Shown piece by piece: positions 1-64,000 of a stretch of DNA of 64,000 nt. The position numbers were made by a program, and so were the translations under genes. This stretch comes from Novosphingobium barchaimii LL02 (GTDB lineage: Bacteria; Pseudomonadota; Alphaproteobacteria; Sphingomonadales; Sphingomonadaceae), in contig NZ_KQ130457.1 of NCBI RefSeq assembly GCF_001046635.1, positions 5,641 to 69,640 on the forward strand, given 5' to 3'. Numbering within the stretch: position 1 is the stretch's first letter; every line of letters starts with the position of its first letter. The notes under the pieces are model-generated. The model was given only the letters and a program-made list of their open reading frames with translations, ran no database searches and was not told the DNA's origin.

Positions 1-624
1 TCCTGCCTGATGCCGCTGGGCAGGCCCTTCGATGGTTTTGTCGAGCAGACCAAGCGCGTGTCGCCAACCTGCCTCATCGCCTTCGACCGCAACCGCTATT
101 CCGTTCCGGCATCCTTCGCGAACCGGCCGGTCAGCCTCCGGGTCTATCCGGATCGCCTGGTCATTGCTGCCGAAGGCCAGATCGTGTGCGAACATGCCCG
201 GCTCATCGACCGCTCCCATCACAAGCCGGGACGCACAATCTATGACTGGCGGCATTATCTGGCGGTGGTCCAACGCAAGCCCGGCGCTTTGCGTAATGGT
301 GCCCCCTTCCTCGAGATGCCCGAAGCCTTCCGGCAATTACAGGGCCATCTCCTTAAGCGCCCAGGTGGCGACAGGGAGATGGTCGAGATCCTGTCTCTCG
401 TTCTGCATCACGACGAGCAGGCCGTCTTGCATGCAGTCGAGTTGGCTCTGGAAGCAGGCGTCGCCACCAAGACCCACGTTCTCAACGTGCTGCATCGCCT
501 TATTGACGGCAAGGCGCCGCCGGCAGCGCCGATTGATGCGCCTCAGGCCTTGCGCCTGACGCAGGAGCCCAGGGCCAATGTCGATCGCTACGATACACTC
601 AGGGAGATTCGCCATGCGTCATGA
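1..624 (+). CDS. istA: IS21 family transposase IstA, C-terminal part (5' truncated by window)
   Basis: This is the C-terminal portion of the IS21 DDE transposase; the reading frame is open from the first base, so the gene starts upstream of the window. The visible 207 residues fall after the catalytic core and include the Mu-transposase-like C-terminal domain, with segments such as [19 protein letters not shown] and a [20 protein letters not shown]-like stretch that are characteristic of IstA. The stop codon lies 11 bases inside istB, the usual coupled arrangement in IS21 elements. The DDE residues cannot be checked here. Nothing in the visible part is broken. Confidence 0.9.
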
Positions 625-1393
625 CCCTGCCAGCGCCGCGGTCGTTGTCATGCTGCGCGGCCTCAAGATGTTTGGCATGGCCCAGGCCGCCGGCGACCTG
701 ATCGAACAGGGCGCGCCGGCCTTCGACGCTTCCGTGCCAATGCTGTCGCAGCTGCTGAAGGCCGAGATGGCCGAGCGGGAGGTCAGGTCCATATCTTATC
801 AGATCAAGGCGGCCCGCTTCCCAGCTTACAAAGACCTGGCAGGCTACGACTTTGCCGCCAGCGAGATCAACGAGCCACTCGTGCGCCAACTCCACCAGGG
901 CGACTTCATGGAAAACGCCGACAACGTCGTGTTGATTGGCGGACCCGGTACCGGCAAAAGCCATATCGCCACTGCCCTGGGCGTCCAGGCCGTCGAGCAT
1001 CACCGCAAGAAGGTCCGCTTCTTCTCCACGGTCGATCTGGTCAACGCGCTTGAGCAGGAGAAGACGGCGAACCGTTCCGGCCAACTGGCCGAACGTTTGC
1101 TGCGTCTCGACCTCCTCATCCTCGATGAGCTGGGCTATCTGCCCTTCAGCCCATCAGGAGGGGCCATGCTCTTCCATCTACTCAGCAAGCTGTACGAGCG
1201 CACCAGCGTCGTCATTACTACCAACCTGAGCTTCAGCGAATGGTCCGGCGTGTTCGGCGACGCCAAGATGACCACCGCGTTACTCGATCGCCTCACCCAT
1301 CACTGCCACATCCTGGAAACCGGGAACGACAGCTTCCGCTTCCGCGCCAGCACCGCTGCGCCCAAGGCCAGAAAGGAGAAGCCAGCATCTTGA
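614..1393 (+). CDS. istB: IS21 family helper ATPase IstB
   Basis: IstB is the AAA+ ATPase that assists IstA in target selection and strand transfer. The 259-residue length is normal for the family. Walker A is GGPGTGKSH at residues 109-117, and Walker B is [10 protein letters not shown] with D171 and E172; the IstB helical N-terminal domain precedes them. The ATG at 614 was chosen because a GGGAG ribosome site sits 8 bases upstream and because it overlaps the end of istA, as expected for coupled translation. An upstream in-frame start would run further into istA. The protein looks intact, so the element may be active if its left end survives. Confidence 0.93.
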
Positions 1394-1420
1394 ACCTGCC
1401 CGTCAACGGCAGCACATAAC

Positions 1421-1482
1421 TAATACCCACCCGGGTCAATTCTCGACGGTAATCCCGGGTCACATCTCAGTGGCAATCAACA
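1421..1482 (+). repeat. IS21 right-terminal repeats
   Basis: Two copies of CCCGGGTCA lie at 1430-1438 and 1454-1462. Multiple short repeats near each end are typical of IS21 transposase-binding sites. The outermost bases read TTGATTGCCACTGAG on the minus strand. Confidence 0.6.
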
Positions 1483-2382
1483 GCCGGGGTGACGTTGCAG
1501 ATCGTGAGGGACTGGGTGCTGCGGTTCAACGAAGCCGGCCCCGAAGGGCTGGCAACACGCAAGGCGCCGGGCCCGGCCTCAATCCTGAACGACGAGCAGC
1601 GAGCCCGTCTGGCGCAGCAGGTTGAGGCTGGACCGATCCCTGCGGCTCATGGTGTGGTGCGCGGGCGGCTTGTCGTGGATCTGGGACGAGTTCGGCTTGT
1701 CGGTCACGCGCTTCACGTTGGGGCGGGAGTTGCGGGCGATGGGCTATCGCAAGCTCACCGCTCGGCCCCGCCATCATGGCCAGAAGTCCGATGATATCGC
1801 CGATTTTAAAAAACATTCGCAGCCCGCCTGGCGAAAATCAGAAGGGCCTTTCCCAGAGGCACGCCGATAGAGCTTTGGTGGCAAGACGAGGCTCGGATCG
1901 GCCAGCAGACCAAGTTCACGCGTTGATGGGCAAGGCGGGAAACCCGGCGATCTGCGCCCAAGGACCAGCGCCGGGCTTCCGCCTGGATCTTTGGCGCGAT
2001 CTGTCCTGCCGAGGGCAAGGGTGCCGGCATCGTCATGCCCCGTTGCAACAGCGAGGCCATGAGCATGCATCTCGAAGAGATCGCTTTTCACGTTGCGCCG
2101 GGAGCTCATGCCGTTCTGCTGCTCGATCAAGCCGGATGGCATGGCTCAGCGGAACTGGTCGTGCCCGACAACATCATCCTGTTGCTGCTCCCGCCCAGAT
2201 GTCCCGAGTTGAATCCCGTCGAAAACGTCTGGCAGTTTATGCGTGACAACTGGCTGTCGAACCGCATCTTCTCATCCTACGACGACATCATCGATCACTG
2301 CTGCTTCGCCTGGAACAAGCTCGTCGATCTGCCTTGGCGCATCATGTCCATCGGTCTGCGCCAATGGGCGCATGGGTTCTGA
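1483..2382 (+). pseudogene. IS630 family transposase, degraded
   Basis: This is a DDE transposase remnant of the IS630/Tc1 superfamily. The N-terminal HTH part reads VRDWVLRFNEAGPEGLATRK in one frame and then shifts near 1655 into a second frame containing IWDEFGLSVTRFTLGREL and GYRKLTARPRHH. A further shift follows. An in-frame TGA lies after the first catalytic Asp segment (WWQDEARIGQQTKFTR, stop near 1924). The last third is open and contains the second Asp (LLLDQAGWH) and the catalytic Glu (ELNPVENVW). The true start is missing: the frame begins directly at the end of the IS21 element, which suggests that element inserted into it. It cannot make a functional enzyme. Confidence 0.85.
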
Positions 2383-2394
2383 TCAATGCACAGT

Positions 2395-2611
2395 GGTATT
2401 AATCCACCGGACAGGGCGTTGGCGGTCGTTCGAGGCCGTCGAATACGCCAGGCTGGAATGGGACGATTGGTTTAACAACCGGCGGCTCTTGGAGCCCATC
2501 GGGAACATCCCGCCGGTCGAATCCGAGCAACGATATTACGATATGCTGGACGATATCCCAGTGGCAGCTTAATTTAACTAAAATGGCCTCCGGCAGTCCC
2601 GGGGCGGTTCA
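2395..2611 (+). mobile_element. IS3 family element, 3' remnant
   Basis: Only the end of an OrfB transposase survives, reading RSFEAVEYARLEWDDWFNN, RRLLEPIGNIPP and ESEQRYYDMLDD up to the TAA at 2570-2572. It is followed by a terminal inverted-repeat-like sequence (GGCCTCCGGCAGTCCCGGGG, ending GGTTCA at 2611), as in IS51/IS401-type IS3 elements. The fragment starts directly after the IS630 remnant, so the three ISs form a nested or abutting stack. From 2612 to the next gene nothing is recognised. Confidence 0.8.
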
Positions 2612-2757
2612 GATCCCGCGACGACGACGAACGACCCTGTCGCTAGATGACTACCGGCAAACTCGGGCGCGATGCCCGGGCCGCGTATGTCGTTGGACGA
2701 ATATTTGTGCGGTAGTAGATCGGCCCGCAGACAGATCGCGAAGCCATCCGCGCTAAA

Positions 2758-3180
2758 TTAGCGAAGATGTACCACCGACATCGCTTCGCGGCGCCAGTCG
2801 TCGCATTGTAACGCCAGTTCCTCCTCCACCGCAGACCAGTCGAACGCAGCAACCTTCGCGGCTTCTGAACCCGGGTCTTCATAGGCATCTGGAGAAGGGC
2901 AGGGCCCAGCGTTGAACACCACACAGGTCATGTCAGGGTAGCCACGCGGCGCGGTAAAAAAGCGCAAGGTCTCGAGACGGCGGCCAAGGTCACGCGGTTT
3001 CTCGCGGTAGATCGGATGCTCAGGTTCGGGGCAGCGTTCGCGCACCGATAGCACTACGTCTGCATAAGTGATGCTGCCCTTGCGGCGTACCACGTCCATC
3101 AAAACCGGATAGATTGCTCGTGCTAGGGTCTCGTCATCACGGGTGACGCGGCGTTGGCGCGGGATGGGTCCAAGGGGCAA
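2758..3180 (-). CDS. Conserved-looking hypothetical protein downstream of flagellin
   Basis: A 140-residue protein I do not recognise. It is soluble, with no signal peptide or membrane segment. It has a helical N-terminal half (ETLARAIYPVLMDVVRRKG followed by ITYADVVLSVRER) that could be a small winged-helix-like fold. The second half contains RDLGRRLETLRFFT and a hydrophobic strand MTCVVFNAG. It starts 21 bases after the flagellin stop on the same strand, with GGAG about 9 bases upstream of the ATG, so co-transcription with flagellin is likely. The link to motility is by position only. Codon use and base composition match the neighbours. Confidence 0.6.
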   Translation of the reverse strand: MPLGPIPRQRRVTRDDETLARAIYPVLMDVVRRKGSITYADVVLSVRERCPEPEHPIYREKPRDLGRRLETLRFFTAPRGYPDMTCVVFNAGPCPSPDAYEDPGSEAAKVAAFDWSAVEEELALQCDDWRREAMSVVHLR

Positions 3181-3201
3181 AGTCGGCTCCGTTTAGTTTA
3201 A

Positions 3202-5085
3202 TTACTGCCCGAACAGCTTGAGCATGAGCGCTGGCTGTTGATTGGCGATGGAGAGCCCCTGAAGCGCAAGCTGTTCGCGAATGCGCAGGGCTTCTGACTT
3301 GGCTGCTTCAGCGGATAGATCCGCATCCACAAGATTACCTAGTGCCTGGGTCGTCACGTCGCCCTGTTTCGATCCATTTTCCTGACGCATGTCCAGCCCG
3401 CGCGAATGAGCGCCGAAATAGGTCAGCGCGGCAAGTACCTTGCGGCTTGCTTCGTGAACCTTGGCCACAATGCCTTCCGGATTTTCCCAATCGAGCGGAT
3501 CGAGATCCAGCGTACGCGCCGTGAGATCGCGCGACATGATCCTCTCGCTGCCGCCGCGGGTATCGGTGATGAAGTCATAGGCAACATTGGAGAAGGCTAC
3601 CCGGTGCAAGCCATTGACCGACTTTGCGGTGTCTGCGGCAAAAGGCGAACCGATTTCGCGCATCGATACAGCGCCGATCGCCCAGGCACTGGCGGTATCG
3701 TGCTGCGCCCCATTGACGGTGATGGACAGGGGGCCCTTGACGGGGTCATAATCAAAACTCAACAAGTTGAGGCCGCTCCTTGGCAGGCCTTCCCCGACCG
3801 GTGCGCCCTGCGAAACAGCGGGCTGTCCAGTGGCTGCCAGGCGGACCCCGTCCTGCCAAATCTCCATAGTATCTGGCAATTCGTAAGCATCGAAGCTCAA
3901 GTCGATGCGAGCGGCTTGGCCGCCCGGATCGAGACTGAACTGCGCGCGCACGCCTTCCGGCAACGCGCTCTCGCCCAGCGGATCGTGCCGGGCAAAAGCC
4001 ACCTCTTCCGGATCGGCGCTGTCCACCGGCGGATCGAACGGCGCATGGGTCTCGTAGACTATGGCGCTAGTCCAATGCTCGCTGGGCTTTGGAATGGCTT
4101 GCGCCGGATCTTGCAACTGCAGGCCTTCGATCGCGAGCCCTTTGTTGCCCTGAGGCACTCGGATCTGGATATCACGGCCGTTTGCGGGATCATAGTCGAA
4201 GCTAAGGATGAACGGTCCGTCCTGAGAAAGAGCAGGAGCTACCGCATTGCCGTCTGCGGCGTAGGCCTGGCCAGAGGCCGCAACGCGGACGCCATTCTGC
4301 CATATCTCCACTTCGCCGCTGCCGCTCGATCCCTCGAACAACGTCGAACCGGTGTCGATGAGCAGGTTAACCCGGCCGGGCGTATCTCCTGCCGCCACCG
4401 AATAGGAGCGCGCCGCATTATCGGTGACCGGCAAGTACCCTGGGTCATTCGCGCTGTATGAACCAATGAGATCGTTAAAGGTCTGCGGTGTGAGCGGCGA
4501 GGCCGGCAGCGACAGCCGGCGGGTGCCGTTCAGGATCGTCTCCAGGGTATCGGGCGGCATTGCCCCTGCCTGTTGGCTTGACCTCAGACTCGCCAGCAGT
4601 GGCCCCGGATTGACGCTGGAGGCGGGCAGACTGTAGCGCGTTTGCGTCACGGTCTCTGTGAAAGCCTTGCCCTTGAGGAGATTGGTGCCGGAAAACGCGG
4701 AGGAATCGACGATGCCGCCGATCTGCTCGATAAGCGCCTGCATGTCCTTGCGGATAGCTCGCGTTGACGCCCGATCGTTCGCGGCATCCTGCAGCATCAG
4801 GGATTTTTCCTGAAGACGGTTCACTAGGTCGCTGATGGTTTCGGCGCCGGAAATGGCGATGTCGGTGGTTGACTTCCAACGATCCAGCGTGTCCCCGACG
4901 GACTGCTGCATGAGGATATGGCCGCGTAGGTTCTGGGCTCTGATGTACTTCGCGCTGTCGTCCTTGGTACTCGCAACCTCGAGACCAGTGGCGATACGCT
5001 TCTGCCGTGTCGCCATGTCCGATCGAACGGAGCTCAGAACCTGAAGGGCGGCGGCTGCGCGTACGTTGGTGGGGATCGATGACAT
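3202..5085 (-). CDS. Flagellin, with duplicated central insert
   Basis: This is the structural protein of the flagellar filament, exported by the flagellar type III apparatus. The N-terminal D0/D1 flagellin domain occupies about residues 1-150 (ending in the SAFSGTNLLKGK region) and the C-terminal domain the last 90 (DLSAEAAKSEALRIREQLAL). Between them lies an unusually long variable region holding two related modules, about 237-322 and 378-474. Each carries EIWQNGVRVAASGQ or EIWQDGVRLAATGQ and then LSFDYDPANG or LSFDYDPVKG. At 627 residues it is much longer than minimal alphaproteobacterial flagellins (about 280-400). GAGGAG lies about 12 bases before the ATG. A two-component system sits immediately upstream on the same strand and could control it. 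Confidence 0.9.
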   Translation of the reverse strand: MSSIPTNVRAAAALQVLSSVRSDMATRQKRIATGLEVASTKDDSAKYIRAQNLRGHILMQQSVGDTLDRWKSTTDIAISGAETISDLVNRLQEKSLMLQDAANDRASTRAIRKDMQALIEQIGGIVDSSAFSGTNLLKGKAFTETVTQTRYSLPASSVNPGPLLASLRSSQQAGAMPPDTLETILNGTRRLSLPASPLTPQTFNDLIGSYSANDPGYLPVTDNAARSYSVAAGDTPGRVNLLIDTGSTLFEGSSGSGEVEIWQNGVRVAASGQAYAADGNAVAPALSQDGPFILSFDYDPANGRDIQIRVPQGNKGLAIEGLQLQDPAQAIPKPSEHWTSAIVYETHAPFDPPVDSADPEEVAFARHDPLGESALPEGVRAQFSLDPGGQAARIDLSFDAYELPDTMEIWQDGVRLAATGQPAVSQGAPVGEGLPRSGLNLLSFDYDPVKGPLSITVNGAQHDTASAWAIGAVSMREIGSPFAADTAKSVNGLHRVAFSNVAYDFITDTRGGSERIMSRDLTARTLDLDPLDWENPEGIVAKVHEASRKVLAALTYFGAHSRGLDMRQENGSKQGDVTTQALGNLVDADLSAEAAKSEALRIREQLALQGLSIANQQPALMLKLFGQ

Positions 5086-5271
5086 CTGAACCGCTGCTCC
5101 TCACTTTGCGCTTCATCTGCCCGCGATGGACCGGCGAAGGTCCGAAGACTTCCGCCGGTCAGTCAGCCCTACCCGTCAGGAACGGGCAAAGGCCTTCGGG
5201 TCGCGGGCAGAACATGTCTTTCGCCGGCTCGTCGGTCGATCCGGGAAATTCCCGGTATTTGCAGTTTCCTG
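5086..5271 (-). promoter_or_regulatory. Flagellin upstream region with palindrome
   Basis: This intergenic stretch between the response regulator gene and flagellin contains a perfect odd palindrome at 5241-5255 (CCGGGAAATTCCCGG, 7-bp arms). It also has a hairpin-forming repeat around 5129-5160 (GACCGGCG with CGCCGGTC). The palindrome could be a binding site for the LuxR-type HTH of the adjacent regulator. The hairpin could be a weak terminator of the regulator operon or part of the flagellin leader. No convincing sigma-54 or sigma-28 element was found. Confidence 0.4.
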
Positions 5272-5871
5272 TCAGGTTTCTTCACCCCGGCTCAAGGCGA
5301 CGAGTTGGGCCAGGCCATTGGTCTTGGTTTTGGCAACGATGGCAGCGCGGTGATCTTCCACGGTGCGGGCTGAGATGGCGAGGTGTTCGGCAATCTCCTT
5401 GTTCGAATGGCCGCGAACGAGCAGATTGAACACTTCGCGTTCGCGGCGGGTGAACGATGCGGTGGCAGCCGCGATGCGCCGTTCCCGTTTCGACCATGCG
5501 AGCCCTTCTGAGACCGCGGCGATCAGGCGCGGCTCGTCGATGGGCTTTTCCAGGTAATCCAGCCCGCCGTGACGCCTCACCGCGTCGACGGCGTGCGCGG
5601 TGGTCGGCCATGCCGTCATGAACACAAGCGCCACTGCCGGATCGCGAACGCGTAGCACATCGGCGAAGGCGAAGCCGTCCATCTCTCCCATCTGGATGTC
5701 GCTGATCACGCAACCCAAAGCGCGGTCAGGCAGCATCGCGAGTATATCCTGGGGCGCGACGAAAGCGCGGGCGGCCACGCCGTTGCGCGTCAACAGCCGC
5801 GCGACAGTCGCGGCGAGATCGGCGTCATCGTCAAGCACTGCGACGAGGAGGTCAGACATGCAATCGATCAT
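5272..5871 (-). CDS. FixJ/NarL-like response regulator
   Basis: A cytoplasmic DNA-binding response regulator of 199 residues. The receiver domain has the acidic pocket LDDDADL (14-19), phospho-acceptor D58 in CVISDIQMGEMDG and K109 in LEKPID. The C-terminal LuxR-type HTH reads FTRREREVFNLLVRG and NKEIAEHLAISARTVEDHR. This domain order and the EKPID motif are typical of FixJ/TodT-type regulators. The start at 5871 overlaps the kinase stop as ATGA, implying translational coupling; a second ATG four codons later is possible. Its partner is the adjacent histidine kinase. Flagellin is the next gene downstream, so a role in filament expression is plausible but not shown. Confidence 0.9.
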   Translation of the reverse strand: MIDCMSDLLVAVLDDDADLAATVARLLTRNGVAARAFVAPQDILAMLPDRALGCVISDIQMGEMDGFAFADVLRVRDPAVALVFMTAWPTTAHAVDAVRRHGGLDYLEKPIDEPRLIAAVSEGLAWSKRERRIAAATASFTRREREVFNLLVRGHSNKEIAEHLAISARTVEDHRAAIVAKTKTNGLAQLVALSRGEET

Positions 5872-7499
5872 ATGGTGGCTCCGGCCAGCAAGGGCAGGGT
5901 TAGGGCAAAGCGTATGCAGGCTGTCTCATCCTCGCGAACGAGCGTGCCGCCGTGCGCCTCGATGATGGTTCTGGCGATGACAAGCCCGACGCCCATGCCT
6001 GCGCTTGCGGATGCGACGGTGACGGGATTGGCGACCTCGATGCGCGCTTCGCCGCGCACAGCGTAGGCACGTACGGATACTGTTTCGCCGGGGCTGGCTG
6101 CGAACGCGTTACGCAGCAGGTTGACCAAGGCCTGTGTCAGTTCGATTTCCTGCGCCTGGACCACAAGGTCCGGGGCTACGGCTGCGCATTCCAGTCGGCC
6201 GCTGCTTCCCCGCACTTCGGCGGCAACGATTTGGCAGGCAGTTTGCATCAGCATCGCGACCGGAAGCGGCGAGGGCTCGTCCACATCCCTTCCACCAAAG
6301 CGGCGCAGGCGGCGGACCAGGTCGGACAATGCACGAGCCTTGCGGTCCACCAGCGCCGCGCTGTCAGCTATCTCGGGGTCAAGGTCCTGCGTGACGCTGC
6401 GTAAGTGTCCCGCCTCAATGGCGAGGGTGGACAGCGGCTGGCTGATCTCGTGGATGACGGCGACGGACATGGCGCGCAGCGTTTTGAGGCGCTCGGCCTG
6501 GAACAGCAGCCGGTTACGTTTGTCGATCGCGGCTCGGGAAGTTTTTTGCGCGTCGGAAAAGCTGCCAGCAAGCCAGGTCACGAGAACCACGGCCGCAATG
6601 CCCAGATGCAGTTCGAGGCGGGCTGCGTCATCGAGCGGGCCAGCGGAGTAAGGCAGGAAAACGAGGACTTGCGCCAGGATTGCGAGCCAAGCAGCAATGC
6701 GTCCATGGCGCAGGCCGATCCATGCTCCCGCCAGCAGTCCGGGCGCGGGCTGGGCGCCCAGCCCAGCCCGCCACAGCGCTATCGTCAGCAACAGGCAGCC
6801 ACCGATGACTGTCGCATCCTCCAGGACTGGTCGCAGCGGCGGCATCGCGATGCGCATCCGGCGCGGCGCACCGGCCACTGCGGCGAGCCAGAGTAGCAAC
6901 GGCGCCAAAACGAGGATGCCCAGCAGGTCACCGACCGCAAGCCCGGTCAGCGAGATCGCTATGTCCACGCCAATGCGATAGCGCCCGGCGTCAGAGGGAA
7001 GGAGGGCTTCGAACGGTACGACCATGAGGGCGTTGAGCGCCGGCGCCGCGACGGCGGCGAGGCCCAAGGTCATGGGGGGAAGCGCCAGCGTATCGGTGTG
7101 CTCGCGTGCGATATGGCGCACGGCGGCGATAGCGATCCCATATGTTATGCCGGGGCGCATGATGCCGGTCATAGCCTGGAGCGTATCCGGCGCTCCCAGA
7201 TGGATGACACCTGTCGCAATGTCGGCGCAGAGTTCAGCGACTATGAGCCAAGGCGTTATACGGGGCCCGCAATTCCACAGCATGGCAAAGCGCAGGCCCG
7301 CCGGAGGATACCATAGGGAAAAGAACCCGGCCCCGCCCCACGGGCTGGCGGTCCAGTGCAGAAAAGCGAAGGAGAAGGCATAAGCGACGAGGAGCGGCAC
7401 TTCGCGCTTCTTCGGCGCAGCGCCGGGCAGGAGCGAGCCAGTTCGGGGCGGAGTAGCGCGTGATATCATCGCAATGGCATGTGGCAAATGTTGCGCCAT
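5868..7499 (-). CDS. MASE1-type membrane sensor histidine kinase
   Basis: An inner-membrane sensor kinase of 543 residues. About eight hydrophobic segments fill residues 33-315, opening with a MASE1-like pattern (SLWYPPAGLRFAMLWNCG), so sensing is probably within the membrane. The dimerisation/phosphotransfer box is AVIHEISQPLS with H350. The ATPase domain has the N-box LVNLLRNAFAAS and the G-box GMGVGLVIARTIIEAHGG. There is no PAS or HAMP domain. It overlaps its response regulator by four bases. The ligand is unknown. The N-terminal Met is the first in frame after a 240-base gap; later starts near residue 11 would not change the domains. Confidence 0.9.
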   Translation of the reverse strand: MAQHLPHAIAMISRATPPRTGSLLPGAAPKKREVPLLVAYAFSFAFLHWTASPWGGAGFFSLWYPPAGLRFAMLWNCGPRITPWLIVAELCADIATGVIHLGAPDTLQAMTGIMRPGITYGIAIAAVRHIAREHTDTLALPPMTLGLAAVAAPALNALMVVPFEALLPSDAGRYRIGVDIAISLTGLAVGDLLGILVLAPLLLWLAAVAGAPRRMRIAMPPLRPVLEDATVIGGCLLLTIALWRAGLGAQPAPGLLAGAWIGLRHGRIAAWLAILAQVLVFLPYSAGPLDDAARLELHLGIAAVVLVTWLAGSFSDAQKTSRAAIDKRNRLLFQAERLKTLRAMSVAVIHEISQPLSTLAIEAGHLRSVTQDLDPEIADSAALVDRKARALSDLVRRLRRFGGRDVDEPSPLPVAMLMQTACQIVAAEVRGSSGRLECAAVAPDLVVQAQEIELTQALVNLLRNAFAASPGETVSVRAYAVRGEARIEVANPVTVASASAGMGVGLVIARTIIEAHGGTLVREDETACIRFALTLPLLAGATI

Positions 7500-7548
7500 C
7501 GCGAAACCCGGAGGTTCTACGGCCGCGTATATAAAGAGGTGACCCAGC

Positions 7549-7737
7549 TCAGCGGCTCCTTCGCCCGGTCATTTGTTCATGAATGACATGCTGCGGCTCC
7601 CCTGTCGCATGGAGTTGAACCGCTGAACGCCGCGCTATCTCGGCCGGATCTAGCGACGGCTGTGCTTCAGAGATGCATGCCTTGATGGATGTTTCGTTCC
7701 CATTCAAGGCGATGAACGAAGGGCCGGAACCGGGCAC
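7549..7737 (-). CDS. Possible small ORF, uncertain
   Basis: A 62-codon frame with no recognisable motif, rich in charged and polar residues, lying between the kinase gene and a degraded phage-type gene. It has no clear ribosome site. It may be a chance frame in decayed DNA; I keep it only to account for the stretch between 7500 and 7785, in which nothing else is visible. Confidence 0.15.
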   Translation of the reverse strand: MPGSGPSFIALNGNETSIKACISEAQPSLDPAEIARRSAVQLHATGEPQHVIHEQMTGRRSR

Positions 7738-7785
7738 CTGGTTTTGGCTCGGAAACGTCCATTTTCAGGGCGGACCGTGCCCGCA

Positions 7786-8080
7786 AATGCAAGGCTGACT
7801 TGGCTGGACGATCTCGACTGGGTGGTCGCTGGTAGCGAGAGCGGGAAGGGCGCTCGGCCTATGCTCGACCTATGCATCCGGACTGGGCGTGGAACCTTCG
7901 TGACCAGCGCGCAGAGACCGCTGTGCCGTACTTTTTCAAGCAGTGGAAGACATGGAAGCCGTTCGTGAGCGATGGTGCTGCCAAGCTCTATATCGACGCG
8001 AGTGGGCGTTATTCGGGCGAGAATCTCTATGACTTTCCCGACGGGCAGCAGCTTGCGGCTACCGGAAAAATCAGCCGGGC
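7786..8080 (+). pseudogene. DUF5131 (phage Gp37/Gp68-type) protein remnant
   Basis: The pieces match the C-terminal half of the Gp37/Gp68 family: LDWVVAGSESGKGARPM in one frame, then HPDWAWNLRDQ, VPYFFKQWKTWKPF and NLYDFPDGQQ in another. The break is an extra 11-base segment near 7861-7871 that partly repeats its surroundings (CCTATG appears twice), shifting the frame. The N-terminal half is absent. The family function is not established in the literature I know; it is common in phages and islands. The remnant suggests that mobile DNA once lay here. Confidence 0.7.
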
Positions 8081-8082
8081 GG

Positions 8083-8295
8083 ATGCTCTACGAAATAGAG
8101 CGCAACAGGATGCCGGAGGTACGATGGTGAACCCGGCAGTTGAAAGCCATACGGAAGGAAGCCGGCTTCATGCAAGCAAAGCTGGCCTAGGCGATCGACG
8201 TCATTCGCGAGTGCCTACTAATGTTGGAGAGGGGTCTCGCCCATATCCAGCGACGTACCGAACTCGCAATCCGCTACGTGATCCAGCAGCGCTAA
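8083..8295 (+). pseudogene. Small XRE-type HTH regulator, degraded
   Basis: One frame reads MLYEIERNRMPEVRW, stop, then QLKAIRKEAGFMQAKLA, stop, then AIDVIRECLLMLERGLAH and RRTELAIRYVIQQR. This resembles small Cro/C1-type regulators whose helix region reads LKAIRKEAGFTQAKLA. Two in-frame stops, TGA at 8128-8130 and TAG at 8188-8190 (expected Gln), break it. It follows the DUF5131 remnant directly and is probably part of the same lost element. Confidence 0.55.
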
Positions 8296-8600
8296 TCCGA
8301 CTGAGCTTTCGCGAAAGGCATTTCTTCAGCTGGACCCAGCTTCTCTGCGCCGGAAAATATGCCATCCAGACGCTGGCATACCTCTTTTCTGAAGTCCGCT
8401 CGCAGCATGGGCCGCGGTGCCGTCAGGGCGATCTCGTCGGCGATTGAGTCCTTGATCCTGCCGACTGCCTCCTCGCCGATTACGCCGGCGGCTTGCAATT
8501 CCTTGCAGAGTTGCACGAGTCCTGTCGCTGTTGCCTGAGCGCGCAGGCCCACGTTCTTTAGATCATGGTGCAGCTTTTGCTGTTCTGCTCCGACCGTCAT
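8292..8600 (-). CDS. Small hypothetical protein, helical
   Basis: A 102-residue soluble protein that I do not recognise. It appears mostly alpha-helical (LVQLCKELQAAGVIGEEAV, then IKDSIADEIAL) with no signal sequence. AAGGAGAG lies at good spacing before the ATG, so it is likely a real gene even though it sits among pseudogenes. Its last codons overlap the end of the degraded XRE gene on the other strand. No neighbour suggests a function. Confidence 0.5.
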   Translation of the reverse strand: MTVGAEQQKLHHDLKNVGLRAQATATGLVQLCKELQAAGVIGEEAVGRIKDSIADEIALTAPRPMLRADFRKEVCQRLDGIFSGAEKLGPAEEMPFAKAQSD

Positions 8601-8825
8601 CTTGCTCTCCTTTCATTGCTGATAGAAGGCTAACGCATGAGGCGCGGGTATTGTTACCCTATTTCCTTTCTCTTTGGGCCATTTGCTTAGCGATTTTGCC
8701 CTCTCGGTTGAAGGGAAAAGGCTCGGTGCGGAGAGAAAGCGAATCATGGAAACCATCAAGCATTTGCGCCACGAAACCGAAGATGACGCGGCCGAGGCTA
8801 TAAGGAGACCAGGGCAAAACGGGGG

Positions 8826-10042
8826 CTATGCGGCAGATTTCATATCGGGATACCAACGCTGGAAGCAACGCCGCAAATCGCCATTGAGGGTCTGGGTTCG
8901 GGTCTGGAGAAGCAGGTGGGCACCGACCTTGGTCCAACGCATTTGCTGCTTCTTGACCATGCGGCGTGACAGGACCTTATTGACAGCCGATCCCGTGAAA
9001 CCGGAAGAGATGCGCTCACCGTTGCCCACTTGTCGCCATAATTGGTGATGAAATCGGCATTCCTACGGATATAGACGCTGAATTCGCCAAGTGCCTTCTC
9101 GAGCTTGGCGGTGGCTTCCTTATTGTCGGCGAGTTCAAGATCCCAGGTGAGCAGGTCGGCCGCTTCCGCACCGTCGACATGATTGCCATGCCATAACAGC
9201 CATTTGATCCGAGCCAGGTCGCGGTCGATGCGATCGGCGAGATCGGTTGTATCAATGCTGACAATCGATTTGGCCATCTGCCGCATGACGGTGATCCGCA
9301 TGGTGATATGGAACCAATCGAGCCAGTGCTCAGCCTCGCCATGCAGGTGCAGCTGAAGATTGCGCACGGTATCGCCGCCATCGGAAACAAAGTGAATGCT
9401 CTGCCCTCTGGCAAGGCCTTGTGCATCAAGCACAGCGCCCAACCGTCGTCGTGGTCTTGTCTCGAGCGATTGAACCATGGCGAAGCATTTGGCATCGCCT
9501 TTGTCGGGAACGCTTTTGCCGACCATCACCTCGAACCAGCCCGCCTTGCGGTTGCTGCCCTCGCGTGCATGGACATAGCCCCCGTCCAAGCCGACCGTCA
9601 TAGGCGCGCGCGGCCGGTCCTTGCCGTCTGGCATAGATGACTGGGTGTTGATCATGCCAATCTCGTCACCAAGGTCGGCTTCGAGGCAATTCGCCACCCG
9701 ATGCAGTTGTCGCCGGACCGACCGCGGCGATAATCGATGCTCAAGCGGCAGAATATCCGCGAGCAGATCGCATGTCAGGCCATAGGACATGAGCGAGGCC
9801 CATTTGGTCTGGAGATAGACCAGCTCAGGCGTTCACCGTTCGGGAAACAGGGCGGCGATCGGGCTGAAACTGGATCGCTTCGCGCACGCACATCGGCAGT
9901 GGTAAAGGCGCTGCGATAGGTCGTCATCGACGATGAAACGGGGCAACAGATCCTGGAGATCGAGCTGCGTGGGAAGGGCGGGGTAAGCAGGTGGACAAGG
10001 CCCGGGCCAATGTGACTGCGGCCGAAAAGGCGACGCTGACAC
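8826..10042 (-). pseudogene. ISKra4 family transposase, degraded
   Basis: The family is recognised from KWASLMSYGLTCDLLADILP, the catalytic-region segment WLDWFHITMRITVMRQMAKS and IKWLLWHGNHVDGAEAADLL. The C-terminal hallmark SRRMVKKQQMRWTKVGAHLL lies in a different frame from the rest. At least two lesions are visible: an in-frame TGA at 9833-9835 after ALFPER, and a frameshift near 9030 after ITNYGDKWAT. The N-terminal cysteine-containing region is recognisable only from about 10042. The protein is non-functional. The inverted ends of the element could not be defined. Confidence 0.8.
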
Positions 10043-10478
10043 TTGCTACTCGCCAGGCCAATCAGAAGATCCCGCGTGAGGCGCTGGTGCTGGGCTGGCG
10101 GGCGAGTGGACCCCCGCTCTGGCAGGCACTGAGAACTGTGCAGCAAAGGATGGCCCGCGCGGATTGGGGGAGACGGGCAGGGCGGAAGTTGCCGCCGCAC
10201 TGGCCGTTGCAGCTGCGGCGCGTATTTGTCGAAGCGCCAGGCGGTGTTCGGTGCCACAGTCCCGGAAGCGCGCGCGCGAGCACGCTGGCGGCAACGCGAG
10301 CGCAGCGGAGTGCCGCTAGCTGGCCCGTTCGCAGGCGCCGATCCGCGAGGGTGACTACGCGGCGATCATCCGCGAACGCCCGGACCCGGTGGTGGCGATG
10401 CGCCAGTGCGAGGACAAGGCAGGTTCCGCCTGCGAGATCGTCTGGCACGGCTGCTTCTGAGCCTGAGCGGGGCTGCCA
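10043..10478. other. Decayed stretch without an intact gene
   Basis: No complete gene is visible. The minus strand may hold the worn 5' part of the ISKra4 element. On the plus strand a stop-to-stop frame of 46 codons, 10320-10460, reads IREGDYAAIIRERPDPVVAM and CEDKAGSACEIVWHGCF. It looks like the end of a secreted cysteine-bearing protein but has no start codon at its head, so it is probably a gene fragment. Confidence 0.4.
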
Positions 10479-11402
10479 TTACGCCTGGGCATCTTCGATG
10501 CGCGCGCTTTGGCCCAGTTCGAGCCCCAGCCTTCTACCGCGCTCGAAGATGGTGAGGAACAGTTGCATGTTCCTGGCCTCGACATCCGTCCTGACCTCGA
10601 GTTGGGGGGCAGACTTTGCCCTGTCCCAGAAACGCTCGGTAACCGGCCCGTCCTTGCAGATATCCAGCGCCAGGCCGTGAAGTGCGCCATGCAGGTTGCT
10701 GGTCGAAGGGGCCGCATTGTCTGCACCTTGCTCCTGCATCATTGCAAGCCAGCCGATGTATTCGGACTGGAGGTCGGAGGCGGTTTCGAAGTGCAGCACG
10801 GCGGGCAAATCCTCGCGGCGATCCGAGAGGCGCTGCATCAGGCCGTCGAGAAGCCCGACGCCGAAGCCCGTCATGTCGAACTGCGATGGAGGGGCGCGGC
10901 CAATCAGGCCATCGTTCACCGCGCAGTTCATCGCAGTATGATCGGTAAAGCCAGAGTAGCCTGTCGGCGCGCCGGGGTAATATGGCAGGTCCCTGCGGGC
11001 ATGCACGTCCAGTTCGAGTAGGCCGGACTGCTTGGGCGCGGCTGGCGCTTCCGCACCGTGCCCGCCAGACGTACCGCGCTTCCGGCGCCGTCCACCGACC
11101 CAGGACGCGGCGGCAATGACCCAAAGGACGAGCGCGACGAGCGCCAGCGGAATTGTCAGGAAGAACAGCCAACCCATCATGAAGCCGGTGTAGAGTAGGT
11201 TGCTGATGTCTGTGCCCAAGACGATGCATTGCTGGGCTGATGCCTCATTGACCCGGCACCCCAGCGCTGCGGTGGTTGCCGCACTGGCAAGGGCCGCCAG
11301 GATCGGGCCAAAGCCGATGACCGTCAGTACTGATGCGGCTGTGACGAGTATGCGAACACGGCGTCGTAGCCTGTCTTCTGCCAAGAGGGGTTTTTCAAGC
11401 AT
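10479..11402 (-). CDS. Two-TM membrane protein of unknown function
   Basis: A 307-residue protein that I do not recognise. Two membrane segments, about residues 16-45 and 72-97, enclose a short loop with two cysteines (GCRVNEASAQQC). A basic linker (GGRRRKRG) precedes a 190-residue soluble domain, predicted cytoplasmic, with segments LPYYPGAPTGYSGFTDHT and FDMTGFGVGLLDGLMQRL. It points the same way as the three secreted-protein genes upstream but has its own 90-base leader carrying two weak copies of the regulon motif (11424-11460). It is the left edge of the secreted-protein locus. The start has a poor ribosome site, so expression may be low or conditional. Confidence 0.7.
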   Translation of the reverse strand: MLEKPLLAEDRLRRRVRILVTAASVLTVIGFGPILAALASAATTAALGCRVNEASAQQCIVLGTDISNLLYTGFMMGWLFFLTIPLALVALVLWVIAAASWVGGRRRKRGTSGGHGAEAPAAPKQSGLLELDVHARRDLPYYPGAPTGYSGFTDHTAMNCAVNDGLIGRAPPSQFDMTGFGVGLLDGLMQRLSDRREDLPAVLHFETASDLQSEYIGWLAMMQEQGADNAAPSTSNLHGALHGLALDICKDGPVTERFWDRAKSAPQLEVRTDVEARNMQLFLTIFERGRRLGLELGQSARIEDAQA

Positions 11403-11423
11403 GAAGGCATCGTTGCGCGATAA

Positions 11424-11460
11424 TTAATCGCTGTCAAATTATTTATTGAACATTGGGTAT
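11424..11460 (-). promoter_or_regulatory. Putative TetR-regulon site pair D (weak)
   Basis: Two sequences related to the TetR palindrome TTGATCGACGATCAA lie 22 bases apart: TTAATCGCTGTCAAA (9/15) and TTGAACATTGGGTAT (7/15, sharing the ATTGAAC core seen at other sites). They sit 22-58 bases upstream of the membrane-protein start. The match was made by hand and is the weakest of the set. Confidence 0.35.
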
Positions 11461-11493
11461 TTAATAATGGGCCGGCGGCGCTCAACTGGACCT

Positions 11494-12594
11494 TCAGCCG
11501 CACCAGGCGCGCGTAATGCGGTTGCTTGCCGGATCCGTTTCGATCGTCACGCGGTTGGGCTGATGATCCTCGGTCACGGCTTCGCCCGGTTTGGTTTGAC
11601 GGATAACCTGGGCGCCCGTGGCGATCCGCGCCGCACCGTCAGAGATGGGCGTCGTGCCGACAAGATATTTGGTTGCATTGTCGCTGCAAAGAGTTTGCAG
11701 GGGATGAGCGATCGGCAGGAAATATTCGCTGCAGTCGGCGGGCACTGCAAGATAGCGGGCAGGGCGCTGCGTTTCGTACCGGCCGGTCAGCGCTTCGTAG
11801 CGGATTGGTCGCTGTATGCTGCAGATGGTGTCGGGCCTTTCGTCCATCTGAGCTGTATTCTGCGGCTCTTCTGGCAGGGTGTCGTCGTCCATCAGCATGG
11901 CCGGGCGCACCGCGGCCTTGCTTTCGAAAATCAGCGTTGGCCATCCCCCCTGCTGGTCGGTGTCGAGGCGCAGGAAGCCTTCATAAGTCCGCCGCCCATC
12001 ACATCGGCCGTTCAGCATCTGCTTCTGCTGCTCTGACCGGCAGAGGGGGATCACCCGTTTCGCGGCGATGGGCAGGCTGACCAGCGCATTCACCCGCGCC
12101 TGATCCGTGCCAGGGTTATCGACGCGAAACAGGTGCAGCCGGTCTTCGCTGGCAACGCCGGTGCCGTATTTCACGCTGGCCCGCACCACGACACCGATCA
12201 GATAGGCATGGTGGTTTTCGGGTGTCACCGCGTTGAAGGCAACGTACATGGGCCATGGATGGACGGTGGCGCTGGCCGGCAATGGCAAGGGGACCGGGAG
12301 GTCGCGGCTCTGATGGCCACCTTGCGTGAAGTGCAGCGCCACTTCGGCTTCTCCGTGCCGCACGGAATAGAGGATGTCAGTACCGGGAATGCCGAACACG
12401 CCTGAAGGCTGCTTGTCTGGCAGGTCTTCCCCTTCGGTCAGATAGGCAAGCAGATGTCCGGCAAGGTCTTTCTGCGCGAAGCTGTTCGGCCCCGCGCTGG
12501 CCGGACCGGACAAAGTCAGGGCCAGAGCAAAGGCGGCGCAGGACAGGGCGGATCGCAACGACAACTCTACGCCTCGGCAAAGACGGGAAATCAT
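11494..12594 (-). CDS. Secreted protein of unknown function
   Basis: A 366-residue protein with a clear Sec signal peptide: MISRLCRGVELSLRSALSC, then a hydrophobic core ending PASAGPNS. The start at 12594 was chosen because its ATG overlaps the stop of the upstream gene by one base (TAATG) and begins the signal peptide. The mature part has paired cysteines in CRSEQQKQMLNGRC, CSIQRPIRYE and DCSEYFLPIAHPLQTLC, suggesting periplasmic disulfides, and acidic stretches such as MDDDTLPEEP. I recognise no family. It is the third gene of the leftward operon that begins with the LprI-like gene and is probably co-expressed with it. Confidence 0.75.
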   Translation of the reverse strand: MISRLCRGVELSLRSALSCAAFALALTLSGPASAGPNSFAQKDLAGHLLAYLTEGEDLPDKQPSGVFGIPGTDILYSVRHGEAEVALHFTQGGHQSRDLPVPLPLPASATVHPWPMYVAFNAVTPENHHAYLIGVVVRASVKYGTGVASEDRLHLFRVDNPGTDQARVNALVSLPIAAKRVIPLCRSEQQKQMLNGRCDGRRTYEGFLRLDTDQQGGWPTLIFESKAAVRPAMLMDDDTLPEEPQNTAQMDERPDTICSIQRPIRYEALTGRYETQRPARYLAVPADCSEYFLPIAHPLQTLCSDNATKYLVGTTPISDGAARIATGAQVIRQTKPGEAVTEDHQPNRVTIETDPASNRITRAWCG

Positions 12595-12917
12595 TACGGC
12601 TCTCCATTGAGGCAGGATGACATCCGCGCCACGATAGGTTTCCATTTCGCGGCCTGAGCCTTGGGATAAGTAAGCCGGAAGCTGGCGAAGCGGATCGTGT
12701 CGACTGTCGCCCGCTGATAGAAGATCTGGTTGCCGATCGTGCCCGACACGGCCAGCCAGCTATCTTTCGCCACTTTATAGGTGACCTTCGCGCCATCGCT
12801 CTTCAGGTATTTCACTTGCTGGGCCAGCGCCTGCGCCGTCGCCGGTTGAACGAGGCCAGCGCCAAACGCCGACAGGAATGCGCCCTTGCCTGCCATGCGG
12901 GCGGTTGCTGAAATCAT
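12594..12917 (-). CDS. Small secreted protein of unknown function
   Basis: A 107-residue protein. The N-terminus (KGAFLSAFGAGLVQPATAQA) looks like a signal peptide cleaved after ATAQA. The mature part is about 80 residues, lysine-rich and beta-like (AKVTYKVAKDSWLAVSGTIG), and ends with a single cysteine (SSCLNGEP). AAAGGA lies 8 bases before the ATG. It is the middle gene of a three-gene operon, 39 bases after the LprI-like gene and overlapping the next gene by one base. Function unknown. Confidence 0.65.
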   Translation of the reverse strand: MISATARMAGKGAFLSAFGAGLVQPATAQALAQQVKYLKSDGAKVTYKVAKDSWLAVSGTIGNQIFYQRATVDTIRFASFRLTYPKAQAAKWKPIVARMSSCLNGEP

Positions 12918-12956
12918 GCTGAGGTCCTTTCAATTCAGGGGGTCGGGCTGCCTGTC

Positions 12957-13418
12957 CTACTGGTCCAGATAATCCTGCTGCAACGAGGCCAGCGCAGCGT
13001 TGCGCGCGAGATAATGGGTGATCAGGCAATCCTCCCCGGCGAGGCCTACGGCGGTCCCATAAAAGCCGGATACATTGTCGACCAGGTCACAATCAGCGCT
13101 CATGAAGGCTTCCCACGCCTTCTGCGAGGCGCTCAGCGCCCGCGCGGCCTTTGCATAATCGGTGCCATCCGGCCCCTTGATGCTCAACGTGGCTTCGATC
13201 TTCTTCAGCAGGACACCCTGCCGGGCGACAAGCGCTTCGCGATGCTCAACATAGCAGCGGGCGTCGGCCAGGGTGGTGCCGCCGCGCGCGTTGATGCACC
13301 ATGTCAGCCAGCCGGCATCATATGTTGCCGGTTGCTTGGATGGCGTTGCGGCAAGCGGGGCTGGAAGGATCGACGCGGCCAGCAGCATGGCCGCTGACGA
13401 TAGAGGGAGCGCGTTCAT
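12957..13418 (-). CDS. LprI/DUF1311-like secreted protein
   Basis: A 153-residue exported protein with a signal peptide (SSAAMLLAASILPAPLAA, cleaved near residue 24). The mature part shows the LprI-type N-terminal-domain pattern: Cys (WCINARGGTTLADARC), a helical hairpin with SQKAWEAFMSADCDL, and a later Cys. LprI of Mycobacterium inhibits lysozyme, and related domains are widespread in proteobacterial periplasmic proteins; inhibition here is not shown. It is the first gene of the leftward operon, transcribed from an intergenic region that carries two regulon-motif copies and is shared with the rightward operon starting at 13616. Confidence 0.75.
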   Translation of the reverse strand: MNALPLSSAAMLLAASILPAPLAATPSKQPATYDAGWLTWCINARGGTTLADARCYVEHREALVARQGVLLKKIEATLSIKGPDGTDYAKAARALSASQKAWEAFMSADCDLVDNVSGFYGTAVGLAGEDCLITHYLARNAALASLQQDYLDQ

Positions 13419-13504
13419 GTCGCGGGTCGCAGTGCTGGGAACGGTATCATCACGGTCATGATTGCAACCTTTCTAAATTGCTGTTCTGAAGGGGTAACGG
13501 GAAA

Positions 13505-13586
13505 ATATACAGCGCACAATTAAAAATTGATCATTGGTCACTATTTTTCACTGAGGGCTTGACGGCCGTTATTGAACGATGATCAT
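13505..13586. promoter_or_regulatory. Putative TetR-regulon sites C in divergent promoter
   Basis: TTGATCATTGGTCAC (13527-13541, 10/15 to the TetR core) and TTGAACGATGATCAT (13572-13586, 12/15) lie between two divergent secreted-protein operons. An AT-rich CAATTAAAAA precedes the first, as it does at site E. A possible third, weak copy starts at 13505, 22 bases before the first. One site could serve each direction. Confidence 0.5.
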
Positions 13587-13615
13587 AAAGCCGCCGAGGG
13601 ATGGAAGGAACATTG

Positions 13616-14095
13616 ATGATCGGGATCTTGTCGAGAACGGCCATCAGGCCGAAGATAGGCGGCGCGGCGCTGGCCTTGCTGTCGGCGACTGCGGCGCAGG
13701 GTAGCGGTCGTCTGCCACCCTTGCCGATCCCGTCGCAGAAGTTTGCGGACCTTGCCGCCTGTCGCGCCTATCTGGACCAGACCTATCGCGACGATCTTGC
13801 CAAGGCCGACCCGGAACCGGTTCCGATCGACGGCGGTACGCGGCAGACCCTGATCGAAAGCGAAGGGCCTGTCGGCACAGATACCGGCCATGTCGATTAT
13901 GCCATCACGGAAGGATGGCAGATCCGCCATCCCGAACCCGACAAGGGCTATGTCCAAATATCCTATTCCTATCGCACGACAACCATGGCCTGCGACGGCG
14001 GCGTCCTGACCGGCACCTATGCCCAGGGCTATAATTCGCCCAGCTATGAGCATTCCACCGCGCCCGGCAATGAACGGTCCGAAGTAAAGCCCTGA
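13616..14095 (+). CDS. Small secreted protein of unknown function
   Basis: A 159-residue protein with a signal peptide (residues 1-33; core GGAALALLSATAAQG). The ATG at 13616 was preferred to one five codons earlier because AAGGA lies at proper distance only from it. The mature part contains one early cysteine (LAACRAYLDQTYRDDL) and one in MACDGGVLTGTYAQGY, which could pair. It has a beta-rich stretch YVQISYSYRTTTMACDGG. No family is recognised. It opens the rightward operon of four to six secreted-protein genes, 30 bases after regulon site C2. Confidence 0.7.
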   Translation: MIGILSRTAIRPKIGGAALALLSATAAQGSGRLPPLPIPSQKFADLAACRAYLDQTYRDDLAKADPEPVPIDGGTRQTLIESEGPVGTDTGHVDYAITEGWQIRHPEPDKGYVQISYSYRTTTMACDGGVLTGTYAQGYNSPSYEHSTAPGNERSEVKP

Positions 14096-14110
14096 AGGGA
14101 AATTTCGATC

Positions 14111-14695
14111 ATGAACCACCAGCGTCCTGCCTGGCCCGTCCTCATCCTCGTCCTGGCGGCTTGCGCCTGCTCGTCCGACAAGAGGGATGTATCTGCCGAT
14201 CATTCCGATGCCCCTGCCGCTGAGGTTGCCAACGCTGACGCGATGCCGCAGCCCAAAGGCGAGGAAAGCCTCCCGACGTCTGACCCTGCGCCGGACCCTG
14301 CTAGCGCACCGGACGAAGTGTCGCCGGCGCCTGACCTTGCCCGCTATGTCGGCAAGAATCCCTTCGACAAGGTCGACGGCGTGGCGTTCCTGGACCACCC
14401 CACTGTGCAATCGACGGTGAAGGCTGCGGTAAATGATGCCGCCATCCGCAAGTGGGTGCTCGCCGCCGGTGCCAATCCATGGCAGCCGATCTGGCGACAT
14501 GGCGATGATCTGGTCACGGCCGGATGCCAGCAACACGGGTGTGAGCAGCGTTCATGGACGATCGTCATCACCCCTGCCACGAAAAGCGCGAAGGTCTGCT
14601 TCGAAAAGGATGGCGTAAGCCGCTGGTATTCGGCCGGACGTATTGAACCTTATGACAACTCGTGCCCATTCGATGAGGCCGACCTTGGTGATTGA
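14111..14695 (+). CDS. Lipoprotein, paralogue of the gene at 20777
   Basis: A 194-residue lipoprotein: the signal peptide ends in the lipobox LAAC with Cys18. A Pro/Ala/Asp-rich linker (residues 20-76) leads to a C-terminal domain of about 115 residues beginning YVGKNPFDKVDGVAFLDHP. The same domain occurs in the lipoprotein at 20777-21361 (YIGKYPFDVVDGHRFLDSP), so these are paralogues within one locus. A pair of cysteines (CQQHGC) and CFEKDG may form disulfides. GAAGGGA precedes the ATG. The 15-base gap after the previous gene indicates an operon. Function unknown; I infer periplasmic, membrane-anchored action. Confidence 0.8.
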   Translation: MNHQRPAWPVLILVLAACACSSDKRDVSADHSDAPAAEVANADAMPQPKGEESLPTSDPAPDPASAPDEVSPAPDLARYVGKNPFDKVDGVAFLDHPTVQSTVKAAVNDAAIRKWVLAAGANPWQPIWRHGDDLVTAGCQQHGCEQRSWTIVITPATKSAKVCFEKDGVSRWYSAGRIEPYDNSCPFDEADLGD

Positions 14696-15365
14696 CGCAC
14701 GATGCCTGTCGCCTGCCGCTGTGTTGTCAGGCTTGCTGCTGTTGTCGGCGGTGCCTGCGGCTGGTGCGCCGCGCGTCGAAATGCTTGCCGGGACCATGCA
14801 ATGCGATTTCATGGCATGGGCATCGTTTGGCGCGAAGGCGCCCGTCGCGGTTAGGGCCGAACCGGCGCCTGACGCAAAGCTGCTGGGCTATCTGCCGGTG
14901 TGGTCCCCGGCGCACGAGGAACGCCCCAATGTCGAATTCGATGTCGTCGCGGCCCGTGCCGGCTGGCTGAAGATTGATCCTGTTGCCGATCCTGTCGAAT
15001 TGGATGCTGATGGTAGGCCGCTTCCATTGCGGTCTGTCCCCCAGGGGGCAGGCTGGATTGCGGCGGAGGCAGCGCAGGTCGGTATCCAATCGGCAATCGG
15101 CTATGCCGGGCCGGATGCGGACAGCGCCGTCATCGTCGATCTGGGCGATGAATGGCTGACCGACATGGGAACGCTTGAAGCGATCCGGGGATGTGCAGGG
15201 CCGTGGCTGCTGATCGAATATAAGCTCGTTCGCAGCCGTAGCGCCACAGGCGCGCTTCTCGACCTGCCTGTAAAGACGCAGAAAAAGGGAGCGGCATGGT
15301 TCCGGGGAATATGCAGCAATCAGGTCACGGCATGCGACCAGCGATCGGTGGACCAGCGGAAATGA
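14673..15365 (+). CDS. Secreted SH3-like protein
   Basis: A protein of about 230 residues with a signal peptide (core LSPAAVLSGLLLLSAVPAAG). The mature N-terminal part, about residues 35-120, has an SH3-like pattern: VAVRAEPAPDAKLLGYLPVW followed later by AGWLKI and GWIAAEAAQVG. Bacterial SH3 domains often bind peptidoglycan; that is a family inference. Three cysteines (MQCDFMAW, GCAGPWLL, ICSNQVTAC) suit an oxidising compartment. The start is uncertain: the ATG at 14673 overlaps the lipoprotein gene by 23 bases, and an ATG at 14652 is the alternative. It is the third gene of the rightward operon. Confidence 0.7.
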   Translation: MRPTLVIDARCLSPAAVLSGLLLLSAVPAAGAPRVEMLAGTMQCDFMAWASFGAKAPVAVRAEPAPDAKLLGYLPVWSPAHEERPNVEFDVVAARAGWLKIDPVADPVELDADGRPLPLRSVPQGAGWIAAEAAQVGIQSAIGYAGPDADSAVIVDLGDEWLTDMGTLEAIRGCAGPWLLIEYKLVRSRSATGALLDLPVKTQKKGAAWFRGICSNQVTACDQRSVDQRK

Positions 15366-15997
15366 GGCGGTCTGGCGATGCCATCCGCACTGCGCTGGGA
15401 GGATGCGCGTTGCTGGTTGCGGCGGCGCAGCCTGCCGTGGTCCAGGCGGCTGGCCAGCCCGTCATCGTCACAACGCCTGCACAGACCGGTTCTGCCGGGA
15501 ACCAGCCGCCGCGCGACCCGAACCAGATAGAGGGCATCAGGATAGAGGATAACGATGCCCTCATCACCGGCCCCATCAACCAGCGGCGCGTCTATATCCC
15601 GCTGGACAAGCCGGTCATGCCCGCTGGTTTCAGGACTGCGTGGGTTGCCAAGCTGGACAGTTGCGCTGCGGCGCGGGTGGCGCTCAGCCACCCTGCGGCG
15701 ACACTGCCGGCCGACACGCTGCTGATTACCGATACGCAGATGATCGCGAGAAAAACCTGGAGCATTCTGCAGGTCTACGTCCCGCTGCCGGAGAGCTTCA
15801 CGATGGCCATGCTCGATTCAGGGCGGCCGCTGGTGCTGCCTGCGTCAAAATATCGCGGCGCGGGCAAAGTGCTGGTCATCTATGCCGAATCCGACGGCCA
15901 CCGCGGCTACATGGAACTGACCCAACTCGACAAGGGTGCAAAACTGGACATGTCTAACAATCGCTCCCGAGAAACCGGGCTGCGATGCGACAAGTGA
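15362..15997 (+). CDS. Secreted protein of unknown function
   Basis: A 211-residue protein whose ATG overlaps the previous stop as ATGA, implying coupling. Signal peptide: MRRSGDAIRTALGG, core CALLVAAAQPAVV, cleavage near QAAGQP. A polar, Pro/Thr-rich segment then leads into a domain with NDALITGPINQRRVYIPL and ILQVYVPLPESFTMAMLD. It has two mature cysteines (DSCAAARVA and the C-terminal LRCDK). I recognise no family. It belongs to the rightward operon and is followed by the broken secreted-protein gene. Confidence 0.7.
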   Translation: MRRSGDAIRTALGGCALLVAAAQPAVVQAAGQPVIVTTPAQTGSAGNQPPRDPNQIEGIRIEDNDALITGPINQRRVYIPLDKPVMPAGFRTAWVAKLDSCAAARVALSHPAATLPADTLLITDTQMIARKTWSILQVYVPLPESFTMAMLDSGRPLVLPASKYRGAGKVLVIYAESDGHRGYMELTQLDKGAKLDMSNNRSRETGLRCDK

Positions 15998-16009
15998 AGG
16001 GATGATCCC

Positions 16010-16330
16010 ATAAAACCGATTGTGCACGCCGCCATTTCTGCGTTGCTTGTGCTGGCGTCCGCACCGGCCCATGCCGCGCTGCCACCTTATTGGCAATGAG
16101 TCAGAGAGATCGAGGGCATCATCAACCACAGGGCCGTGGCGGATGCCCTGCGGGGCAATATGATTGACCGGATCGAGACTGTGGCAGTCGATCGCCTTCG
16201 GGTAAGTGCAGGCCCCTGCCATGCCGACGTGCACCTGAAGTCGCTTCCGCGAAAGAACCCCGTGCCACGCCTTTTCAAGGTAGTCCTGACTGACCAGGGC
16301 TGCACCGCTGCGGCAACGCCGGCGCCATGA
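16010..16330 (+). pseudogene. Small secreted protein, broken by in-frame TGA and missing ATG
   Basis: One frame reads KPIVHAAISALLVLASAPA plus HAALPPYWQ, a textbook signal peptide and mature start. TGA follows at 16097-16099, then 76 further codons (REIEGIINHRAVADALRG, VSAGPCHADVHLKSLPRK, VLTDQGCTAAATPAP). The first codon before KPIV is ATA rather than ATG, and no other start is in frame upstream. The two mature cysteines suggest a small disulfide-bonded periplasmic protein like its operon neighbours. Both lesions argue for recent loss rather than recoding. Confidence 0.65.
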
Positions 16331-16370
16331 AGAGCGCCGCCAGCCGCCTCGGAGCCCAAGAGATGAAGTC

Positions 16371-16664
16371 ATGCACGTGATCGCACTTTTTCTTGCCGCC
16401 GCCGATCTGACTGAGGCCGCCGTCTTTATCCGCCAGCAACGGGTCGCGTTGCTTCGAACGATCAAGGCGCAAAGTCCGCAAGGTGTACGGGGCGGCCGGG
16501 AAAACGGATTGACCGAGGTCTTGCTGGATTTTCGTGATGAGGGTCAGGCGAAGCTGCTCTGGATCACCCCAGTTATGGGATCGCGCAGCGCCGTGAGGGC
16601 GGTTCGAAAGAAGACGCGAGTGATCAGCCGGTGCAGGGGGCTATCGCTGGCAGGTCAGGAATAG
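16371..16664 (+). CDS. Possible small secreted protein at operon end
   Basis: A 97-codon frame with a short hydrophobic start (MHVIALFLAAADLTEA) and a basic C-terminal part (AVRKKTRVISRCRG). The middle, LTEVLLDFRDEGQAKLLWIT, looks folded. It could be the last gene of the rightward operon, but the adjoining genes are pseudogenes, the ribosome site is poor and its last bases overlap the end of a broken gene on the other strand. Treat it as tentative. Confidence 0.3.
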   Translation: MHVIALFLAAADLTEAAVFIRQQRVALLRTIKAQSPQGVRGGRENGLTEVLLDFRDEGQAKLLWITPVMGSRSAVRAVRKKTRVISRCRGLSLAGQE

Positions 16665-16887
16665 AGTGGAATGCGGGGCCGCCGGAATGTCGCCTTATCG
16701 GGTGAGAACCCGAGCTGATCGTCATTGTCAGGCGCACCGAACAGATATTCGCGTTGCCCGAGCGGGGGGAAATGCCACCATTCCCACAACCTTGTCGCGA
16801 GGCGGTCACCCCGGGTTGCGCGAGTAGGGCGAGCAGCATAGGGGCGACCAGCAAGAGGATCGCGGCAAAACGGAAACCGAGGTTCAA
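16655..16887 (-). pseudogene. Small secreted protein, frameshifted
   Basis: From a TTG start overlapping the upstream stop (TTGA), preceded by GGAGGAAC, the frame encodes a strong signal peptide (MNLGFRFAAILLLVAPML, LALLAQPG). After about 33 residues the coding pattern continues in another frame: LWEWWHFPPLGQREYLFG, then APDNDDQLGFSPDKATF, ending PRIPLYS at the TGA at 16655-16657. A one-base loss near the GGTTGTGG run explains the break. Intact, it would have been about 76 residues. It is the second gene of a leftward pair divergent from the TetR gene. Confidence 0.6.
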
Positions 16888-17247
16888 CCTGTTCCTCCTA
16901 ACATCGATTCATCGGCGATGCTGGTCAGCTGCCAGCGGGTGCCGACCGGGCGGAACAGATAGTGGATCTGATATCCTATGTCCTGCTTGGCCAGCATGAC
17001 TTCGACCACGCCGCCGACCTTGGGCGTATTGCATGGCCAGCCCGTCGCGGGGCGGCATGGCGCGTGGCGGCATGACCGGGAACGACAGCTTCGCTTTGGC
17101 GACCTTGGTGAAGGCCATGCGCGGTTTCGGTTCGGCGGCGGGATCTATTCGCCCCGATTCTTTTGCCGGGGCAGCAACGACTGGGCGCCATCGGTAGCGC
17201 GACCAATCCTGCCCACATGTCGGTCTCTCCATTCGAATGGTAGCCAT
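16884..17247 (-). pseudogene. Secreted-protein gene divergent from TetR, frameshifted
   Basis: The conserved-looking parts lie in two frames: AAEPKPRMAFTKVAKAKLSF with PVMPPRAMPPRDGLAMQY in one, then KVGGVVEVMLAKQDIGYQIH and YLFRPVGTRWQLTSIADESM in the next. The shift is near 17028, at AATACGCCCAAGG. A second possible shift separates a plausible signal peptide (MWAGLVALPMAP) from VVAAPAKESG. The stop overlaps the TTG of the next pseudogene, so the two formed an operon. It reads away from the perfect TetR palindrome, so it was probably controlled by the same site. Confidence 0.6.
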
Positions 17248-17285
17248 TTTCTGCCCAAACCATTGATTCTGGCCAAAGGCGCACC

Positions 17286-17327
17286 TTTTAATTGATCGAC
17301 GATCAATTAAAATTCGACGCTGTACAT
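17286..17327. promoter_or_regulatory. Perfect TetR-type operator (site A)
   Basis: A perfect inverted repeat spans 17286-17312: two 13-base arms around a single central A, core TTGATCGACGATCAA at 17292-17306. It lies 45 bases upstream of the TetR start and between that gene and a divergent broken gene. A weaker copy, TTCGACGCTGTACAT, starts 21 bases further on. Position and symmetry are typical of TetR autoregulation. Confidence 0.75.
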
Positions 17328-17356
17328 TTTGAGGCAGTGCGGTATGGTGAACGTCT

Positions 17357-17956
17357 ATGGGCCGCAGATCAGATCACAGCCGAAAAGAGCTGGAACACAT
17401 GCTCATCGTCGAGGGCCACAAGCATATGGCGGACGTCGGATTCGCGCGGTTTTCGGCAAGGGAAGTCGCCAAGCGGATCGGGTATTCGATCGGTACGCTG
17501 TACAATGTGTTCGGCACTTACGATCAGCTTATCATTGCCATCAACACGCGCACTTTCGTGCTATGGACGGATTACATCCGCGAGGCGCTGAGCAAGAGCG
17601 GAGACGACCGTATCCGTGCTCTGGTGGAGGGGTATTTCGGCTTCGCCCGTGGCAATCGCAATGCGTGGATGGCGATCTATGATCACCACCTGCCGCCCGA
17701 CGTGACAATGCCGCCCGAGCACGATCTGCTGCGCGGGCAGCTGACCGATGTCGTAGTGGAGGAAGTACGCGCCGTGCTCTCGCCCGAATGCCAGGTGGAG
17801 GCGCCGCGCTTGGCTCGCTCGCTGGTTGCCACGGTGCACGGCCATTGCATGTTTGACATCAATGGTTCGTTCGCGCTGATGGGTGAAAAGGAACCGATGG
17901 CCATGGCGCTCGCCCGCGTGCGCGAAAGCCTGACGGCGACACGCGGAAGCTGTTGA
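17357..17956 (+). CDS. TetR/AcrR family regulator, likely local master repressor
   Basis: A 199-residue cytoplasmic repressor. The N-terminal TetR HTH (about residues 9-56) reads FARFSAREVAKRIGYSIGTL and YNVFGTYDQLI. The rest is the helical ligand-binding/dimerisation domain with a TetR_C-like pattern (YFGFARGNRNAWMAIYDHH, ATVHGHCMFDINGSFAL). The GGTGA before the ATG is a modest ribosome site. The gene lies just downstream of a perfect palindrome and upstream of the KAS III operon. Related sequences occur in front of most secreted-protein operons from 11.4 to 24.2 kb. I infer that it represses itself and these operons, perhaps relieved by an acyl or lipid-like ligand; the ligand is not visible from sequence. 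Confidence 0.88.
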   Translation: MGRRSDHSRKELEHMLIVEGHKHMADVGFARFSAREVAKRIGYSIGTLYNVFGTYDQLIIAINTRTFVLWTDYIREALSKSGDDRIRALVEGYFGFARGNRNAWMAIYDHHLPPDVTMPPEHDLLRGQLTDVVVEEVRAVLSPECQVEAPRLARSLVATVHGHCMFDINGSFALMGEKEPMAMALARVRESLTATRGSC

Positions 17957-17977
17957 GAGGCTGAGTGGACGGCAGAA

Positions 17978-18014
17978 TTGATCGCCGTCCAGAATTATAT
18001 TGAACACCGATCAA
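17978..18014 (+). promoter_or_regulatory. Putative TetR-regulon site pair B
   Basis: TTGATCGCCGTCCAG (11/15 to the palindrome core) and TTGAACACCGATCAA (12/15) lie 22 bases apart in the gap between the TetR gene and the KAS III-like gene, 57 bases before the latter's start. They suggest that the biosynthetic operon has its own regulated promoter. Confidence 0.55.
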
Positions 18015-18070
18015 AATTTTGCCATCGTTGGGCTTCCGATGATTCGTCCAAGACTTCGGGAGCGTTTTCA

Positions 18071-19210
18071 ATGCGTGCCTATGTTACCGGATCGGGGCAG
18101 TTTCTTCCCGGAGAGCCGGTCTCCAACGCCGCGATGGTGGATTATATCGGCCGTCTTTCGCCGCAGGCGGAGCGGCTCGGCAGGCTGACGCTGCGCCGCA
18201 ACGGCATCCGCAGCCGGCACTATGCCATGCGTTCCGACGGCACCACCGACTGGACGCTGGCCAAGCTGGGCGCGGCGGCGCTCGACGACCTGTTCGGGCG
18301 TTCCGGGCTCGACCGGCGCGAGGTGGGATACCTCGCCACCGCGACCACGCAGAATGACCTGATGGTGCCGGGGCTCGCCAGCGGATTGCACGCCGCTTCC
18401 GGCCTGCCGCCGCTGGAAATCGCCAGTCTGCAAAGCGTTTGCGCCAGCGCCATGATGGCGCTCAAGTCCGCCGCGTTGCAGGTCTCCGCCGGAGAACACG
18501 CCGCCGCACTGGCGGTGGGGGCGGAGTTTTCCAGCCGTTATTTCCGCCCCGGGCATTATCACGGCACCGCCGCGATGAATACTGATGGCACCCTGCCGGG
18601 CGATGCCGAGTTCCTGCGCTGGACGCTGAGTGACGGCGCCGCCGGGGTGCTGGTGGAGGACAGTCCGGCCCCGCACGGGCTGTCGCTGCGGATCGACTGG
18701 ATCTCGCTGCGCTCTTTCGCCGACCGCTTCGCGCCGTGCATGACCGGCGGCGGGGTGGCGGACGGGCAGGGCGGGCTGATCCCGTGGAGCCATTTTCCCA
18801 CCATTGCCGAGGCCGCGCAGGCTGGTGCCTTTCAGTTGCGGCAGGATGTCGAGGCGCTGCACCGCATGCTGCCGGTTTGGCTGGGCGAGCTGATGCGGCT
18901 GGTCGACGAAGGCCGGGTCGATCCCACGGGAGTGGACCATTTCCTGTGCCACTTCTCCGCTCGCAGCCTGCGGGACGAGATGGTGGCGCAGGCTCGAAAG
19001 GCCGGGTGTCTGATCCCCGAGGAGCGCTGGTTCACCAACCTGTATGAAAAGGGCAATGTCGGCGCGGCCTCGCTGTTCCTGCTGCTCGACGATCTGCTGC
19101 GCTCCGGCCAGCTGACAGCGGGCCAGAAGGTGCTGTGCGCCGTGCCCGAGAGCGGCCAATGCGTTATGGCCTATGCGATGATGACCGTCGTGGACGGAGA
19201 AGAAGCATGA
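18071..19210 (+). CDS. Beta-ketoacyl-ACP synthase III-like condensing enzyme
   Basis: A thiolase-fold enzyme of 379 residues, longer than housekeeping FabH (about 320). The KAS III triad is visible: C124 in LQSVCASAMMALKSA, H294 in FLCHFSARSLRDEM and N329 in EKGNVGAAS. Such enzymes condense or transfer acyl groups from CoA or ACP. The extended C-terminal half places it with the specialised KAS III-like enzymes of secondary pathways rather than FabH; substrate unknown. GGGAG precedes the ATG by about 8 bases. Its stop overlaps the next gene as ATGA, and the third gene also overlaps, so the three are translated as a unit, probably under the TetR encoded just upstream. Confidence 0.88.
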   Translation: MRAYVTGSGQFLPGEPVSNAAMVDYIGRLSPQAERLGRLTLRRNGIRSRHYAMRSDGTTDWTLAKLGAAALDDLFGRSGLDRREVGYLATATTQNDLMVPGLASGLHAASGLPPLEIASLQSVCASAMMALKSAALQVSAGEHAAALAVGAEFSSRYFRPGHYHGTAAMNTDGTLPGDAEFLRWTLSDGAAGVLVEDSPAPHGLSLRIDWISLRSFADRFAPCMTGGGVADGQGGLIPWSHFPTIAEAAQAGAFQLRQDVEALHRMLPVWLGELMRLVDEGRVDPTGVDHFLCHFSARSLRDEMVAQARKAGCLIPEERWFTNLYEKGNVGAASLFLLLDDLLRSGQLTAGQKVLCAVPESGQCVMAYAMMTVVDGEEA

Positions 19211-19884
19211 CCGAGGTACTGAAAGCCACGCATCTTGAGTCTGCGCATCGCGGCCTTGCCCGCGTGTGGATCGAGTTCGAGAGCGGGCTCGCCCAGGTCC
19301 CGGTGATCGCGCGCCTGCTTTCGGGGCGGCTGCGGATCGAGGACTACCGCAGCCTGCTGTTCAACTTGCGTCAGCAGGTGGTGGATGGTGGCCGCTGGAT
19401 CAGCCGCGCGGCCTCCCATCTGGAGCACGAGGAACTGCGCTCGCTGTTCATCCGCCACGCCGCAGCCGAGCACCGCGACTATAGCATGCTTGAGGACAAC
19501 TATGTCGCCGCCGGGGGTAAGCGCGAGGCGATCCGGGGCGGGGTCAAGAACATCGGGTCCGAAGCGTTGTCGGCCTTCATGTTCCACGCAGCATCGCAGG
19601 CGAACCCGGTGGGAATGCTCGGCGCGATGTTCGTGATCGAGGGGCTGGGCAACCGCATGGCCGGCCCGTGGGCCGAAGCGATCCGCGCGCAACTGGCGCT
19701 GGGGGAGGATGCCGTCAGCTTCCTTGCCTATCACGGCGAGAACGACGAGGATCACCTGGCGATGTTCGACCGCGCGCTGGCGATGGTGGTCACCGATGCG
19801 GTCACCGCGACGTCCGTGGTGCGCCATGCCCGGATCGTGGCGCGGCTCTACCGCCTGCAACTGGAAGAGCTGGACAATGTCTGA
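19207..19884 (+). CDS. Haem-oxygenase-like putative diiron oxidase (HDO/TenA-like)
   Basis: A 225-residue all-helical protein of the TenA/iron-containing redox enzyme group. Candidate metal ligands fit the haem-oxygenase-like diiron oxidase pattern: RHAAAEHRDY (E88, H89), FVIEGLGNR (E145) and the spaced set HGENDEDH (H176, D180, H183). Members of this superfamily such as UndA and SznF use iron and O2 to cleave or hydroxylate fatty-acid-derived or amine substrates. I infer oxidative processing of the product of the neighbouring KAS III-like enzyme. It overlaps both flanking genes (4 and 8 bases). An alternative is a TenA-type hydrolase, which the His-rich motif and lack of thiamine genes make less likely. 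Confidence 0.78.
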   Translation: MTEVLKATHLESAHRGLARVWIEFESGLAQVPVIARLLSGRLRIEDYRSLLFNLRQQVVDGGRWISRAASHLEHEELRSLFIRHAAAEHRDYSMLEDNYVAAGGKREAIRGGVKNIGSEALSAFMFHAASQANPVGMLGAMFVIEGLGNRMAGPWAEAIRAQLALGEDAVSFLAYHGENDEDHLAMFDRALAMVVTDAVTATSVVRHARIVARLYRLQLEELDNV

Positions 19885-20761
19885 AACCCAAGGGTCCGGG
19901 ATTCCAGGTCTGGACGACTGGGATCGCAGCGATCCCGATCCGTGGCTGGCGCTGTGGATGGACCGTTCGCTGCCGATCGCGCCTGCCGCCAAGGCCGCGC
20001 TGATCCGCGACCAGCGTTCGCGCAGCCGCCAGTTCCTGCTGCCGATCGTGCGCCCCTTCGCGCGGTTGTGGATCGTCATCGCGCAACTGGTTCATACCGT
20101 GACGCCGCGCTGGCCACATGCGCCGCGCTTCCTGCATGCCAGCATTGCCTTCGGGATGAAGCACTTCCTCACTCCCGATGCCAACAGGCTGATCCTGAGG
20201 CATTTTCATCTGGGCGCGCAGGTCCTGCGCTTTATCTCGGACAATGCGACACCGGGCTTTCACCCGCCGCTGGAGCCGATGACCCCGCGCCGGATCGACG
20301 ACGTGCGAGCGAACCTGTTCCTCAATCACGACCTCAACATCTACAACTACCTGATCGGCCTGAATGCCGAACTGGACCGGCGCGACAAGGACATCGACAA
20401 GGTCGAGCGGATCGACTTTTCCGCTATCACCGAAGATGTCGAACTGGAGGAACTGCCGCGCGGTCGTTTCAACGTGATCGACCTGCAGACCGCCATCGAG
20501 TGCTATACCCCCGCCTATGCGATGTTCCTGACCGACCGCGACTTCTGGCGGGCCACCAATTCGCTGCAGCTGGACGAGACGATCGGCCTTTACGCCGCGC
20601 GCCTGACCGGAGAGGAAAAGCATCTCGCGATGATCGTCAACGGCCACCCGCTGGTGCCGCACTCCACCCTGCGCGCGGGATTTCGGCTTATGCTGCACGG
20701 CCTGTCCACCGAACTGCTGCACGGCTTCCTGGTGCACATGAAGCGGCGGCAATCGGCTTGA
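19877..20761 (+). CDS. Unknown protein, third gene of the KAS III operon
   Basis: A 294-residue, probably helical protein that I cannot assign with certainty; it may belong to an uncharacterised family that travels with KAS III/iron-oxidase pairs. A hydrophobic stretch (FARLWIVIAQLVHTVTP) could touch the membrane. Conserved-looking motifs include HFHLGAQVLRFISDN, FLNHDLNIYNYLIGLNAEL, LQTAIECYTPAYAMFLTDRD and a C-terminal HGLSTELLHGFLVHMKRR. The His/Asp/Glu-rich segments could bind metal. The start lies 8 bases inside the oxidase gene, so its product is probably needed in fixed ratio with the first two. It converges with the lipoprotein gene at 20777. Confidence 0.7.
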   Translation: MSETQGSGIPGLDDWDRSDPDPWLALWMDRSLPIAPAAKAALIRDQRSRSRQFLLPIVRPFARLWIVIAQLVHTVTPRWPHAPRFLHASIAFGMKHFLTPDANRLILRHFHLGAQVLRFISDNATPGFHPPLEPMTPRRIDDVRANLFLNHDLNIYNYLIGLNAELDRRDKDIDKVERIDFSAITEDVELEELPRGRFNVIDLQTAIECYTPAYAMFLTDRDFWRATNSLQLDETIGLYAARLTGEEKHLAMIVNGHPLVPHSTLRAGFRLMLHGLSTELLHGFLVHMKRRQSA

Positions 20762-20776
20762 TTGGATGAAATGCGT

Positions 20777-21361
20777 TTATCCCGCTGCGATATCCGCTGC
20801 TGGGTAGTCTTCGGCGTCCGAAGGGCATTTGCCCTGTTTCATGATGCTCGGCTGGCCGGGTTCGAACCATTGCGACGACTGGAAGTCGCCATCATAGCCA
20901 AGCCCATCATAGATGCAGACTTCCGGTTTTGATCCATCAGGGGCGAGGACGACCGACCAGTTGTAGTGGTCCTCGGCATGGTTGGCGCCGCCCCAGATGA
21001 GAATGCGGCCGCCTTTGACGGATACGATCGGCACGCCAAGGTAGCCTTTCTCGAACTTGACGACAGCGCGCTCCTTGGCGTCGGGCACAGCGGCGGCGAT
21101 AGCAGCCTTCACTGCAGGACTGTCGAGAAAGCGGTGTCCGTCAACCACGTCGAATGGATATTTGCCTATATAACCTGTCAGGTCGACGCGGTCGCTTCGG
21201 GTGGGCCGCGCGGTAGGAGCAGCAGTGCTGGGCGCCGCTTGCTTCTCGCTCGCTCCTGCGGCTACCTTTTTGCCGCCAACCTGTTCACCACGTGAATCCG
21301 CAGCCTGTCCGCAAGCTGCAAGCCCCACGAGTATCAGAGCCGTCAAAGCAACAACTTTCAT
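20777..21361 (-). CDS. Lipoprotein, paralogue of the gene at 14111
   Basis: A 194-residue lipoprotein with lipobox LAAC (Cys17), an Ala/Lys/Thr-rich linker, and a C-terminal domain starting YIGKYPFDVVDGHRFLDSP. This is the same domain, in a protein of the same length, as the lipoprotein of the rightward operon. Further shared features are the hydrophobic strand NWSVVLAPDG before EVCIYDG and a late cysteine (KQGKCPSD). It is the last gene of a three-gene leftward operon headed by the gene at 22580. Function unknown; the duplication within a co-regulated locus suggests partner or variant roles in the periplasm. Confidence 0.8.
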   Translation of the reverse strand: MKVVALTALILVGLAACGQAADSRGEQVGGKKVAAGASEKQAAPSTAAPTARPTRSDRVDLTGYIGKYPFDVVDGHRFLDSPAVKAAIAAAVPDAKERAVVKFEKGYLGVPIVSVKGGRILIWGGANHAEDHYNWSVVLAPDGSKPEVCIYDGLGYDGDFQSSQWFEPGQPSIMKQGKCPSDAEDYPAADIAAG

Positions 21362-21407
21362 CGTATTTCCTTCCTATCAACGTCTGCTTCCGCGACTCGC
21401 CTTGCTG

Positions 21408-22103
21408 CTATTTTCTGGCTGGCAAAGAAGTGGCGGCACCGGTGCGGAAATAGCTGCCTCCCAGCGAGCCATTAAGACCGCAGTTGGGGCTACTTTTTCC
21501 CTCTGCGTCCGACACATCGAGCGTTACCCCGGACCGCGTGAAATCAAGCTGCCCGGCGGGATCATCGGTTGCTTCCTTCCAATGCGATGCGCCGATGGCA
21601 CGCAGTTTCCCTTCCGCTTCGCAGACCCAGCGGCCCTGCGACGGTTCAGCCGCGTTCGCGTTGAAGGACAACTGCCCGTTGGCGCCACGGGACACCGTAA
21701 TTTCGCCAGCCAGATTGCGCCAGACGCCTTCGACGCCTGCAGGCGTGGACCAGCTGATCGCGTTGAGGAAGTGCAGCCGATCGAGCAGGATCTTGGCGCG
21801 ATCCTCTCCGTCGGCAAATCCGGCGTTGCGCGTGGCGATGAACCACTGCTGGTCCTGCTTCAGCTTTTCCGCCGATGCCTTGTCCAGCCCTTTACGCAGC
21901 GCTCCATAGCGCATGCCGATCTGGCCATCGAGCGATGACAGGGGTTTGCTGGCACAGATCGCCTTCTCGACGCCTGATGATGCCTTGCTGCAATCGAAAG
22001 ACGGACCATTCCGCTCCGGGTCGGCTGCGGATACTGGGACGCTGGTCAACGCAACGAGGCCGGCAGAGAAAACGGCGAAGGCGCCAAAATGAACGTGAGG
22101 CAT
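21408..22103 (-). CDS. LprI-like secreted protein with C-terminal beta domain
   Basis: A 231-residue exported protein (signal peptide to about residue 27, ending PVSAADP). Residues 30-110 form an LprI/DUF1311-like domain: FDCSKASSGVEKAICASKPL, then DGQIGMRYGALRKGLDKA, then LKQDQQWFIATRNAGF. A second domain follows, with GVWRNLAGEITVSRGANGQL, RWVCEAEGKLRAIG and CGLNGSLGGSYFR. The exported protein at 24219-24914 has the same length and layout (WSCEFSGVG, CGAGGTMAGPYF), so they are paralogues. By family resemblance it may bind or inhibit a cell-wall hydrolase; not demonstrated. It is the middle gene of a leftward operon. Confidence 0.78.
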   Translation of the reverse strand: MPHVHFGAFAVFSAGLVALTSVPVSAADPERNGPSFDCSKASSGVEKAICASKPLSSLDGQIGMRYGALRKGLDKASAEKLKQDQQWFIATRNAGFADGEDRAKILLDRLHFLNAISWSTPAGVEGVWRNLAGEITVSRGANGQLSFNANAAEPSQGRWVCEAEGKLRAIGASHWKEATDDPAGQLDFTRSGVTLDVSDAEGKSSPNCGLNGSLGGSYFRTGAATSLPARK

Positions 22104-22133
22104 GGTCAGGTAATCCCTTTTTCGCGAACAGGT

Positions 22134-22580
22134 CTATTGTCGATGCGTGTAGGGAGAGAGGCCGCCAAGGCTGGCATTGCTGTGCGCTATCAAAGCTTCG
22201 CACAGGCAGGTTTGATCCTTGCAGGCGTCCCGCCGGGCAATGAAAGCTGCATCGCGCGGCGTATTGTCCGGATCAAATTCGGTCTTCGTTGCATTTTCAT
22301 AGGCATAGGCAAATGCCAGGTCGTCCAGGCGTGACATCGTCCAAAGCTGGTCGTCATTCCCCCCGACTTCGCCGCACAGGATGCGCTGGGCCGGGATCGT
22401 CGGCGCGTCGCAGCTTATGTCCGACAATGTGTCGCCATACGATGTTTCGAGCCGAGAGATTTGGGCCGTCACCAAAGTCATGTTCACTGGACAGGTTTGG
22501 GCGAGCGCAGTGGATGAACAGGCCATCAGGCCCATGACCGACATGAATCGGACCATCCAGCGACCATCTAGAGACGACAT
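22134..22580 (-). CDS. Small secreted cysteine-rich protein, LprI-like
   Basis: A 148-residue protein with a signal peptide (FMSVMGLMACSSTALAQTC; an internal start at residue 9 is also possible). The mature part has six or more cysteines (QTCPVNM, DISCDAP, ILCGEVGG, DACKDQTCLC) and the helical segment DDLAFAYAYENATKTEFD, reminiscent of LprI/DUF1311 proteins. It heads a leftward operon with the 231-residue LprI-like gene and the lipoprotein. Its promoter region carries regulon site pair E and has been separated from the gene at 24219 by an IS1111-type insertion. Confidence 0.7.
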   Translation of the reverse strand: MSSLDGRWMVRFMSVMGLMACSSTALAQTCPVNMTLVTAQISRLETSYGDTLSDISCDAPTIPAQRILCGEVGGNDDQLWTMSRLDDLAFAYAYENATKTEFDPDNTPRDAAFIARRDACKDQTCLCEALIAHSNASLGGLSPYTHRQ

Positions 22581-22658
22581 AATCGGAGCACCTTCATATC
22601 GTAGTCACCCGGCTTTCAGCTTTGCTGGAAGTCCTCGCAATCCGATTTAGACAGAAAA

Positions 22659-22694
22659 TTCTACGACGATCAATTAAAAATGAACAATGCCGAT
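22659..22694 (-). promoter_or_regulatory. Putative TetR-regulon site pair E
   Basis: TTCTACGACGATCAA (12/15 to the core) is followed 21 bases on by ATGAACAATGCCGAT (7/15). The 15-mer GACGATCAATTAAAA at 22665-22679 is identical to the right half of the TetR palindrome at 17298-17312. The pair lies about 80 bases upstream of the 22580 start and directly against the IS1111 left end. Confidence 0.6.
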
Positions 22695-22703
22695 TTTTAT
22701 GGA

Positions 22704-22715
22704 ATGGCCCGCCCC
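22704..22715 (+). repeat. IS1111 subterminal inverted repeat, left
   Basis: ATGGCCCGCCCC, the exact reverse complement of the repeat at 24042-24053. Subterminal, not terminal, repeats distinguish IS1111-group from IS110-group elements. Confidence 0.75.
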
Positions 22716-22769
22716 AACTCTCCCGACATCGGTTACAATGCCGGTGCTTGAATAGAGGAGGAACGAGCC

Positions 22770-23798
22770 ATGACTATTGTGATGATCGGAATCGATTTAG
22801 GCAAGAACAGCTGCAGCCTTGCCGGACTGGATGAGAGCGGCGCGGTGGTTTTGCGGCGTCGGATGCAGCCGGCGACGATTGTAAGTTTTGCGGCAAAGCA
22901 ACCCCATTGTACGATCGCGATGGAGGCATGCTGCGGAGCGCACTATCTCGGCCGGCTGCTGTCGTCTCAGGGCCACACGGTCAAGCTGATGGCGCCGGAG
23001 TATGTGCGCCCCTACGTGAAAGCGCAGAAAAATGACGATCGAGACGCTGAAGCGATAGCGGAAGCGGCGACGCGTCCGACGATGCGCTTTGTCGACCTCA
23101 AGACGCAGGAGCAGCTTGATATTCAATCGCTGCACCGGGTGCGCTCCCGTCTCGTGGGCGCTCGCACAAGCCTGATCAACCAGCTCCGGGCTGTGCTGCT
23201 CGAACGGGGCATGACTGCGCCTCAAGGGCGACGCAAGTTCGAACAGGCTATTGAAGGGCTGCTCAACGATCCTGAGCGTTTGCCCGAAGGACGTGTGCGG
23301 CAGCTCGTGGTCGACATGCGCGAAGAATGGTTAGGTCTGGACGCCCGGATAGGCAATCTCGACACAGAGTTTGTTGCACTTGCTCGTGCCGACGAAACTG
23401 CGCGACGACTGACCTCGATCCCGGGGATTGGCGCGCTTAACGCGACGGCGCTACTGGCCGCGGCCGGAAACGCCGAAGGCTTCGACCACGCGAGAGATTT
23501 TGGCGCCTGGCTAGGTCTGGTGCCCAGGCAGCACACCACCGGTGGCAGACCCAGGTTGCTTGGTATCAGCAAGCGTGGGAACACGTATTTGCGGACGCTA
23601 TTGATCCACGGCGCGAGAGCCGCGCTGCCCACTCTGGAGAAAACCGACTCAGCATTGGGGCAATGGTTACGTGATCTGCTCGCAAGGCGACATCGCAACG
23701 CGGTCGTTGTGGCGCTGGCCAACAAAATGGCTCGGATCGTCTGGGCGCTGATCAGGCACAAGGCCGTGTTTTCTCTTAAACCGGCGATAGTCGCTTGA
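22770..23798 (+). CDS. IS110 family (IS1111 group) transposase
   Basis: A DEDD recombinase of 342 residues, normal length. The N-terminal RuvC-like domain has D9 in GIDLGKNS, AMEACCGAHYLGRLL and DDRDAEAIAEA. The C-terminal Transposase_20 domain has LTSIPGIGALNATALLAA, FDHARDFGAWLGLVPRQHTT and GISKRGNTYLRTLLIHGAR, including the usual serine-bearing segment. GAGGAGG lies just before the ATG. These enzymes use an RNA made from the element to pair with donor and target DNA. The protein appears intact. Confidence 0.93.
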   Translation: MTIVMIGIDLGKNSCSLAGLDESGAVVLRRRMQPATIVSFAAKQPHCTIAMEACCGAHYLGRLLSSQGHTVKLMAPEYVRPYVKAQKNDDRDAEAIAEAATRPTMRFVDLKTQEQLDIQSLHRVRSRLVGARTSLINQLRAVLLERGMTAPQGRRKFEQAIEGLLNDPERLPEGRVRQLVVDMREEWLGLDARIGNLDTEFVALARADETARRLTSIPGIGALNATALLAAAGNAEGFDHARDFGAWLGLVPRQHTTGGRPRLLGISKRGNTYLRTLLIHGARAALPTLEKTDSALGQWLRDLLARRHRNAVVVALANKMARIVWALIRHKAVFSLKPAIVA

Positions 23799-24041
23799 TG
23801 CAATCGATCACCGGCAGACGACCTGTTTGGTGATCCACGGAATGTCTGCGGGAGGAATTTTGAAGATGGCCTGACGGTTCACCGACGTCCCAACAGCCTG
23901 ACCAAAAAAATGGCACTTGATGCCGTGACTTTTATGAGGCCAGGGACGTGCGGCTCTCCATCTTGGCAACGGCCCAGCCGTTATGCCGTATACGTTGATG
24001 CAGACCAGTCAGTTGCCAGTCGAATAAAAACTCTTGCGGAC
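23799..24041 (+). ncRNA. Candidate IS1111 guide (bridge/seek) RNA region
   Basis: The 243-base non-coding stretch between the transposase stop and the right subterminal repeat has no plausible gene. In IS1111-group elements the targeting RNA is encoded in this right-end region. No fold was computed; the exact ends and guide loops are unknown. The call rests on family knowledge and position only. Confidence 0.4.
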
Positions 24042-24053
24042 GGGGCGGGCCAT
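24042..24053 (-). repeat. IS1111 subterminal inverted repeat, right
   Basis: GGGGCGGGCCAT, exact reverse complement of 22704-22715. Confidence 0.75.
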
Positions 24054-24106
24054 ACGTTTTTTGGGCGGCACTGTTCACCGTAGGGGTGCGGCAGGTGCGG
24101 CCATAA

Positions 24107-24143
24107 AAATACACTGATCAGAAAAATATTGAACGATGGTGAA
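24107..24143 (+). promoter_or_regulatory. Putative TetR-regulon site pair F
   Basis: TTGAACGATGGTGAA (24129-24143, 11/15 to the palindrome core) shares the 11-mer ATTGAACGATG with site C2. Twenty-two bases earlier lies AAATACACTGATCAG, which keeps only the right half GATCA (6/15). The pair is 76 bases upstream of the secreted-protein start. Confidence 0.45.
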
Positions 24144-24218
24144 ATATGCCTCATCGTGCGTTCGCGGATGGGGGCATTTTCTCACCGAGGTCAGGCGATC
24201 ATCGAAGGAGTCAAGGTA

Positions 24219-24914
24219 ATGGATGTCTTGGTCATGACCGCCGTGCTGACCTCGCTGGCGCAGGCGGGAACGCCCGGTCAGGTTTGCCCTGCCGACCCAA
24301 AGGTCTGCACCACGCAGGTCCACGTGGTTGAACACATGATCGCCGACAGCCCCGAAGACAGGCAGTTGCAGGAGCAAATCGACAGGCAGGTCGACACCCT
24401 CGCGCGAGGGGGGGAGCCTGCCACGCAAAAGGCACTGAGGCAGGATCAGGCCCGGTTTCGGCGCGCGCTGCGCTCGCAACTTTCGTTCATGCCCGGCAAT
24501 GATGTGAAAGATAGGATCGCCCTGCACCAGGCGCTTCAGGCCCGCCTGTTCGCGCTCGACCATGTTAACAGGGATACGGACCTGATGTCGGGCACGTGGA
24601 TCTCCGCCGCAGGCAACCTGGAGATGCGGGCTATCGATGCGACACATGTCGAAATCAGCCTCAATCCGGCCGACACCGAATATCAACGCTGGAGTTGCGA
24701 GTTTTCGGGTGTCGGCATCCGGACGGGCGACACCATCAGCGCCGAGGTGAGTTCCGGCGAGCATGTCATCCTTACGAAGCGCGATAGCGTGATGTGGGTC
24801 CGCCATGAAAGCAGTGGCGCCGGAAAGGCATGCGGTGCGGGCGGCACGATGGCCGGTCCCTATTTCGCGACCAATCCCGTGATGCGCGTACCATCGCCGC
24901 CGCCAAGGTTCTGA
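24219..24914 (+). CDS. LprI-like secreted protein, paralogue of the gene at 21408
   Basis: A 231-residue exported protein. The ATG at 24219 was chosen because GAAGGAG lies at correct spacing and the product then begins with a signal-like segment (MDVLVMTAVLTSLAQAG). The mature N-terminal half is helical with cysteines (VCPADPKVCTTQV) and LRQDQARFRRALRSQLSF, matching the LQ.DQ.WF region of its paralogue. The C-terminal beta domain has SGTWISAAGNLEMRAID, RWSCEFSGVG and KACGAGGTMAGPYF. Length and domain order equal those of the 21408 gene. Before the IS insertion it would have been divergent from that gene's operon, probably sharing a promoter region. Confidence 0.75.
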   Translation: MDVLVMTAVLTSLAQAGTPGQVCPADPKVCTTQVHVVEHMIADSPEDRQLQEQIDRQVDTLARGGEPATQKALRQDQARFRRALRSQLSFMPGNDVKDRIALHQALQARLFALDHVNRDTDLMSGTWISAAGNLEMRAIDATHVEISLNPADTEYQRWSCEFSGVGIRTGDTISAEVSSGEHVILTKRDSVMWVRHESSGAGKACGAGGTMAGPYFATNPVMRVPSPPPRF

Positions 24915-25079
24915 ATAAGAGGGGCGCAGCGCCGGGCTTTGCTGGTTCACGGCACGTCAGCCTCCTGAAGGACCTGCGCCGCGTCGCAACCCGCTACGAC
25001 CACTGCCCCACAGTTTTCTTCTCCGCCGTTGCTCTCGCTGCCACCGTACTCTTCTGGCTGTAATCACTGAATCCTGAGC

Positions 25080-26567
25080 CTAGATTACGCGCTCCGCCTC
25101 AAGGTCCCAGGCTGCTCGGTCCGGTATACGCGCCCCTGCCGACCGGAGATGTGCCTCCGCCATGATCAGACGGTCGACTGCGCGGTCGAGCGCCGTCTCT
25201 GGAAGCGTGAAAGGCAGGCGGATAAAGCGTTCGAACGCGCCATTGACCCCAAAGCGCGGTCCCGGCGTGATGCGTAGTGACAGGCACCGCGCCATCGCTG
25301 CCAGAGCCGAGGCCTCGGGGCGCGGCATTTCCGCCCAAAGCATGAACCCGCCTGGCGGCACCGACACGCGCCAATGCGGCAGCGCGCTCTCAAGCCGCGC
25401 GATCAGTTGGTCGCGACGTGCACGGACATCGCTCCAGGTGGCCATGTCGTCCCGAGGACTGTTTTCGAGCAGTGCTGCGACAGCCAGTTGCTCCAAAACC
25501 GGCGTCGCCATGTCGAGCGTCTCGCGCAGGCGGCTTAGCGCGACAATCGTCTGCGGGGCGGCGCGGATCCAGCCAATCCGCAGACCGCCCCAGAAGCGCT
25601 TGCTGGCAGATCCGAGACTGATTACCATTTCGCCCTCCGGGTCGTACGCCGCCACGGATGGCGGTGCGGATACGTCGAGCGCGATGTTCGTCATCGTTTC
25701 GTCGACGACAAGCGGTGTATGGGTGTCGCGTGCCGCGCGGACCAGTTTGGCGCGCGTATCCGCGTCCATCAATCGGCCGGTTGGGTTATGAAAATCGGCG
25801 AGGATATAGGCGAACCGCGGGCTTGTCTGACGAAACGCGGCGTGGAATGCGTCGATATCCCAGCCTTGGATAGGAAGTCCGACCGGCACCGCGACGCAGC
25901 TGTGCCTCAGGATCGCGGCGATCGCATTGTGATAGGTCGGATGATCGACGACGATGCGATCGCCCGGACCGGCAAGCAGATGCAGCAGCAAGGACAGCCC
26001 GTGTTGCGCGCCACTGGTTACGAAGATTTGATCCGGCGTCGTCGGGCAACCGCGCGCGGCATAATCCGCAGCGATCGCAACGCGCAGCCGCCGGATGCCA
26101 AATACTTCATAACCGATACCGGACAGGAACGCCGGCATCTGGCCCAGCGCCTGTTCGTAGGCGTGCCAGATCGTCGGCGGCGCGGGCAGCGCCGCCTTGG
26201 TCCAGTCGATGATGTCGTGCCGGGCGTCGTCGGCATCGTCAAATTCACCGATGTCTGCTGTGCCGCTCCCGCCGCGCAGGGCGACGCCCGGCAAGCGGGT
26301 CACGCTGCCCGAACCTTGGCGGGTCACGAGATACCCTTCGTCGCGGAGCAGATCGAACGCCGCGCTGACAGTGGTGCGGCTCATCCCAAGCGCCTGGGCC
26401 AGATCGCGCTCTCCGCCGATCCGCACACCCAGGCCGATCCTGCCATCGGCGATCAACAGCCGAATGGCGCGCGCGAGTTGCCGGTAGGCGGCACCGCCCC
26501 CAGTGGCGCCGCGCCAAGCGCCGAGTTGGCGGGCAAGCGAGATGGGGCTGAGGGCGCTGATCGTCAT
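25080..26567 (-). CDS. MocR family GntR/aminotransferase-fold regulator (YczR-like)
   Basis: A 495-residue chimaeric regulator. The N-terminal winged helix of GntR type, about residues 18-85, reads YRQLARAIRLLIADGRIGLG, GERDLAQALGMSRTTVSAAF and LLRDEGYLVTRQGSGS. The remainder is a class I aminotransferase fold with the PLP-lysine segment ISLGSASKRFWGGLRIGW. MocR proteins sense PLP or PLP adducts and control one or a few nearby genes. The start at 26567 was preferred to a longer frame, because the extra 28 residues do not belong to the family. It is divergent from a YczE-type membrane protein, a partnership known for the YczR subgroup, with a 60-base shared promoter. Confidence 0.9.
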   Translation of the reverse strand: MTISALSPISLARQLGAWRGATGGGAAYRQLARAIRLLIADGRIGLGVRIGGERDLAQALGMSRTTVSAAFDLLRDEGYLVTRQGSGSVTRLPGVALRGGSGTADIGEFDDADDARHDIIDWTKAALPAPPTIWHAYEQALGQMPAFLSGIGYEVFGIRRLRVAIAADYAARGCPTTPDQIFVTSGAQHGLSLLLHLLAGPGDRIVVDHPTYHNAIAAILRHSCVAVPVGLPIQGWDIDAFHAAFRQTSPRFAYILADFHNPTGRLMDADTRAKLVRAARDTHTPLVVDETMTNIALDVSAPPSVAAYDPEGEMVISLGSASKRFWGGLRIGWIRAAPQTIVALSRLRETLDMATPVLEQLAVAALLENSPRDDMATWSDVRARRDQLIARLESALPHWRVSVPPGGFMLWAEMPRPEASALAAMARCLSLRITPGPRFGVNGAFERFIRLPFTLPETALDRAVDRLIMAEAHLRSAGARIPDRAAWDLEAERVI

Positions 26568-26569
26568 AA

Positions 26570-26591
26570 GGCCAATATCTTTCGATTGGCC
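26570..26591. promoter_or_regulatory. Inverted repeat in MocR/YczE divergent promoter
   Basis: GGCCAAT and ATTGGCC form a perfect 7-base inverted repeat with 8-base spacing, starting two bases upstream of the MocR start codon. The position fits a regulator-binding site serving both genes. Confidence 0.5.
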
Positions 26592-26627
26592 ATCAAAAAC
26601 AATGCCTCTTTCCCGTATTCGTCCTTT

Positions 26628-27281
26628 ATGATGACACGCCGCCTTTTCCAACTTCTCTGGGGCCTGGCCCTTTACGGCATCTCAATGGCCTTGATGCTGC
26701 AAGCCAATCTCGGCCTCGACCCTTGGGACGTGCTGCATCAAGGGCTCGCGCCGCGCCTTGCTCTGAGCTTCGGCATGACCGTCAACGTGCTCGGGCTGAT
26801 CGTGCTGCTGCTGTGGATACCGCTCCGTCAGCGCCCCGGCATCGGGACGGTGCTGAACATCATCGTCATCGGCACCGTGGTCGACCTGTCGCTGCCCCTT
26901 CTGCCCATGCCCGGCGGTTATGGAGCGCGCTTCGCTTTCCTGATCGCCGGGATCGCGCTCAACGGCATTGCCGGGGGGGCCTATATCGGCGCTGGGCTGG
27001 GCGCCGGGCCGCGCGACGGTCTGATGACCGGGATCGCAAGTCGCACCGGCTGGCCGATCAAGATTGTACGGACGGCGATCGAATTGAGCGTCCTCGCGGT
27101 GGGGTGGCTGATGGGCGGCACGATGGGCGTCGGCACGGTGCTCTACGCGCTAACGATCGGGTGGGTCGTGCATCATGCGCTGCCCTTCTTCACCCTGGAC
27201 CGCAATGCGAATGGCCAGTGCCGCAACCTGAACCGATGGGGGTTCTTCAGGCGAGCCGAAAGCAGCAGCGAGGCACCGTAA
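26628..27281 (+). CDS. YczE/YitT-type inner-membrane protein
   Basis: An integral membrane protein of 217 residues with about five hydrophobic segments. The family signature near the start is LWGLALYGISMALMLQANLG followed by LDPWDVLHQG. Later segments include VLNIIVIGTVVDLSLPLL and GIALNGIAGGAYIGAGLGAG with GPRDGLMTGIA. The YczE family is found next to MocR regulators but its transport or sensing role is not known. Two adjacent ATGs (26628 and 26631) are possible starts. It reads divergently from the MocR gene, across a promoter containing the ATTGGCC repeat. Confidence 0.88.
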   Translation: MMTRRLFQLLWGLALYGISMALMLQANLGLDPWDVLHQGLAPRLALSFGMTVNVLGLIVLLLWIPLRQRPGIGTVLNIIVIGTVVDLSLPLLPMPGGYGARFAFLIAGIALNGIAGGAYIGAGLGAGPRDGLMTGIASRTGWPIKIVRTAIELSVLAVGWLMGGTMGVGTVLYALTIGWVVHHALPFFTLDRNANGQCRNLNRWGFFRRAESSSEAP

Positions 27282-27507
27282 ATTCGCGGCGCGCAAACAT
27301 CGGCTTCAGCCAGTCCGCATCGCGCTGCCGCCGAAACGATCGAGCACAATGCTGACAAATCATCCTGCACGCAGTAGGGTATCAACAGTAGGCAGCTTTT
27401 GTCATGATCGGACATTCACCGGGGCAGCGTTAACGCACCAGCCCTGGTCCAGACTGTGTGAAAACGCGATAGATGTGCTTTGATGGCTTGAAAGTCTGAA
27501 GGGGCAT

Positions 27508-27754
27508 ATGGGTCGCTTCATCGACGGTGCATAGCTAAACGGCACTTTTTCCGCCGTGTGTCTATGACTGGATCGCAGAGGATAATCCGGTTCGGCTGTG
27601 GATGCCTTTGTCGCTGCGCTCGAGCTTGGAGACCTTGGCTTTGCCGCTGTCGAGGCTGCTGGGGCGGGCCGCCGCCCCTATAGTCCCGTGGTTTTGTTCA
27701 AGCGTTGCATTTATGGTTACCTGAACCAGGCATAGTCGAGGCGCCGGCTGCCGG
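27508..27754 (+). pseudogene. IS1182-type transposase N-terminal remnant
   Basis: One frame reads MGRFIDGA, stop, and later VDAFVAALELGDLGFAAVEA, PYSPVVLFKRCIYGYLNQA, broken by four in-frame stops. This is the N-terminus of IS1182/IS5-type transposases (MGRFIDGADR, IYGYLNRVQSSRRLE in intact relatives). The catalytic part is gone. The flanks 27282-27507 and 27755-27879 hold nothing recognisable apart from a possible IS end near 27452 (GTGTGAAAACGC). Confidence 0.7.
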
Positions 27755-27879
27755 GGGTGATAAACGATTTTTGGTTTCACCACTTTTGTCACAGGGTGGA
27801 TAATCACCCTGTGAACGGTGACCTTCCTGATGGATCGCGTAGGCATTGGGATCTTCTGGTCCAACGCGAGCAATAATTG

Positions 27880-29208
27880 ATGATGCAATCCAAGGAGCCC
27901 GAACTGCGTAGGGCAATTGGCCCCGTCGGTGCATGGATTACCGTTGCCACCCTGTTTGCGGCGCAGATCGTGTCCACGGTTGACCGGGGGATGCTGGCAT
28001 TGGTCATCGATCCGGTGCGGCAGGACCTTGCGATCAGCGAGATGCAGATCGCTCTGTTGCAGGGATTTGCCTTTTCGATCTTCTACGTCACGGTGGGCTT
28101 GCCTCTGGGGGCGTTCGCGGATGTGGTGAATCGGCGCCGGCTTCTCATTGCCGGCATCATGGTGTGGAGCGCCGCGACCATTGCGGGAGGGTTTGCGCAA
28201 GGGTTCGGTTCGATGTTCGCATCGCGCCTGTTCATCGGAGTAGGCGAAGCGGTGCTCGGGCCTTGCGCGGTGACGATGATCAGCGACCTGTTTCCGCCGC
28301 ATCGACGCGGCAAGCCGATGGCGCTCTATGTCTTTGGCAGCATGATTGCCTATGGGCTTGGTTCGCTTGTCAGCGGCGTAATTCTCGACATGGCTCCCAA
28401 AGGGGCCTTCGCCGCGCTCCCGGTGATCGGTCTGCTTGCACCGTGGCGCATTGCCTTCACACTGGTGGGCGCCTTCGGTCTGCTCATTGTCGTGCTGCTG
28501 TTCCTGCTGCGCGAGCCTGCGCGCCGTGTAGAGCAGGCTTCTGCGGGAGAAGCGGAACTCAAGCTTTCCTTTGTTCAGGGGCTTGGGCTCCTGAAAGCCC
28601 GAAAGGCGACGTTCCTGCCGCTTTACGGCTCACTGGCGCTGTTTGCGATGGGTGGGTCGGTTGCCACCGGGTGGGGTGCCGTATTCCTGACCCGTGCCTT
28701 CGGGTATCAGGTGGGCATCGCCGGACAGGGACTTGGTACCAGCCAGATCGCCTGGTCGGTCATCGGCGCGGTCGTGGCCGGTATCTTGGTCGATCGGGTC
28801 GGCGCGCGGTCGGGCGCGGCGGGACGTATGCGGCTGGCCGGTTTACTTGCCTTGGCGGGCATTCCCTGCAGCCTTCCAGCGCTCGCCGGAAGCGGTTCAG
28901 TGGCGATGGCCATGCTGGGTGAGGTCATGCTGGTCAGCGCCATTTACGGGACGACGATGCTTTCCGTCATTTCCGAGATCGCGCCGACCAAGGTGCGGGG
29001 ATTTGCGGTCGCGCTCTATGCATTTGTGATGACCGTCATTGGCGGCTCGCTTGGCCCCCTGGCGGTGGCATGGCTGACTGAATCCGTTTTTGCTTCGCCC
29101 TTGGCGGTCGGGCGCTCGATGGCAGTGGTCGGAGTTAGCGCTTTCATCGTTGCAGCACTGCTCGCCTTTCGCGCGGCTGCATCCATTTCTTCTGATGAAC
29201 GGAACTGA
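27880..29208 (+). CDS. MFS transporter (Spinster/ACS-like)
   Basis: An inner-membrane major facilitator of 442 residues with about 12 membrane segments. The N-half has QIVSTVDRGMLALVIDPVRQ and the loop 2-3 signature PLGAFADVVNRRRLL; another conserved region is SRLFIGVGEAVLGPCAVTMI. A long cytoplasmic loop lies after TM6 (LREPARRVEQ). It resembles the sphingomonad transporter at 33390 (shared GEAVLGP/GEAAVAP and FPPHRRGKPMALY/FPPDRRGRALSAY). ATG at 27880 or 27883; the ribosome site is weak. Its stop overlaps the next gene as TGATG. Substrate unknown, probably an organic anion given the catabolic neighbours. Confidence 0.88.
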   Translation: MMQSKEPELRRAIGPVGAWITVATLFAAQIVSTVDRGMLALVIDPVRQDLAISEMQIALLQGFAFSIFYVTVGLPLGAFADVVNRRRLLIAGIMVWSAATIAGGFAQGFGSMFASRLFIGVGEAVLGPCAVTMISDLFPPHRRGKPMALYVFGSMIAYGLGSLVSGVILDMAPKGAFAALPVIGLLAPWRIAFTLVGAFGLLIVVLLFLLREPARRVEQASAGEAELKLSFVQGLGLLKARKATFLPLYGSLALFAMGGSVATGWGAVFLTRAFGYQVGIAGQGLGTSQIAWSVIGAVVAGILVDRVGARSGAAGRMRLAGLLALAGIPCSLPALAGSGSVAMAMLGEVMLVSAIYGTTMLSVISEIAPTKVRGFAVALYAFVMTVIGGSLGPLAVAWLTESVFASPLAVGRSMAVVGVSAFIVAALLAFRAAASISSDERN

Positions 29209-30050
29209 TGATGCCCAATATTCTGCGCGGCTATACCGCCAGCCGCTTCGGCCAACTCCACTACCGCGTTGCCGCGTGTGAAACGCCTGATCCCCTGCCG
29301 CCGCTGTTATGCCTGCACCAGACGCCGAGCAACAGCGGCGATTGGCTGCCGGTGATGGAACCGCTGGCCGCCCGGCGCACAGTGATCGCAGTAGATACAC
29401 CCGGCTACGGCATGAGCGATGCGCCGCCGGAACCTGCAAGCATAGAGGATTTCGCCGAGATCATGGCGCGGTTCATGGCCGACATGGCTGGGCAAGGCCT
29501 GATCGCGCCAGGCCGGTTCGATGTCATGGGCTTTCACACCGGATCGCTTATCGCGACGCAGTTGGCGCGCAGCCTGCCCGACACCGTGCGCCGCGCCGTC
29601 GTCTTCGGGTTAGCCGCGTATCCCGCCGAACAGCGCGAGGCCAAGCTGGCCAATCTGCTTGGTGCATTCCCTCCGCCGGGACCTGACTTGCAGCATGTCG
29701 AGAAGCTCTGGGCGATCATCGGGCATCTCAGCGACCCGCGCATATCCTACGAGGAGCGCCACGTCAGCATGGCCGAATGCCTGCGGCTCGGCGCGCGGAT
29801 GCCCTGGGGTTACATTTCGGTTTACCGCTACGACTTCCTTGGGGCCATGGCGCAGGTCTCTCAGCCGGTGCTGGTGATGAATCCGCAGGACGACTTGTGG
29901 GCGCCAACCCTCGCGAATGCTCACCGTTTCCCCGACGGAAGGCGCGTGGACATCGAAGGTGTCAGTCACGGGGTTCTCAAACTGGAAACGTCGCGCGTGG
30001 TGGCCGAAATCGACGCGTTCCTGAACGGACCTGCTGCAATAGACACTTGA
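29208..30050 (+). CDS. Alpha/beta-hydrolase fold protein with His at the nucleophile position
   Basis: A 280-residue cytoplasmic protein. The oxyanion strand region is LLCLHQTPSNSGDWLPVM, the second strand AVDTPGYGMSD, the elbow VMGFHTGSLIA, the acid strand VLVMNPQDDLWAP and the base region GVSHGVLKLE. In the usual G-x-Ser-x-G elbow this protein has G108-F-H110-T-G112, so His replaces the catalytic Ser. It may therefore use a different mechanism (as some cofactor-free or lyase members do) or T111/S113. It overlaps the MFS stop (TGATG), and the LysR gene follows 58 bases later, so a transport-hydrolysis operon is likely. Confidence 0.85.
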   Translation: MMPNILRGYTASRFGQLHYRVAACETPDPLPPLLCLHQTPSNSGDWLPVMEPLAARRTVIAVDTPGYGMSDAPPEPASIEDFAEIMARFMADMAGQGLIAPGRFDVMGFHTGSLIATQLARSLPDTVRRAVVFGLAAYPAEQREAKLANLLGAFPPPGPDLQHVEKLWAIIGHLSDPRISYEERHVSMAECLRLGARMPWGYISVYRYDFLGAMAQVSQPVLVMNPQDDLWAPTLANAHRFPDGRRVDIEGVSHGVLKLETSRVVAEIDAFLNGPAAIDT

Positions 30051-30108
30051 GCAGGGGCACGAACCTGACACATTGCGCCCTACCTTTCGTCAAGGAGCAG
30101 AACACCCT

Positions 30109-31017
30109 GTGAATCTTGTGCAGCTAAAGCGGGTGATTGCAATCTACGAAAGCGGGAGCCTTCGTAAGGCATCCAAAGCGGTGGGCATCACCCAGCCGGC
30201 GCTTACGCTCAGCATCCGGCACCTGGAAGAGGAGTTCAACACCAGCCTTTTCGAGCGGGGACCGAACGGAGTGCGGCCGACCGAGATGTGTGAGAAACTG
30301 GTCCAGCGCGCCCGGCTCATGCTGATGGAGGAGCAACGGATCATCAGCGATCTGGTGGAGGCGAACCGCGTGCCGAAAGTAGTGGTGGGCGTCCACCCGA
30401 TCTTCATGAACGACATGATGAGCCGCGCCATGCGCCAGTTCGTGGATCAGAGCGGCCAAGTCGATATGTGGGTGCGTGAAGGCTACACCACGCAGCTGCT
30501 CGATCTGCTTTCGGCGGGGGAACTGGACTTCGCATTTTGCGGCCTGCCCGAAGGCTACGCCAGCGAGACGCTGGATTTCGAACCGCTGTTCAAGCGCGAA
30601 TATGCTGTCGTCGCCACGCCCGAACACCCGGTTTTCAGCATGACGCAGGCCGAGATCGCGCGCGGGACCGACTTTGTATGGGCCCACGTCAGGGCCTATG
30701 AAAAGGTCGACCCGCTCGACAACGACGATGTCGCGAATAACCTGCAGCAGTTCGGATATTCACGCCAGAACAAGTCGGTAAAAGCATCGTCGGCCGCCTT
30801 CGTGAAGGCTATGATCCTTCATTCCGGCATGATCGGCATGGTGGCCTGCGAAGCGGTCGCCGAGGAACTGGCGAGCGGTGCGCTGCGGCGCTTGGCGGGC
30901 TCGGAGATCCCGGCGCCCGCCTTCGGCTTCATCACGCTCAAGGACCGCTACGAGACGCGCACCGTACGCCAGCTCAAGGCGACCATCCGGCAATGGTGCG
31001 CCCGCAAGCAGGATTGA
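30109..31017 (+). CDS. LysR family transcriptional regulator
   Basis: A 302-residue regulator. The N-terminal winged HTH (1-60) reads LVQLKRVIAIYESGSLRKAS, then ITQPALTLSIRHLEEEF, LFERGPNGVRPTE. The substrate-binding domain follows, with VVVGVHPIFMNDMMSRAM and LDFAFCGLPEG. The GTG at 30109 was chosen: AAGGAG lies 11 bases upstream and the HTH starts at once; an ATG 12 codons earlier would add a non-family extension. It probably controls the MFS/hydrolase operon upstream and perhaps the divergent-looking catabolic genes from 31968 leftward; the effector is unknown. Confidence 0.9.
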   Translation: MNLVQLKRVIAIYESGSLRKASKAVGITQPALTLSIRHLEEEFNTSLFERGPNGVRPTEMCEKLVQRARLMLMEEQRIISDLVEANRVPKVVVGVHPIFMNDMMSRAMRQFVDQSGQVDMWVREGYTTQLLDLLSAGELDFAFCGLPEGYASETLDFEPLFKREYAVVATPEHPVFSMTQAEIARGTDFVWAHVRAYEKVDPLDNDDVANNLQQFGYSRQNKSVKASSAAFVKAMILHSGMIGMVACEAVAEELASGALRRLAGSEIPAPAFGFITLKDRYETRTVRQLKATIRQWCARKQD

Positions 31018-31026
31018 CCGCCGGGT

Positions 31027-31968
31027 TCAAGCTTCGTCGAGAAACGCCTTCAATACGCGCGCCGTGGCCGGCGGATTGTCCTGCATCACGAACGCGCCGG
31101 AATTCTCCACTACCGCGGCCTTGCCGTGCTTGAGTGCGGCCTCCGCTGCGGGGCGGAATTTGGGGTAAGCCTTGTCGTACTGGCCGTAGACCAGCAGCGT
31201 GGGGGCATCGATGCGGTTCATGGTGCCCGCGATCTCGGTAATGGCGACGCCGCGTTCCGAGGGCTGGATCCACTTGCCGGCGGCCTTGCGGCTGAGGATA
31301 CCCTCTGCGTTGATCGGGCCCGTGTTGATGATTCCGAATATCTGAGTCAGCAGTTCCGGCGGGGTGGGAACCGGATCTCCGTTCTTGTCGAACAGCGCGC
31401 CCTGCTTGTCATCCACTGCGGCCTTGATCTCCGCCAGTGAACGGCGATGCCCGAGCGCGCAGGATACCAGCGCCAGCTTGTTGATCCGTTCCGGCCAGAA
31501 AGCGGCCAGCGGTACGGCGAGGCACCCGCCCAGAGAAGTGCCGATCAGGTCCACCTTGTCGAACCCCAGTTCATCAAAGGCGCCCACCAGCAGCGCTGCC
31601 GTCTCGCCCAGCGACTGGATGTAGGGGGCTGGGCCGTCCCAATGCGAACCACCGTGGCCAGGCAGGTCGAAGGCGTAGACCTGACGGCTTTGTGCCAATA
31701 GCGGCGCCACGAAGCGCCAGTCCGACAGCCAACCTCCCAGCTTGTGTAGGAGAACTACCGGCGGCTTGCCCGCGACCGGTTCGCCGATCACCGCATAATG
31801 GAGCACGCCGCCCGCGCGGCGCAAGTCGGCCTGACGGGTCCATGGTCCCTTCGGCGGCATGGGTGGGGTGTTTGCATTGGCGCCCGATTTCTGAGCTGCG
31901 ATGGCGGGAAGGGCGCTGATCGCGCCTGCAAGTCCTATAGCGCTGGCGATGTCACGACGGCTGAACAT
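31027..31968 (-). CDS. Exported alpha/beta-hydrolase fold protein lacking the catalytic His
   Basis: A 313-residue protein with a Tat-like or Sec leader (FSRRDIASAIGLAGAISALP, cleavage near AIAAQ). The hydrolase fold is clear: VVLLHKLGGWLSDWRFVAPL, AFDLPGHGGSHW, nucleophile elbow LIGTSLGGCL (S145), acid strand TLLVYGQYDKAYP. At the place of the catalytic His the sequence is VVENSGAFVMQDNPPATARV, where relatives have SGHF: residue 292 is Ala. It may have lost hydrolysis, or use another base. It is the last gene of a leftward operon M24-MFS-LLM-hydrolase, 33 bases after the LLM gene. Its 3' end faces the LysR gene with only 9 bases between. Confidence 0.85.
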   Translation of the reverse strand: MFSRRDIASAIGLAGAISALPAIAAQKSGANANTPPMPPKGPWTRQADLRRAGGVLHYAVIGEPVAGKPPVVLLHKLGGWLSDWRFVAPLLAQSRQVYAFDLPGHGGSHWDGPAPYIQSLGETAALLVGAFDELGFDKVDLIGTSLGGCLAVPLAAFWPERINKLALVSCALGHRRSLAEIKAAVDDKQGALFDKNGDPVPTPPELLTQIFGIINTGPINAEGILSRKAAGKWIQPSERGVAITEIAGTMNRIDAPTLLVYGQYDKAYPKFRPAAEAALKHGKAAVVENSGAFVMQDNPPATARVLKAFLDEA

Positions 31969-32001
31969 GGTGCTTTTCCTTTTCTGGACTGGCCTGAGCG
32001 A

Positions 32002-33369
32002 TCAGGCCCACATGCGGGGTTCGCACCCCAGCGCGGGATTGGTCACGAATGCATTTGCCGGGCGCGGCAGGCCGAGGTTTTCGCGCAAAGTATCCCCTTC
32101 GTATTCGTTGCGGAACAGCCCCCGCTTCTGAAGGATGGGGATGACCTGGTCTACGAAATCCTCGAGCACGCCGGGCTGATAATTGGGGGAGAGTGAAAAG
32201 CCGTCTGCGCCGCCCGCACGGAACCAGTTTTCGCACAGGTCCGCGACCTGTTCGGGTGTGCCGGTGTAAGAAAAACTCGCACGTGATACGACGACGCGGC
32301 GGGCGAGCAGGCCGATGGGCAGGTCTTCCTCGCGGGCCATGCGCATGATCGATTGCTGCACCCATTTGCCGCCGTTGGTTTCCGGCAGGTCCGGCAGCCT
32401 GTCGTTGACCGAGAGGTGCGAAAGGTCGACGCCGAGTTGCAGGCTGAGCGTCCGAAGGGCAAGCGCTTCGGGCACGAGGTCCAGCAGTTCCTGATCGGCG
32501 CGGCGGGCTTCCGCCTCGCTGGCCCGAACCATCAGCTGGACGGAGGGAATGATCTTCACATGGTCGGGATTACGGCCGAACGCGGCGGCCCGGGCACGCA
32601 TGTCGTCGCGGAATTCCTTCGCCACCTCCAGCGAGTTGGCGGCAGTGAAGATCATGTCGGCGGTGCGGGCGGCAAGGGCGCGCCCCGGCCCCGATCCGCC
32701 TGCCTGAACGATGATCGGATGACCCTGCGGCGGCCGCGCCACGTTGAGCGGGCCCGCGACGGTGAAATGCTCGCCCCGGTGGTCGAGTTCGTGGACCTTG
32801 GCGGGATCGAAATAGCGCGCCGCCTCGCGGTCGCGCAGGATCGCCCCGTCTTCCCAGCTATCCCACAGGTTCTTGCAAACGTCGACGAATTCTTCTGCCC
32901 GGGCATAGCGTGCATCGTGGTCCATATTGAGGTCGCGCCCGAAATTGCGCGCCTCTCCATCGCTGGCCGAGGTGACGACATTCCAGCCCGCGCGGCCCTT
33001 TGAGATATGGTCCAGCGAGGCATAGCGGCGGGCGATCGCGTAAGGCTCGTTATAGGTGGTGGAAGCCGTGGCGATCAGGCCGATGTGTTTGGTTACTACC
33101 GCCAGCGCGGCAAGCAGCGTCGTTGGCTCCAGCTTGCCGGCATAGTCGGTCGCAGCGAAGGCATCCTTTCCCGAGATATGCGGGAAGCCTTGGGAATCGC
33201 CCGAGAAATAGCAGTGCATCTTTCCGCGTTCAGCGGTCTGGGCAAGGTGGGCGAAGTGCGCGAAGTCGTGCTGGTCGACGGCCGGCCCGCCGGGCCAGCG
33301 CCACCCGCCGGGATGTGCGCCGCTGTTATGGATGAAGGTGGCGAGGATCATCTGGTCGGGGGCGGGCAT
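32002..33369 (-). CDS. LLM-class flavin-dependent monooxygenase (NtaA/SnaA/DszA type)
   Basis: A 455-residue FMNH2-dependent monooxygenase, TIM-barrel fold. Family landmarks are FAHLAQTAERGKMHCYFSG, GLIATASTTYNEPYAIARRY, the hallmark ASLDHISKGRAGWNVVTS, RYARAEEFVDVCKNLWDSW, GHPIIVQAGGSGPG and the C-terminal VIPILQKRGLFRNEYEG. Members oxidise chelators (nitrilotriacetate, EDTA), sulfur compounds or N-containing ring compounds with a separate flavin reductase, which is not encoded in this window. The ATG at 33369 has CGGAG upstream; a GTG eight codons earlier, overlapping the MFS stop, is an alternative. It is paralogous to the enzyme at 38864. Third gene of a leftward operon. Confidence 0.9.
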   Translation of the reverse strand: MPAPDQMILATFIHNSGAHPGGWRWPGGPAVDQHDFAHFAHLAQTAERGKMHCYFSGDSQGFPHISGKDAFAATDYAGKLEPTTLLAALAVVTKHIGLIATASTTYNEPYAIARRYASLDHISKGRAGWNVVTSASDGEARNFGRDLNMDHDARYARAEEFVDVCKNLWDSWEDGAILRDREAARYFDPAKVHELDHRGEHFTVAGPLNVARPPQGHPIIVQAGGSGPGRALAARTADMIFTAANSLEVAKEFRDDMRARAAAFGRNPDHVKIIPSVQLMVRASEAEARRADQELLDLVPEALALRTLSLQLGVDLSHLSVNDRLPDLPETNGGKWVQQSIMRMAREEDLPIGLLARRVVVSRASFSYTGTPEQVADLCENWFRAGGADGFSLSPNYQPGVLEDFVDQVIPILQKRGLFRNEYEGDTLRENLGLPRPANAFVTNPALGCEPRMWA

Positions 33370-33389
33370 GGCAATGGCTCCGGAAGAAA

Positions 33390-34715
33390 TCACAGGTGGC
33401 TGGCGGCGATGACGCGGGCCAGTTCGTTGTCCGCCCCGGCGGTGCGGTAGGCACGCGCGGCAGCCGCGAAACAGGCCGCCGCCAGCACGAGGCAGGGCAG
33501 GACGACGCAGACGAAGGAATCCGCAATGCGCGAGGGGTCGCCCAGTACCTTCTCCGAGACGAAGGCAATGGCGAAAGGCCCGCCCGCGCCTGCCGGCAAA
33601 GCTGCGACGACGCTGAGGAAGGCATAGGAAAAGCCGCGCATGTCGTTGGGGACGATTTCCTGCACGGTCGCATTCATGGCGACGTTGAGCATCGGCGTGG
33701 TCAGGCTGATCGTAGCCAGTGCGGCGATGGCGAGGCCAACTCCCGGTGCATAGCCAGCGAAGGCGGTGGGCAGCGCGATCAGCGGCAGCATGGCCATCAG
33801 GCCGATCCGCCCGGATTTACGGCTGTCGGCAGCAAAACCGCCGAGAACGTAGCCCGATATGCCGGCGATCAGCATGCCCAGGCCCAGCAGGTTGGCGATC
33901 TGGGGAAGGGTCAGGCCATAAGTACGCATCAGCAGCGGCGCAGTCCACGACGTGACACCCACGAACGCGAGATAATAGAGGCAGAAACCGCCGAATAGCG
34001 GGATGACGAGCCGGCGCTGGCGCACCAGGTAGGCCAGCTTCTCGCCGACCCGCGCAGGTGCCTTGCGCTGCGGGGAAAGCCCACGGCGCGCCGGCTCGCG
34101 AATGGTGAGGAAGGCCAGGCCGACGATCGGACCGAAGACGCCGCACATCAGGAAAGCGCTGCGCCAGGGGATTACAAGGCCATAGCCGGGCAGGGAGATG
34201 TGCAGGTTCGCTGCCAGGATCGCTCCGGGGATCACCGATGACAATGCCGTGCCGATGGTCGCACCGATCAGGTACGCACTGAGCGCACGGCCGCGCCGGT
34301 CCGGCGGAAACATGTCGGCGATCAAGGACATCGCGGCAGGCGCCACCGCCGCTTCGCCGAGGCCGACGAGAGCGCGGAACACGAAGAATGTCGCGAAGTT
34401 GGGCGCCAAGCCGCCAAGCGCCGTCGACAGGCTCCATACGATGATGGCGCCGCCCAGCACGCGCTTGCGCACATGCCGGTCGACCAGTGAGCCGAGCCAC
34501 AGACCGCATACACCGCTCAGAAGTGAGTAGGCGAGGCCCATGAGCAGGCCCATCTGGATGTCGTCGATGCCAAGATCGCCCTTGATTGGCTCTGCCAGCA
34601 CCCCGACGATGGCCTTGTCTACGCTGTAGAAGATGGCGGCAAGGAACAGCAGGAGCATGGGCCAGAGCGTCTGGCGCACGGGCGGGAAGGGGAGGGCGGC
34701 GGGCTCAGTCGACAC
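33390..34715 (-). CDS. MFS transporter
   Basis: An inner-membrane transporter of 441 residues, about 12 segments. It shows LLFLAAIFYSVDKAIVGVLA, the loop 2-3 motif GLWLGSLVDRHVRKRVLGG, FFVFRALVGLGEAAVAPAAM and MFPPDRRGRALSAYLIG. It resembles the transporter at 27880, so the island carries two related carriers. Its start lies 11 bases inside the upstream M24 gene and its stop is about 20 bases before the LLM start, so it is the middle of a tight leftward operon. I infer uptake of the compound handled by its operon partners. Confidence 0.88.
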   Translation of the reverse strand: MSTEPAALPFPPVRQTLWPMLLLFLAAIFYSVDKAIVGVLAEPIKGDLGIDDIQMGLLMGLAYSLLSGVCGLWLGSLVDRHVRKRVLGGAIIVWSLSTALGGLAPNFATFFVFRALVGLGEAAVAPAAMSLIADMFPPDRRGRALSAYLIGATIGTALSSVIPGAILAANLHISLPGYGLVIPWRSAFLMCGVFGPIVGLAFLTIREPARRGLSPQRKAPARVGEKLAYLVRQRRLVIPLFGGFCLYYLAFVGVTSWTAPLLMRTYGLTLPQIANLLGLGMLIAGISGYVLGGFAADSRKSGRIGLMAMLPLIALPTAFAGYAPGVGLAIAALATISLTTPMLNVAMNATVQEIVPNDMRGFSYAFLSVVAALPAGAGGPFAIAFVSEKVLGDPSRIADSFVCVVLPCLVLAAACFAAAARAYRTAGADNELARVIAASHL

Positions 34716-35901
34716 GGACGGTACGCCCGTCGATGCAGGCCATCAGGCGGCCGTCGGCGTCGTTGAGGATTTCGGCCGTGTCGCCGTCGAGATAAATGAT
34801 GTCCTCGAAGTGAAACTTGCCGATCTCCGGCCCGATCCAGGGCAGATCGCAGCTCAGAACCATGCGGTCGACCAGTTCGAAGGTATGCATGCCGCCGCCG
34901 GGATGGGGATGGTCGGTATGTTCAAGCCCGACCGAATGCAGGCCGCAGGCGCGGAACTCCGGGTTGCCATGCGCCTGGATCGAGGCGACGACGGCTTTCT
35001 CCACGTCGGTCGACAGCGCGCCTGCACGAAAATGCGAAAGCGATGCCTGCCAGCCCAGACGGGTGGCATTGTAACGCTTGAGCTGTTCGGGCGAAGGTTC
35101 GCCGATCACGGCGGTGCGGCCGATGTCGCTGGTGTAGTGCGCGAACTCTGCGGTGGCGTCGAACGTCACCATGTCGCCCTGCTGCAGCTTCGCATTCTTG
35201 GGCAGGCGCCCGAAACCGGGGCGGTAGGGGGTGATCAAGAGAAACACCGGACGTCCGCCAGCCAGAGCAGCGGCGGACCAGAATACCCGTTCGGCCTCGG
35301 CGCAGGTGGCGCCGGCGGCCAGTGCCTCGGCTGAAAGCTGGAGCGACAGTTCGGTCTTGCGGGCGGCGGTGCGCATGTTGGCCATCTCGGCCGGGGTCTT
35401 GACCATGCGAATGTCGCGCAGGAGATCGCGTGCGGGAACCACCTCTATCGTATCGCCCAGCAGAGCGCTGACGTCGAGGCCGAGGCCCCGGTCTTCGAAG
35501 GCGACGCGGGCCCTGTCAAGGCCGAGTTCGCGCAAGTACTGGGCGACCGCTTCCTGATGGTTCTGGGGCAGGCCCTCGGCGGTGAGCGCGCCCTGTACCC
35601 CGCCGGCACCGATGCCGGGCTTGCGGGCATAGCCGCGCACCGCCATCCACGTTCCCTGACCCTGCTGCGGCTGGCCCATGTCGACCTCGACGGTCAACAC
35701 CGCCGCATCGAGCGCATGGTCGCGCGGCAGGATGGCCATCGCAAGGTCGCCGAAGCCCCAACTGGCGTCGGTGGCCCAACTGGACAGGTAATAGGTGTTG
35801 ATTGGTGTCGAGGCGACGACGACGGCGATGTCATCGCGGTCCATCAGGGCGTCGGCGCGGTCTCGGTTGAGGAGCATGTTTTCTTGTCCGATCGGGGGCA
35901 T
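34705..35901 (-). CDS. M24-fold metallohydrolase (Xaa-Pro peptidase/creatinase-like)
   Basis: A 398-residue two-domain pita-bread protein: creatinase-type N-domain (about 10-150, PINTYYLSSWATDASW), then the M24 catalytic domain. Metal ligands visible: D and D in VTFDATAEFAHYTSDIGRT, His in LHSVGLEHTDHP and the final Glu in FHFEDIIYL. The penultimate ligand, usually Glu, is Asp (VLSCDLPW). Its paralogue at 40293 shares this change (VSVDCPVL). Family members cleave X-Pro peptides or C-N bonds in creatine and ectoine; the substrate here is unknown. ATG at 35901, or eight codons later. First gene of the leftward operon, 152 bases after the TonB receptor gene. Confidence 0.87.
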   Translation of the reverse strand: MPPIGQENMLLNRDRADALMDRDDIAVVVASTPINTYYLSSWATDASWGFGDLAMAILPRDHALDAAVLTVEVDMGQPQQGQGTWMAVRGYARKPGIGAGGVQGALTAEGLPQNHQEAVAQYLRELGLDRARVAFEDRGLGLDVSALLGDTIEVVPARDLLRDIRMVKTPAEMANMRTAARKTELSLQLSAEALAAGATCAEAERVFWSAAALAGGRPVFLLITPYRPGFGRLPKNAKLQQGDMVTFDATAEFAHYTSDIGRTAVIGEPSPEQLKRYNATRLGWQASLSHFRAGALSTDVEKAVVASIQAHGNPEFRACGLHSVGLEHTDHPHPGGGMHTFELVDRMVLSCDLPWIGPEIGKFHFEDIIYLDGDTAEILNDADGRLMACIDGRTVRVD

Positions 35902-36010
35902 CAGGCGGCAGAAGCAAAGCGGCGGCTAGATATAAGGCCTGGAGGCAGCGTGGCTGTGGGCGCCGCCGCGTGCCCCGTGCCCCGTGCGCCCTGCGGCAAG
36001 TTCCAAGGTT

Positions 36011-36044
36011 GCGCGCGGTGGGGACGAGAGCCTCCACCGCGCGC
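36011..36044 (-). terminator. Strong hairpin after TonB receptor
   Basis: GCGCGCGGTGG and CCACCGCGCGC form a perfect 11-base stem with a 12-base loop just beyond the receptor stop. No T-run follows, so it may act as a Rho-assisted terminator or an mRNA-stabilising structure. The gap to 35902 contains little else apart from a short GTGCCCC tandem repeat near 35970. Confidence 0.5.
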
Positions 36045-36053
36045 CGGTGCTCA

Positions 36054-38531
36054 TCAGAACTTCACGGTCGACCGCACGCCGAACGTGCGCAGGTCGCGCA
36101 GTGCCACCGCAACGCCGGAGAACGGCGAGAGGTAGGAGTTGGTGCGCTCCAGCAAGGTGAAGTCGATCGCTGCCGGGTAGGCCTTGTTGTTGAACAGGTT
36201 GGTTACGAACCCTTCGAAAGTGAAGCGGTCGTTTCCAAAGCCTGCGCGCAAGTTCACTTGCGTCATGTCCGGCGTCTTGGTCAGGTTGGAGGCGTTGGTG
36301 TAGACCCCCGACTTGTACGTGAAGTCGGCACGGCCGAAGACTTCCATGTCACCGCGCAGCGGCACCGTGTAGTTGGCCGAAACCGAACCCGAATAGCGTG
36401 ACGCCAGCGGATTGTGATTGCCGGTAAAGTCGGTGATGCCGGTGAGGGCAGTCACTGTCGGCGCGCTGAGCCTGCGGATGTCGCTTTCGTTGTAGGAGCC
36501 ATTGGCCGAAAGCGTCAGGCGGTCGGTGGCCGCGAAAGAGAAGTCGCCTTCAAGGCCGTACATCTTGACCTTGCCGGTGTTGAGCTGGGCCTGGATGTTG
36601 TAGACCACGCTGGTTGCCGGATCGACCAGAGTTATGACGTTCGCGTTGAGCTGGTCGTTCCAGATGCCGTAGTATGCGGCAACGGCGTAGCGCAGGCGAT
36701 TATTGAATGCGCGGCCCTTCGCCCCGATCTCGAAGTTGTCGAGCTTTTCCGGCTCCACCGCGATGCGCAGACCTGCATCGGCGGCCAGAACCTGCGCCGC
36801 TGGACTGAGGTTCGAAAGGAATACGGTGTTGAAAGCCGCCGGATTAACGCCCTTCGAATAGGATGCGTAGACCATCGTATCCGGCGTGATCTGGTAGTTC
36901 ACGATTACGCGCGGAGTGAAGTTCTTGTAGGTTTGCTGGGCGAGAACCGAGCCTTCCTCGTAGAAGCCGGGCGTTGCAAAGGCGGCCGAGGCGATCGTTT
37001 GTCCACCCGGACGCGCATAGGCGTACATCTTGTCGATCTGGTAGCGACCGTCGACGTTGATGCTGATATCCGGCGTGATCTTGTAGCCCAGACCGAAGAA
37101 CGCGCCGAAGGTGCGATTGCGGGTCTTGCCCGAAACGACGCTGAACTGGCTGGTACCCAGCGCGCCGTTGTTGCCGCCGCCGCCGCCCTGGAATGTCGCG
37201 TTCAGGTAGCTCCCGCCCAGGGTTGCAGTGAACGGGCCGCCATCGTCATAGCTGGCGCGCAGTTCCTGTGAGAAGTCCTTGCTGATCGCCTCGACAAGGT
37301 AGGGGTAGTCGAAGTAGCTCGGCGCTCCGGGAGCGGTGCCAACGGCGTTATTAGAGTTCGGCGCCGTGGTGTTGTAGTAAAGGTCGAGGTCCGAAAGCTG
37401 GCTGCGGCGCTCGTTGTTGTAGCCGGTGAGCGAGGACAACGTCACGCCGCTGCCGATTTCCCAATCGACATTGAAGTGCAGGTGGTAAAAGCGGCTGCGC
37501 AGGCCATAACCCTGTACGCCGTCTTCGGGATCGATAAGGCGTCCGCGCGGATTGGCGAGGAAGTCCTGAATGAAGGGCGTGTTGACCGTGTTCATCGACG
37601 GCGCTCCGGCGGGCAGGCCGGGCAAGGTTCCGCAGAAATAGCGGTTATTGCCGAAAGCGCAGTTCGAAGAATCCGGAACGATTACCGCACCGTTCGAGGG
37701 ATTTGTGACAGCGTGTGCCGCGAGCAGACCGGTAGCATTCGGACCATCGTTGTTCTTCGAAATCATCGCGAAGGCCTTGGCCTTCAGGTTCGAAGCAGGC
37801 GTGAACGTCATTGCCAGTGTTGCGGCGCGGGTGCGCTGGTCGCCCAAGGTCTGTCCGGGGACACCCTGGTTCTTCCAGGAGCCGCTCTTGGCTGTCTCCT
37901 GCACGGTAGCGCGGAAGCCGACGAGGCCTTCGATCAGCGGTGCGCCGATGGATGCCTGGACGTCATGGTTGTCGCGCGTGCCTATCATGCCCGAGAAGCT
38001 GGCTTCAAGCTGGTCCGGGGTGGCCTTGGTCACGACGTTGACCGCACCGGCAAAGGTCTGGCGGCCGAAATAGGCGCTCTGCGGACCCTTTAGGACTTCG
38101 ATACGCTCGGGATCGGAAATCGTCTGGATCGCGGTGGCGGTGGAAACCGGGACGCCGTCGATGAACATCGACGCGGTCTGGACCGATGCGCTTGAAGGGG
38201 TGAAGCCGCGAATGATGACCTGCTGAAACGAACGATCGTTGCGGCCTGACGAACTTGATACGATCTTCATGCTTGGGGTGAAGGAGGCAAGGTCGGTGAT
38301 CGACTGTACGCCGCGCTTCTGCATGTCCTGGCCGGAGAGGGCAGTGACCGAGATCGGTGTCTTGAGGATGTCCTCGCCGCGCTTGCGGGCGGTCACGACG
38401 ATATCACCCGGTGCACTGGCGGCTGAACTGGTGCTCTGTTCCTGAGCATATGCCGCCGAAGACAGTCCAGTTATCGCGAACGATGCACAAGACATTAGAA
38501 GGGCGCCGCGACGCGCCGAAATGTTGGTCAT
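36054..38531 (-). CDS. TonB-dependent outer-membrane receptor
   Basis: An outer-membrane gated channel of 825 residues from the ATG at 38531; a longer start would put ten residues before the signal peptide. The signal peptide ends near SSAAYAQEQ. DIVVTARKRGEDILKTP then opens the plug domain (QSITDLASFTPSM, VIIRGFTPSSASVQTASMFI, RIEVLKGPQSAYFGRQTFAG), and the barrel ends LRTFGVRSTVKF with terminal Phe. The GPQSAYFGR plug motif is that of sphingomonad receptors for organic substrates rather than classic siderophore receptors. It is followed on the same strand by the M24-MFS-LLM-hydrolase operon and is divergent from the second LLM gene, so it likely imports their substrate. Confidence 0.92.
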   Translation of the reverse strand: MTNISARRGALLMSCASFAITGLSSAAYAQEQSTSSAASAPGDIVVTARKRGEDILKTPISVTALSGQDMQKRGVQSITDLASFTPSMKIVSSSSGRNDRSFQQVIIRGFTPSSASVQTASMFIDGVPVSTATAIQTISDPERIEVLKGPQSAYFGRQTFAGAVNVVTKATPDQLEASFSGMIGTRDNHDVQASIGAPLIEGLVGFRATVQETAKSGSWKNQGVPGQTLGDQRTRAATLAMTFTPASNLKAKAFAMISKNNDGPNATGLLAAHAVTNPSNGAVIVPDSSNCAFGNNRYFCGTLPGLPAGAPSMNTVNTPFIQDFLANPRGRLIDPEDGVQGYGLRSRFYHLHFNVDWEIGSGVTLSSLTGYNNERRSQLSDLDLYYNTTAPNSNNAVGTAPGAPSYFDYPYLVEAISKDFSQELRASYDDGGPFTATLGGSYLNATFQGGGGGNNGALGTSQFSVVSGKTRNRTFGAFFGLGYKITPDISINVDGRYQIDKMYAYARPGGQTIASAAFATPGFYEEGSVLAQQTYKNFTPRVIVNYQITPDTMVYASYSKGVNPAAFNTVFLSNLSPAAQVLAADAGLRIAVEPEKLDNFEIGAKGRAFNNRLRYAVAAYYGIWNDQLNANVITLVDPATSVVYNIQAQLNTGKVKMYGLEGDFSFAATDRLTLSANGSYNESDIRRLSAPTVTALTGITDFTGNHNPLASRYSGSVSANYTVPLRGDMEVFGRADFTYKSGVYTNASNLTKTPDMTQVNLRAGFGNDRFTFEGFVTNLFNNKAYPAAIDFTLLERTNSYLSPFSGVAVALRDLRTFGVRSTVKF

Positions 38532-38863
38532 TATTGCTTCCCCATTTCGATCCCTGACCATTAATTTGGTCTGAGTGTGAGATCGTTCTTCCTGCGATAA
38601 TTCGTGTTTTATTTTTTTGAGAATTTTTATTTTTCGAAGCGTAGTGTCATCAATTCGCCGTTCGATGGTTGCACCGTATCATCGGTTTTCTCCGCTTCGG
38701 AAATCAGAAGCCCTTATCACCCCCAATAATTCCTGATTGGCGCATGCCGCGCAGCCGTGCTGCTTGGGAAGACTGTGCGGGTAGCACCGGGACAGCCCGG
38801 CCTTTCACCCCCGACCACGTTGACCGACTATAATCATTCCTAAGCGAGGCGCGACACGACGTC
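38532..38863. promoter_or_regulatory. Divergent promoter region, TonB receptor / LLM gene
   Basis: A 332-base AT-rich gap that must hold promoters for both directions. The A+T-rich block at 38600-38640 suits the receptor promoter. TATAAT at 38829-38834, 30 bases before the LLM ATG, is a possible -10 box, but no good -35 element lies 17 bases upstream. No clear operator was seen. Confidence 0.4.
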
Positions 38864-40216
38864 ATGAAATTGCTTGCTTTTCTCATGCAGACCGGCGGTC
38901 ACATCGCAGGCTGGCGTCACGCGCGTGCTGCCGACAACGCCCTTTGTGATGCCGAGTATTTTCAGGCTCTTGGCCGTACTGCGGAGAAAGGCCTGTTCGA
39001 CGGCGTCTTTCTTGCCGACTATGTCGGGTATCACCCGGTCAAGGGCGCGGCGGTGTTTGCCGGTCTGGAAACCCCGAAACTCGACCCGTTGGTGGTGTTG
39101 GCAACGATCGCCGCGGCAACCCGCAACATAGGCCTGATTGGCACTGCCTCGACCACGTACAGCCATCCTTATGACGTGGCGCGTCGCTTCGCCTCACTCG
39201 ACCATGTGAGCGGCGGGCGCGCAGGCTGGAACATCGTTACCTCCACAATGGAAAACGAGGCACACAACTACGGCTTCGAGGCCCACCTTGCCCATGCCGA
39301 CCGCTATGCCCGCGCGGATGAATTCGTGGCGGTTGCGCGCAAGCTCTGGGATAGCTGGCAGGCCGGTGCCGTCGTTGCCGACAAGGTGAGCGGCGCCTAT
39401 ACCGATCCGGCCCGCATCAGCGCTGTGGATCATCAAGGCGAGCACTTTCGCGTCGCTGGGCCACTGACGGTCCCGCGCACGCCGCAGGGGCATCCGGTGC
39501 TGGTCCAGGCCGGGGCTTCGGCCACCGGCCAGCAGTTCGCGGCGGCCAATGCGGAGGTGATCTTCACGTCGCACCCGACGATCTTCACGGCCCAGGCCTT
39601 CCGCGCAGACATGCACACGCAACTGGCGCAATTCTCGCGTAGTCCCGAAAGCCTCAAGATCATGCCCGCGGTGACTCCGGTGATCGGACGTACCCGTTCC
39701 GAAGCGGAAGATCTGAAGCGTGAACTGGACGACCTGATTCCCGCGCGAATCGCGATCTCGAAGCTGGAGGGCTTGCTCGGCAATGTGGACCTGTCGGGGG
39801 CCGATCCTGATGGGCCGCTGCCCGCCTTGCCTGCCGAAGCGCTGGCGGGCGAGAACTCGACCCGGGACCGCGTTCTCGAACTTTCGGAGCGCGAGATGCT
39901 GCCTATCGCGGAACTGGCGCGTCGTGTCGCAGCGGGGCGTACCGGACACACGATCGTCGGAACTGCCGAAGATATCGCTGAAACTCTCATCGAATGGGAG
40001 AACTGCGGCGCGGCGGACGGGTTCGTGATTTCCGCCCCGTTCTTACCCGGTGGTCTGGAGGACTTCGTCGATATGGTTGTGCCCATTCTGCAGGAACGTG
40101 GACATTTTCGGCGCGAGTATGAAGGTACTACGCTGCGCGAGAACCTGGGGCTTGCGGTGCCGCCCAACGGTTTCGATGCTGATCCCACATCGCGCCGACG
40201 CCCAGAAATCTGGTGA
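38864..40216 (+). CDS. LLM-class flavin-dependent monooxygenase, second copy
   Basis: A 450-residue paralogue of the enzyme at 32002 with the same landmarks: FQALGRTAEKGLFDGVFLAD, GLIGTASTTYSHPYDVARRF, ASLDHVSGGRAGWNIVTS, RYARADEFVAVARKLWDSW, GHPVLVQAGASATGQQF and VVPILQERGHFRREYEG. It is FMNH2-dependent by family; no reductase gene is nearby. Differences in the active-site loops (HPTIFTAQAF against NSLEVAKEF) suggest another substrate or step. Its neighbours repeat the module seen on the other side: an M24 protein follows 76 bases downstream and a TonB receptor lies upstream. Confidence 0.9.
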   Translation: MKLLAFLMQTGGHIAGWRHARAADNALCDAEYFQALGRTAEKGLFDGVFLADYVGYHPVKGAAVFAGLETPKLDPLVVLATIAAATRNIGLIGTASTTYSHPYDVARRFASLDHVSGGRAGWNIVTSTMENEAHNYGFEAHLAHADRYARADEFVAVARKLWDSWQAGAVVADKVSGAYTDPARISAVDHQGEHFRVAGPLTVPRTPQGHPVLVQAGASATGQQFAAANAEVIFTSHPTIFTAQAFRADMHTQLAQFSRSPESLKIMPAVTPVIGRTRSEAEDLKRELDDLIPARIAISKLEGLLGNVDLSGADPDGPLPALPAEALAGENSTRDRVLELSEREMLPIAELARRVAAGRTGHTIVGTAEDIAETLIEWENCGAADGFVISAPFLPGGLEDFVDMVVPILQERGHFRREYEGTTLRENLGLAVPPNGFDADPTSRRRPEIW

Positions 40217-40292
40217 ACCCGGCTCCTTACGAGTACGGCCCTTCCCAACGAAAAGCCGTCAATTCTCACCTGAACGAAATACGGATTTTTCC

Positions 40293-41516
40293 ATGAACAC
40301 GCTTGCTCCCTTGATGAACCGCAGCGAGGCAGAGCGGGTGCTCGGTGCCTGCGGAGTGTCCGCGCTGGTTCTGTCCGATCCCGTGAACATCTATCATGCG
40401 ACTGGTTTCTGGCCGCAGATGGTAACTATGGGTCAGTCTGGCGCAGCATTTGCCGTGGTTCCGGCGGCGATTGGCGAGCCGGTCGTCCTCATTACCAGCC
40501 AGTTCATTCACTATCTTCATGATGTGGATGACGTGCCTCGCGAAGATCCTGTTCGCATCCTGCTTTACACGGCGCCTGACGGGCTTGAGGGCGCCGCTCC
40601 GCCAATCTTCCTGGGTGAAGCGCTCGGCGGAAGACCCGATCCGATGGATGCTGTCAGCCGCACGTCGACGTTAAGTGTTCTGTCTCGCCGCCCTGCCTAT
40701 CCGACCGCTGCTACCGCGCTAAAAGCTGCCGCGGATCCCTTTGCCGGGAACATTGCCGTCGACACGCTTAATGCGGCAGCCGCGCTCGGACTTGATGGCC
40801 AGTTACGGCCCGCCGAGCCGCTGCTGCGCCAGATCAGGATGATCAAGTCCCCGGCCGAGATCGCCCTGATGCGCCGCGCCGCGTCCAACAACGCCGACGC
40901 AGCGAAAGAGGCAATCCTTTCGATGCGCGCGGGCAAGACCTATGAGGACCTGCGCCTTGCGTTCTTCGAGGGTACCGGGCGCCGGGGCGGTATCCCGCTT
41001 TTTATGTCGACGGACAGCATGGCGATGCGCCGTAGGGACGGCATCCTGCACGAAGGGCGCAGTTTCCAGATCGATGCGGTCAGCAGCTATGCCGGATATC
41101 ACGGTGACTTCGGGCGAACCGTCTTCGTCGGCGAGCCGGACCCCATCATCATCCGCATGGTCGAGGCGGCGACATGCGCCAACGAGGCGATATCGCGGGC
41201 CCTTCGGCCGGGACTGCGGTATTCGGATGTCCGCCATATCGGCCATGAAGCCGTGAAGCAGGCGGGCTATGATGTGGCAACCGCCTGCGGCACGCATAGC
41301 GTAGGCTTGTACCATACGGACGAGGCGTTCCAGGCGGGAAGTCTCAACTTCGCAAAGGACGATCATGTCATCCGCAAGGATATGGTTGTCAGCGTGGATT
41401 GCCCGGTGCTCCACCTCGATGCGAGCGGGAACGTCCATTTGGAGGATTTATGGCTGATTACGGAAGATGGCTGCGAACCCCTCAATGAACGGGGCGAGGC
41501 CTTTTTTCAGATATAA
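40293..41516 (+). CDS. M24-fold metallohydrolase, second copy
   Basis: A 407-residue pita-bread protein with an N-terminal creatinase-like domain (SDPVNIYHATGFWPQMVTMG) and an M24 domain. Metal ligands: FQIDAVSSYAGYHGDFGRT (two Asp), THSVGLYHTDEA (His), NVHLEDLWL (Glu). As in the paralogue at 34705 the expected penultimate Glu is Asp (VVSVDCPVL). Substrate unknown; the repeated LLM plus M24 pairing implies that one oxidises and the other cleaves the same class of compound, an inference. The start ATG follows the LLM stop by 76 bases. Confidence 0.87.
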   Translation: MNTLAPLMNRSEAERVLGACGVSALVLSDPVNIYHATGFWPQMVTMGQSGAAFAVVPAAIGEPVVLITSQFIHYLHDVDDVPREDPVRILLYTAPDGLEGAAPPIFLGEALGGRPDPMDAVSRTSTLSVLSRRPAYPTAATALKAAADPFAGNIAVDTLNAAAALGLDGQLRPAEPLLRQIRMIKSPAEIALMRRAASNNADAAKEAILSMRAGKTYEDLRLAFFEGTGRRGGIPLFMSTDSMAMRRRDGILHEGRSFQIDAVSSYAGYHGDFGRTVFVGEPDPIIIRMVEAATCANEAISRALRPGLRYSDVRHIGHEAVKQAGYDVATACGTHSVGLYHTDEAFQAGSLNFAKDDHVIRKDMVVSVDCPVLHLDASGNVHLEDLWLITEDGCEPLNERGEAFFQI

Positions 41517-41821
41517 GGCGGGTGCGGCAGTCGTGGGCCCCTAGCGCCGTTCGCATAGGGGCGACAGCACCCGCGCTAATTGGAGAGCTGTACCGAATAT
41601 ATCCTTGTCATTGGCGCCCGCACGAAGATTTCTCGCCTGTGGAAATCGCATCTACGGCGAATATATGCTGACTCTCCAGCCGGGATTACCGTGCAGCATG
41701 CGGGCAAGGGCCATCGCTCATAGGCTCACCACGGCGTAGCCGAGCGGAATGGCGGCGATGATGCGCAGGGCCATGTCCCCGCGCTGCCGACATCCCGGCA
41801 GCTGCGCCGTGGCGGCCGTGC
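41517..41821. other. Gap with decayed coding traces
   Basis: No intact gene. On the minus strand an 18-codon frame (MALRIIAAIPLGYAVVSL, ending in a stop at 41723-41725) resembles the start of small membrane proteins (DUF3649-like) that follow siderophore-receptor genes. It would lie just after the broken receptor at 41822. The resemblance is weak. Nothing else is recognised. Confidence 0.3.
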
Positions 41822-42205
41822 TCACTGGTAGGAGAACCGCAGCGTTGCGAACACAGTGCGGGGGCTGCCGTAGAAGTTACCCCGCCCCGTGGAAGAGATA
41901 CGTGCGTAATACGAGCGGTCGAACAGGTTATTGACGTTGACCGACAACCATAGCTGTTCGTTCAGCTTTTAGCCGGCCCTGAGGTCCGCGACGACATAAC
42001 CGCCCTGCCGGACGATGGTGGAACGGGTGACCAGCGAGCCATCGATGTTGAATACCGCTGCATTGCCCCCGGAAGTGGAACTGAGCCAGGTCACGCCGCC
42101 GCCGATGCTGAAGCCTGCCAAGGCGCCATCGGTCGGCGCGTAATTGGTGAACATCTTGATCGAATGCTTCGGGATCACCGGCACTACCGAGATGCCAATG
42201 CCGGG
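41822..42205 (-). pseudogene. TonB-dependent receptor C-terminal fragment
   Basis: The last 125 or so residues of a siderophore-type receptor: HSIKMFTNYAPTDGALAGF, GGGVTWLSSTSGGNAAVFN, QGGYVVADLRAG, an in-frame TAA, then KLNEQLWLSVNVNNLFDRSY and the barrel end YGSPRTVFATLRFSYQ. The NVNNLFDRSYYARI pattern is typical of FpvA/FhuE-like receptors. The upstream part of the gene is absent, so this is a truncated, broken copy immediately downstream of the intact receptor at 42381. Confidence 0.75.
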
Positions 42206-42341
42206 TAATTCTGCTGCGCCCCGGCACGCATGCGGTCGTCTGGCGGCGTGACCTGCTCGGGCTTGCGGCATTTCGGAACCTGGGGCGGGTAGGGGAACCT
42301 GCGGAACATCTACTTTCGGGAGATGTAAGGACCAAGGGCGG

Positions 42342-42361
42342 GCCCGGCGTCATAGCCGGGC
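42342..42361 (-). terminator. Hairpin after TonB receptor at 42381
   Basis: GCCCGGC and GCCGGGC form a perfect 7-base stem just past the receptor stop on the minus strand. There is no T-run, so this is a weak call. Confidence 0.35.
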
Positions 42362-42380
42362 TCGCATGGCCGGGTTATGG

Positions 42381-44549
42381 TCAAAATTCGACCGTTGCCG
42401 AGGTCTTGAAGACGCGGGGCATCCCTTGGACAAGATAGCCGCCGAGTGAAGAAGCCCAGTACCGCTTGTTCGCGACGTTATCGACGTTGAAACGAAACGT
42501 GACCGGCTTGTTCGCGACGGCGACCACATAGCGCGCGCCAAGGTCGAAGCGCGTCCATTCCGGCAGTTCGAGCGTATTGGCGAGGTTCACCATCTGCCTG
42601 CCCGTCTGCATCACGCGTCCCGTCAGGGTCACGCCGGGCAAGAAGGCCAAGTCCCATTCGACATTGGCGTTCGCGGTGTATTCGGGCACGCCGATGGCGT
42701 TGTTGCCGTCAAACGTGCCGCCCGTTGTCCGGCGCTGCTTGGCGTCCGTAACCGAAAGGCCGGCGATCACGCGCAGGCCGTCGACCGGCTCGCCGTCGAG
42801 GCTCAGTTCCACGCCCTTGTTGCGCTGCTGGCCGTTGAGCGTGAAGCGCGGGAAGGTGTCGGTCGTCTCGTTCAGGGTCTGCGGCCGATCTGTCTGGAAC
42901 AGCGCGAGCGAGGCGTTGAAGCGTCCCATGGCGAGCTTGCCGCCCACTTCGTACTGCACGGTCTTGAAAGGTGCGAACACTTCGCCTGCATTGATCGTTC
43001 CGGCGCCTGCGATCGGGCCCTGGACCAGACCTTCGATGCGGTTGGCATAAAGCGAAACGGTCTCGGCAGGGCGTATCACGAGGCCGACCACCGGGGTCGT
43101 CGCGCTTTCCTTATATTCCACCGACAGGCTGCCGGCGGGCATGGGAGCAGGCACCGTCACGGCGTTCGCCCGATACGTGCGGACATGGATCTGCTGGCGG
43201 CGCAGGCCTACGGTAAGCTCCACCTTGTGATCGAATGCGCCGATCGTGTCGGATACGAAAAAGCTGGTGAGGCGAGTACGGTTCACCGGGAACGGATCGG
43301 CACGGTTGCCACCCTGCAGACCGCCGTTGAAATTGGGCACTGCCAGGTCGGCCGGATCGTAAAGGCTGGTGTTGGGCGCGGTGACCGAAGGCGAAAAGCC
43401 ATAGGCGTTGCGGTTCACATAGCGGCTGTGTGATGCGCCGAGGTTGAATTCGTGCGTGATCGGGCCTGTCGCGAACTTGCCCCGCACGCCAGCCTGCGCG
43501 GCTTCGTTGTTATCATTGCGCGGGATAGTCGAGCCAGTGACGCGGGCCGCGCCGGTGGCGTTATCAACGACCGTGAAGCTCTGGTACTGCCCCCGCTCCG
43601 CAGTGTCACGCGCACCGGCGGCGCTGTAGAACAGGATATCGTCGGAGATGTCGTACTCGAATTTGACGATGCCGAATACATCGCGGATCGTTGTGAAGTT
43701 CCAGTCCTGGCCATAATTGCTGTCGGCATCCGGCACATCGGGGATGGCGGTGACGGTGGCTGCCAACTGCACCATCGGGCGCATATGGCGCACTTTCACG
43801 CGCTGAAAGGCAAGATCCAGGGACAGCCTGGCGCGGTCGCTGCGCCAGTCGAAGGCCGCGCCGGTCACCACCGAACTGCGAAACTCGTCGTTGATCGCGG
43901 TATCGCCGGCTCGTCCGGCACCGTTGATGCGCACGCCGAACTGGCTTGCGTCCCCGAACCGGCGGCTGAAATCGAATGCGCCACCAAAGTGGGCGTCCGA
44001 CTGGTAATTGACGGTCAGCCGGTTGATCGGCTGGTCCTTGGCGCGCTTGGGTTGAAGATTGACGGTGCCTCCCAGCGCAGTGCCACCCGGCGCCGCGCCG
44101 AACAGGAATGCGCTGGCGCCGTTGAGGATCTGCACCTGATCATAAAGTTCGGGCGAGACGAGCTGGCGGGGGGTTACACCGTAAAGCCCGTCGATCGCTA
44201 TATCTTCGCCATAGAGGGGAAAGCCGCGGATAATGAACTGCTCGGAAGCATTGCCGAAGCCGAGCGAAGTGCGGACGGACGGGTCATTTTCAAGGACCTG
44301 CCCAAGCGTAAGCGGCTGCTGATTCAGAATCAGCGCCTCGCTATAGCCCTTGATCGCGAAGGGAACTTGCAGAGCATCTTTCGCGCCGAGTGCACCCAGG
44401 CTTCCTCGGCGCAGGACCTGCGTCTCGTTTTCGCGCTGGGCCGTGACGACGATGTCGGCTTCCTGAGCGAGTACGGACGGACCCGAAGCGCTTGCGCCGG
44501 CGACAACAGCGAGGGTTGCGAACTTTAAGATACTGCGACTGCTTAGCAT
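42381..44549 (-). CDS. TonB-dependent siderophore-type receptor
   Basis: An outer-membrane receptor of 722 residues from the ATG at 44549 (a TTG two codons earlier is an alternative). The signal peptide ends near SVLAQEADI. The plug has DALQVPFAIKGYSEALI, VLENDPSVRTSLGFGNASEQ, FIIRGFPLYGEDIAIDGLYG and ILNGASAFLFGAAPGGTALG, the siderophore-receptor pattern. The barrel ends SATVEF with terminal Phe, as required for assembly. Late strands include FNVDNVANKRYWAS. A ferric-siderophore or related chelate ligand is likely by family. Nothing in this 2.2-kb gene is broken, unlike the fragment downstream. Confidence 0.9.
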   Translation of the reverse strand: MLSSRSILKFATLAVVAGASASGPSVLAQEADIVVTAQRENETQVLRRGSLGALGAKDALQVPFAIKGYSEALILNQQPLTLGQVLENDPSVRTSLGFGNASEQFIIRGFPLYGEDIAIDGLYGVTPRQLVSPELYDQVQILNGASAFLFGAAPGGTALGGTVNLQPKRAKDQPINRLTVNYQSDAHFGGAFDFSRRFGDASQFGVRINGAGRAGDTAINDEFRSSVVTGAAFDWRSDRARLSLDLAFQRVKVRHMRPMVQLAATVTAIPDVPDADSNYGQDWNFTTIRDVFGIVKFEYDISDDILFYSAAGARDTAERGQYQSFTVVDNATGAARVTGSTIPRNDNNEAAQAGVRGKFATGPITHEFNLGASHSRYVNRNAYGFSPSVTAPNTSLYDPADLAVPNFNGGLQGGNRADPFPVNRTRLTSFFVSDTIGAFDHKVELTVGLRRQQIHVRTYRANAVTVPAPMPAGSLSVEYKESATTPVVGLVIRPAETVSLYANRIEGLVQGPIAGAGTINAGEVFAPFKTVQYEVGGKLAMGRFNASLALFQTDRPQTLNETTDTFPRFTLNGQQRNKGVELSLDGEPVDGLRVIAGLSVTDAKQRRTTGGTFDGNNAIGVPEYTANANVEWDLAFLPGVTLTGRVMQTGRQMVNLANTLELPEWTRFDLGARYVVAVANKPVTFRFNVDNVANKRYWASSLGGYLVQGMPRVFKTSATVEF

Positions 44550-44887
44550 TCTCAATTAACCCCTGTATTTGCCGCTAGGATGCCGCGAATTCCGCTTCCA
44601 CCATCTGGCGTGTGGCAGCTGCCACTATTCGAAATTTCAGCAAACCTCCAGCTCTTCTGATTAGAGAGGGCCAACTCGTATTCTTGCCGATGCTGCCTCG
44701 GTCGCGGCAATGCGGGGTGGTGGGTCAACGGGCGGCGCAACTCATGCTGAAAACGCTCGTCGGGGTTTGGTGGTCGACTGCACCGGAGTCGTCGGCGACT
44801 TCCCCGAAAAGCAAGAGCTTTGCTGGGTCATATCGCTTTCGGCATACTCCGAACGCCATGCTTTCTTTTCCAGCCCATCGGCTGATT
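44550..44887. other. Gap upstream of TonB receptor
   Basis: 338 bases with no supported gene on either strand. It should contain the receptor promoter; no convincing Fur box, sigma element or repeat was found by eye. Confidence 0.3.
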
Positions 44888-45784
44888 TTATTGAATAATC
44901 TTCCATGAATGCAACATATGTTGCCTGACGAGTGCTGAAGGCTCCTGACGTGCCAGTTCTTCGGCAGTTGCCAGTGCCATCGCGCGATAGGGTGCCAGCA
45001 TGTCGGGATAGCCCGCCTCGATCGCAGTGAGGTGAGCGCAGACTGTGCCGGTATCCCCGCGCAGCACCGGACCCGACAGAGCGCCGATCCCACGTTCGAG
45101 CGCATTGTCCAGTGCAGCGCGTACCAGCGGCGCCAGGAAATCTCGCGGGTTCTCCGCTCCGGCGGCCCGCAAGGCGCCTGATGCTCCTGCGATCAGTGTG
45201 ACAAGGTGATTGGCCGCGTGGCATAGCGCGGCGTGATAAAGTGTGCGCTGCGTTTCGGCCACCTCGACCGATACACCGCCAAGCATGCGGATAAGCCCAT
45301 GGGCACGCGCTGCCGCTTTGGAATCCGAGCCGGTAACGGCAAAATGTGCCCCTGCCATGCGCACCACCTCAAGATGCGGATCGCCGGTGAAGGTCATGGC
45401 CGGATGTATCGCTGCCGTCAGCGCGCCGTTACTGTGCAGGGCGGAGAGGATCGCCGTGCCGCTGCTGCCGCTGACGTGGAAGACGAGAGGCGCGTGATCC
45501 AACCGCCCGGCCTGAGCCAGTGTCTCAGCCACGGCCGTGATGGCATCGTCCGACACCGCGATGACGGTGACATCGCAGGCCTGCACAAGCGCAGCGAGGC
45601 TGTTGGCCGCCACGCCATGCCCGATCTGCGCGATGGCTTCCTCCATTGCCGTGCGCGTGCGGCCCCAAAGCATCGGCGGCTTTGCGCTATGTTTGCCAAG
45701 AGCTAGCGCCATGGCGCGGGCAACTTTGCCTGTGCCGATGATGCCGATCTGCCGGATGAGGGAGGGGGCCGTCATGTGAACCAT
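44888..45784 (-). CDS. DUF2520/Rossmann-fold oxidoreductase-like protein
   Basis: A 298-residue protein with an N-terminal NAD(P)-binding fold (QIGIIGTGKVARAMALAL, GxGxxA motif at about residues 16-21; strand CDVTVIAVSDDAI). The second, helical domain contains AAIHPAMTFTGDP, the segment that marks DUF2520 proteins, and YHAALCHAANHLVTLIAG. These proteins are related to F420-dependent NADP reductases and ketopantoate reductases; their reaction is not established. ATG at 45784, or three codons later (MTAPSL). It is followed by the receptor gene on the same strand but with a 338-base gap. It is probably unlinked to the TetR upstream, which lies 66 bases away in the same direction. Confidence 0.75.
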   Translation of the reverse strand: MVHMTAPSLIRQIGIIGTGKVARAMALALGKHSAKPPMLWGRTRTAMEEAIAQIGHGVAANSLAALVQACDVTVIAVSDDAITAVAETLAQAGRLDHAPLVFHVSGSSGTAILSALHSNGALTAAIHPAMTFTGDPHLEVVRMAGAHFAVTGSDSKAAARAHGLIRMLGGVSVEVAETQRTLYHAALCHAANHLVTLIAGASGALRAAGAENPRDFLAPLVRAALDNALERGIGALSGPVLRGDTGTVCAHLTAIEAGYPDMLAPYRAMALATAEELARQEPSALVRQHMLHSWKIIQ

Positions 45785-45850
45785 TTACCGCCTGAATCGC
45801 GTTCGCACTATCCCCGGGTCAATCAGGCCCGACATCAATCAAGGGTGGCG

Positions 45851-46441
45851 TCAATCGCCCAGCTCCGCCGCGATGCCCATCAAGGCGATGCGGGCTACGC
45901 TGGCCAGTCGTTTCTCGTCCCAGCCTTCGCGCGCGGCAGCGGACATGCCGGACATCACGGCGACCACCATGTCCGTCACACTATCCGCCGCATCGGGATG
46001 AGACTGCATTAGGAAGGCGTGAATGGCGGCGCGCGGGCGTTGGGCCGCGGTGCGCGCCAACTGGCAGATATCGGCATCGGTGGATGCGCGCGCGGCTTCC
46101 AGCACGAGGCAACCACGCCGTTCGGGATCGGCAGCATAGGCGCGCGCCGAATCCGTAAGCAGGTGCGCCACCGCATCGATGACGGGACGGCCGGGCACGA
46201 ACAGGTCCGCGATCGGGGTGGCGGCCGCACTATAGCGCTGGAGGACGCGCTCGAAAAAGGCGGCCTTGCTGCCGAAGGCGGCATAGAAGCTGGGAGGCTT
46301 GATGCCCAGCGCGCTGGTCAGCGCGGCAAGGCCGACGCCTTCGTAACCCTTTTCGTGGAACAGCGCCTCGCCTGTCGCCAGGGCCTGTTCGGTATCGAAG
46401 CTGCGCGGCCTGCCCCTTCCTGATTTTAAATTAGCAGTCAC
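45851..46441 (-). CDS. TetR family regulator
   Basis: A 196-residue repressor from a GTG start at 46441, chosen because AGAGG lies about 10 bases upstream and the product begins MTANLKSGRGRPRSFDT, a common TetR leader; longer frames need a TTG and add unrelated residues. The HTH is ALFHEKGYEGVGLAALTSAL, GIKPPSFYAAFGSKAAFFER. The C-terminal domain is of the TetR_C_16-like or AefR-like kind (GCLVLEAARASTDADI). It is divergent from the SDR gene at 46516, the typical target of such a regulator. Confidence 0.87.
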   Translation of the reverse strand: MTANLKSGRGRPRSFDTEQALATGEALFHEKGYEGVGLAALTSALGIKPPSFYAAFGSKAAFFERVLQRYSAAATPIADLFVPGRPVIDAVAHLLTDSARAYAADPERRGCLVLEAARASTDADICQLARTAAQRPRAAIHAFLMQSHPDAADSVTDMVVAVMSGMSAAAREGWDEKRLASVARIALMGIAAELGD

Positions 46442-46515
46442 TACAAAATACCTCTTGAAGCCCCTCGCGGGGCGATATATGTAGCGAACGCTCAATATTT
46501 ATCAAGGAATGTGAC
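46442..46515. promoter_or_regulatory. TetR/SDR divergent promoter
   Basis: A 74-base shared promoter. The small inverted repeat AGCGAACGCT (46483-46492) with partial flanking symmetry is the best operator candidate. AAGGAA serves as the SDR ribosome site. Confidence 0.4.
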
Positions 46516-47229
46516 ATGGCAGATATCATGGGAAAGAAGGCATTGGTGATTGGCGGCAGCCGCGGCATCGGCGCCGCTATCGTAACGAGACTGGCTGCCG
46601 ACGGCGCGCAAGTCGATTTCACTTATGCAGGCTCCCGGGAATCCGCCGAGGCCTTGGCGCAGAAGACCGGGGCCACGGCCATCCGTTCCGATGCCGCCGA
46701 CCGCGACGGCCTTATAAAGACCGTGCGCGACGCCGGACCTGTCGATATCCTGGTGTTCAACGCCGGTCTGCTGGTAGCCGGCGATCCGTTGGAACTGGCA
46801 GCGGATAATGTCGATCGCATGATCGACGTCAACGTGCGCGCGCCTTACCATGCCGCCGTCGAAGCGGCGCGCGCCATGCCCGACGGCGGGCGCATCGTGT
46901 TCGTCGGCTCCGTCAACGGCGACAGCATGCCATTCCCCGGCCTTGCCGCCTATGCGATGACCAAGTCGGCCTTGCAGGGCATGACGCGCGGCCTCGCGCG
47001 TGATTTCGGCCCTCGCGAGATCACCGTCAACGTCGTGCAGCCGGGACCCACCGACACGGAAATGAATCCCGCCGATGGCCCGATGGCCGAGCTGATGCAC
47101 AGCGTCATGGCGATCAAGCGCCATGGGAACGCGATGGAAGTGGCGAGCCTCGTCTCCTACCTTGTGAGCGCGGATGCGCGCGGCATAACCGGCGCCATGC
47201 ATACCATCGACGGCGGCTTCGGCGCCTGA
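46516..47229 (+). CDS. Short-chain dehydrogenase/reductase (SDR)
   Basis: A classical SDR of 237 residues, NAD(P)H-dependent. The cofactor motif GGSRGIGAAI lies at residues 13-22; the strand and Asn motif is VFNAGLL, the catalytic Ser is in FVGSVNGD and the Tyr-Lys pair in YAMTKSALQ. The C-terminus (ITGAMHTIDGGFGA) is the usual one. Reaction: oxidation or reduction of a carbonyl/alcohol; substrate unknown. AAGGAA precedes the ATG by six bases. It is divergent from its probable TetR repressor, a pairing common in oxidoreductase stress or solvent-response genes. Confidence 0.92.
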   Translation: MADIMGKKALVIGGSRGIGAAIVTRLAADGAQVDFTYAGSRESAEALAQKTGATAIRSDAADRDGLIKTVRDAGPVDILVFNAGLLVAGDPLELAADNVDRMIDVNVRAPYHAAVEAARAMPDGGRIVFVGSVNGDSMPFPGLAAYAMTKSALQGMTRGLARDFGPREITVNVVQPGPTDTEMNPADGPMAELMHSVMAIKRHGNAMEVASLVSYLVSADARGITGAMHTIDGGFGA

Positions 47230-47351
47230 CCGGCCGACACGAGACACATAACGGCCAGATCGGGGAAGCGGCGCTGAAGGCCGCGTTAGCCTCACCTGAG
47301 GAAGCCGATGGCCTTCCCGTTCTCGAACGGATTTTGAGCAGGAGTATTGGC

Positions 47352-48206
47352 ATGGATATCGGATTTGTCGGCCTTGGCCGGATGGGGCTGGCGATGGCCT
47401 CGAACCTGGGGCGTGCCGGGCACCGTATTCTCGCTTGGAACCGTTCGCCCGTGGCGGGGGATGCGGTGGTGAACGGGACCATCGCGGCAAGCCCTGAGGA
47501 GGTGCTCGGCGCAGACGTGGTCTTTACCATGCTGTCGGACGATGCGGCGATCCGGGAGGTCGTGCTGGACGGCGACCTTCTATCCCATGCCCGTGAGGGA
47601 CTGGTGCATGTGGTCACCGCGACGATCTCGGTGGATTTCGCGGGTGAGCTTGCGGATATCCATGCCGCGCGTGGCATCGGCTATGTCTCGGCCCCGGTGT
47701 TCGGTCGGCCCGACGTGGCCGAAGCGGCGCAGCTCAACATCATGGCCGCCGGCCCCGCCGAGGCGATCGCCAGGGTAACCCCGCTGTTCGACGTGATCGG
47801 GCGGCGCGTCTTCGTGATGGGAGAGGATCCCCGCACCGCCAATGCCTCCAAGGTCGCGGGCAACATGATGATCGCCATGGCCATGGAGGCCATGGCCGAA
47901 GCGGCGGCGATCACCGAGGCGCACGGCGTGGAGCGCGGCGCTTTCCTGGACCTGATGACCCAGACCCTGTTCGGCTGCCGGGTCTATGAAAATTATGGCG
48001 GCAAGATCGTTGCGGGCGATTACGAGCCGGGCTTCCGCCTGGCTCTCGGCCTAAAGGACCTGCGGCTGGCGAGCGAGGCCGGCGAAGCGTTCGGCAAGGC
48101 GCTGCCCATGCTCGGCGCGGTGCGCGGGCAGATGCAGGCCGCCGCCGATGCCGGGCGCGGCGAGCAGGACTGGTCTGCCATAGCGGCGCATCTGCTAGGC
48201 AGTTGA
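47352..48206 (+). CDS. Beta-hydroxyacid dehydrogenase (3-hydroxyisobutyrate dehydrogenase-like)
   Basis: A 284-residue NAD(P)-dependent dehydrogenase of the 6PGDH/HIBADH superfamily. The dinucleotide motif is GFVGLGRMG (4-12), the substrate loop APVFGRPDVAEAAQL, and the catalytic Lys K167 in NASKVAGNMM. The C-terminal helical domain completes the family fold. Variation in the substrate loop (usual D-x-P-V-S-G-G replaced by SAPVFGR) fits imine-reductase or glyoxylate-reductase-like members, so an imine reductase is a real alternative. AGGAG lies 7 bases before the ATG; a frame start six codons earlier lacks one. It lies 122 bases after the SDR and may be co-transcribed. Confidence 0.88.
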   Translation: MDIGFVGLGRMGLAMASNLGRAGHRILAWNRSPVAGDAVVNGTIAASPEEVLGADVVFTMLSDDAAIREVVLDGDLLSHAREGLVHVVTATISVDFAGELADIHAARGIGYVSAPVFGRPDVAEAAQLNIMAAGPAEAIARVTPLFDVIGRRVFVMGEDPRTANASKVAGNMMIAMAMEAMAEAAAITEAHGVERGAFLDLMTQTLFGCRVYENYGGKIVAGDYEPGFRLALGLKDLRLASEAGEAFGKALPMLGAVRGQMQAAADAGRGEQDWSAIAAHLLGS

Positions 48207-48215
48207 GCGGCGCGT

Positions 48216-49607
48216 TCAGGAGGCGGGGGTGGCCGTATCCCCGCCCAGCGCCTGATAGACCTGCACTTGCGCGGTCAGCTGGTTGTAGCGGTTCTGGAGC
48301 AGGCTGCTGCGCGCGCTGCGCAGGCGTTCCTGCGCGTCGAGCCACAGGCGCAGGGTGATGAGGCCGTTGCGGTACTGGCGTTCGTACAAGGACTCGGCGT
48401 CTTTGGCGGCGGCGTAATTGGCATCTAGGAACCGGGCCTGGGCGATGTACTGGTCGCGCGCGGAAAGGCTGATCTGGGTATCGCGCAGGGCGTCGTAGAA
48501 GGTCTGGCGGAAGTCCTGGACGGCGATGTCGTAGTCCGCGCGGGCGACCCCGGTGGCGAGGCGGACCTTGACCGGGTTCAGTTCCGGCAGCGATAGCGCC
48601 GCGCCGAGGCTGGCGGCTGGGTTGCTGAAGAACGTGAGCAGCGAGGAACTGGCCGTCCCCAGCGCGCCGGTCAGGCTGAAGCCGGGGTAATAGCTTACCG
48701 TGGTGGCATCGCTGGTCGCCAGCGTCCCGCGCAGGCGCAGTTCGGCCGCCGAAAGGTCGGGGCGACGCGCCAGCAGCGAGGCAGGGACGCCCGCGTTGAT
48801 GGCGGGCAGGGCGTTCTGGGGCAAGGCACGCAGTTCCTCGCCGTCGTAACCTTGACGGTCGAGCAGGGCGGCGAGGGCTTTCAGCGCCTCAACGCGGGCC
48901 TGTACCAGCTGCGTCTGCGCGGCTTCCTGCGATGCGACCGATTGCTGCGCATCGCGCAGTTCCACGCGGGAAACGGCGCCGGCGTCATACTGGCGCTGCA
49001 CCAGTTCCAGCGCGCGCTTCACATAGGCGATGCTCTGTTCGCCCAGCGCGATCTGTTCATTGGCATATCCCAGTTGCCACCATGCCTGTACGGCGGTGCC
49101 GATAAGCGAAAGTCGCGTTCCGGCTAGATCCTGCGCGGTGGCCTGTGCTTCCCAGCGCGCTGCGTCTGCCTGTGCGTCGAGCTTGCCGAAAAGGTCGATC
49201 TCCCATGAGGCGCCCAGAGAGCCGTTGCTCCCTTTTGTCCAAGATGTGCCGCCCTCCAGCGGCTTCGAGGCATTGGAGGATAGCCCCGCGTTGAAGCTGG
49301 GGAGCAGCGCCTGCCGCGCCAGATCGGAGGACAGCCGCGCGCGCTTCAGGCGGAGGCCGGCGGCGGCGAGGTCGGCATTGGTCGCCAGCACCTGCTGCAC
49401 CAGCGAGGTGAGGGCAGGGTCGCCGAACTCGTTCCACCACGGGCCGCCTGCGGGGGCGGGATCGCCCACGGGAGCTGCGTCCCATCCGGCGGCGACCGGG
49501 ACCGAAGGCACGGCGTAATGCGAGCGGGTGACGCCCGCGCAGCCGGCGGCCAAGGGAAGCACTGCCAGGACGAAGAGCAGCCGCGGGGAAGGGAGGAGCC
49601 TATGCAC
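48216..49607 (-). CDS. NodT-family outer-membrane efflux lipoprotein
   Basis: An outer-membrane channel subunit (TolC/OprM type) of 463 residues. The GTG at 49607 was chosen because it lies two bases after the macB stop and begins the lipoprotein signal (LLFVLAVLPLAAGC, Cys23). Two OEP repeats follow: NADLAAAGLRLKRARLSSDL in the first, ARRPDLSAAELRLRGTLATS and PELNPVKVRLATGVARADYD in the second. It forms the exit duct for the MacAB pump encoded upstream in the same operon. Nothing is broken. Confidence 0.88.
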   Translation of the reverse strand: MHRLLPSPRLLFVLAVLPLAAGCAGVTRSHYAVPSVPVAAGWDAAPVGDPAPAGGPWWNEFGDPALTSLVQQVLATNADLAAAGLRLKRARLSSDLARQALLPSFNAGLSSNASKPLEGGTSWTKGSNGSLGASWEIDLFGKLDAQADAARWEAQATAQDLAGTRLSLIGTAVQAWWQLGYANEQIALGEQSIAYVKRALELVQRQYDAGAVSRVELRDAQQSVASQEAAQTQLVQARVEALKALAALLDRQGYDGEELRALPQNALPAINAGVPASLLARRPDLSAAELRLRGTLATSDATTVSYYPGFSLTGALGTASSSLLTFFSNPAASLGAALSLPELNPVKVRLATGVARADYDIAVQDFRQTFYDALRDTQISLSARDQYIAQARFLDANYAAAKDAESLYERQYRNGLITLRLWLDAQERLRSARSSLLQNRYNQLTAQVQVYQALGGDTATPAS

Positions 49608-49609
49608 GC

Positions 49610-51559
49610 TTAGTCTCTCGAAAGGGCGTCGACCGGGTCGAGCCGGGCCGCGCGCCGGGCGGGCAGGAAGCCGAAGACGATGCCGATCATCGTGGAGCAC
49701 ACGAAGGCGGCAACGATCGAAGTGGTCGAGTAGGACAGGGTTATCGGCGCGCTCGCAAGGTAGAACAAGACGCCCACCCCAAGCGACAGCAGCACGCCGA
49801 TCACGCCGCCGATCAGGCACACCAATATCGCCTCGATCAGGAACTGCTGGAGAATGTCGGACTGACGCGCGCCCACCGCCATGCGCACGCCGATCTCGGC
49901 GGTACGTTCAGTGACCGAGACGAGCATGATGTTCATCACGCCGATGCCGCCCACGATCAGCGAAATCACCGCGATCGCGGCCACGAGCAGCGTCATGGTC
50001 TGAGTGGCGCTGGTGATCGTGGCGCGGATGTCGTCGGAATTGCTGATGAAGAAGTCAACCGTGCCGTGGCGCTGGGTCAGAAGCTGCGTCACCGCTGCCT
50101 CCGCTGCTGAGGTTGAGGTATTGTCGGCGATGCGCACGGTGATGTTTGATACGTAGGACTGACCCAGCATCCGGCTCATCACCGTGGTGTAAGGCACATA
50201 GGCGGTCAGGCTGTCGCTGCCGCCGAAGCCCTGCTGCTGGGTGCCGACGACGCCGACGATGCGCACGGGGACCTTGCTCAGCAGGACGACTTTGCCCAGC
50301 GGGTCCTCGCCGTCCGGGAACAGGGTTTTCACGGTGTTCTCGTCGACCACGGCGTCCTGCTCAAGGCGGCGCACGCTTTGCTGATCGAACAGGCTGCCTG
50401 ACACTAGTTTCAACCCGCGCACGCGGAAGTAGTCGGCGCCCACGCCGCTGACGCTCGCGGTGGCGGCCACGTTACGGTAGCGGGCGGTGACGCTGGAGGA
50501 GACGCTGGGGGTCACGCTGTCGATGTATGAAAGCTGCGACAGCGCATCGGCATCGGTGTCCTTGAGTGTCTGAATCTTGCCCGATCGCATGTCGCCGAAG
50601 CTCTTGCCGGGAAAGACGGTAAGGGTGCTGGTGCCCAGCCCGGAGATGTCCGAAAGAATTTGCTCCTGCGAGCCCTTGCCCAGCGCCACCACGGACACGA
50701 CCGAGGCGATGCCGATGATGATGCCCAGCATCGTCAGGAACGTGCGCAGCTTGTGCGCCGACATCGCCAGTACCGCCATGCGGAAGGCTTCGCGAAACCG
50801 GTCGGCAAGCTGCTGGAAGTTGCTGGTGCCCTGTACCGGCGGGGGCAGAGTCGGCGCGATTTTCGGCTCGCCCTTGCGGCGGTCGTCGATGATCTCGCCG
50901 TCGTGGATCTCGATGATCCGGTCGGCGTGCTCGGCAACGTGCATGTCGTGGGTGACGATGATGACTGTGTGGCCCTCGGCGTGGAGTTCGCCCAGGATCG
51001 CCATGACTTCCACGCCGCTGGCGCTGTCCAGCGCGCCGGTCGGCTCGTCGGCGAAGATCACCTCGCCGCCGTTCATCAAGGCGCGCGCGATCGAGACGCG
51101 CTGCTGCTGGCCGCCCGAAAGCTGACCGGGACGATGGTTGGTACGCTCACCCAGGCCCAGGCGGGCGAGCAGTTGCCCGGCCCGGTCAGCCCGCTCGCCG
51201 CGCGGCTTGCCGGCATAGACCGCTGGAACCTCGACGTTGCCGAGCGCGGAAAGGTCGGTGAGCAGGTGGTAGCGCTGGAAGATGAAGCCGAAATGCTCGC
51301 GGCGCAGGGCCGCCAGTTCATCCGGCTCCAGCTTGCCGGTGTCTCGACCGCTGACGCGGTACGACCCCGAGGTCGGCCGGTCCAGGCAGCCCAGAATGTT
51401 CATCAGCGTCGACTTGCCCGAACCGGACTGGCCGACAATGGCCACCATCTCGCCCGCCAGGATCGTCAGGTCGATGTCCTTGAGCGCAGCGAAGACGCCG
51501 TCGCCCGAAGGATATTCGCGCCGGACTTTCGACAGCGACAGGAGCGGCGTGGGGGTCAT
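49610..51559 (-). CDS. macB: MacB-like ABC transporter (ATPase-permease fusion)
   Basis: An inner-membrane mechanotransmitting ABC exporter of 649 residues, the usual MacB length. The N-terminal ATPase has Walker [10 protein letters not shown] (43-51), signature [15 protein letters not shown] and Walker [14 protein letters not shown] linker leads to four membrane segments (first at [20 protein letters not shown]) separated by a large periplasmic domain; the FtsX-like end reads [20 protein letters not shown]. Typical substrates are macrolides, lipopeptides, siderophores or toxins. It starts 7 bases after macA, forming a three-gene operon with the NodT-type channel. Confidence 0.93.
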
Positions 51560-51566
51560 CGCCGCC

Positions 51567-52763
51567 TCAGAATCCCGGCGGGCCCATGCGACGGCGGCCG
51601 CTGGATGCCGTATCGCCCGATGCCTCTCCGATGACCACGTTCTCGCCTTCCCTGAGGCCGGAGACGACCTCCACGTTGACGTTGTTATTTAGGCCGATCC
51701 TGATCTGGCGGTTCTCGATCGTGCCTTCCTCGGTCTTCACGCGCACCGTGTAGCTGCCGTCCTTGCCCTTGGCGCCGAGGGCGGTCGCCGGGATCGACAA
51801 GGCATTGGCGCGGCGATCCAGCACGATGGAAACCTTCGCGGTCATCAGCGCACGCAGGCGGCCGTCGGTATTGGGCACTTCGAACAGGGCGTTGTAGTAG
51901 ATCGCCGTGGAGGTGCTGCTGGTGGAGGAACTGCTGGAACTGGAGCTGACTTCGTCGACGATGGACTCCGGCGCCGGTTCGATCAGGCGCAACTTGGCTT
52001 CATAGCGCTTGTCCGGGTCGCCCAGGATGGTGAAGTAGACCGGCAGGCCGGGCTTCACGTTGATGACGTCGGCCTCGGACACTTCGGCCTTGATCGTCAT
52101 AACATCGAGCTTGGCGAGGACGACGATGGTCGGCGCGGACTGGTTGGCGTTGACCGTCTGGCCCTGCTTGCTGACCACCGCGACGATCACGCCGTCCATC
52201 GGCGCGGTGATCTTGGTATAGCCCAGCTGCACCTGCGCGGTATCTACACTCACCCCGGCCGCCCGGATCTGCGCCCGCAGCGCATCGTAGCTGGCCTGCG
52301 CGGATTGCAGGGTTGCGCGGGCCGCCTCGAAGTCCTGCTGCGAGGTCGCCTCGCCCGATCCCAGCGCCTGCTGGCGGCGGAAGGCGAGCTGGGCCTGTGC
52401 CAGCGTCGCCTTTGCGCCGGCGAGCTGGGCCTGCGTGTTGGCGAGGTCGGCCCTGGCGGTCTCCAGGCTGTTGGTCTGGGTGCGCGGATCGATCAGGCCT
52501 ATCAGGTCGCCCTGATGGACCACGTCGCCCACAGCGACGTTGAGCTGGTCCAGCCGGCCGCCGACCTGCGCGCCCACACTGACCAGTTCCTTGGGCTCAA
52601 GCGTCCCTGTCGCCTCGACAGTATGCTCGATCGCGCCGCGCACGACCTTGGCGGTCGCGACGTCCGGCTCGGCCGGTGCAGACAGGAACAGCTTCCAGAC
52701 CAGCAGGAGGATACATGCGCCAAGAATGGCGCCGCCGATCACGATGCGACGAGTGGTGAACAT
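51567..52763 (-). CDS. macA: MacA-like periplasmic adaptor
   Basis: A membrane-fusion protein of 398 residues that links MacB to the outer-membrane channel. The N-terminal anchor is [20 protein letters not shown]. The lipoyl halves follow ([20 protein letters not shown] and [20 protein letters not shown]), around a coiled-coil hairpin ([20 protein letters not shown]). A serine-rich run ([13 protein letters not shown]-like) in the beta-barrel region is an unusual insertion. The ATG opens the operon, divergent from a CpxR-like regulator 124 bases away, which is its likely controller. Confidence 0.92.
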
Positions 52764-52887
52764 GGGCTCCGGTATGGCTTGTGGCTGGAAGGTTGTGGGT
52801 AAAGACTTCGACAGGGATTTGTAAAGTTTTCGTAAAGGTGGTCAGGCCGCGGCTGACAAGCGTGCGCTGCTGGGCCATCAGAGCGGG

Positions 52888-53583
52888 GTGGACGAGGATT
52901 CCAAACGCATCCTGTTGATCGACGACGATCACGAACTTGGCGCCATGCTGGGCGAATATCTCGAAAGCGAAGGCTTCCGCGTCGAGATCGTCTCTGATGG
53001 CGTACGGGGGCTGGCGCGCGCGCTTTCGGGCGAGCACGACGCGGTAGTGCTGGATATAATGCTGCCCGGCCTCAATGGCATCGACCTGCTGCGCGCGTTG
53101 CGGGAAAGCAATCAGTTGCCCGTCATCATGCTCTCCGCGCGCGGCGACGAGGTGGACAAGGTGATCGGGCTGGAACTGGGCGCGGACGATTACGTCGCCA
53201 AGCCCTGCTACCCCCGCGAGCTTGTCGCCCGACTACGCGCCAACTTGCGCCGGCAGCAGCCGGTCATCGTCCCTCAGCCGGCGACGATCTTGCTCGGCGG
53301 GCTGGAAGTGCAGGTCGCCGCGCGCAAGGCGCAGTGGCAAGGCGCCGGGGTGGAACTGACGGCGTCCGAATTCAACATCCTGCTCATCCTCGCCCGCGCC
53401 GGCGAGGCCGTGGCGACCAAGGATGAGATTTCGCTACGGGGCCTGGGCCGGGCGCGCCAGACGTATGATCGCAGCGTCGACGTCCACGTGAGCAACCTGC
53501 GTCAGAAGCTGGAAGCGGTCTCGCACGGGGCGGCAAGCGTCGAGACGGTGCGCGGGGTTGGCTACCGGCTGGGGGTTCGTTGA
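52888..53583 (+). CDS. OmpR-family response regulator (CpxR-like)
   Basis: A 231-residue response regulator from a GTG start. The receiver has IDDDHE (11-16), phospho-acceptor D56 in VVLDIMLPG and K105 in YVAKPCYPREL. The winged HTH C-terminal domain has LTASEFNILLILARAGEAV, SLRGLGRARQTYDRSVDVHV and SNLRQKLEAV, the CpxR/RstA pattern. It probably senses envelope stress through the kinase downstream (TGATG overlap) and controls the divergent MacAB operon; the latter is inferred from position. The 124-base gap before it shows no clear operator. Confidence 0.9.
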   Translation: MDEDSKRILLIDDDHELGAMLGEYLESEGFRVEIVSDGVRGLARALSGEHDAVVLDIMLPGLNGIDLLRALRESNQLPVIMLSARGDEVDKVIGLELGADDYVAKPCYPRELVARLRANLRRQQPVIVPQPATILLGGLEVQVAARKAQWQGAGVELTASEFNILLILARAGEAVATKDEISLRGLGRARQTYDRSVDVHVSNLRQKLEAVSHGAASVETVRGVGYRLGVR

Positions 53584-54896
53584 TGGGCCTGCGGATCGGG
53601 CGGTTGCTGGCTGGTCGGCGGTTGTTCTGGAAAATCCTTCTGGCGTTCCTGGTCACCTTCGTGGTGATGACCCAGGTGGTCTGGCTGCTGTTCGCCCTGC
53701 GCGGCGACCGCGAACCGCCCGAATTCCTGATGACCCGTCATATCGGCCCGCCCGTGCTGGAGGCAGCGGTGCAGGCGGTGGGCGGCGGCGGGCCGGCGCG
53801 CTACCGGGCAATGTTGGCGAACCTGCCTGAGGATTCGCGTCATCGGCTGGAGCTTGTGGCGGAAGGCACGCGCCCGGCCCGGCTCGGCGAGGGGTACGGG
53901 GTGCTGGAGCGCCGGGTGCGCGATCCGACGGGCGCGCGTTACCTGCTGCGCTTTCGCTACCACCGCGACGATTCGCCGGGGCTGCTCAACATCCCGCCTG
54001 AGCTGGTGTTGACGGGTGTGCTGGCAGGTCTGGTTTTCAGCGGGCTTCTGGCCTGGTATCTGCTAGCCCCGATCAACCACCTGCGGCGCGGGTTCGAACG
54101 CCTTGCCCGCGGCGAACTGGCAACGCGGGTGTCGCCGGCGATCGGCGCGCGGCGTGATGAAGTGGCGGACCTTGCCCATGAATTCGACCGCACGGCTCGG
54201 CTGATCGAACAACTGGTGCAGGGCCGTGACCGGCTGCTCCACGACGTTTCGCATGAACTGCGCTCACCACTGGCGCGCCTGCAACTGGCGATCGCACTTG
54301 CGCGGCAGACCCCGGCGCGGACCGAAAGCGCGATGGACCGCATGGAGCGCGAGGTCGAGCGTCTGGACGGGCTGGTTGGCGAACTGCTCACTCTGGCCCG
54401 AGCCGAAAACGAGCAGGACCCCGGTGACGACTATTTCGACCTTGTCGGCGTAGCGGCCAGCGTCATTGCCGATGCGTGCTATGAAGCGCAGCCCGCTGGC
54501 ATCGAGATCACTTTCGATGCGCCCGGGGAAGAGGATGAGGAGCGCCCGCCAGTACGCGGCAGTTCAGAACTGATGCGCCGGGCTATCGAGAACGTGGTGC
54601 GCAACGCACTGCGCTTTTCGCCGCCAAAGGGGCGAATCGAAGTGGGCTGTGTCTATCTGGCAGGGGAAGCGTCATTTCGCCTGTCGGTTGTCGACGAAGG
54701 ACCGGGGGTGCCGCCAGATCTGATCGACACGCTGTTCGAGCCGTTTGTGCGGGGAAAGGCAGATGGCCAGGGCCTTGGCCTTGGCCTCGCCATTGCATCG
54801 CGCGCGGTCGCCGCGCACAAGGGCCGCATAGTCGCGGCCAATCTGCCTGGGCAGGGGCTCAAGGTCGAGTTCGAAATCCCGGCCAAGGCGTTATGA
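53583..54896 (+). CDS. CpxA-like sensor histidine kinase
   Basis: An inner-membrane kinase of 437 residues: TM1 about 18-38, a periplasmic domain of about 100 residues, TM2 about 142-162, HAMP, then HisKA with H224 in LLHDVSHELRSPLARLQLAI. The ATPase domain has N-box IENVVRNALRFSP and G-boxes DEGPGVP and GLGLGLAIASRAVAAHKG. The ATG overlaps the regulator stop (TGATG). By its layout it senses periplasmic or envelope signals, which suits control of an efflux operon. Confidence 0.9.
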   Translation: MGLRIGRLLAGRRLFWKILLAFLVTFVVMTQVVWLLFALRGDREPPEFLMTRHIGPPVLEAAVQAVGGGGPARYRAMLANLPEDSRHRLELVAEGTRPARLGEGYGVLERRVRDPTGARYLLRFRYHRDDSPGLLNIPPELVLTGVLAGLVFSGLLAWYLLAPINHLRRGFERLARGELATRVSPAIGARRDEVADLAHEFDRTARLIEQLVQGRDRLLHDVSHELRSPLARLQLAIALARQTPARTESAMDRMEREVERLDGLVGELLTLARAENEQDPGDDYFDLVGVAASVIADACYEAQPAGIEITFDAPGEEDEERPPVRGSSELMRRAIENVVRNALRFSPPKGRIEVGCVYLAGEASFRLSVVDEGPGVPPDLIDTLFEPFVRGKADGQGLGLGLAIASRAVAAHKGRIVAANLPGQGLKVEFEIPAKAL

Positions 54897-54931
54897 CAGC
54901 GCGCCTGTTTCGATAGGCGCGCTTCAGGCGA

Positions 54932-55195
54932 TCAGTTAACCCGGCGCCTATGCTTGCCGCCGTACTTCTTGCCGCAGAAGTCGTCGAGTTCGCGCATTTC
55001 GCTGGCAGCGGCAGCAGCGATGGCCTGGCCGCAGGGAAGGCTGGTTTCGGATGCCGCGATACGGGCTTCCACGCGATCACGCAGTTCTTCCATATCCGCG
55101 CGCGAGAGCACGTTCTTTTCACGAAGGTAGCAGATCAGGCTCTGCAGAATGATCATTGCCTTGTCGCCGGTATCAACGTCACTATTCTCGATCAT
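54932..55195 (-). CDS. Small hypothetical protein, helical
   Basis: An 87-residue soluble protein, mostly helical (AMIILQSLICYLREKNVL, then RADMEELRDRVEARIAAS), with a basic tail (KKYGGKHRRR). It has two Cys but no metal motif. I do not recognise the family. It is convergent with the CpxA-like gene and follows the TetR gene on the same strand after a possible tiny ORF. Codon use is normal, so it is likely real. Confidence 0.55.
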   Translation of the reverse strand: MIENSDVDTGDKAMIILQSLICYLREKNVLSRADMEELRDRVEARIAASETSLPCGQAIAAAAASEMRELDDFCGKKYGGKHRRRVN

Positions 55196-55207
55196 CGGTT
55201 TAGCATC

Positions 55208-55363
55208 CTATAAAAGCGACCGTATTGCTCGGTCTTCAATGGCATCAGGATGATACGAACCGGCAAGAATGTCCAGAGCCCGCAAATACGCACGATTATG
55301 CCGTTTTGAGCCATTTTCCAGACTCGAATCGTGTTGCGGCGATAGTGCGGCCCATGCGCGCAA
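55208..55363 (-). CDS. Possible tiny ORF
   Basis: A 51-codon frame from a TTG (RAWAALSPQHDSSLENGSK, then AYLRALDILAGSYHPDAIED), ending 12 bases before the 87-residue gene, with which it could be co-transcribed. Its lower GC and lack of an ATG make it doubtful. It fills most of the gap after the TetR gene. Confidence 0.25.
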   Translation of the reverse strand: MRAWAALSPQHDSSLENGSKRHNRAYLRALDILAGSYHPDAIEDRAIRSLL

Positions 55364-55397
55364 CCCGTCGATGGATTCGCGGCGCAGGGCGGAATTT

Positions 55398-56012
55398 TCA
55401 GCGGCCCAGCGCGGCAATCTCCTGTCGCAGCAGCGAACGGACATAGCGGCGCAGCGTTTCATGTTCGCGGTAGGGATACAGTTCCATCCGTGCGACCATC
55501 CCCCACGAGATCGAAAGTATGAAATCCATCATCGTCGCACGCTGCTGCTTGGTTGTGCCGGGCGCGAGCGAAACCAGCGCGGCCTCGAGGCTGGTGTTAA
55601 GGCGTTCGTCGACCTTTCGATTGATATCCGCGATGATCGGGTTGCGGCCGACCTCGGCAAGCAGATCGCACATCAGCCGGCGGTCTTCCTTCGAGGGCTC
55701 CTCGATGGCGACGCGTTCGATCCAGTCGCGGATCGCCTTGCTGTCTCCGGCAGCCACTGCGGCCTCCAGAACCTCTTCCTGGAGCCAGCCTGAAAGGTCG
55801 GCCTCGCAGATGGCGGCGATGATCGCCTCCTTGTTCGCGAAATCCCTGTAAATCTGGCCCACGGCGATCCCGGAAGCGTTGGCGATCTGTGCCACGCCGG
55901 TTTGATGGAACCCTTTCTCGACAAAAAGGTTACGCGCTGTGAGGAGGAGGTGTTGTCGGCGGGCCGCCGACCGTGCGGCGCGCGGTCGATCGATAGTACC
56001 GTCGTTTGTCAT
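55398..56012 (-). CDS. TetR/AcrR family repressor of the RND operon
   Basis: A 204-residue repressor from the ATG at 56012, preceded by GGGAGAAGGA; the longer frame adds residues outside the family. The HTH reads LLLTARNLFVEKGFHQTGVA and ANASGIAVGQIYRDFANKE. The C-terminal ligand domain contains LMCDLLAEVGRNPIIADINR. It is divergent from the AcrAB-OMF operon with a perfect 18-base palindrome between them, so it almost certainly represses the pump and itself. Confidence 0.9.
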   Translation of the reverse strand: MTNDGTIDRPRAARSAARRQHLLLTARNLFVEKGFHQTGVAQIANASGIAVGQIYRDFANKEAIIAAICEADLSGWLQEEVLEAAVAAGDSKAIRDWIERVAIEEPSKEDRRLMCDLLAEVGRNPIIADINRKVDERLNTSLEAALVSLAPGTTKQQRATMMDFILSISWGMVARMELYPYREHETLRRYVRSLLRQEIAALGR

Positions 56013-56066
56013 TCCTTCTCCCGACTTGCAATAGATGCTGCGACGCAATAAAGAGCGCCCGAATCA

Positions 56067-56084
56067 TGAGTGAGCACTCACTCA
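56067..56084. promoter_or_regulatory. TetR operator of the RND pump
   Basis: TGAGTGAG and CTCACTCA form a perfect 8-base inverted repeat around CA, midway between the TetR gene and the adaptor gene. The sequence resembles operators of other efflux-linked TetR repressors. Confidence 0.75.
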
Positions 56085-56113
56085 CGCTTTAACTCTCTTG
56101 GCGGATAGACTCC

Positions 56114-57277
56114 ATGAAAAAGATCACCCCGGCCCTGGTGCTGCTTCTGTCCGCTTGTGGAGGGGGAGGCGAACAGGCCGCGCCCGCAGGTCCGCCCGAG
56201 GTCGGCGTGGTGACCGTGCGCGAGGAAGCGGTGGTCATCAGCACCGAACTTCCCGGCCGTACCAGCGCTTACGAGACTTCGGACGTGCGCCCGCAGGTCA
56301 ACGGGTTGATCCTCCAGCGCCTGTTCACCGAAGGCGACCAGGTCAGCGCCGGGCAGGCGCTTTATCGCATTGATCCCGCGCCTTACGAAGCACAGGTGGC
56401 AAGCGCCCGTGCGGCGCTGGGCCGCGCGCGCGCAGCGATCGCTTCCACTGCTGCCCTTTCGCGGCGTTATAACGAACTGGTCAAGATCAACGCGATTTCC
56501 CGCCAGGACGCCGAGAACGCCGCCGTCTCCGCCCAGCAGGCCCAAGCCGACGTCGCCGCCCAGCAGGCCGCGCTGCGTACCGCCCAGATCGATCTGGGCC
56601 GCACCACCGTTCGCGCGCCGATTTCGGGCCGCATCGGCCGTTCGACCTTCACGACCGGCGCTCTCGTGTCGGCTTCGCAGGCCGATGCACTGACCACTAT
56701 TCAGAAGATCGACCCGATCTTCGTCGACATCCAGCAGTCCAGCGCGGACGTTCTCAGGCTGCGCCAGCAGTTGCTCTCGGGTGAAATCTCGCGCGAGGGC
56801 GGCGCCGCGCGCGTTCGCCTGAAGCTGGAGGACGGCAGCGCCTACCCGCAGGAAGGTGTGCTCAAGTTCACCGACGTCAGCGTCGATCCCACCACCGGCA
56901 GCCAGGTCGTGCGGGCGCAGTTCCCCAATACCGGCGGCCTGCTGCTTCCCGGCATGTATGTGCGCGCCGAACTGGTCGAAGGCACCCGTAGCAAGGGCAT
57001 CCTGATCCCGCAGGTTGCCGTTACGCGCGACGAGAGGGGCGCCCCGACGGTGCTCGTCGTCGGCGCGCAGGGCAAGGTCGAGGGTCGCAAGATCACCGCA
57101 CCGCGCACGGTCGGCACCAACTGGCTGGTTACCGGCGGCCTGAAGGCCGGCGAAAAGGTCATCGTCGAAGGCGCTCAGAACGCGCGTCCCGGCGCGGCGG
57201 TAAAGGCCGTTCCGGCGCAGCAGGCAAAGCCCGGCGGCAACGCGCCGGCGGGCCAGCAGCCGAAGCAGGGGCAGTAA
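56114..57277 (+). CDS. RND efflux periplasmic adaptor (AcrA-like lipoprotein)
   Basis: A 387-residue membrane-fusion lipoprotein (MKKITPALVLLLSAC, Cys15). Adaptor landmarks are LPGRTSAYETSDVRPQVNG, GLILQRLFTEGDQVSAGQAL, the coiled-coil hairpin with ELVKINAISRQDAENAAVSA, APISGRIGRSTFTTGALV, and the barrel FPNTGGLLLPGMYVRAELVE. The C-terminal tail is Ala/Gly/Gln/Pro-rich. It bridges the inner-membrane pump and the outer-membrane channel encoded next. It is the first gene of the operon under the TetR palindrome. Confidence 0.93.
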   Translation: MKKITPALVLLLSACGGGGEQAAPAGPPEVGVVTVREEAVVISTELPGRTSAYETSDVRPQVNGLILQRLFTEGDQVSAGQALYRIDPAPYEAQVASARAALGRARAAIASTAALSRRYNELVKINAISRQDAENAAVSAQQAQADVAAQQAALRTAQIDLGRTTVRAPISGRIGRSTFTTGALVSASQADALTTIQKIDPIFVDIQQSSADVLRLRQQLLSGEISREGGAARVRLKLEDGSAYPQEGVLKFTDVSVDPTTGSQVVRAQFPNTGGLLLPGMYVRAELVEGTRSKGILIPQVAVTRDERGAPTVLVVGAQGKVEGRKITAPRTVGTNWLVTGGLKAGEKVIVEGAQNARPGAAVKAVPAQQAKPGGNAPAGQQPKQGQ

Positions 57278-57283
57278 CCCACC

Positions 57284-60200
57284 ATGTCCCGTTATTTCAT
57301 CGACCGGCCCATCTTCGCATGGGTCATCGCGATCGTGCTGATGATGTTCGGCGCGATTGCGATCCGCAGCTTGCCGATCTCACAGTTTCCCGAGATCGCG
57401 CCGCCCACGGTCACGATCAGCGCCACTTATCCGGGCGCCGATGCCGAAACGCTTGAGCGCACGACGACGCAGATCATCGAGCAGCAACTCAAGGGTATCG
57501 ACAACCTACGCTACTTCTCGGCTTCGTCCTCCTCGGCCGGCAACGCGACGATTACCCTGACCTTCGAGCAGGGCACCGACCCCGACATCGCGCAGGTTCA
57601 GGTGCAGAACAAGCTGCAGGCGGCGACTTCGCTGCTGCCGCAGGAAGTTCAACGCCAGGGCCTGCAGGTGCAGAAGTCCGCAGCGAGCTTCCTGCTCGTC
57701 ACCGCGCTTTATTCCGAGGACGGCAGCCACAACGCCAACGATCTCTCGGACTATATCGTCAGCCAGGTACAGGACCCCGTCAGCCGCATCAATGGCGTGG
57801 GCGAACTGCAGATCTTCGGCACCCAGTATGCGATGCGCATCTGGGTCGATCCGCTCAAGCTGCGCAGCTACAACCTGACGATCGCCGATATCAGCACCGC
57901 TGTCTCGGCCCAGAACGCACAGATTTCGGCAGGCCAGCTCGGCCAGCTTCCTTCGTCGAAGGAGCAGCAGCTCAACGTCACCGTGTCGGTTCAGTCGCGC
58001 CTGCAGACTCCTGAGGAATTCGGGAACATCCGCCTGCGCACCGGTCAGGGCGGCGCGGTCGTGCGCCTGCGCGATGTGGCGCGCGTCGAACTTGGCGCTG
58101 AAATCTACGGTTTCGATACGCAATTCAACGGCAAGAATTCGTCCGGTTTCGGTGTGAAGCTGGCCTCGGGCGCCAATGCCCTCGACACCGTGGATGCGGT
58201 GAAGGCCGAAGTGCAGAAGATCGCCAAGAACTTCCCTTCGGACGTCAAGGTCGCCTTCCCTTACGATTCCACTCCCTTCGTCCGCCTCTCGGTCGAGCAG
58301 GTGGTGCACACGCTGATCGAAGCAGTCGTGCTCGTGTTCCTTGTCATGTTCCTGTTCCTGCAGAACTGGCGCGCGACGATCATTCCAACAATTGCGGTTC
58401 CCGTGGTGCTGCTCGGCACATTCGGCGTGATGTCGATGCTGGGCTATTCTATCAACACATTGACCTTATTCGGCATGGTGCTGGCGATCGGTCTGCTGGT
58501 CGACGATGCCATCGTCGTGGTCGAGAACGTCGAACGCCTGATCCAGACGGAGCATCTGTCTCCCAAGGAAGCGGCGCGAAAATCCATGGACGAGATCAGC
58601 GGCGCACTGATCGGTATCGGCATGGTCCTTTCGGCAGTGTTCCTGCCGATGGCGTTCTTCGGCGGCTCCACCGGCGTCATCTATCGCCAGTTTTCGATCA
58701 CCATCGTGTCGTCGATGGCGCTGTCGGTGATGGTCGCGTTGATCCTCACTCCGGCGCTGTGCGCCACAATCCTCAAGCCCCATGATCCCAAGCAGGGGCA
58801 GGGCAACGGTCTGCTTGCCCGCTTCTTCCGCTGGTTCAACGACAAGTTCGACCGGGGAACGCAGAAGTACGAAAAGGGCGTCACCCGCACCGCGCGCAGC
58901 TGGAAGCGTTCGGGCCTGATCTACCTGGTTATCGTGGGCATCATGGGCCTGGTCTTCTCGCGCCTGCCCGGCGGCTTCCTGCCGGATGAGGATCAGGGTA
59001 TGATGATCGCGCTTGTCCAGGGCCCTCCGGGAGGCACGCTGCCCCGGACCCAGAAGGGGCTGGACGCGGTGCGCGACCACTTCCTCAAGGATGAGAAAGC
59101 CAACGTAGAATCCGTATTCACCATCAACGGCTTCTCCTTCAACGGCCAGGGCCAGAGTGCCGGCATGGCGTTCATCAAGCTCAAGGACTGGGCTGACCGC
59201 GGCGGAGCGGAAAATCGCGCCGCGGCGATCGCGGGCCGGTCCATGGGCACTTTCTCGAAGTACCGGGACGCGATGATCTTCGCACTGGTCCCGCCTGCCG
59301 TGCAGGAACTGGGCAATGCCACCGGTTTCGACCTGTGGCTGGTCGACGAGACCAACATGGGGCACGAAAAGCTGATTGCCGCGCGCAACCAGATGCTGGG
59401 AATGGCCGGCGGTGACAAGCGCGTCTCTCAGGTCCGCCCGGTCAGCCTCGAGGATGCGCCGCAGCTCGACATCAAGATCGATCAGGACAAGGCGAGCGCG
59501 CTCGGCCTCGATCTCAGTGCGATCAACTCGGAAATCTCAGCGGCCTGGGGCAGCGCCTATATCAACGACTTCCTCGATCGTGGCCGTACCAAGCGCGTCT
59601 ACCTTCAGGCTGACGAACCCTATCGCCAGACGCCCGAGGACCTCGAGAACTTCTATGTCCGGGGAACGAGCGGCGAGATGGCTCCCTTCGGCGCTTTCTC
59701 CTCGTTCTCCTGGAAGAACGCTCCGGTCATCCTGACGCGCTATAATGGCCGTCCTGCAGTTGAGCTGCAGGGTGCGCCGGGCCAAGGCCTGAGCACCGGC
59801 GGCGCGATGGCGGCGATCACCGAGATGCAGGCGAAACTGCCGCCGGGCACCGGTCTGGAATGGACAGGCCTGTCCTATGAAGAGCGGCTTTCCGGCGGTC
59901 AGGCGCCCATGCTCTACGCGTTGTCGCTGTTCATCGTGTTCCTGTGCCTTGCCGCACTGTACGAAAGCTGGTCGGTGCCGATCTCGGTGCTGCTGGTCGT
60001 GCCGCTGGGCGTCATCGGTGCGGTCACCGCTGCGTGGCTGACGGGTCTCAACAACGACATCTACCTGCAGGTGGGCCTGATCACGACGATCGGTGTCTCG
60101 GCCAAGAACGCGATCCTTATCGTCGAGTTCGCGGAGGAGCGCGTGCAGGCGGGCATGAACGCCTTCGATGCGGCGATGGAGGCAGCCAGGCTGCGTCTGC

Positions 60201-60469
60201 GCCCGATCCTAATGACCTCGCTGGCCTTCATCTTCGGCGTGTTGCCGCTGGCGATCTCCACCGGCGCGGGCGCCGGCGGCCAGAACGCCATCGGACGCGC
60301 CGTGGTGGGCGGCATGCTTTCCGCCACGGTCTTCGCGATCTTCTTCGTGCCGATGTTCTTCGTGGTCATCTGCCGCCTGTTCAAGCACGGGCAGACCGAT
60401 CGGCAGAAGCCCGCAGCCGAAGACACGCACCGCACTTCCGACGACGGCGTCGGGCCGCAGGGATTCTGA
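57284..60469 (+). CDS. RND multidrug efflux pump (AcrB/MexB-like, HAE1)
   Basis: A proton-driven inner-membrane trimeric pump of 1061 residues. It begins MSRYFIDRPIFAWVIAIVLM, as HAE1 pumps do. Proton relay Asp pair in GLLVDDAIVVVENVER; hydrophobic TM repeats after each porter domain; GFLPDEDQG and AKNAILIVEFAEE in the second half. Substrates are usually dyes, bile salts, solvents or antibiotics. It starts 6 bases after the adaptor and ends 2 bases before the channel gene. Full length and intact. Confidence 0.95.
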   Translation: MSRYFIDRPIFAWVIAIVLMMFGAIAIRSLPISQFPEIAPPTVTISATYPGADAETLERTTTQIIEQQLKGIDNLRYFSASSSSAGNATITLTFEQGTDPDIAQVQVQNKLQAATSLLPQEVQRQGLQVQKSAASFLLVTALYSEDGSHNANDLSDYIVSQVQDPVSRINGVGELQIFGTQYAMRIWVDPLKLRSYNLTIADISTAVSAQNAQISAGQLGQLPSSKEQQLNVTVSVQSRLQTPEEFGNIRLRTGQGGAVVRLRDVARVELGAEIYGFDTQFNGKNSSGFGVKLASGANALDTVDAVKAEVQKIAKNFPSDVKVAFPYDSTPFVRLSVEQVVHTLIEAVVLVFLVMFLFLQNWRATIIPTIAVPVVLLGTFGVMSMLGYSINTLTLFGMVLAIGLLVDDAIVVVENVERLIQTEHLSPKEAARKSMDEISGALIGIGMVLSAVFLPMAFFGGSTGVIYRQFSITIVSSMALSVMVALILTPALCATILKPHDPKQGQGNGLLARFFRWFNDKFDRGTQKYEKGVTRTARSWKRSGLIYLVIVGIMGLVFSRLPGGFLPDEDQGMMIALVQGPPGGTLPRTQKGLDAVRDHFLKDEKANVESVFTINGFSFNGQGQSAGMAFIKLKDWADRGGAENRAAAIAGRSMGTFSKYRDAMIFALVPPAVQELGNATGFDLWLVDETNMGHEKLIAARNQMLGMAGGDKRVSQVRPVSLEDAPQLDIKIDQDKASALGLDLSAINSEISAAWGSAYINDFLDRGRTKRVYLQADEPYRQTPEDLENFYVRGTSGEMAPFGAFSSFSWKNAPVILTRYNGRPAVELQGAPGQGLSTGGAMAAITEMQAKLPPGTGLEWTGLSYEERLSGGQAPMLYALSLFIVFLCLAALYESWSVPISVLLVVPLGVIGAVTAAWLTGLNNDIYLQVGLITTIGVSAKNAILIVEFAEERVQAGMNAFDAAMEAARLRLRPILMTSLAFIFGVLPLAISTGAGAGGQNAIGRAVVGGMLSATVFAIFFVPMFFVVICRLFKHGQTDRQKPAAEDTHRTSDDGVGPQGF

Positions 60470-60471
60470 AC

Positions 60472-61938
60472 ATGACCAAGTCGCTCATCGCCCTGCTCAC
60501 CGGCACCGCGCTGCTCGCCGGGTGCAACCTTGCACCCAAGTACGAGCGGCCCGTGGGCGCAATCCCGGCCGCCTTGCCTCAAGGCGGGGTTTACCCTGCC
60601 GCGGCCACCGATGCGGTCGACGTGTCGCGGATCGGCTGGCGGGACTTCTTCCTCGATCCGCGCCTGCGGCAAGTGATCGAGACGGGTCTCGCCAACAACC
60701 GTGACCTGCGGATCGCGGCCGCCAACGTACTTCAGGCCCGCGCCCAGCTGCGGGTCCAGCGCGCTGACTTGCTGCCGACGGTCAATGCCACCGGCACCGG
60801 GACCTTTACCAACAACCTCCAGGGTGCCGGCGGCGCCGGGACCGGGACGGGCACCGGTTCTTCGCAGGACATCGAGATCTACCAGGCCACCATCGGCCTC
60901 ACGTCTTTCGAGCTGGATCTGTTCGGCCGGGTGCGCAATCTTTCGCGCGCAGCGCAGGAGCAGGTCTTCGCCAGCGAAGAAGCCCAGCGCTCCACCCGCA
61001 TCAGCCTGATCGCCGAGATCGCCACCGCCTGGCTGACGATGGCTTCGGATCAGGAACAGCTGCGCCTTTCGCGTGAAACCCTGCGCACGTTCGAGGACAC
61101 CCTGCGCCTCACGCGGGAGCAGTTTCGCATTGGCGTCGGTTCGGAACTGGAAGTGCGCCAGGCCGACACCAGCTATCAGGGCGCGGTCAGCGATATCGCC
61201 GCGCTGGAGGCCACCGTTGCGCTCGACCAGAACGCGCTGAACCTCCTTGTCGGCACCACCGTGGCGCAGGAGCAGCTTCCCGCAGGGCTCGGCGCCGAGC
61301 CGGCGACCCGAGATGCGCTGCCGGGCGACGTCAATTCCGACGTGCTGCTACGCCGTCCCGACGTGCTTCAGGCCGAACATCTGCTTATTGCCGAGAACGC
61401 CAATATCGGCGCCGCGCGCGCCGCGTTTTTCCCTACTATCTCTCTGACCGGCGCGCTCGGCACGCTGGGCCTGGGGCTGTCCGACCTGTTCAAGGATGGC
61501 AGCTATACGTACACGGCCAGCCCCAGCGTTGGCTTGCCGCTGTTCGACTTCGGCCGCCGCACCGGCAACTTGAACTACGCCAAGGCGTCGCAGCAGGCCG
61601 CCGTCGCAACGTACGAGAAGACGATCCAGACGGCGTTCCGCGAAGTCGCCGATGCGCTTGCCCAGCGGGGCAAGATCGGCGACCAGGTGCGGGCACAGTC
61701 AAGCCGTGCTGAATCGGCGAAGGTGGCGGCAAAGCTGTCCGATGCCCGGTTCCGCGCCGGGGTGGATTCGTTCCTGACGACGCTCGATGCCCAGCGCACC
61801 GCTTATGCGGCCGAGCAGCAGCTGGTCACCACCCGTTTTGCTCAGGGCGGCAATCTTGTGGAGCTGTATCGCGCGCTCGGCGGCGGTCTCGAAGAGAGCC
61901 GGGCCGTGGGCGCGGTGGGAACCGTTCCCGCCAACTGA
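60472..61938 (+). CDS. NodT/OprM-like outer-membrane channel lipoprotein
   Basis: A 488-residue channel of the TolC superfamily with a lipoprotein signal (LIALLTGTALLAGC, Cys18). The OEP repeats include GLANNRDLRIAAANVLQARA, DLFGRVRNLSRAAQEQVFAS, LLRRPDVLQAEHLLIAENAN and FPTISLTGALGTLGLGL. A Gly/Thr-rich loop (GAGGAGTGTGTGSS) lies in an external turn. It completes the tripartite pump and is the last gene of the operon, followed by a hairpin. The similar channel at 48216 belongs to the MacAB system. Confidence 0.93.
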   Translation: MTKSLIALLTGTALLAGCNLAPKYERPVGAIPAALPQGGVYPAAATDAVDVSRIGWRDFFLDPRLRQVIETGLANNRDLRIAAANVLQARAQLRVQRADLLPTVNATGTGTFTNNLQGAGGAGTGTGTGSSQDIEIYQATIGLTSFELDLFGRVRNLSRAAQEQVFASEEAQRSTRISLIAEIATAWLTMASDQEQLRLSRETLRTFEDTLRLTREQFRIGVGSELEVRQADTSYQGAVSDIAALEATVALDQNALNLLVGTTVAQEQLPAGLGAEPATRDALPGDVNSDVLLRRPDVLQAEHLLIAENANIGAARAAFFPTISLTGALGTLGLGLSDLFKDGSYTYTASPSVGLPLFDFGRRTGNLNYAKASQQAAVATYEKTIQTAFREVADALAQRGKIGDQVRAQSSRAESAKVAAKLSDARFRAGVDSFLTTLDAQRTAYAAEQQLVTTRFAQGGNLVELYRALGGGLEESRAVGAVGTVPAN

Positions 61939-61960
61939 TCCGTGCAATTCGGCATTCCAG

Positions 61961-61997
61961 CGCCCGCGCCAGCCGTGACGAACGGCAGGTGCGGGCG
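61961..61997 (+). terminator. Terminator-like hairpin after RND operon
   Basis: CGCCCGCGCC pairs with GGTGCGGGCG (one wobble pair) across a 17-base loop, followed by TTCTT. It lies 22 bases past the channel stop. The remaining gap to 62150 shows nothing else. Confidence 0.55.
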
Positions 61998-62150
61998 TTC
62001 TTGCATCCTGTGTGCGCGCTTCGGCGCGGGCCTTTTGGAAAATGATTGCTAAGCGCCCGTCGAAGGGTGGCTGACCTGCTTCCAGTGCGGCTTCAGCAGA
62101 TGCGGCTGAGAGCCTTTCCGTTCAGACTGTAGGGATCGCGCGGCAGTCGA

Positions 62151-64000
62151 TCAGGCGGCCTGACCGGCGAGCCGCGCCGCCTGTTGCACCGGGATCGGGA
62201 TGGTGAACGTGAACTTTTCGCCGTCCCAGCCGCGTTCGACCAGCAGTGCGTTTTCGGCTGCGACCAGCCGGTAGCTGCCTTGCGCGAACAGGCGCGGGGA
62301 GGCGCGGCGCCTGGCGAGCAGTTCGCGGGTCAGCGCGAGCTTGCGCGCGGATAGACCGGTGTTGCCGCCGTCCAGAGCCATCAGCCCCTCCCAGTCGACG
62401 GGACGGCGGTTGTCCGGGTCGGTGAGGGCGATGGCAAGACCTTCGGTGCCCTGATAGATGTCGGGCACGCCGGGCGCGGTCAGCTGCAGAGCGGCCTGGG
62501 CAAGAACGACTGTCTCCACCGCGGCCTGGAACGATGCGGCAAGCTCCTGCGGCATCAGCCCGCCGTCAGCCATGTCGTTCAGCAGCGTGCGGGCCAGGGC
62601 GGTGACGGCGGTTTCCGCGGCTTCGTCGGGGGCTTCGTGACGGGACAGTTCCTTGGCCTCACGCATGGCCTTGGCGATGTGGGCGGCAAGCCGCTCGTCC
62701 GCATCGGGCTGGCCGCGCAGGATTAGCGCGGTTTGCAGGGCGTAGATGCCCCAGCCTTCCGGCAGACCAAGGTTCAATGCGGTTTCGCGGGCCTCGGCGT
62801 AAAGGTCCTGTGCCGCTTGCGGGAAGTGGCTGAGTGCGATCAGCACCGCGCGCGCATCGGCGGAACGCTTGGTATCGTGGGTGGAAAGCGCATCGAGCGC
62901 GAGCGGTGTTTCGGCCGCGCGCATCGCCATGAGTTCTTCGAACCCGTCACAATCGACCGGGCCCAGGTCCGGCTCCGAACCGACTTCGCAAAAGGGCAGG
63001 AAGGCGATGCTGCGGAAGAACACCGTGTCCTCTTCGGACTTGGCGGTGAGGGCACCGGTCAGTTGTTCGAAGCGCGCGGCGAAAGTACGGGCGAGCAGGT
63101 CGTCGGGCGCGCGCAGCAGGTCCAGCAGCCGGGCTGTGTCTTGTTGCGGGCCGGCTGCGGCGACGGCCTCGGCGATTTGCGGGGAGAGGGGGCACAGATC
63201 GGCAGCGTAGGAACGGTAGACCGGCCAGGCGGTCGCCAGCCGGGCGACCGCGTCCATCAGCGCGGGCCTGGCATCCTCGGGGGCGGACAGCGCGGCCATG
63301 GCGGCATCCGTGACGCGCTCCAGTTCGGGCGTGAAAACCTGTTCCAGCAGTTCCCAGCGCACTTTGCGCACTTCTTGCGCGGTGGAGGGGGGCACCGCCC
63401 CGTCCGCAGCCTCGCGCATGGCGGCAAGGCCGGCGGGATCGGTCAGCAGGCGGGTGACAGGACTCATGAATTCATAGCCGCTCATGCCCTCGATCGGCCA
63501 GTTCGCAGGGATTTGCTCGCCGGGTTTGACGATTTTTTCGATCCACACCGGGGTGTCGCCCACGGCCTCGCGCAGGCGGTGGAGATAGCCGCCGGGGCGG
63601 GCGAGGCCGTCTATGTGGTCGACGCGCAGGCCCTGCACCTTTCCGGCCGCGACTGCATCGATGATCCAGCGGTGGGTGAGGGCGAAGACGTCCGCGTCTT
63701 CCTGGCGCACGCCGATGAGGTCGGTGATGTTGAAGAAGCGGCGGTGAACGATGCGGTCGGCGCTCGCGCGCCAGTCGCCCAGCGACCAGTGCTGCTCGGC
63801 CAGCAGGGCATCGAGCGCGGCGTCGTCCAGTGCGGTGCCAGCGTGCGCCAGTCGCTGGGCGAGCGGCGTCACGCGCAGCGGATATTCTCGGTCGTAAATG
63901 CGCAGCTGCGGATCGTCGCCGCTGCCTGCAAGCGCGATCTGGTCTGCCGCGCGCACCTCGGCCAGGGTCCCGTCCAGGACCGGGAAGTGGATGGGGCCTT
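62151..64000 (-). CDS. treY: Maltooligosyltrehalose synthase TreY, 5' part outside window
   Basis: A GH13 enzyme that turns the reducing end of maltooligosaccharides into a trehalose unit, the first step of the TreY-TreZ pathway. The frame is open to the window edge, so about the first quarter of the protein lies beyond it. Visible landmarks are HRRFFNITDLIGVRQED, GLRVDHIDGLARPGGYLHRL (catalytic nucleophile Asp in the DHIDGL context), WIEKIVKPGEQIP (acid/base Glu), STHDTKRSADARA and the C-terminal APGVPDIYQGTEGLAI. It reads away from whatever precedes it; treZ or glycogen genes would be expected past the edge. The protein looks intact here. Confidence 0.93.
   Translation of the reverse strand, partial: GPIHFPVLDGTLAEVRAADQIALAGSGDDPQLRIYDREYPLRVTPLAQRLAHAGTALDDAALDALLAEQHWSLGDWRASADRIVHRRFFNITDLIGVRQEDADVFALTHRWIIDAVAAGKVQGLRVDHIDGLARPGGYLHRLREAVGDTPVWIEKIVKPGEQIPANWPIEGMSGYEFMSPVTRLLTDPAGLAAMREAADGAVPPSTAQEVRKVRWELLEQVFTPELERVTDAAMAALSAPEDARPALMDAVARLATAWPVYRSYAADLCPLSPQIAEAVAAAGPQQDTARLLDLLRAPDDLLARTFAARFEQLTGALTAKSEEDTVFFRSIAFLPFCEVGSEPDLGPVDCDGFEELMAMRAAETPLALDALSTHDTKRSADARAVLIALSHFPQAAQDLYAEARETALNLGLPEGWGIYALQTALILRGQPDADERLAAHIAKAMREAKELSRHEAPDEAAETAVTALARTLLNDMADGGLMPQELAASFQAAVETVVLAQAALQLTAPGVPDIYQGTEGLAIALTDPDNRRPVDWEGLMALDGGNTGLSARKLALTRELLARRRASPRLFAQGSYRLVAAENALLVERGWDGEKFTFTIPIPVQQAARLAGQAA

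What the first reader, a model, noticed from the sequence alone, without database searches (positions are those of the whole stretch)
11424..24143. A locus-wide TetR regulon marked by copies of one palindrome
The TetR gene at 17357 has a perfect palindrome in its promoter (core TTGATCGACGATCAA, 17292). Related 15-mers occur before the KAS III operon (18000, 12/15), between the divergent secreted operons (13572, 12/15; 13527, 10/15), before the 22580 gene (22659, 12/15, including an identical 15-mer GACGATCAATTAAAA shared with the TetR promoter), before 24219 (24129, 11/15) and weakly before 11402. All lie in promoter regions and ATTGAAC recurs. This suggests that one regulator controls a 14-kb set of envelope proteins plus a biosynthetic operon. 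I know of no described system with this composition.
Basis: partly seen in the sequence, partly recalled or inferred. Interest (0 to 1): 0.85.

Follow-up and report, generated by a model that had tools for sequence, protein, structure and literature searches.

The report
TetR-controlled bacterial envelope-protein regulon
A soil bacterium appears to use one DNA-binding switch protein, acting through paired copies of one DNA mark, to control a cluster of secreted proteins and a lipid-making operon that may protect the cell's outer layers.

Summary
The copies are mostly halves of a paired operator: two 15-bp palindromes (consensus TTGAACAnTGTTCAA), start to start 21-23 bp. A matrix built only from relatives' promoters finds exactly six pairs in the 64-kb window (17.6-35.2 bits, next 5.3), all before genes of this locus; a matrix without any Novosphingobium site returns the same six, while 400 kb of two related genomes reaches only 11.0 bits. 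TetR orthologs carry the operator. The StlD-like KAS III operon has it in 8 of 8 loci whose genome has the TetR and in 0 of 7 without. In two related genomes 13 of 14 genome-wide operator places lie in this one locus.

Contents: Ivy-like lipoproteins, LprI-domain proteins and an I78-domain protein. In relatives the same operator precedes fused LplT-Aas and DUF2339, families reported to act against phospholipase damage. Best reading: an autoregulated TetR repressor controlling an envelope-protection arsenal and a lipid operon, probably released by an acyl ligand. The regulon is well supported by sequence; binding, direction, ligand and function are untested.

The parts
17292..17327 (.). Paired operator in the TetR promoter (15-mers 17292-17306 and 17313-17327)
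   Evidence: 30.0 bits; 65 bp before the TetR ATG, as in most orthologs
17978..18014 (.). Paired operator of the KAS III operon (17978-17992 and 18000-18014)
   Evidence: 35.2 bits; operator in front of KAS in 8 of 15 KAS loci, all 8 in genomes with the TetR
13505..13541 (.). Paired operator between the divergent secreted-protein operons (13505-13519 and 13527-13541)
   Evidence: 22.8 bits; a pair also precedes the related operon in N. profundi (L002 2922)
13572..13586 (.). Single strong operator before the 13601 operon
   Evidence: 18.5 bits; no good partner at 21-23 bp
22659..22694 (.). Paired operator before the 22580/22103/21361 operon (22659-22673 and 22680-22694)
   Evidence: 23.2 bits; L002 has a single 20.4-bit site before the 21408 ortholog
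11424..11460 (.). Paired operator 21 bp upstream of the 11402 start codon (11424-11438 and 11446-11460)
   Evidence: 22.4 bits, 23.5 with the matrix lacking Novosphingobium
24107..24143 (.). Paired operator before 24219 (24107-24121 weak half, 24129-24143)
   Evidence: 17.6 bits, 15.0; weakest of the six
17357..17956 (+). TetR-family regulator (TetR_N plus TetR_C_33)
   Evidence: Pfam PF00440 3.1e-07 and PF13305 6.6e-10
18071..19210 (+). StlD/DarB-like beta-ketoacyl synthase III
   Evidence: Best solved relative StlD 5gk0, 5.4e-61; Cys, His and Asn of the active site align (residues named from knowledge of KAS III); NCBIfam StlD/DarB 308.9 bits, cut-off 450
19207..19884 (+). Iron-containing redox enzyme family protein (haem-oxygenase-like)
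   Evidence: PF14518 2e-09
19877..20761 (+). DUF6999 protein
   Evidence: PF22523 1.5e-112; helical model without a clear fold match
20777..21361 (-). Lipoprotein with Ivy-like predicted fold, CxxHxC not kept
   Evidence: Lipobox; Ivy entries are the top rows
21408..22103 (-). Secreted protein with LprI domain
   Evidence: PF07007 23.4 bits, cut-off 22
22134..22580 (-). Secreted cysteine-rich protein
   Evidence: Signal-peptide-like start, 7 Cys after residue 20; no Pfam match
12957..13418 (-). Secreted protein with LprI domain
   Evidence: PF07007 32.8 bits, cut-off 22
12594..12917 (-). Small secreted protein
   Evidence: Homolog in the PhB57 locus
11494..12645 (-). Secreted protein with C-terminal I78 peptidase-inhibitor domain
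   Evidence: PF11720 24.7 bits, cut-off 23.6
10479..11402 (-). Membrane protein of unknown family
   Evidence: Hydrophobic N-terminal segment; no Pfam match
13601..14095 (+). Secreted protein; homologs in Rhizobium, Shinella and PhB57 TetR loci
14111..14695 (+). Ivy-like lipoprotein with CQQHGC loop
   Evidence: Same family as 20777; motif; lipobox
14643..15365 (+). Secreted protein (true start uncertain, later than 14643); homologs in N. profundi, PhB57 and Rhizobium loci
15296..15997 (+). Secreted protein (called start 15362); homolog found only in the Rhizobium locus
24219..24914 (+). Secreted paralog of the 21408 protein
   Evidence: Same protein group

Best explanation
The TetR at 17357 is an autoregulated repressor. 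It binds a paired operator: two 15-bp palindromes with centres 21-23 bp (about two helical turns) apart, the promoter-proximal half probably overlapping a -35 box. Through six pairs and one single site it controls its own gene, the KAS III/haem-oxygenase-like/DUF6999 operon and five envelope-protein transcription units (11402; 13418-11494; 13601-15997; 22580-20777; 24219). In relatives the same operator precedes fused LplT-PlsC-Aas (lysophospholipid repair), DUF2339 (the Arc3A family that limits phospholipase-toxin damage), a fatty-acid-hydroxylase-family protein and other membrane proteins. In the window the set is Ivy-like lipoproteins, LprI-domain proteins and an I78-domain protein. I therefore read it as a local envelope-protection regulon against hydrolytic attack on wall, lipid and protein, combined with a lipid-product operon, released by an acyl ligand such as a lysophospholipid, fatty acid or the KAS product. 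Shown by sequence: operator, its pairing, co-occurrence with TetR, confinement to the locus in two relatives, gene content. Inferred: TetR binding, repression rather than activation, ligand, function. I put the regulon itself near 0.9 and the envelope-protection function near 0.45.
For: Out-of-window matrix finds exactly these six pairs; one pair of 17 bits or more in 300 simulated windows; same six without Novosphingobium training, control maximum 11.0 bits in 400 kb. 30 of 30 TetR genes examined have a site of 15 bits or more within 1.4 kb upstream and 26 of 30 a pair of 17 or more (one of these, in L019, is 929 bp away); of the 15 loci outside the training set 12 have the pair. KAS operon: operator in 8 of 8 loci from genomes with TetR, 0 of 7 without. 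Genome-wide at E 1 or better: PhB57 7 places, 6 in a 12.8-kb stretch; N. profundi 7 places (two of them half-matches), all in 17.1 kb; 0 places in 6 KAS-operon genomes without TetR. The one unlinked PhB57 place precedes a gene whose family sits beside TetR in RL4 and inside the N. profundi locus, the latter with a sub-cut-off DUF4153 match. 10 of 12 window envelope ORFs have homologs in the N. profundi or PhB57 loci, in other order. Rhizobium pMK-2 has the TetR, sites and envelope homologs, one in a run of genes with a different KAS III. Aas and/or DUF2339 near TetR in 17 of 28 loci scanned. Ivy-like fold; CxxHxC in 4 of 235 called proteins, all of the Ivy-like family. TTGARC-N17-CAT/CAC/TAT in 10 of 10 KAS promoters.
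Confidence: 0.78

Rival explanations
1. The TetR truly controls only its own gene and the KAS III (and Aas) operon; the envelope-gene sites are remnants or weak sites without regulatory effect.
For: In six non-Novosphingobium KAS-operon genomes the operator occurs at only one or two places; the envelope pairs score lower (17.6-23.2) than the TetR and KAS pairs (30.0-35.2).
Against: Pairs of 22-36 bits also stand in the envelope parts of the N. profundi and PhB57 loci, and single sites precede envelope homologs in Rhizobium pMK-2.
Confidence: 0.12
2. The repeat is a promoter element or the site of another regulator, not of this TetR.
For: ATTGAAC resembles a -35 box and stands at a fixed distance from a possible -10 in the KAS promoters; one TetR-negative genome has a strong pair.
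Against: 15-bp dyad symmetry in pairs at a fixed spacing; KAS promoters lack it in the 7 loci from genomes without the TetR; 13 of 14 places in one locus in two 5.7-5.8 Mb genomes.
Confidence: 0.05
3. The regulon is chiefly a secondary-metabolite or signalling system: the StlD-like synthase makes a lipid signal that the TetR senses, and the envelope proteins handle or export it.
For: StlD/DarB-type synthase sharing the operator with envelope operons; a different KAS III operon with an envelope homolog in Rhizobium.
Against: 17 of 28 TetR loci scanned have Aas and/or DUF2339, and 12 of those 17 have no KAS operon in the stretch scanned; some envelope proteins look like inhibitors rather than transporters.
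Confidence: 0.25

Closest known systems
P. aeruginosa Gac/Rsm-controlled antagonism-defence pathways, Arc3 (PMC8926400, passages read)
   Same: Coordinate control of envelope-protection genes; DUF2339 is the Arc3A family, and fused LplT-Aas acts beside it against phospholipase toxin Tle3.
   Different: Control there is Gac/Rsm; here a TetR and a DNA operator. The window itself has inhibitor-like proteins and a KAS III operon, with no DUF2339 or Aas in 64 kb.
EdcR repressor of Caenibius tardaugens (PMC8700777, passages read; TetR family recalled, the passages do not state it)
   Same: Sphingomonad repressor with a palindrome in its own and target promoters.
   Different: Different palindrome (TnnCnnTACnAnTnGTAnnGnnA), estrogen-degradation targets, no paired operator in the passages read.
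Ivy, lysozyme inhibitor
   Same: Predicted fold of the 14111/20777 lipoprotein family; CxxHxC as in Ivy's CKPHDC (motif named in a passage of PMC3660660).
   Different: No Pfam Ivy match; lipoprotein with a long low-confidence N-terminus; 20777-type paralogs lack the cysteines.
StlD/DarB ketosynthases
   Same: Sequence family and aligned active-site residues.
   Different: Below NCBIfam cut-offs; partners here are a haem-oxygenase-like protein and DUF6999.

Membership tests
Autoregulated TetR-family regulator | TetR_N DNA-binding domain | tested here: met
   PF00440 3.1e-07, PF13305 6.6e-10
Autoregulated TetR-family regulator | Palindromic operator in its own promoter, conserved in orthologs | tested here: met
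   20 of 30 TetR genes have the pair 57-67 bp before the ATG; 30 of 30 a site within 1.4 kb
Autoregulated TetR-family regulator | Binding of the operator and release by a ligand | not testable with these tools
   Needs protein and DNA
Ivy lysozyme inhibitor | Match to the Pfam family model | tested here: not met
   No Ivy match for 6 of 6 members
Ivy lysozyme inhibitor | Ivy fold | tested here: inconclusive
Ivy lysozyme inhibitor | CxxHxC loop | tested here: met
   4 of 7 family members, CQQHGC in 14111; absent from 3, among them 20777
LprI-domain protein | PF07007 above its cut-off | tested here: met
   12957 and 21408
StlD/DarB ketosynthase | NCBIfam score above cut-off | tested here: not met
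   308.9 of 450 and 272.4 of 550 bits
StlD/DarB ketosynthase | Cys-His-Asn active site aligned with StlD | tested here: met
   Alignment
Arc3 antagonism-defence pathway | DUF2339 protein in the regulon | tested here: inconclusive
   Behind the same operator in relatives; none in the window
Arc3 antagonism-defence pathway | Gac/Rsm control | not tested
   -

The most novel reading that the evidence does not exclude
A one-component innate-defence regulon: a TetR that senses the acyl products of membrane attack (lysophospholipid or fatty acid) and, through a paired operator, switches on membrane repair (LplT-Aas, DUF2339), wall and protease protection (Ivy-like, LprI, I78) and a StlD-type lipid operon, carried as a locally expanding island in sphingomonads and on some Rhizobiaceae plasmids.
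Probability: 0.35. Interest if true: 0.85.

Novelty: new variant of a known kind. Interest (0 to 1): 0.72.

Why it matters
Most small secreted proteins of environmental bacteria have no assigned role. Here a shared operator ties a dozen of them to one regulator and, in relatives, to known membrane-repair proteins, which makes their joint function directly testable. If the reading is right, damage-responsive defence against lytic enzymes can be run by a single TetR, and the operator model becomes a tool to find further members.

Tried and rejected

Training overlap: the first matrix used promoters of 15 of the 30 TetR loci counted; the count for the other 15 is given apart. The second matrix added five loci and left out L001, L002 and L016. 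R1 was built from 28 pairs including the six window pairs and was not used to judge the window.
Full report
What was checked. By a plain mismatch count the excess in the window is marginal, 26 against 18.35 expected with sd 3.95, so the claim needed outside evidence.

Footprinting. One scan of genome contigs with the DUF6999 protein gave 15 loci, all with the KAS, haem-oxygenase-like and DUF6999 genes. In 8 of the 15 the DNA before KAS (before both KAS and HO in N. profundi, where they are apart) holds two palindromes 22 or 23 bp apart; in 7 it does not. The 8 genomes with the operator all encode the TetR (in S. colocasiae on another contig); the 7 others show none, at 1e-15 for two and 1e-8 for five. 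Several of the 7 look like close relatives, so these are not 15 independent events.

Independent matrix. From 19 promoters outside the window I took 36 sites and made a symmetric 15-bp matrix. As a two-site model with start-to-start distance 21-23 it finds six pairs in the 64-kb window and nothing else above 5.3 bits. They lie 21 to 86 bp from start codons of the locus (ORFs, KAS start 18071). In 300 second-order Markov sequences of 64 kb, with distances 20-24 allowed, a pair of 17 bits or more appeared once, at 19.1. Leaving out every Novosphingobium site of L001, L002 and L016 and adding five other TetR loci gave the same six on top, and 20 stretches of 20 kb from the two nearest genomes reached 11.0 at most; that matrix still holds two plasmid loci labelled Novosphingobium (L023, L024), whose TetRs are only 54-56% identical to the window's, so it is free of the near relatives rather than of the genus name. 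Among sites of 8 bits or more, distances of 21-23 bp make up 5 of the 8 close spacings (8-60 bp) in the window, 5 of 6 in N. profundi and 5 of 5 in PhB57. Wherever this report says 'without any Novosphingobium site' or 'lacking Novosphingobium', read it with that limit.

The regulator owns the operator. 13 of 196 Sphingomonadales genomes sampled have a TetR match at 1e-40; in the order of G006 (Roseiarcaceae) only G006 of 297 does, though Rhizobium and Shinella plasmids carry it. Over 30 TetR genes examined all have a site of 15 bits or more within 1.4 kb upstream, 26 have a pair (that of L019 is 929 bp away) and 20 have it 57-67 bp before the ATG; among the 15 not used for training 12 have the pair. 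In L022, L047 and L070 the pair stands before a fatty-acid-hydroxylase-family gene directly upstream of TetR. Genome-wide, 9 of 10 TetR genomes and 4 of 20 without a TetR match gave operator-model matches at E 0.05 or better; in the latter three are partial and one (G016) is nearly full-length at 29.2 bits.

A local regulon. At E 1 or better, in PhB57 6 of 7 operator places lie within 12.8 kb; in N. profundi all 7, two of them half-matches, lie within 17.1 kb; five other genomes have one place and S. colocasiae two. The single unlinked PhB57 place precedes a gene of the same family as one beside TetR in Novosphingobium RL4 and one in the N. profundi locus.

The lipid side. The KAS is closest to StlD among solved structures, with Cys, His and Asn aligned. 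In Sphingomonas L006, L010, L013 and in L015 the operon continues into Aas. In Sphingobium and others the operator lies before an MFS-acyltransferase-AMP-binding protein (fused LplT-PlsC-Aas, named from its domains), DUF2339 or both; 17 of 28 TetR loci scanned have one of them nearby, 12 of these without the KAS operon in the stretch. Passages of PMC8926400 identify DUF2339 as Arc3A, which protects P. aeruginosa from a phospholipase toxin, and describe the fused LplT-Aas acting beside it; passages of PMC11416262 describe LplT-Aas protection from phospholipase in E. coli. Passages of PMC7933661 warn that an LprI domain need not inhibit lysozyme.

Mechanism. The promoter-proximal half contains TTGARC followed after 17 bp by CAT, CAC or TAT in 10 of 10 KAS promoters, though not at 13572 or 17292, so bound TetR would cover a probable -35 box: repression is the simplest reading. 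Pairs two turns apart suggest two dimers on one face. The ligand is inferred from the company of acyl-handling enzymes; nothing here tests it.

Setting. Window 27910-41504 matches a Novosphingobium resinovorum plasmid of 1.76 Mb at 81%, while the locus has only two short near matches in plasmids, 198 and 76 bp, at window 23864-24061; an IS110 copy sits inside it.

Verdict. The part most in doubt is what the regulon is for.

Noticed in passing
window 16658-17160 (- strand): Decayed pieces of two genes that are intact upstream of TetR in N. profundi and PhB57. By eye, 16010-16360 may be another decayed secreted-protein gene (not tested).
   Followed up: partly
window 22770-23798: IS110-family transposase inserted between the 22659 and 24107 operators; just beyond it, 23864-24061 matches short stretches of Roseomonas and Methylocystis plasmids.
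   Followed up: no
window 27910-41504: 81% match to N. resinovorum plasmid NZ_CP017076 502707-517944, which suggests a megaplasmid setting.
   Followed up: partly
L026 3088-12257 (Rhizobium pMK-2): Run of genes with a different KAS III, a CoF synthetase and a DUF3419 protein, with a site at 3081 before its first gene and a homolog of the 14643 envelope protein inside.
   Followed up: partly
L041 18216-18812 and L046 8123-8716: N. profundi and PhB57 each carry a second TetR copy (80% and 84% identical to the window's) with a single site of 17-19 bits upstream.
   Followed up: partly
L025 7908-7980 (Rhizobium etli plasmid): A distant TetR (33% identity) with three palindromes of the same pattern in its promoter, two of them 23 bp apart, so the paired operator may be older than this subfamily.
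   Followed up: no
L076 2799-2887 (G016, 13-kb contig): Strong operator pair in a genome without a TetR match at 1e-40.
   Followed up: no
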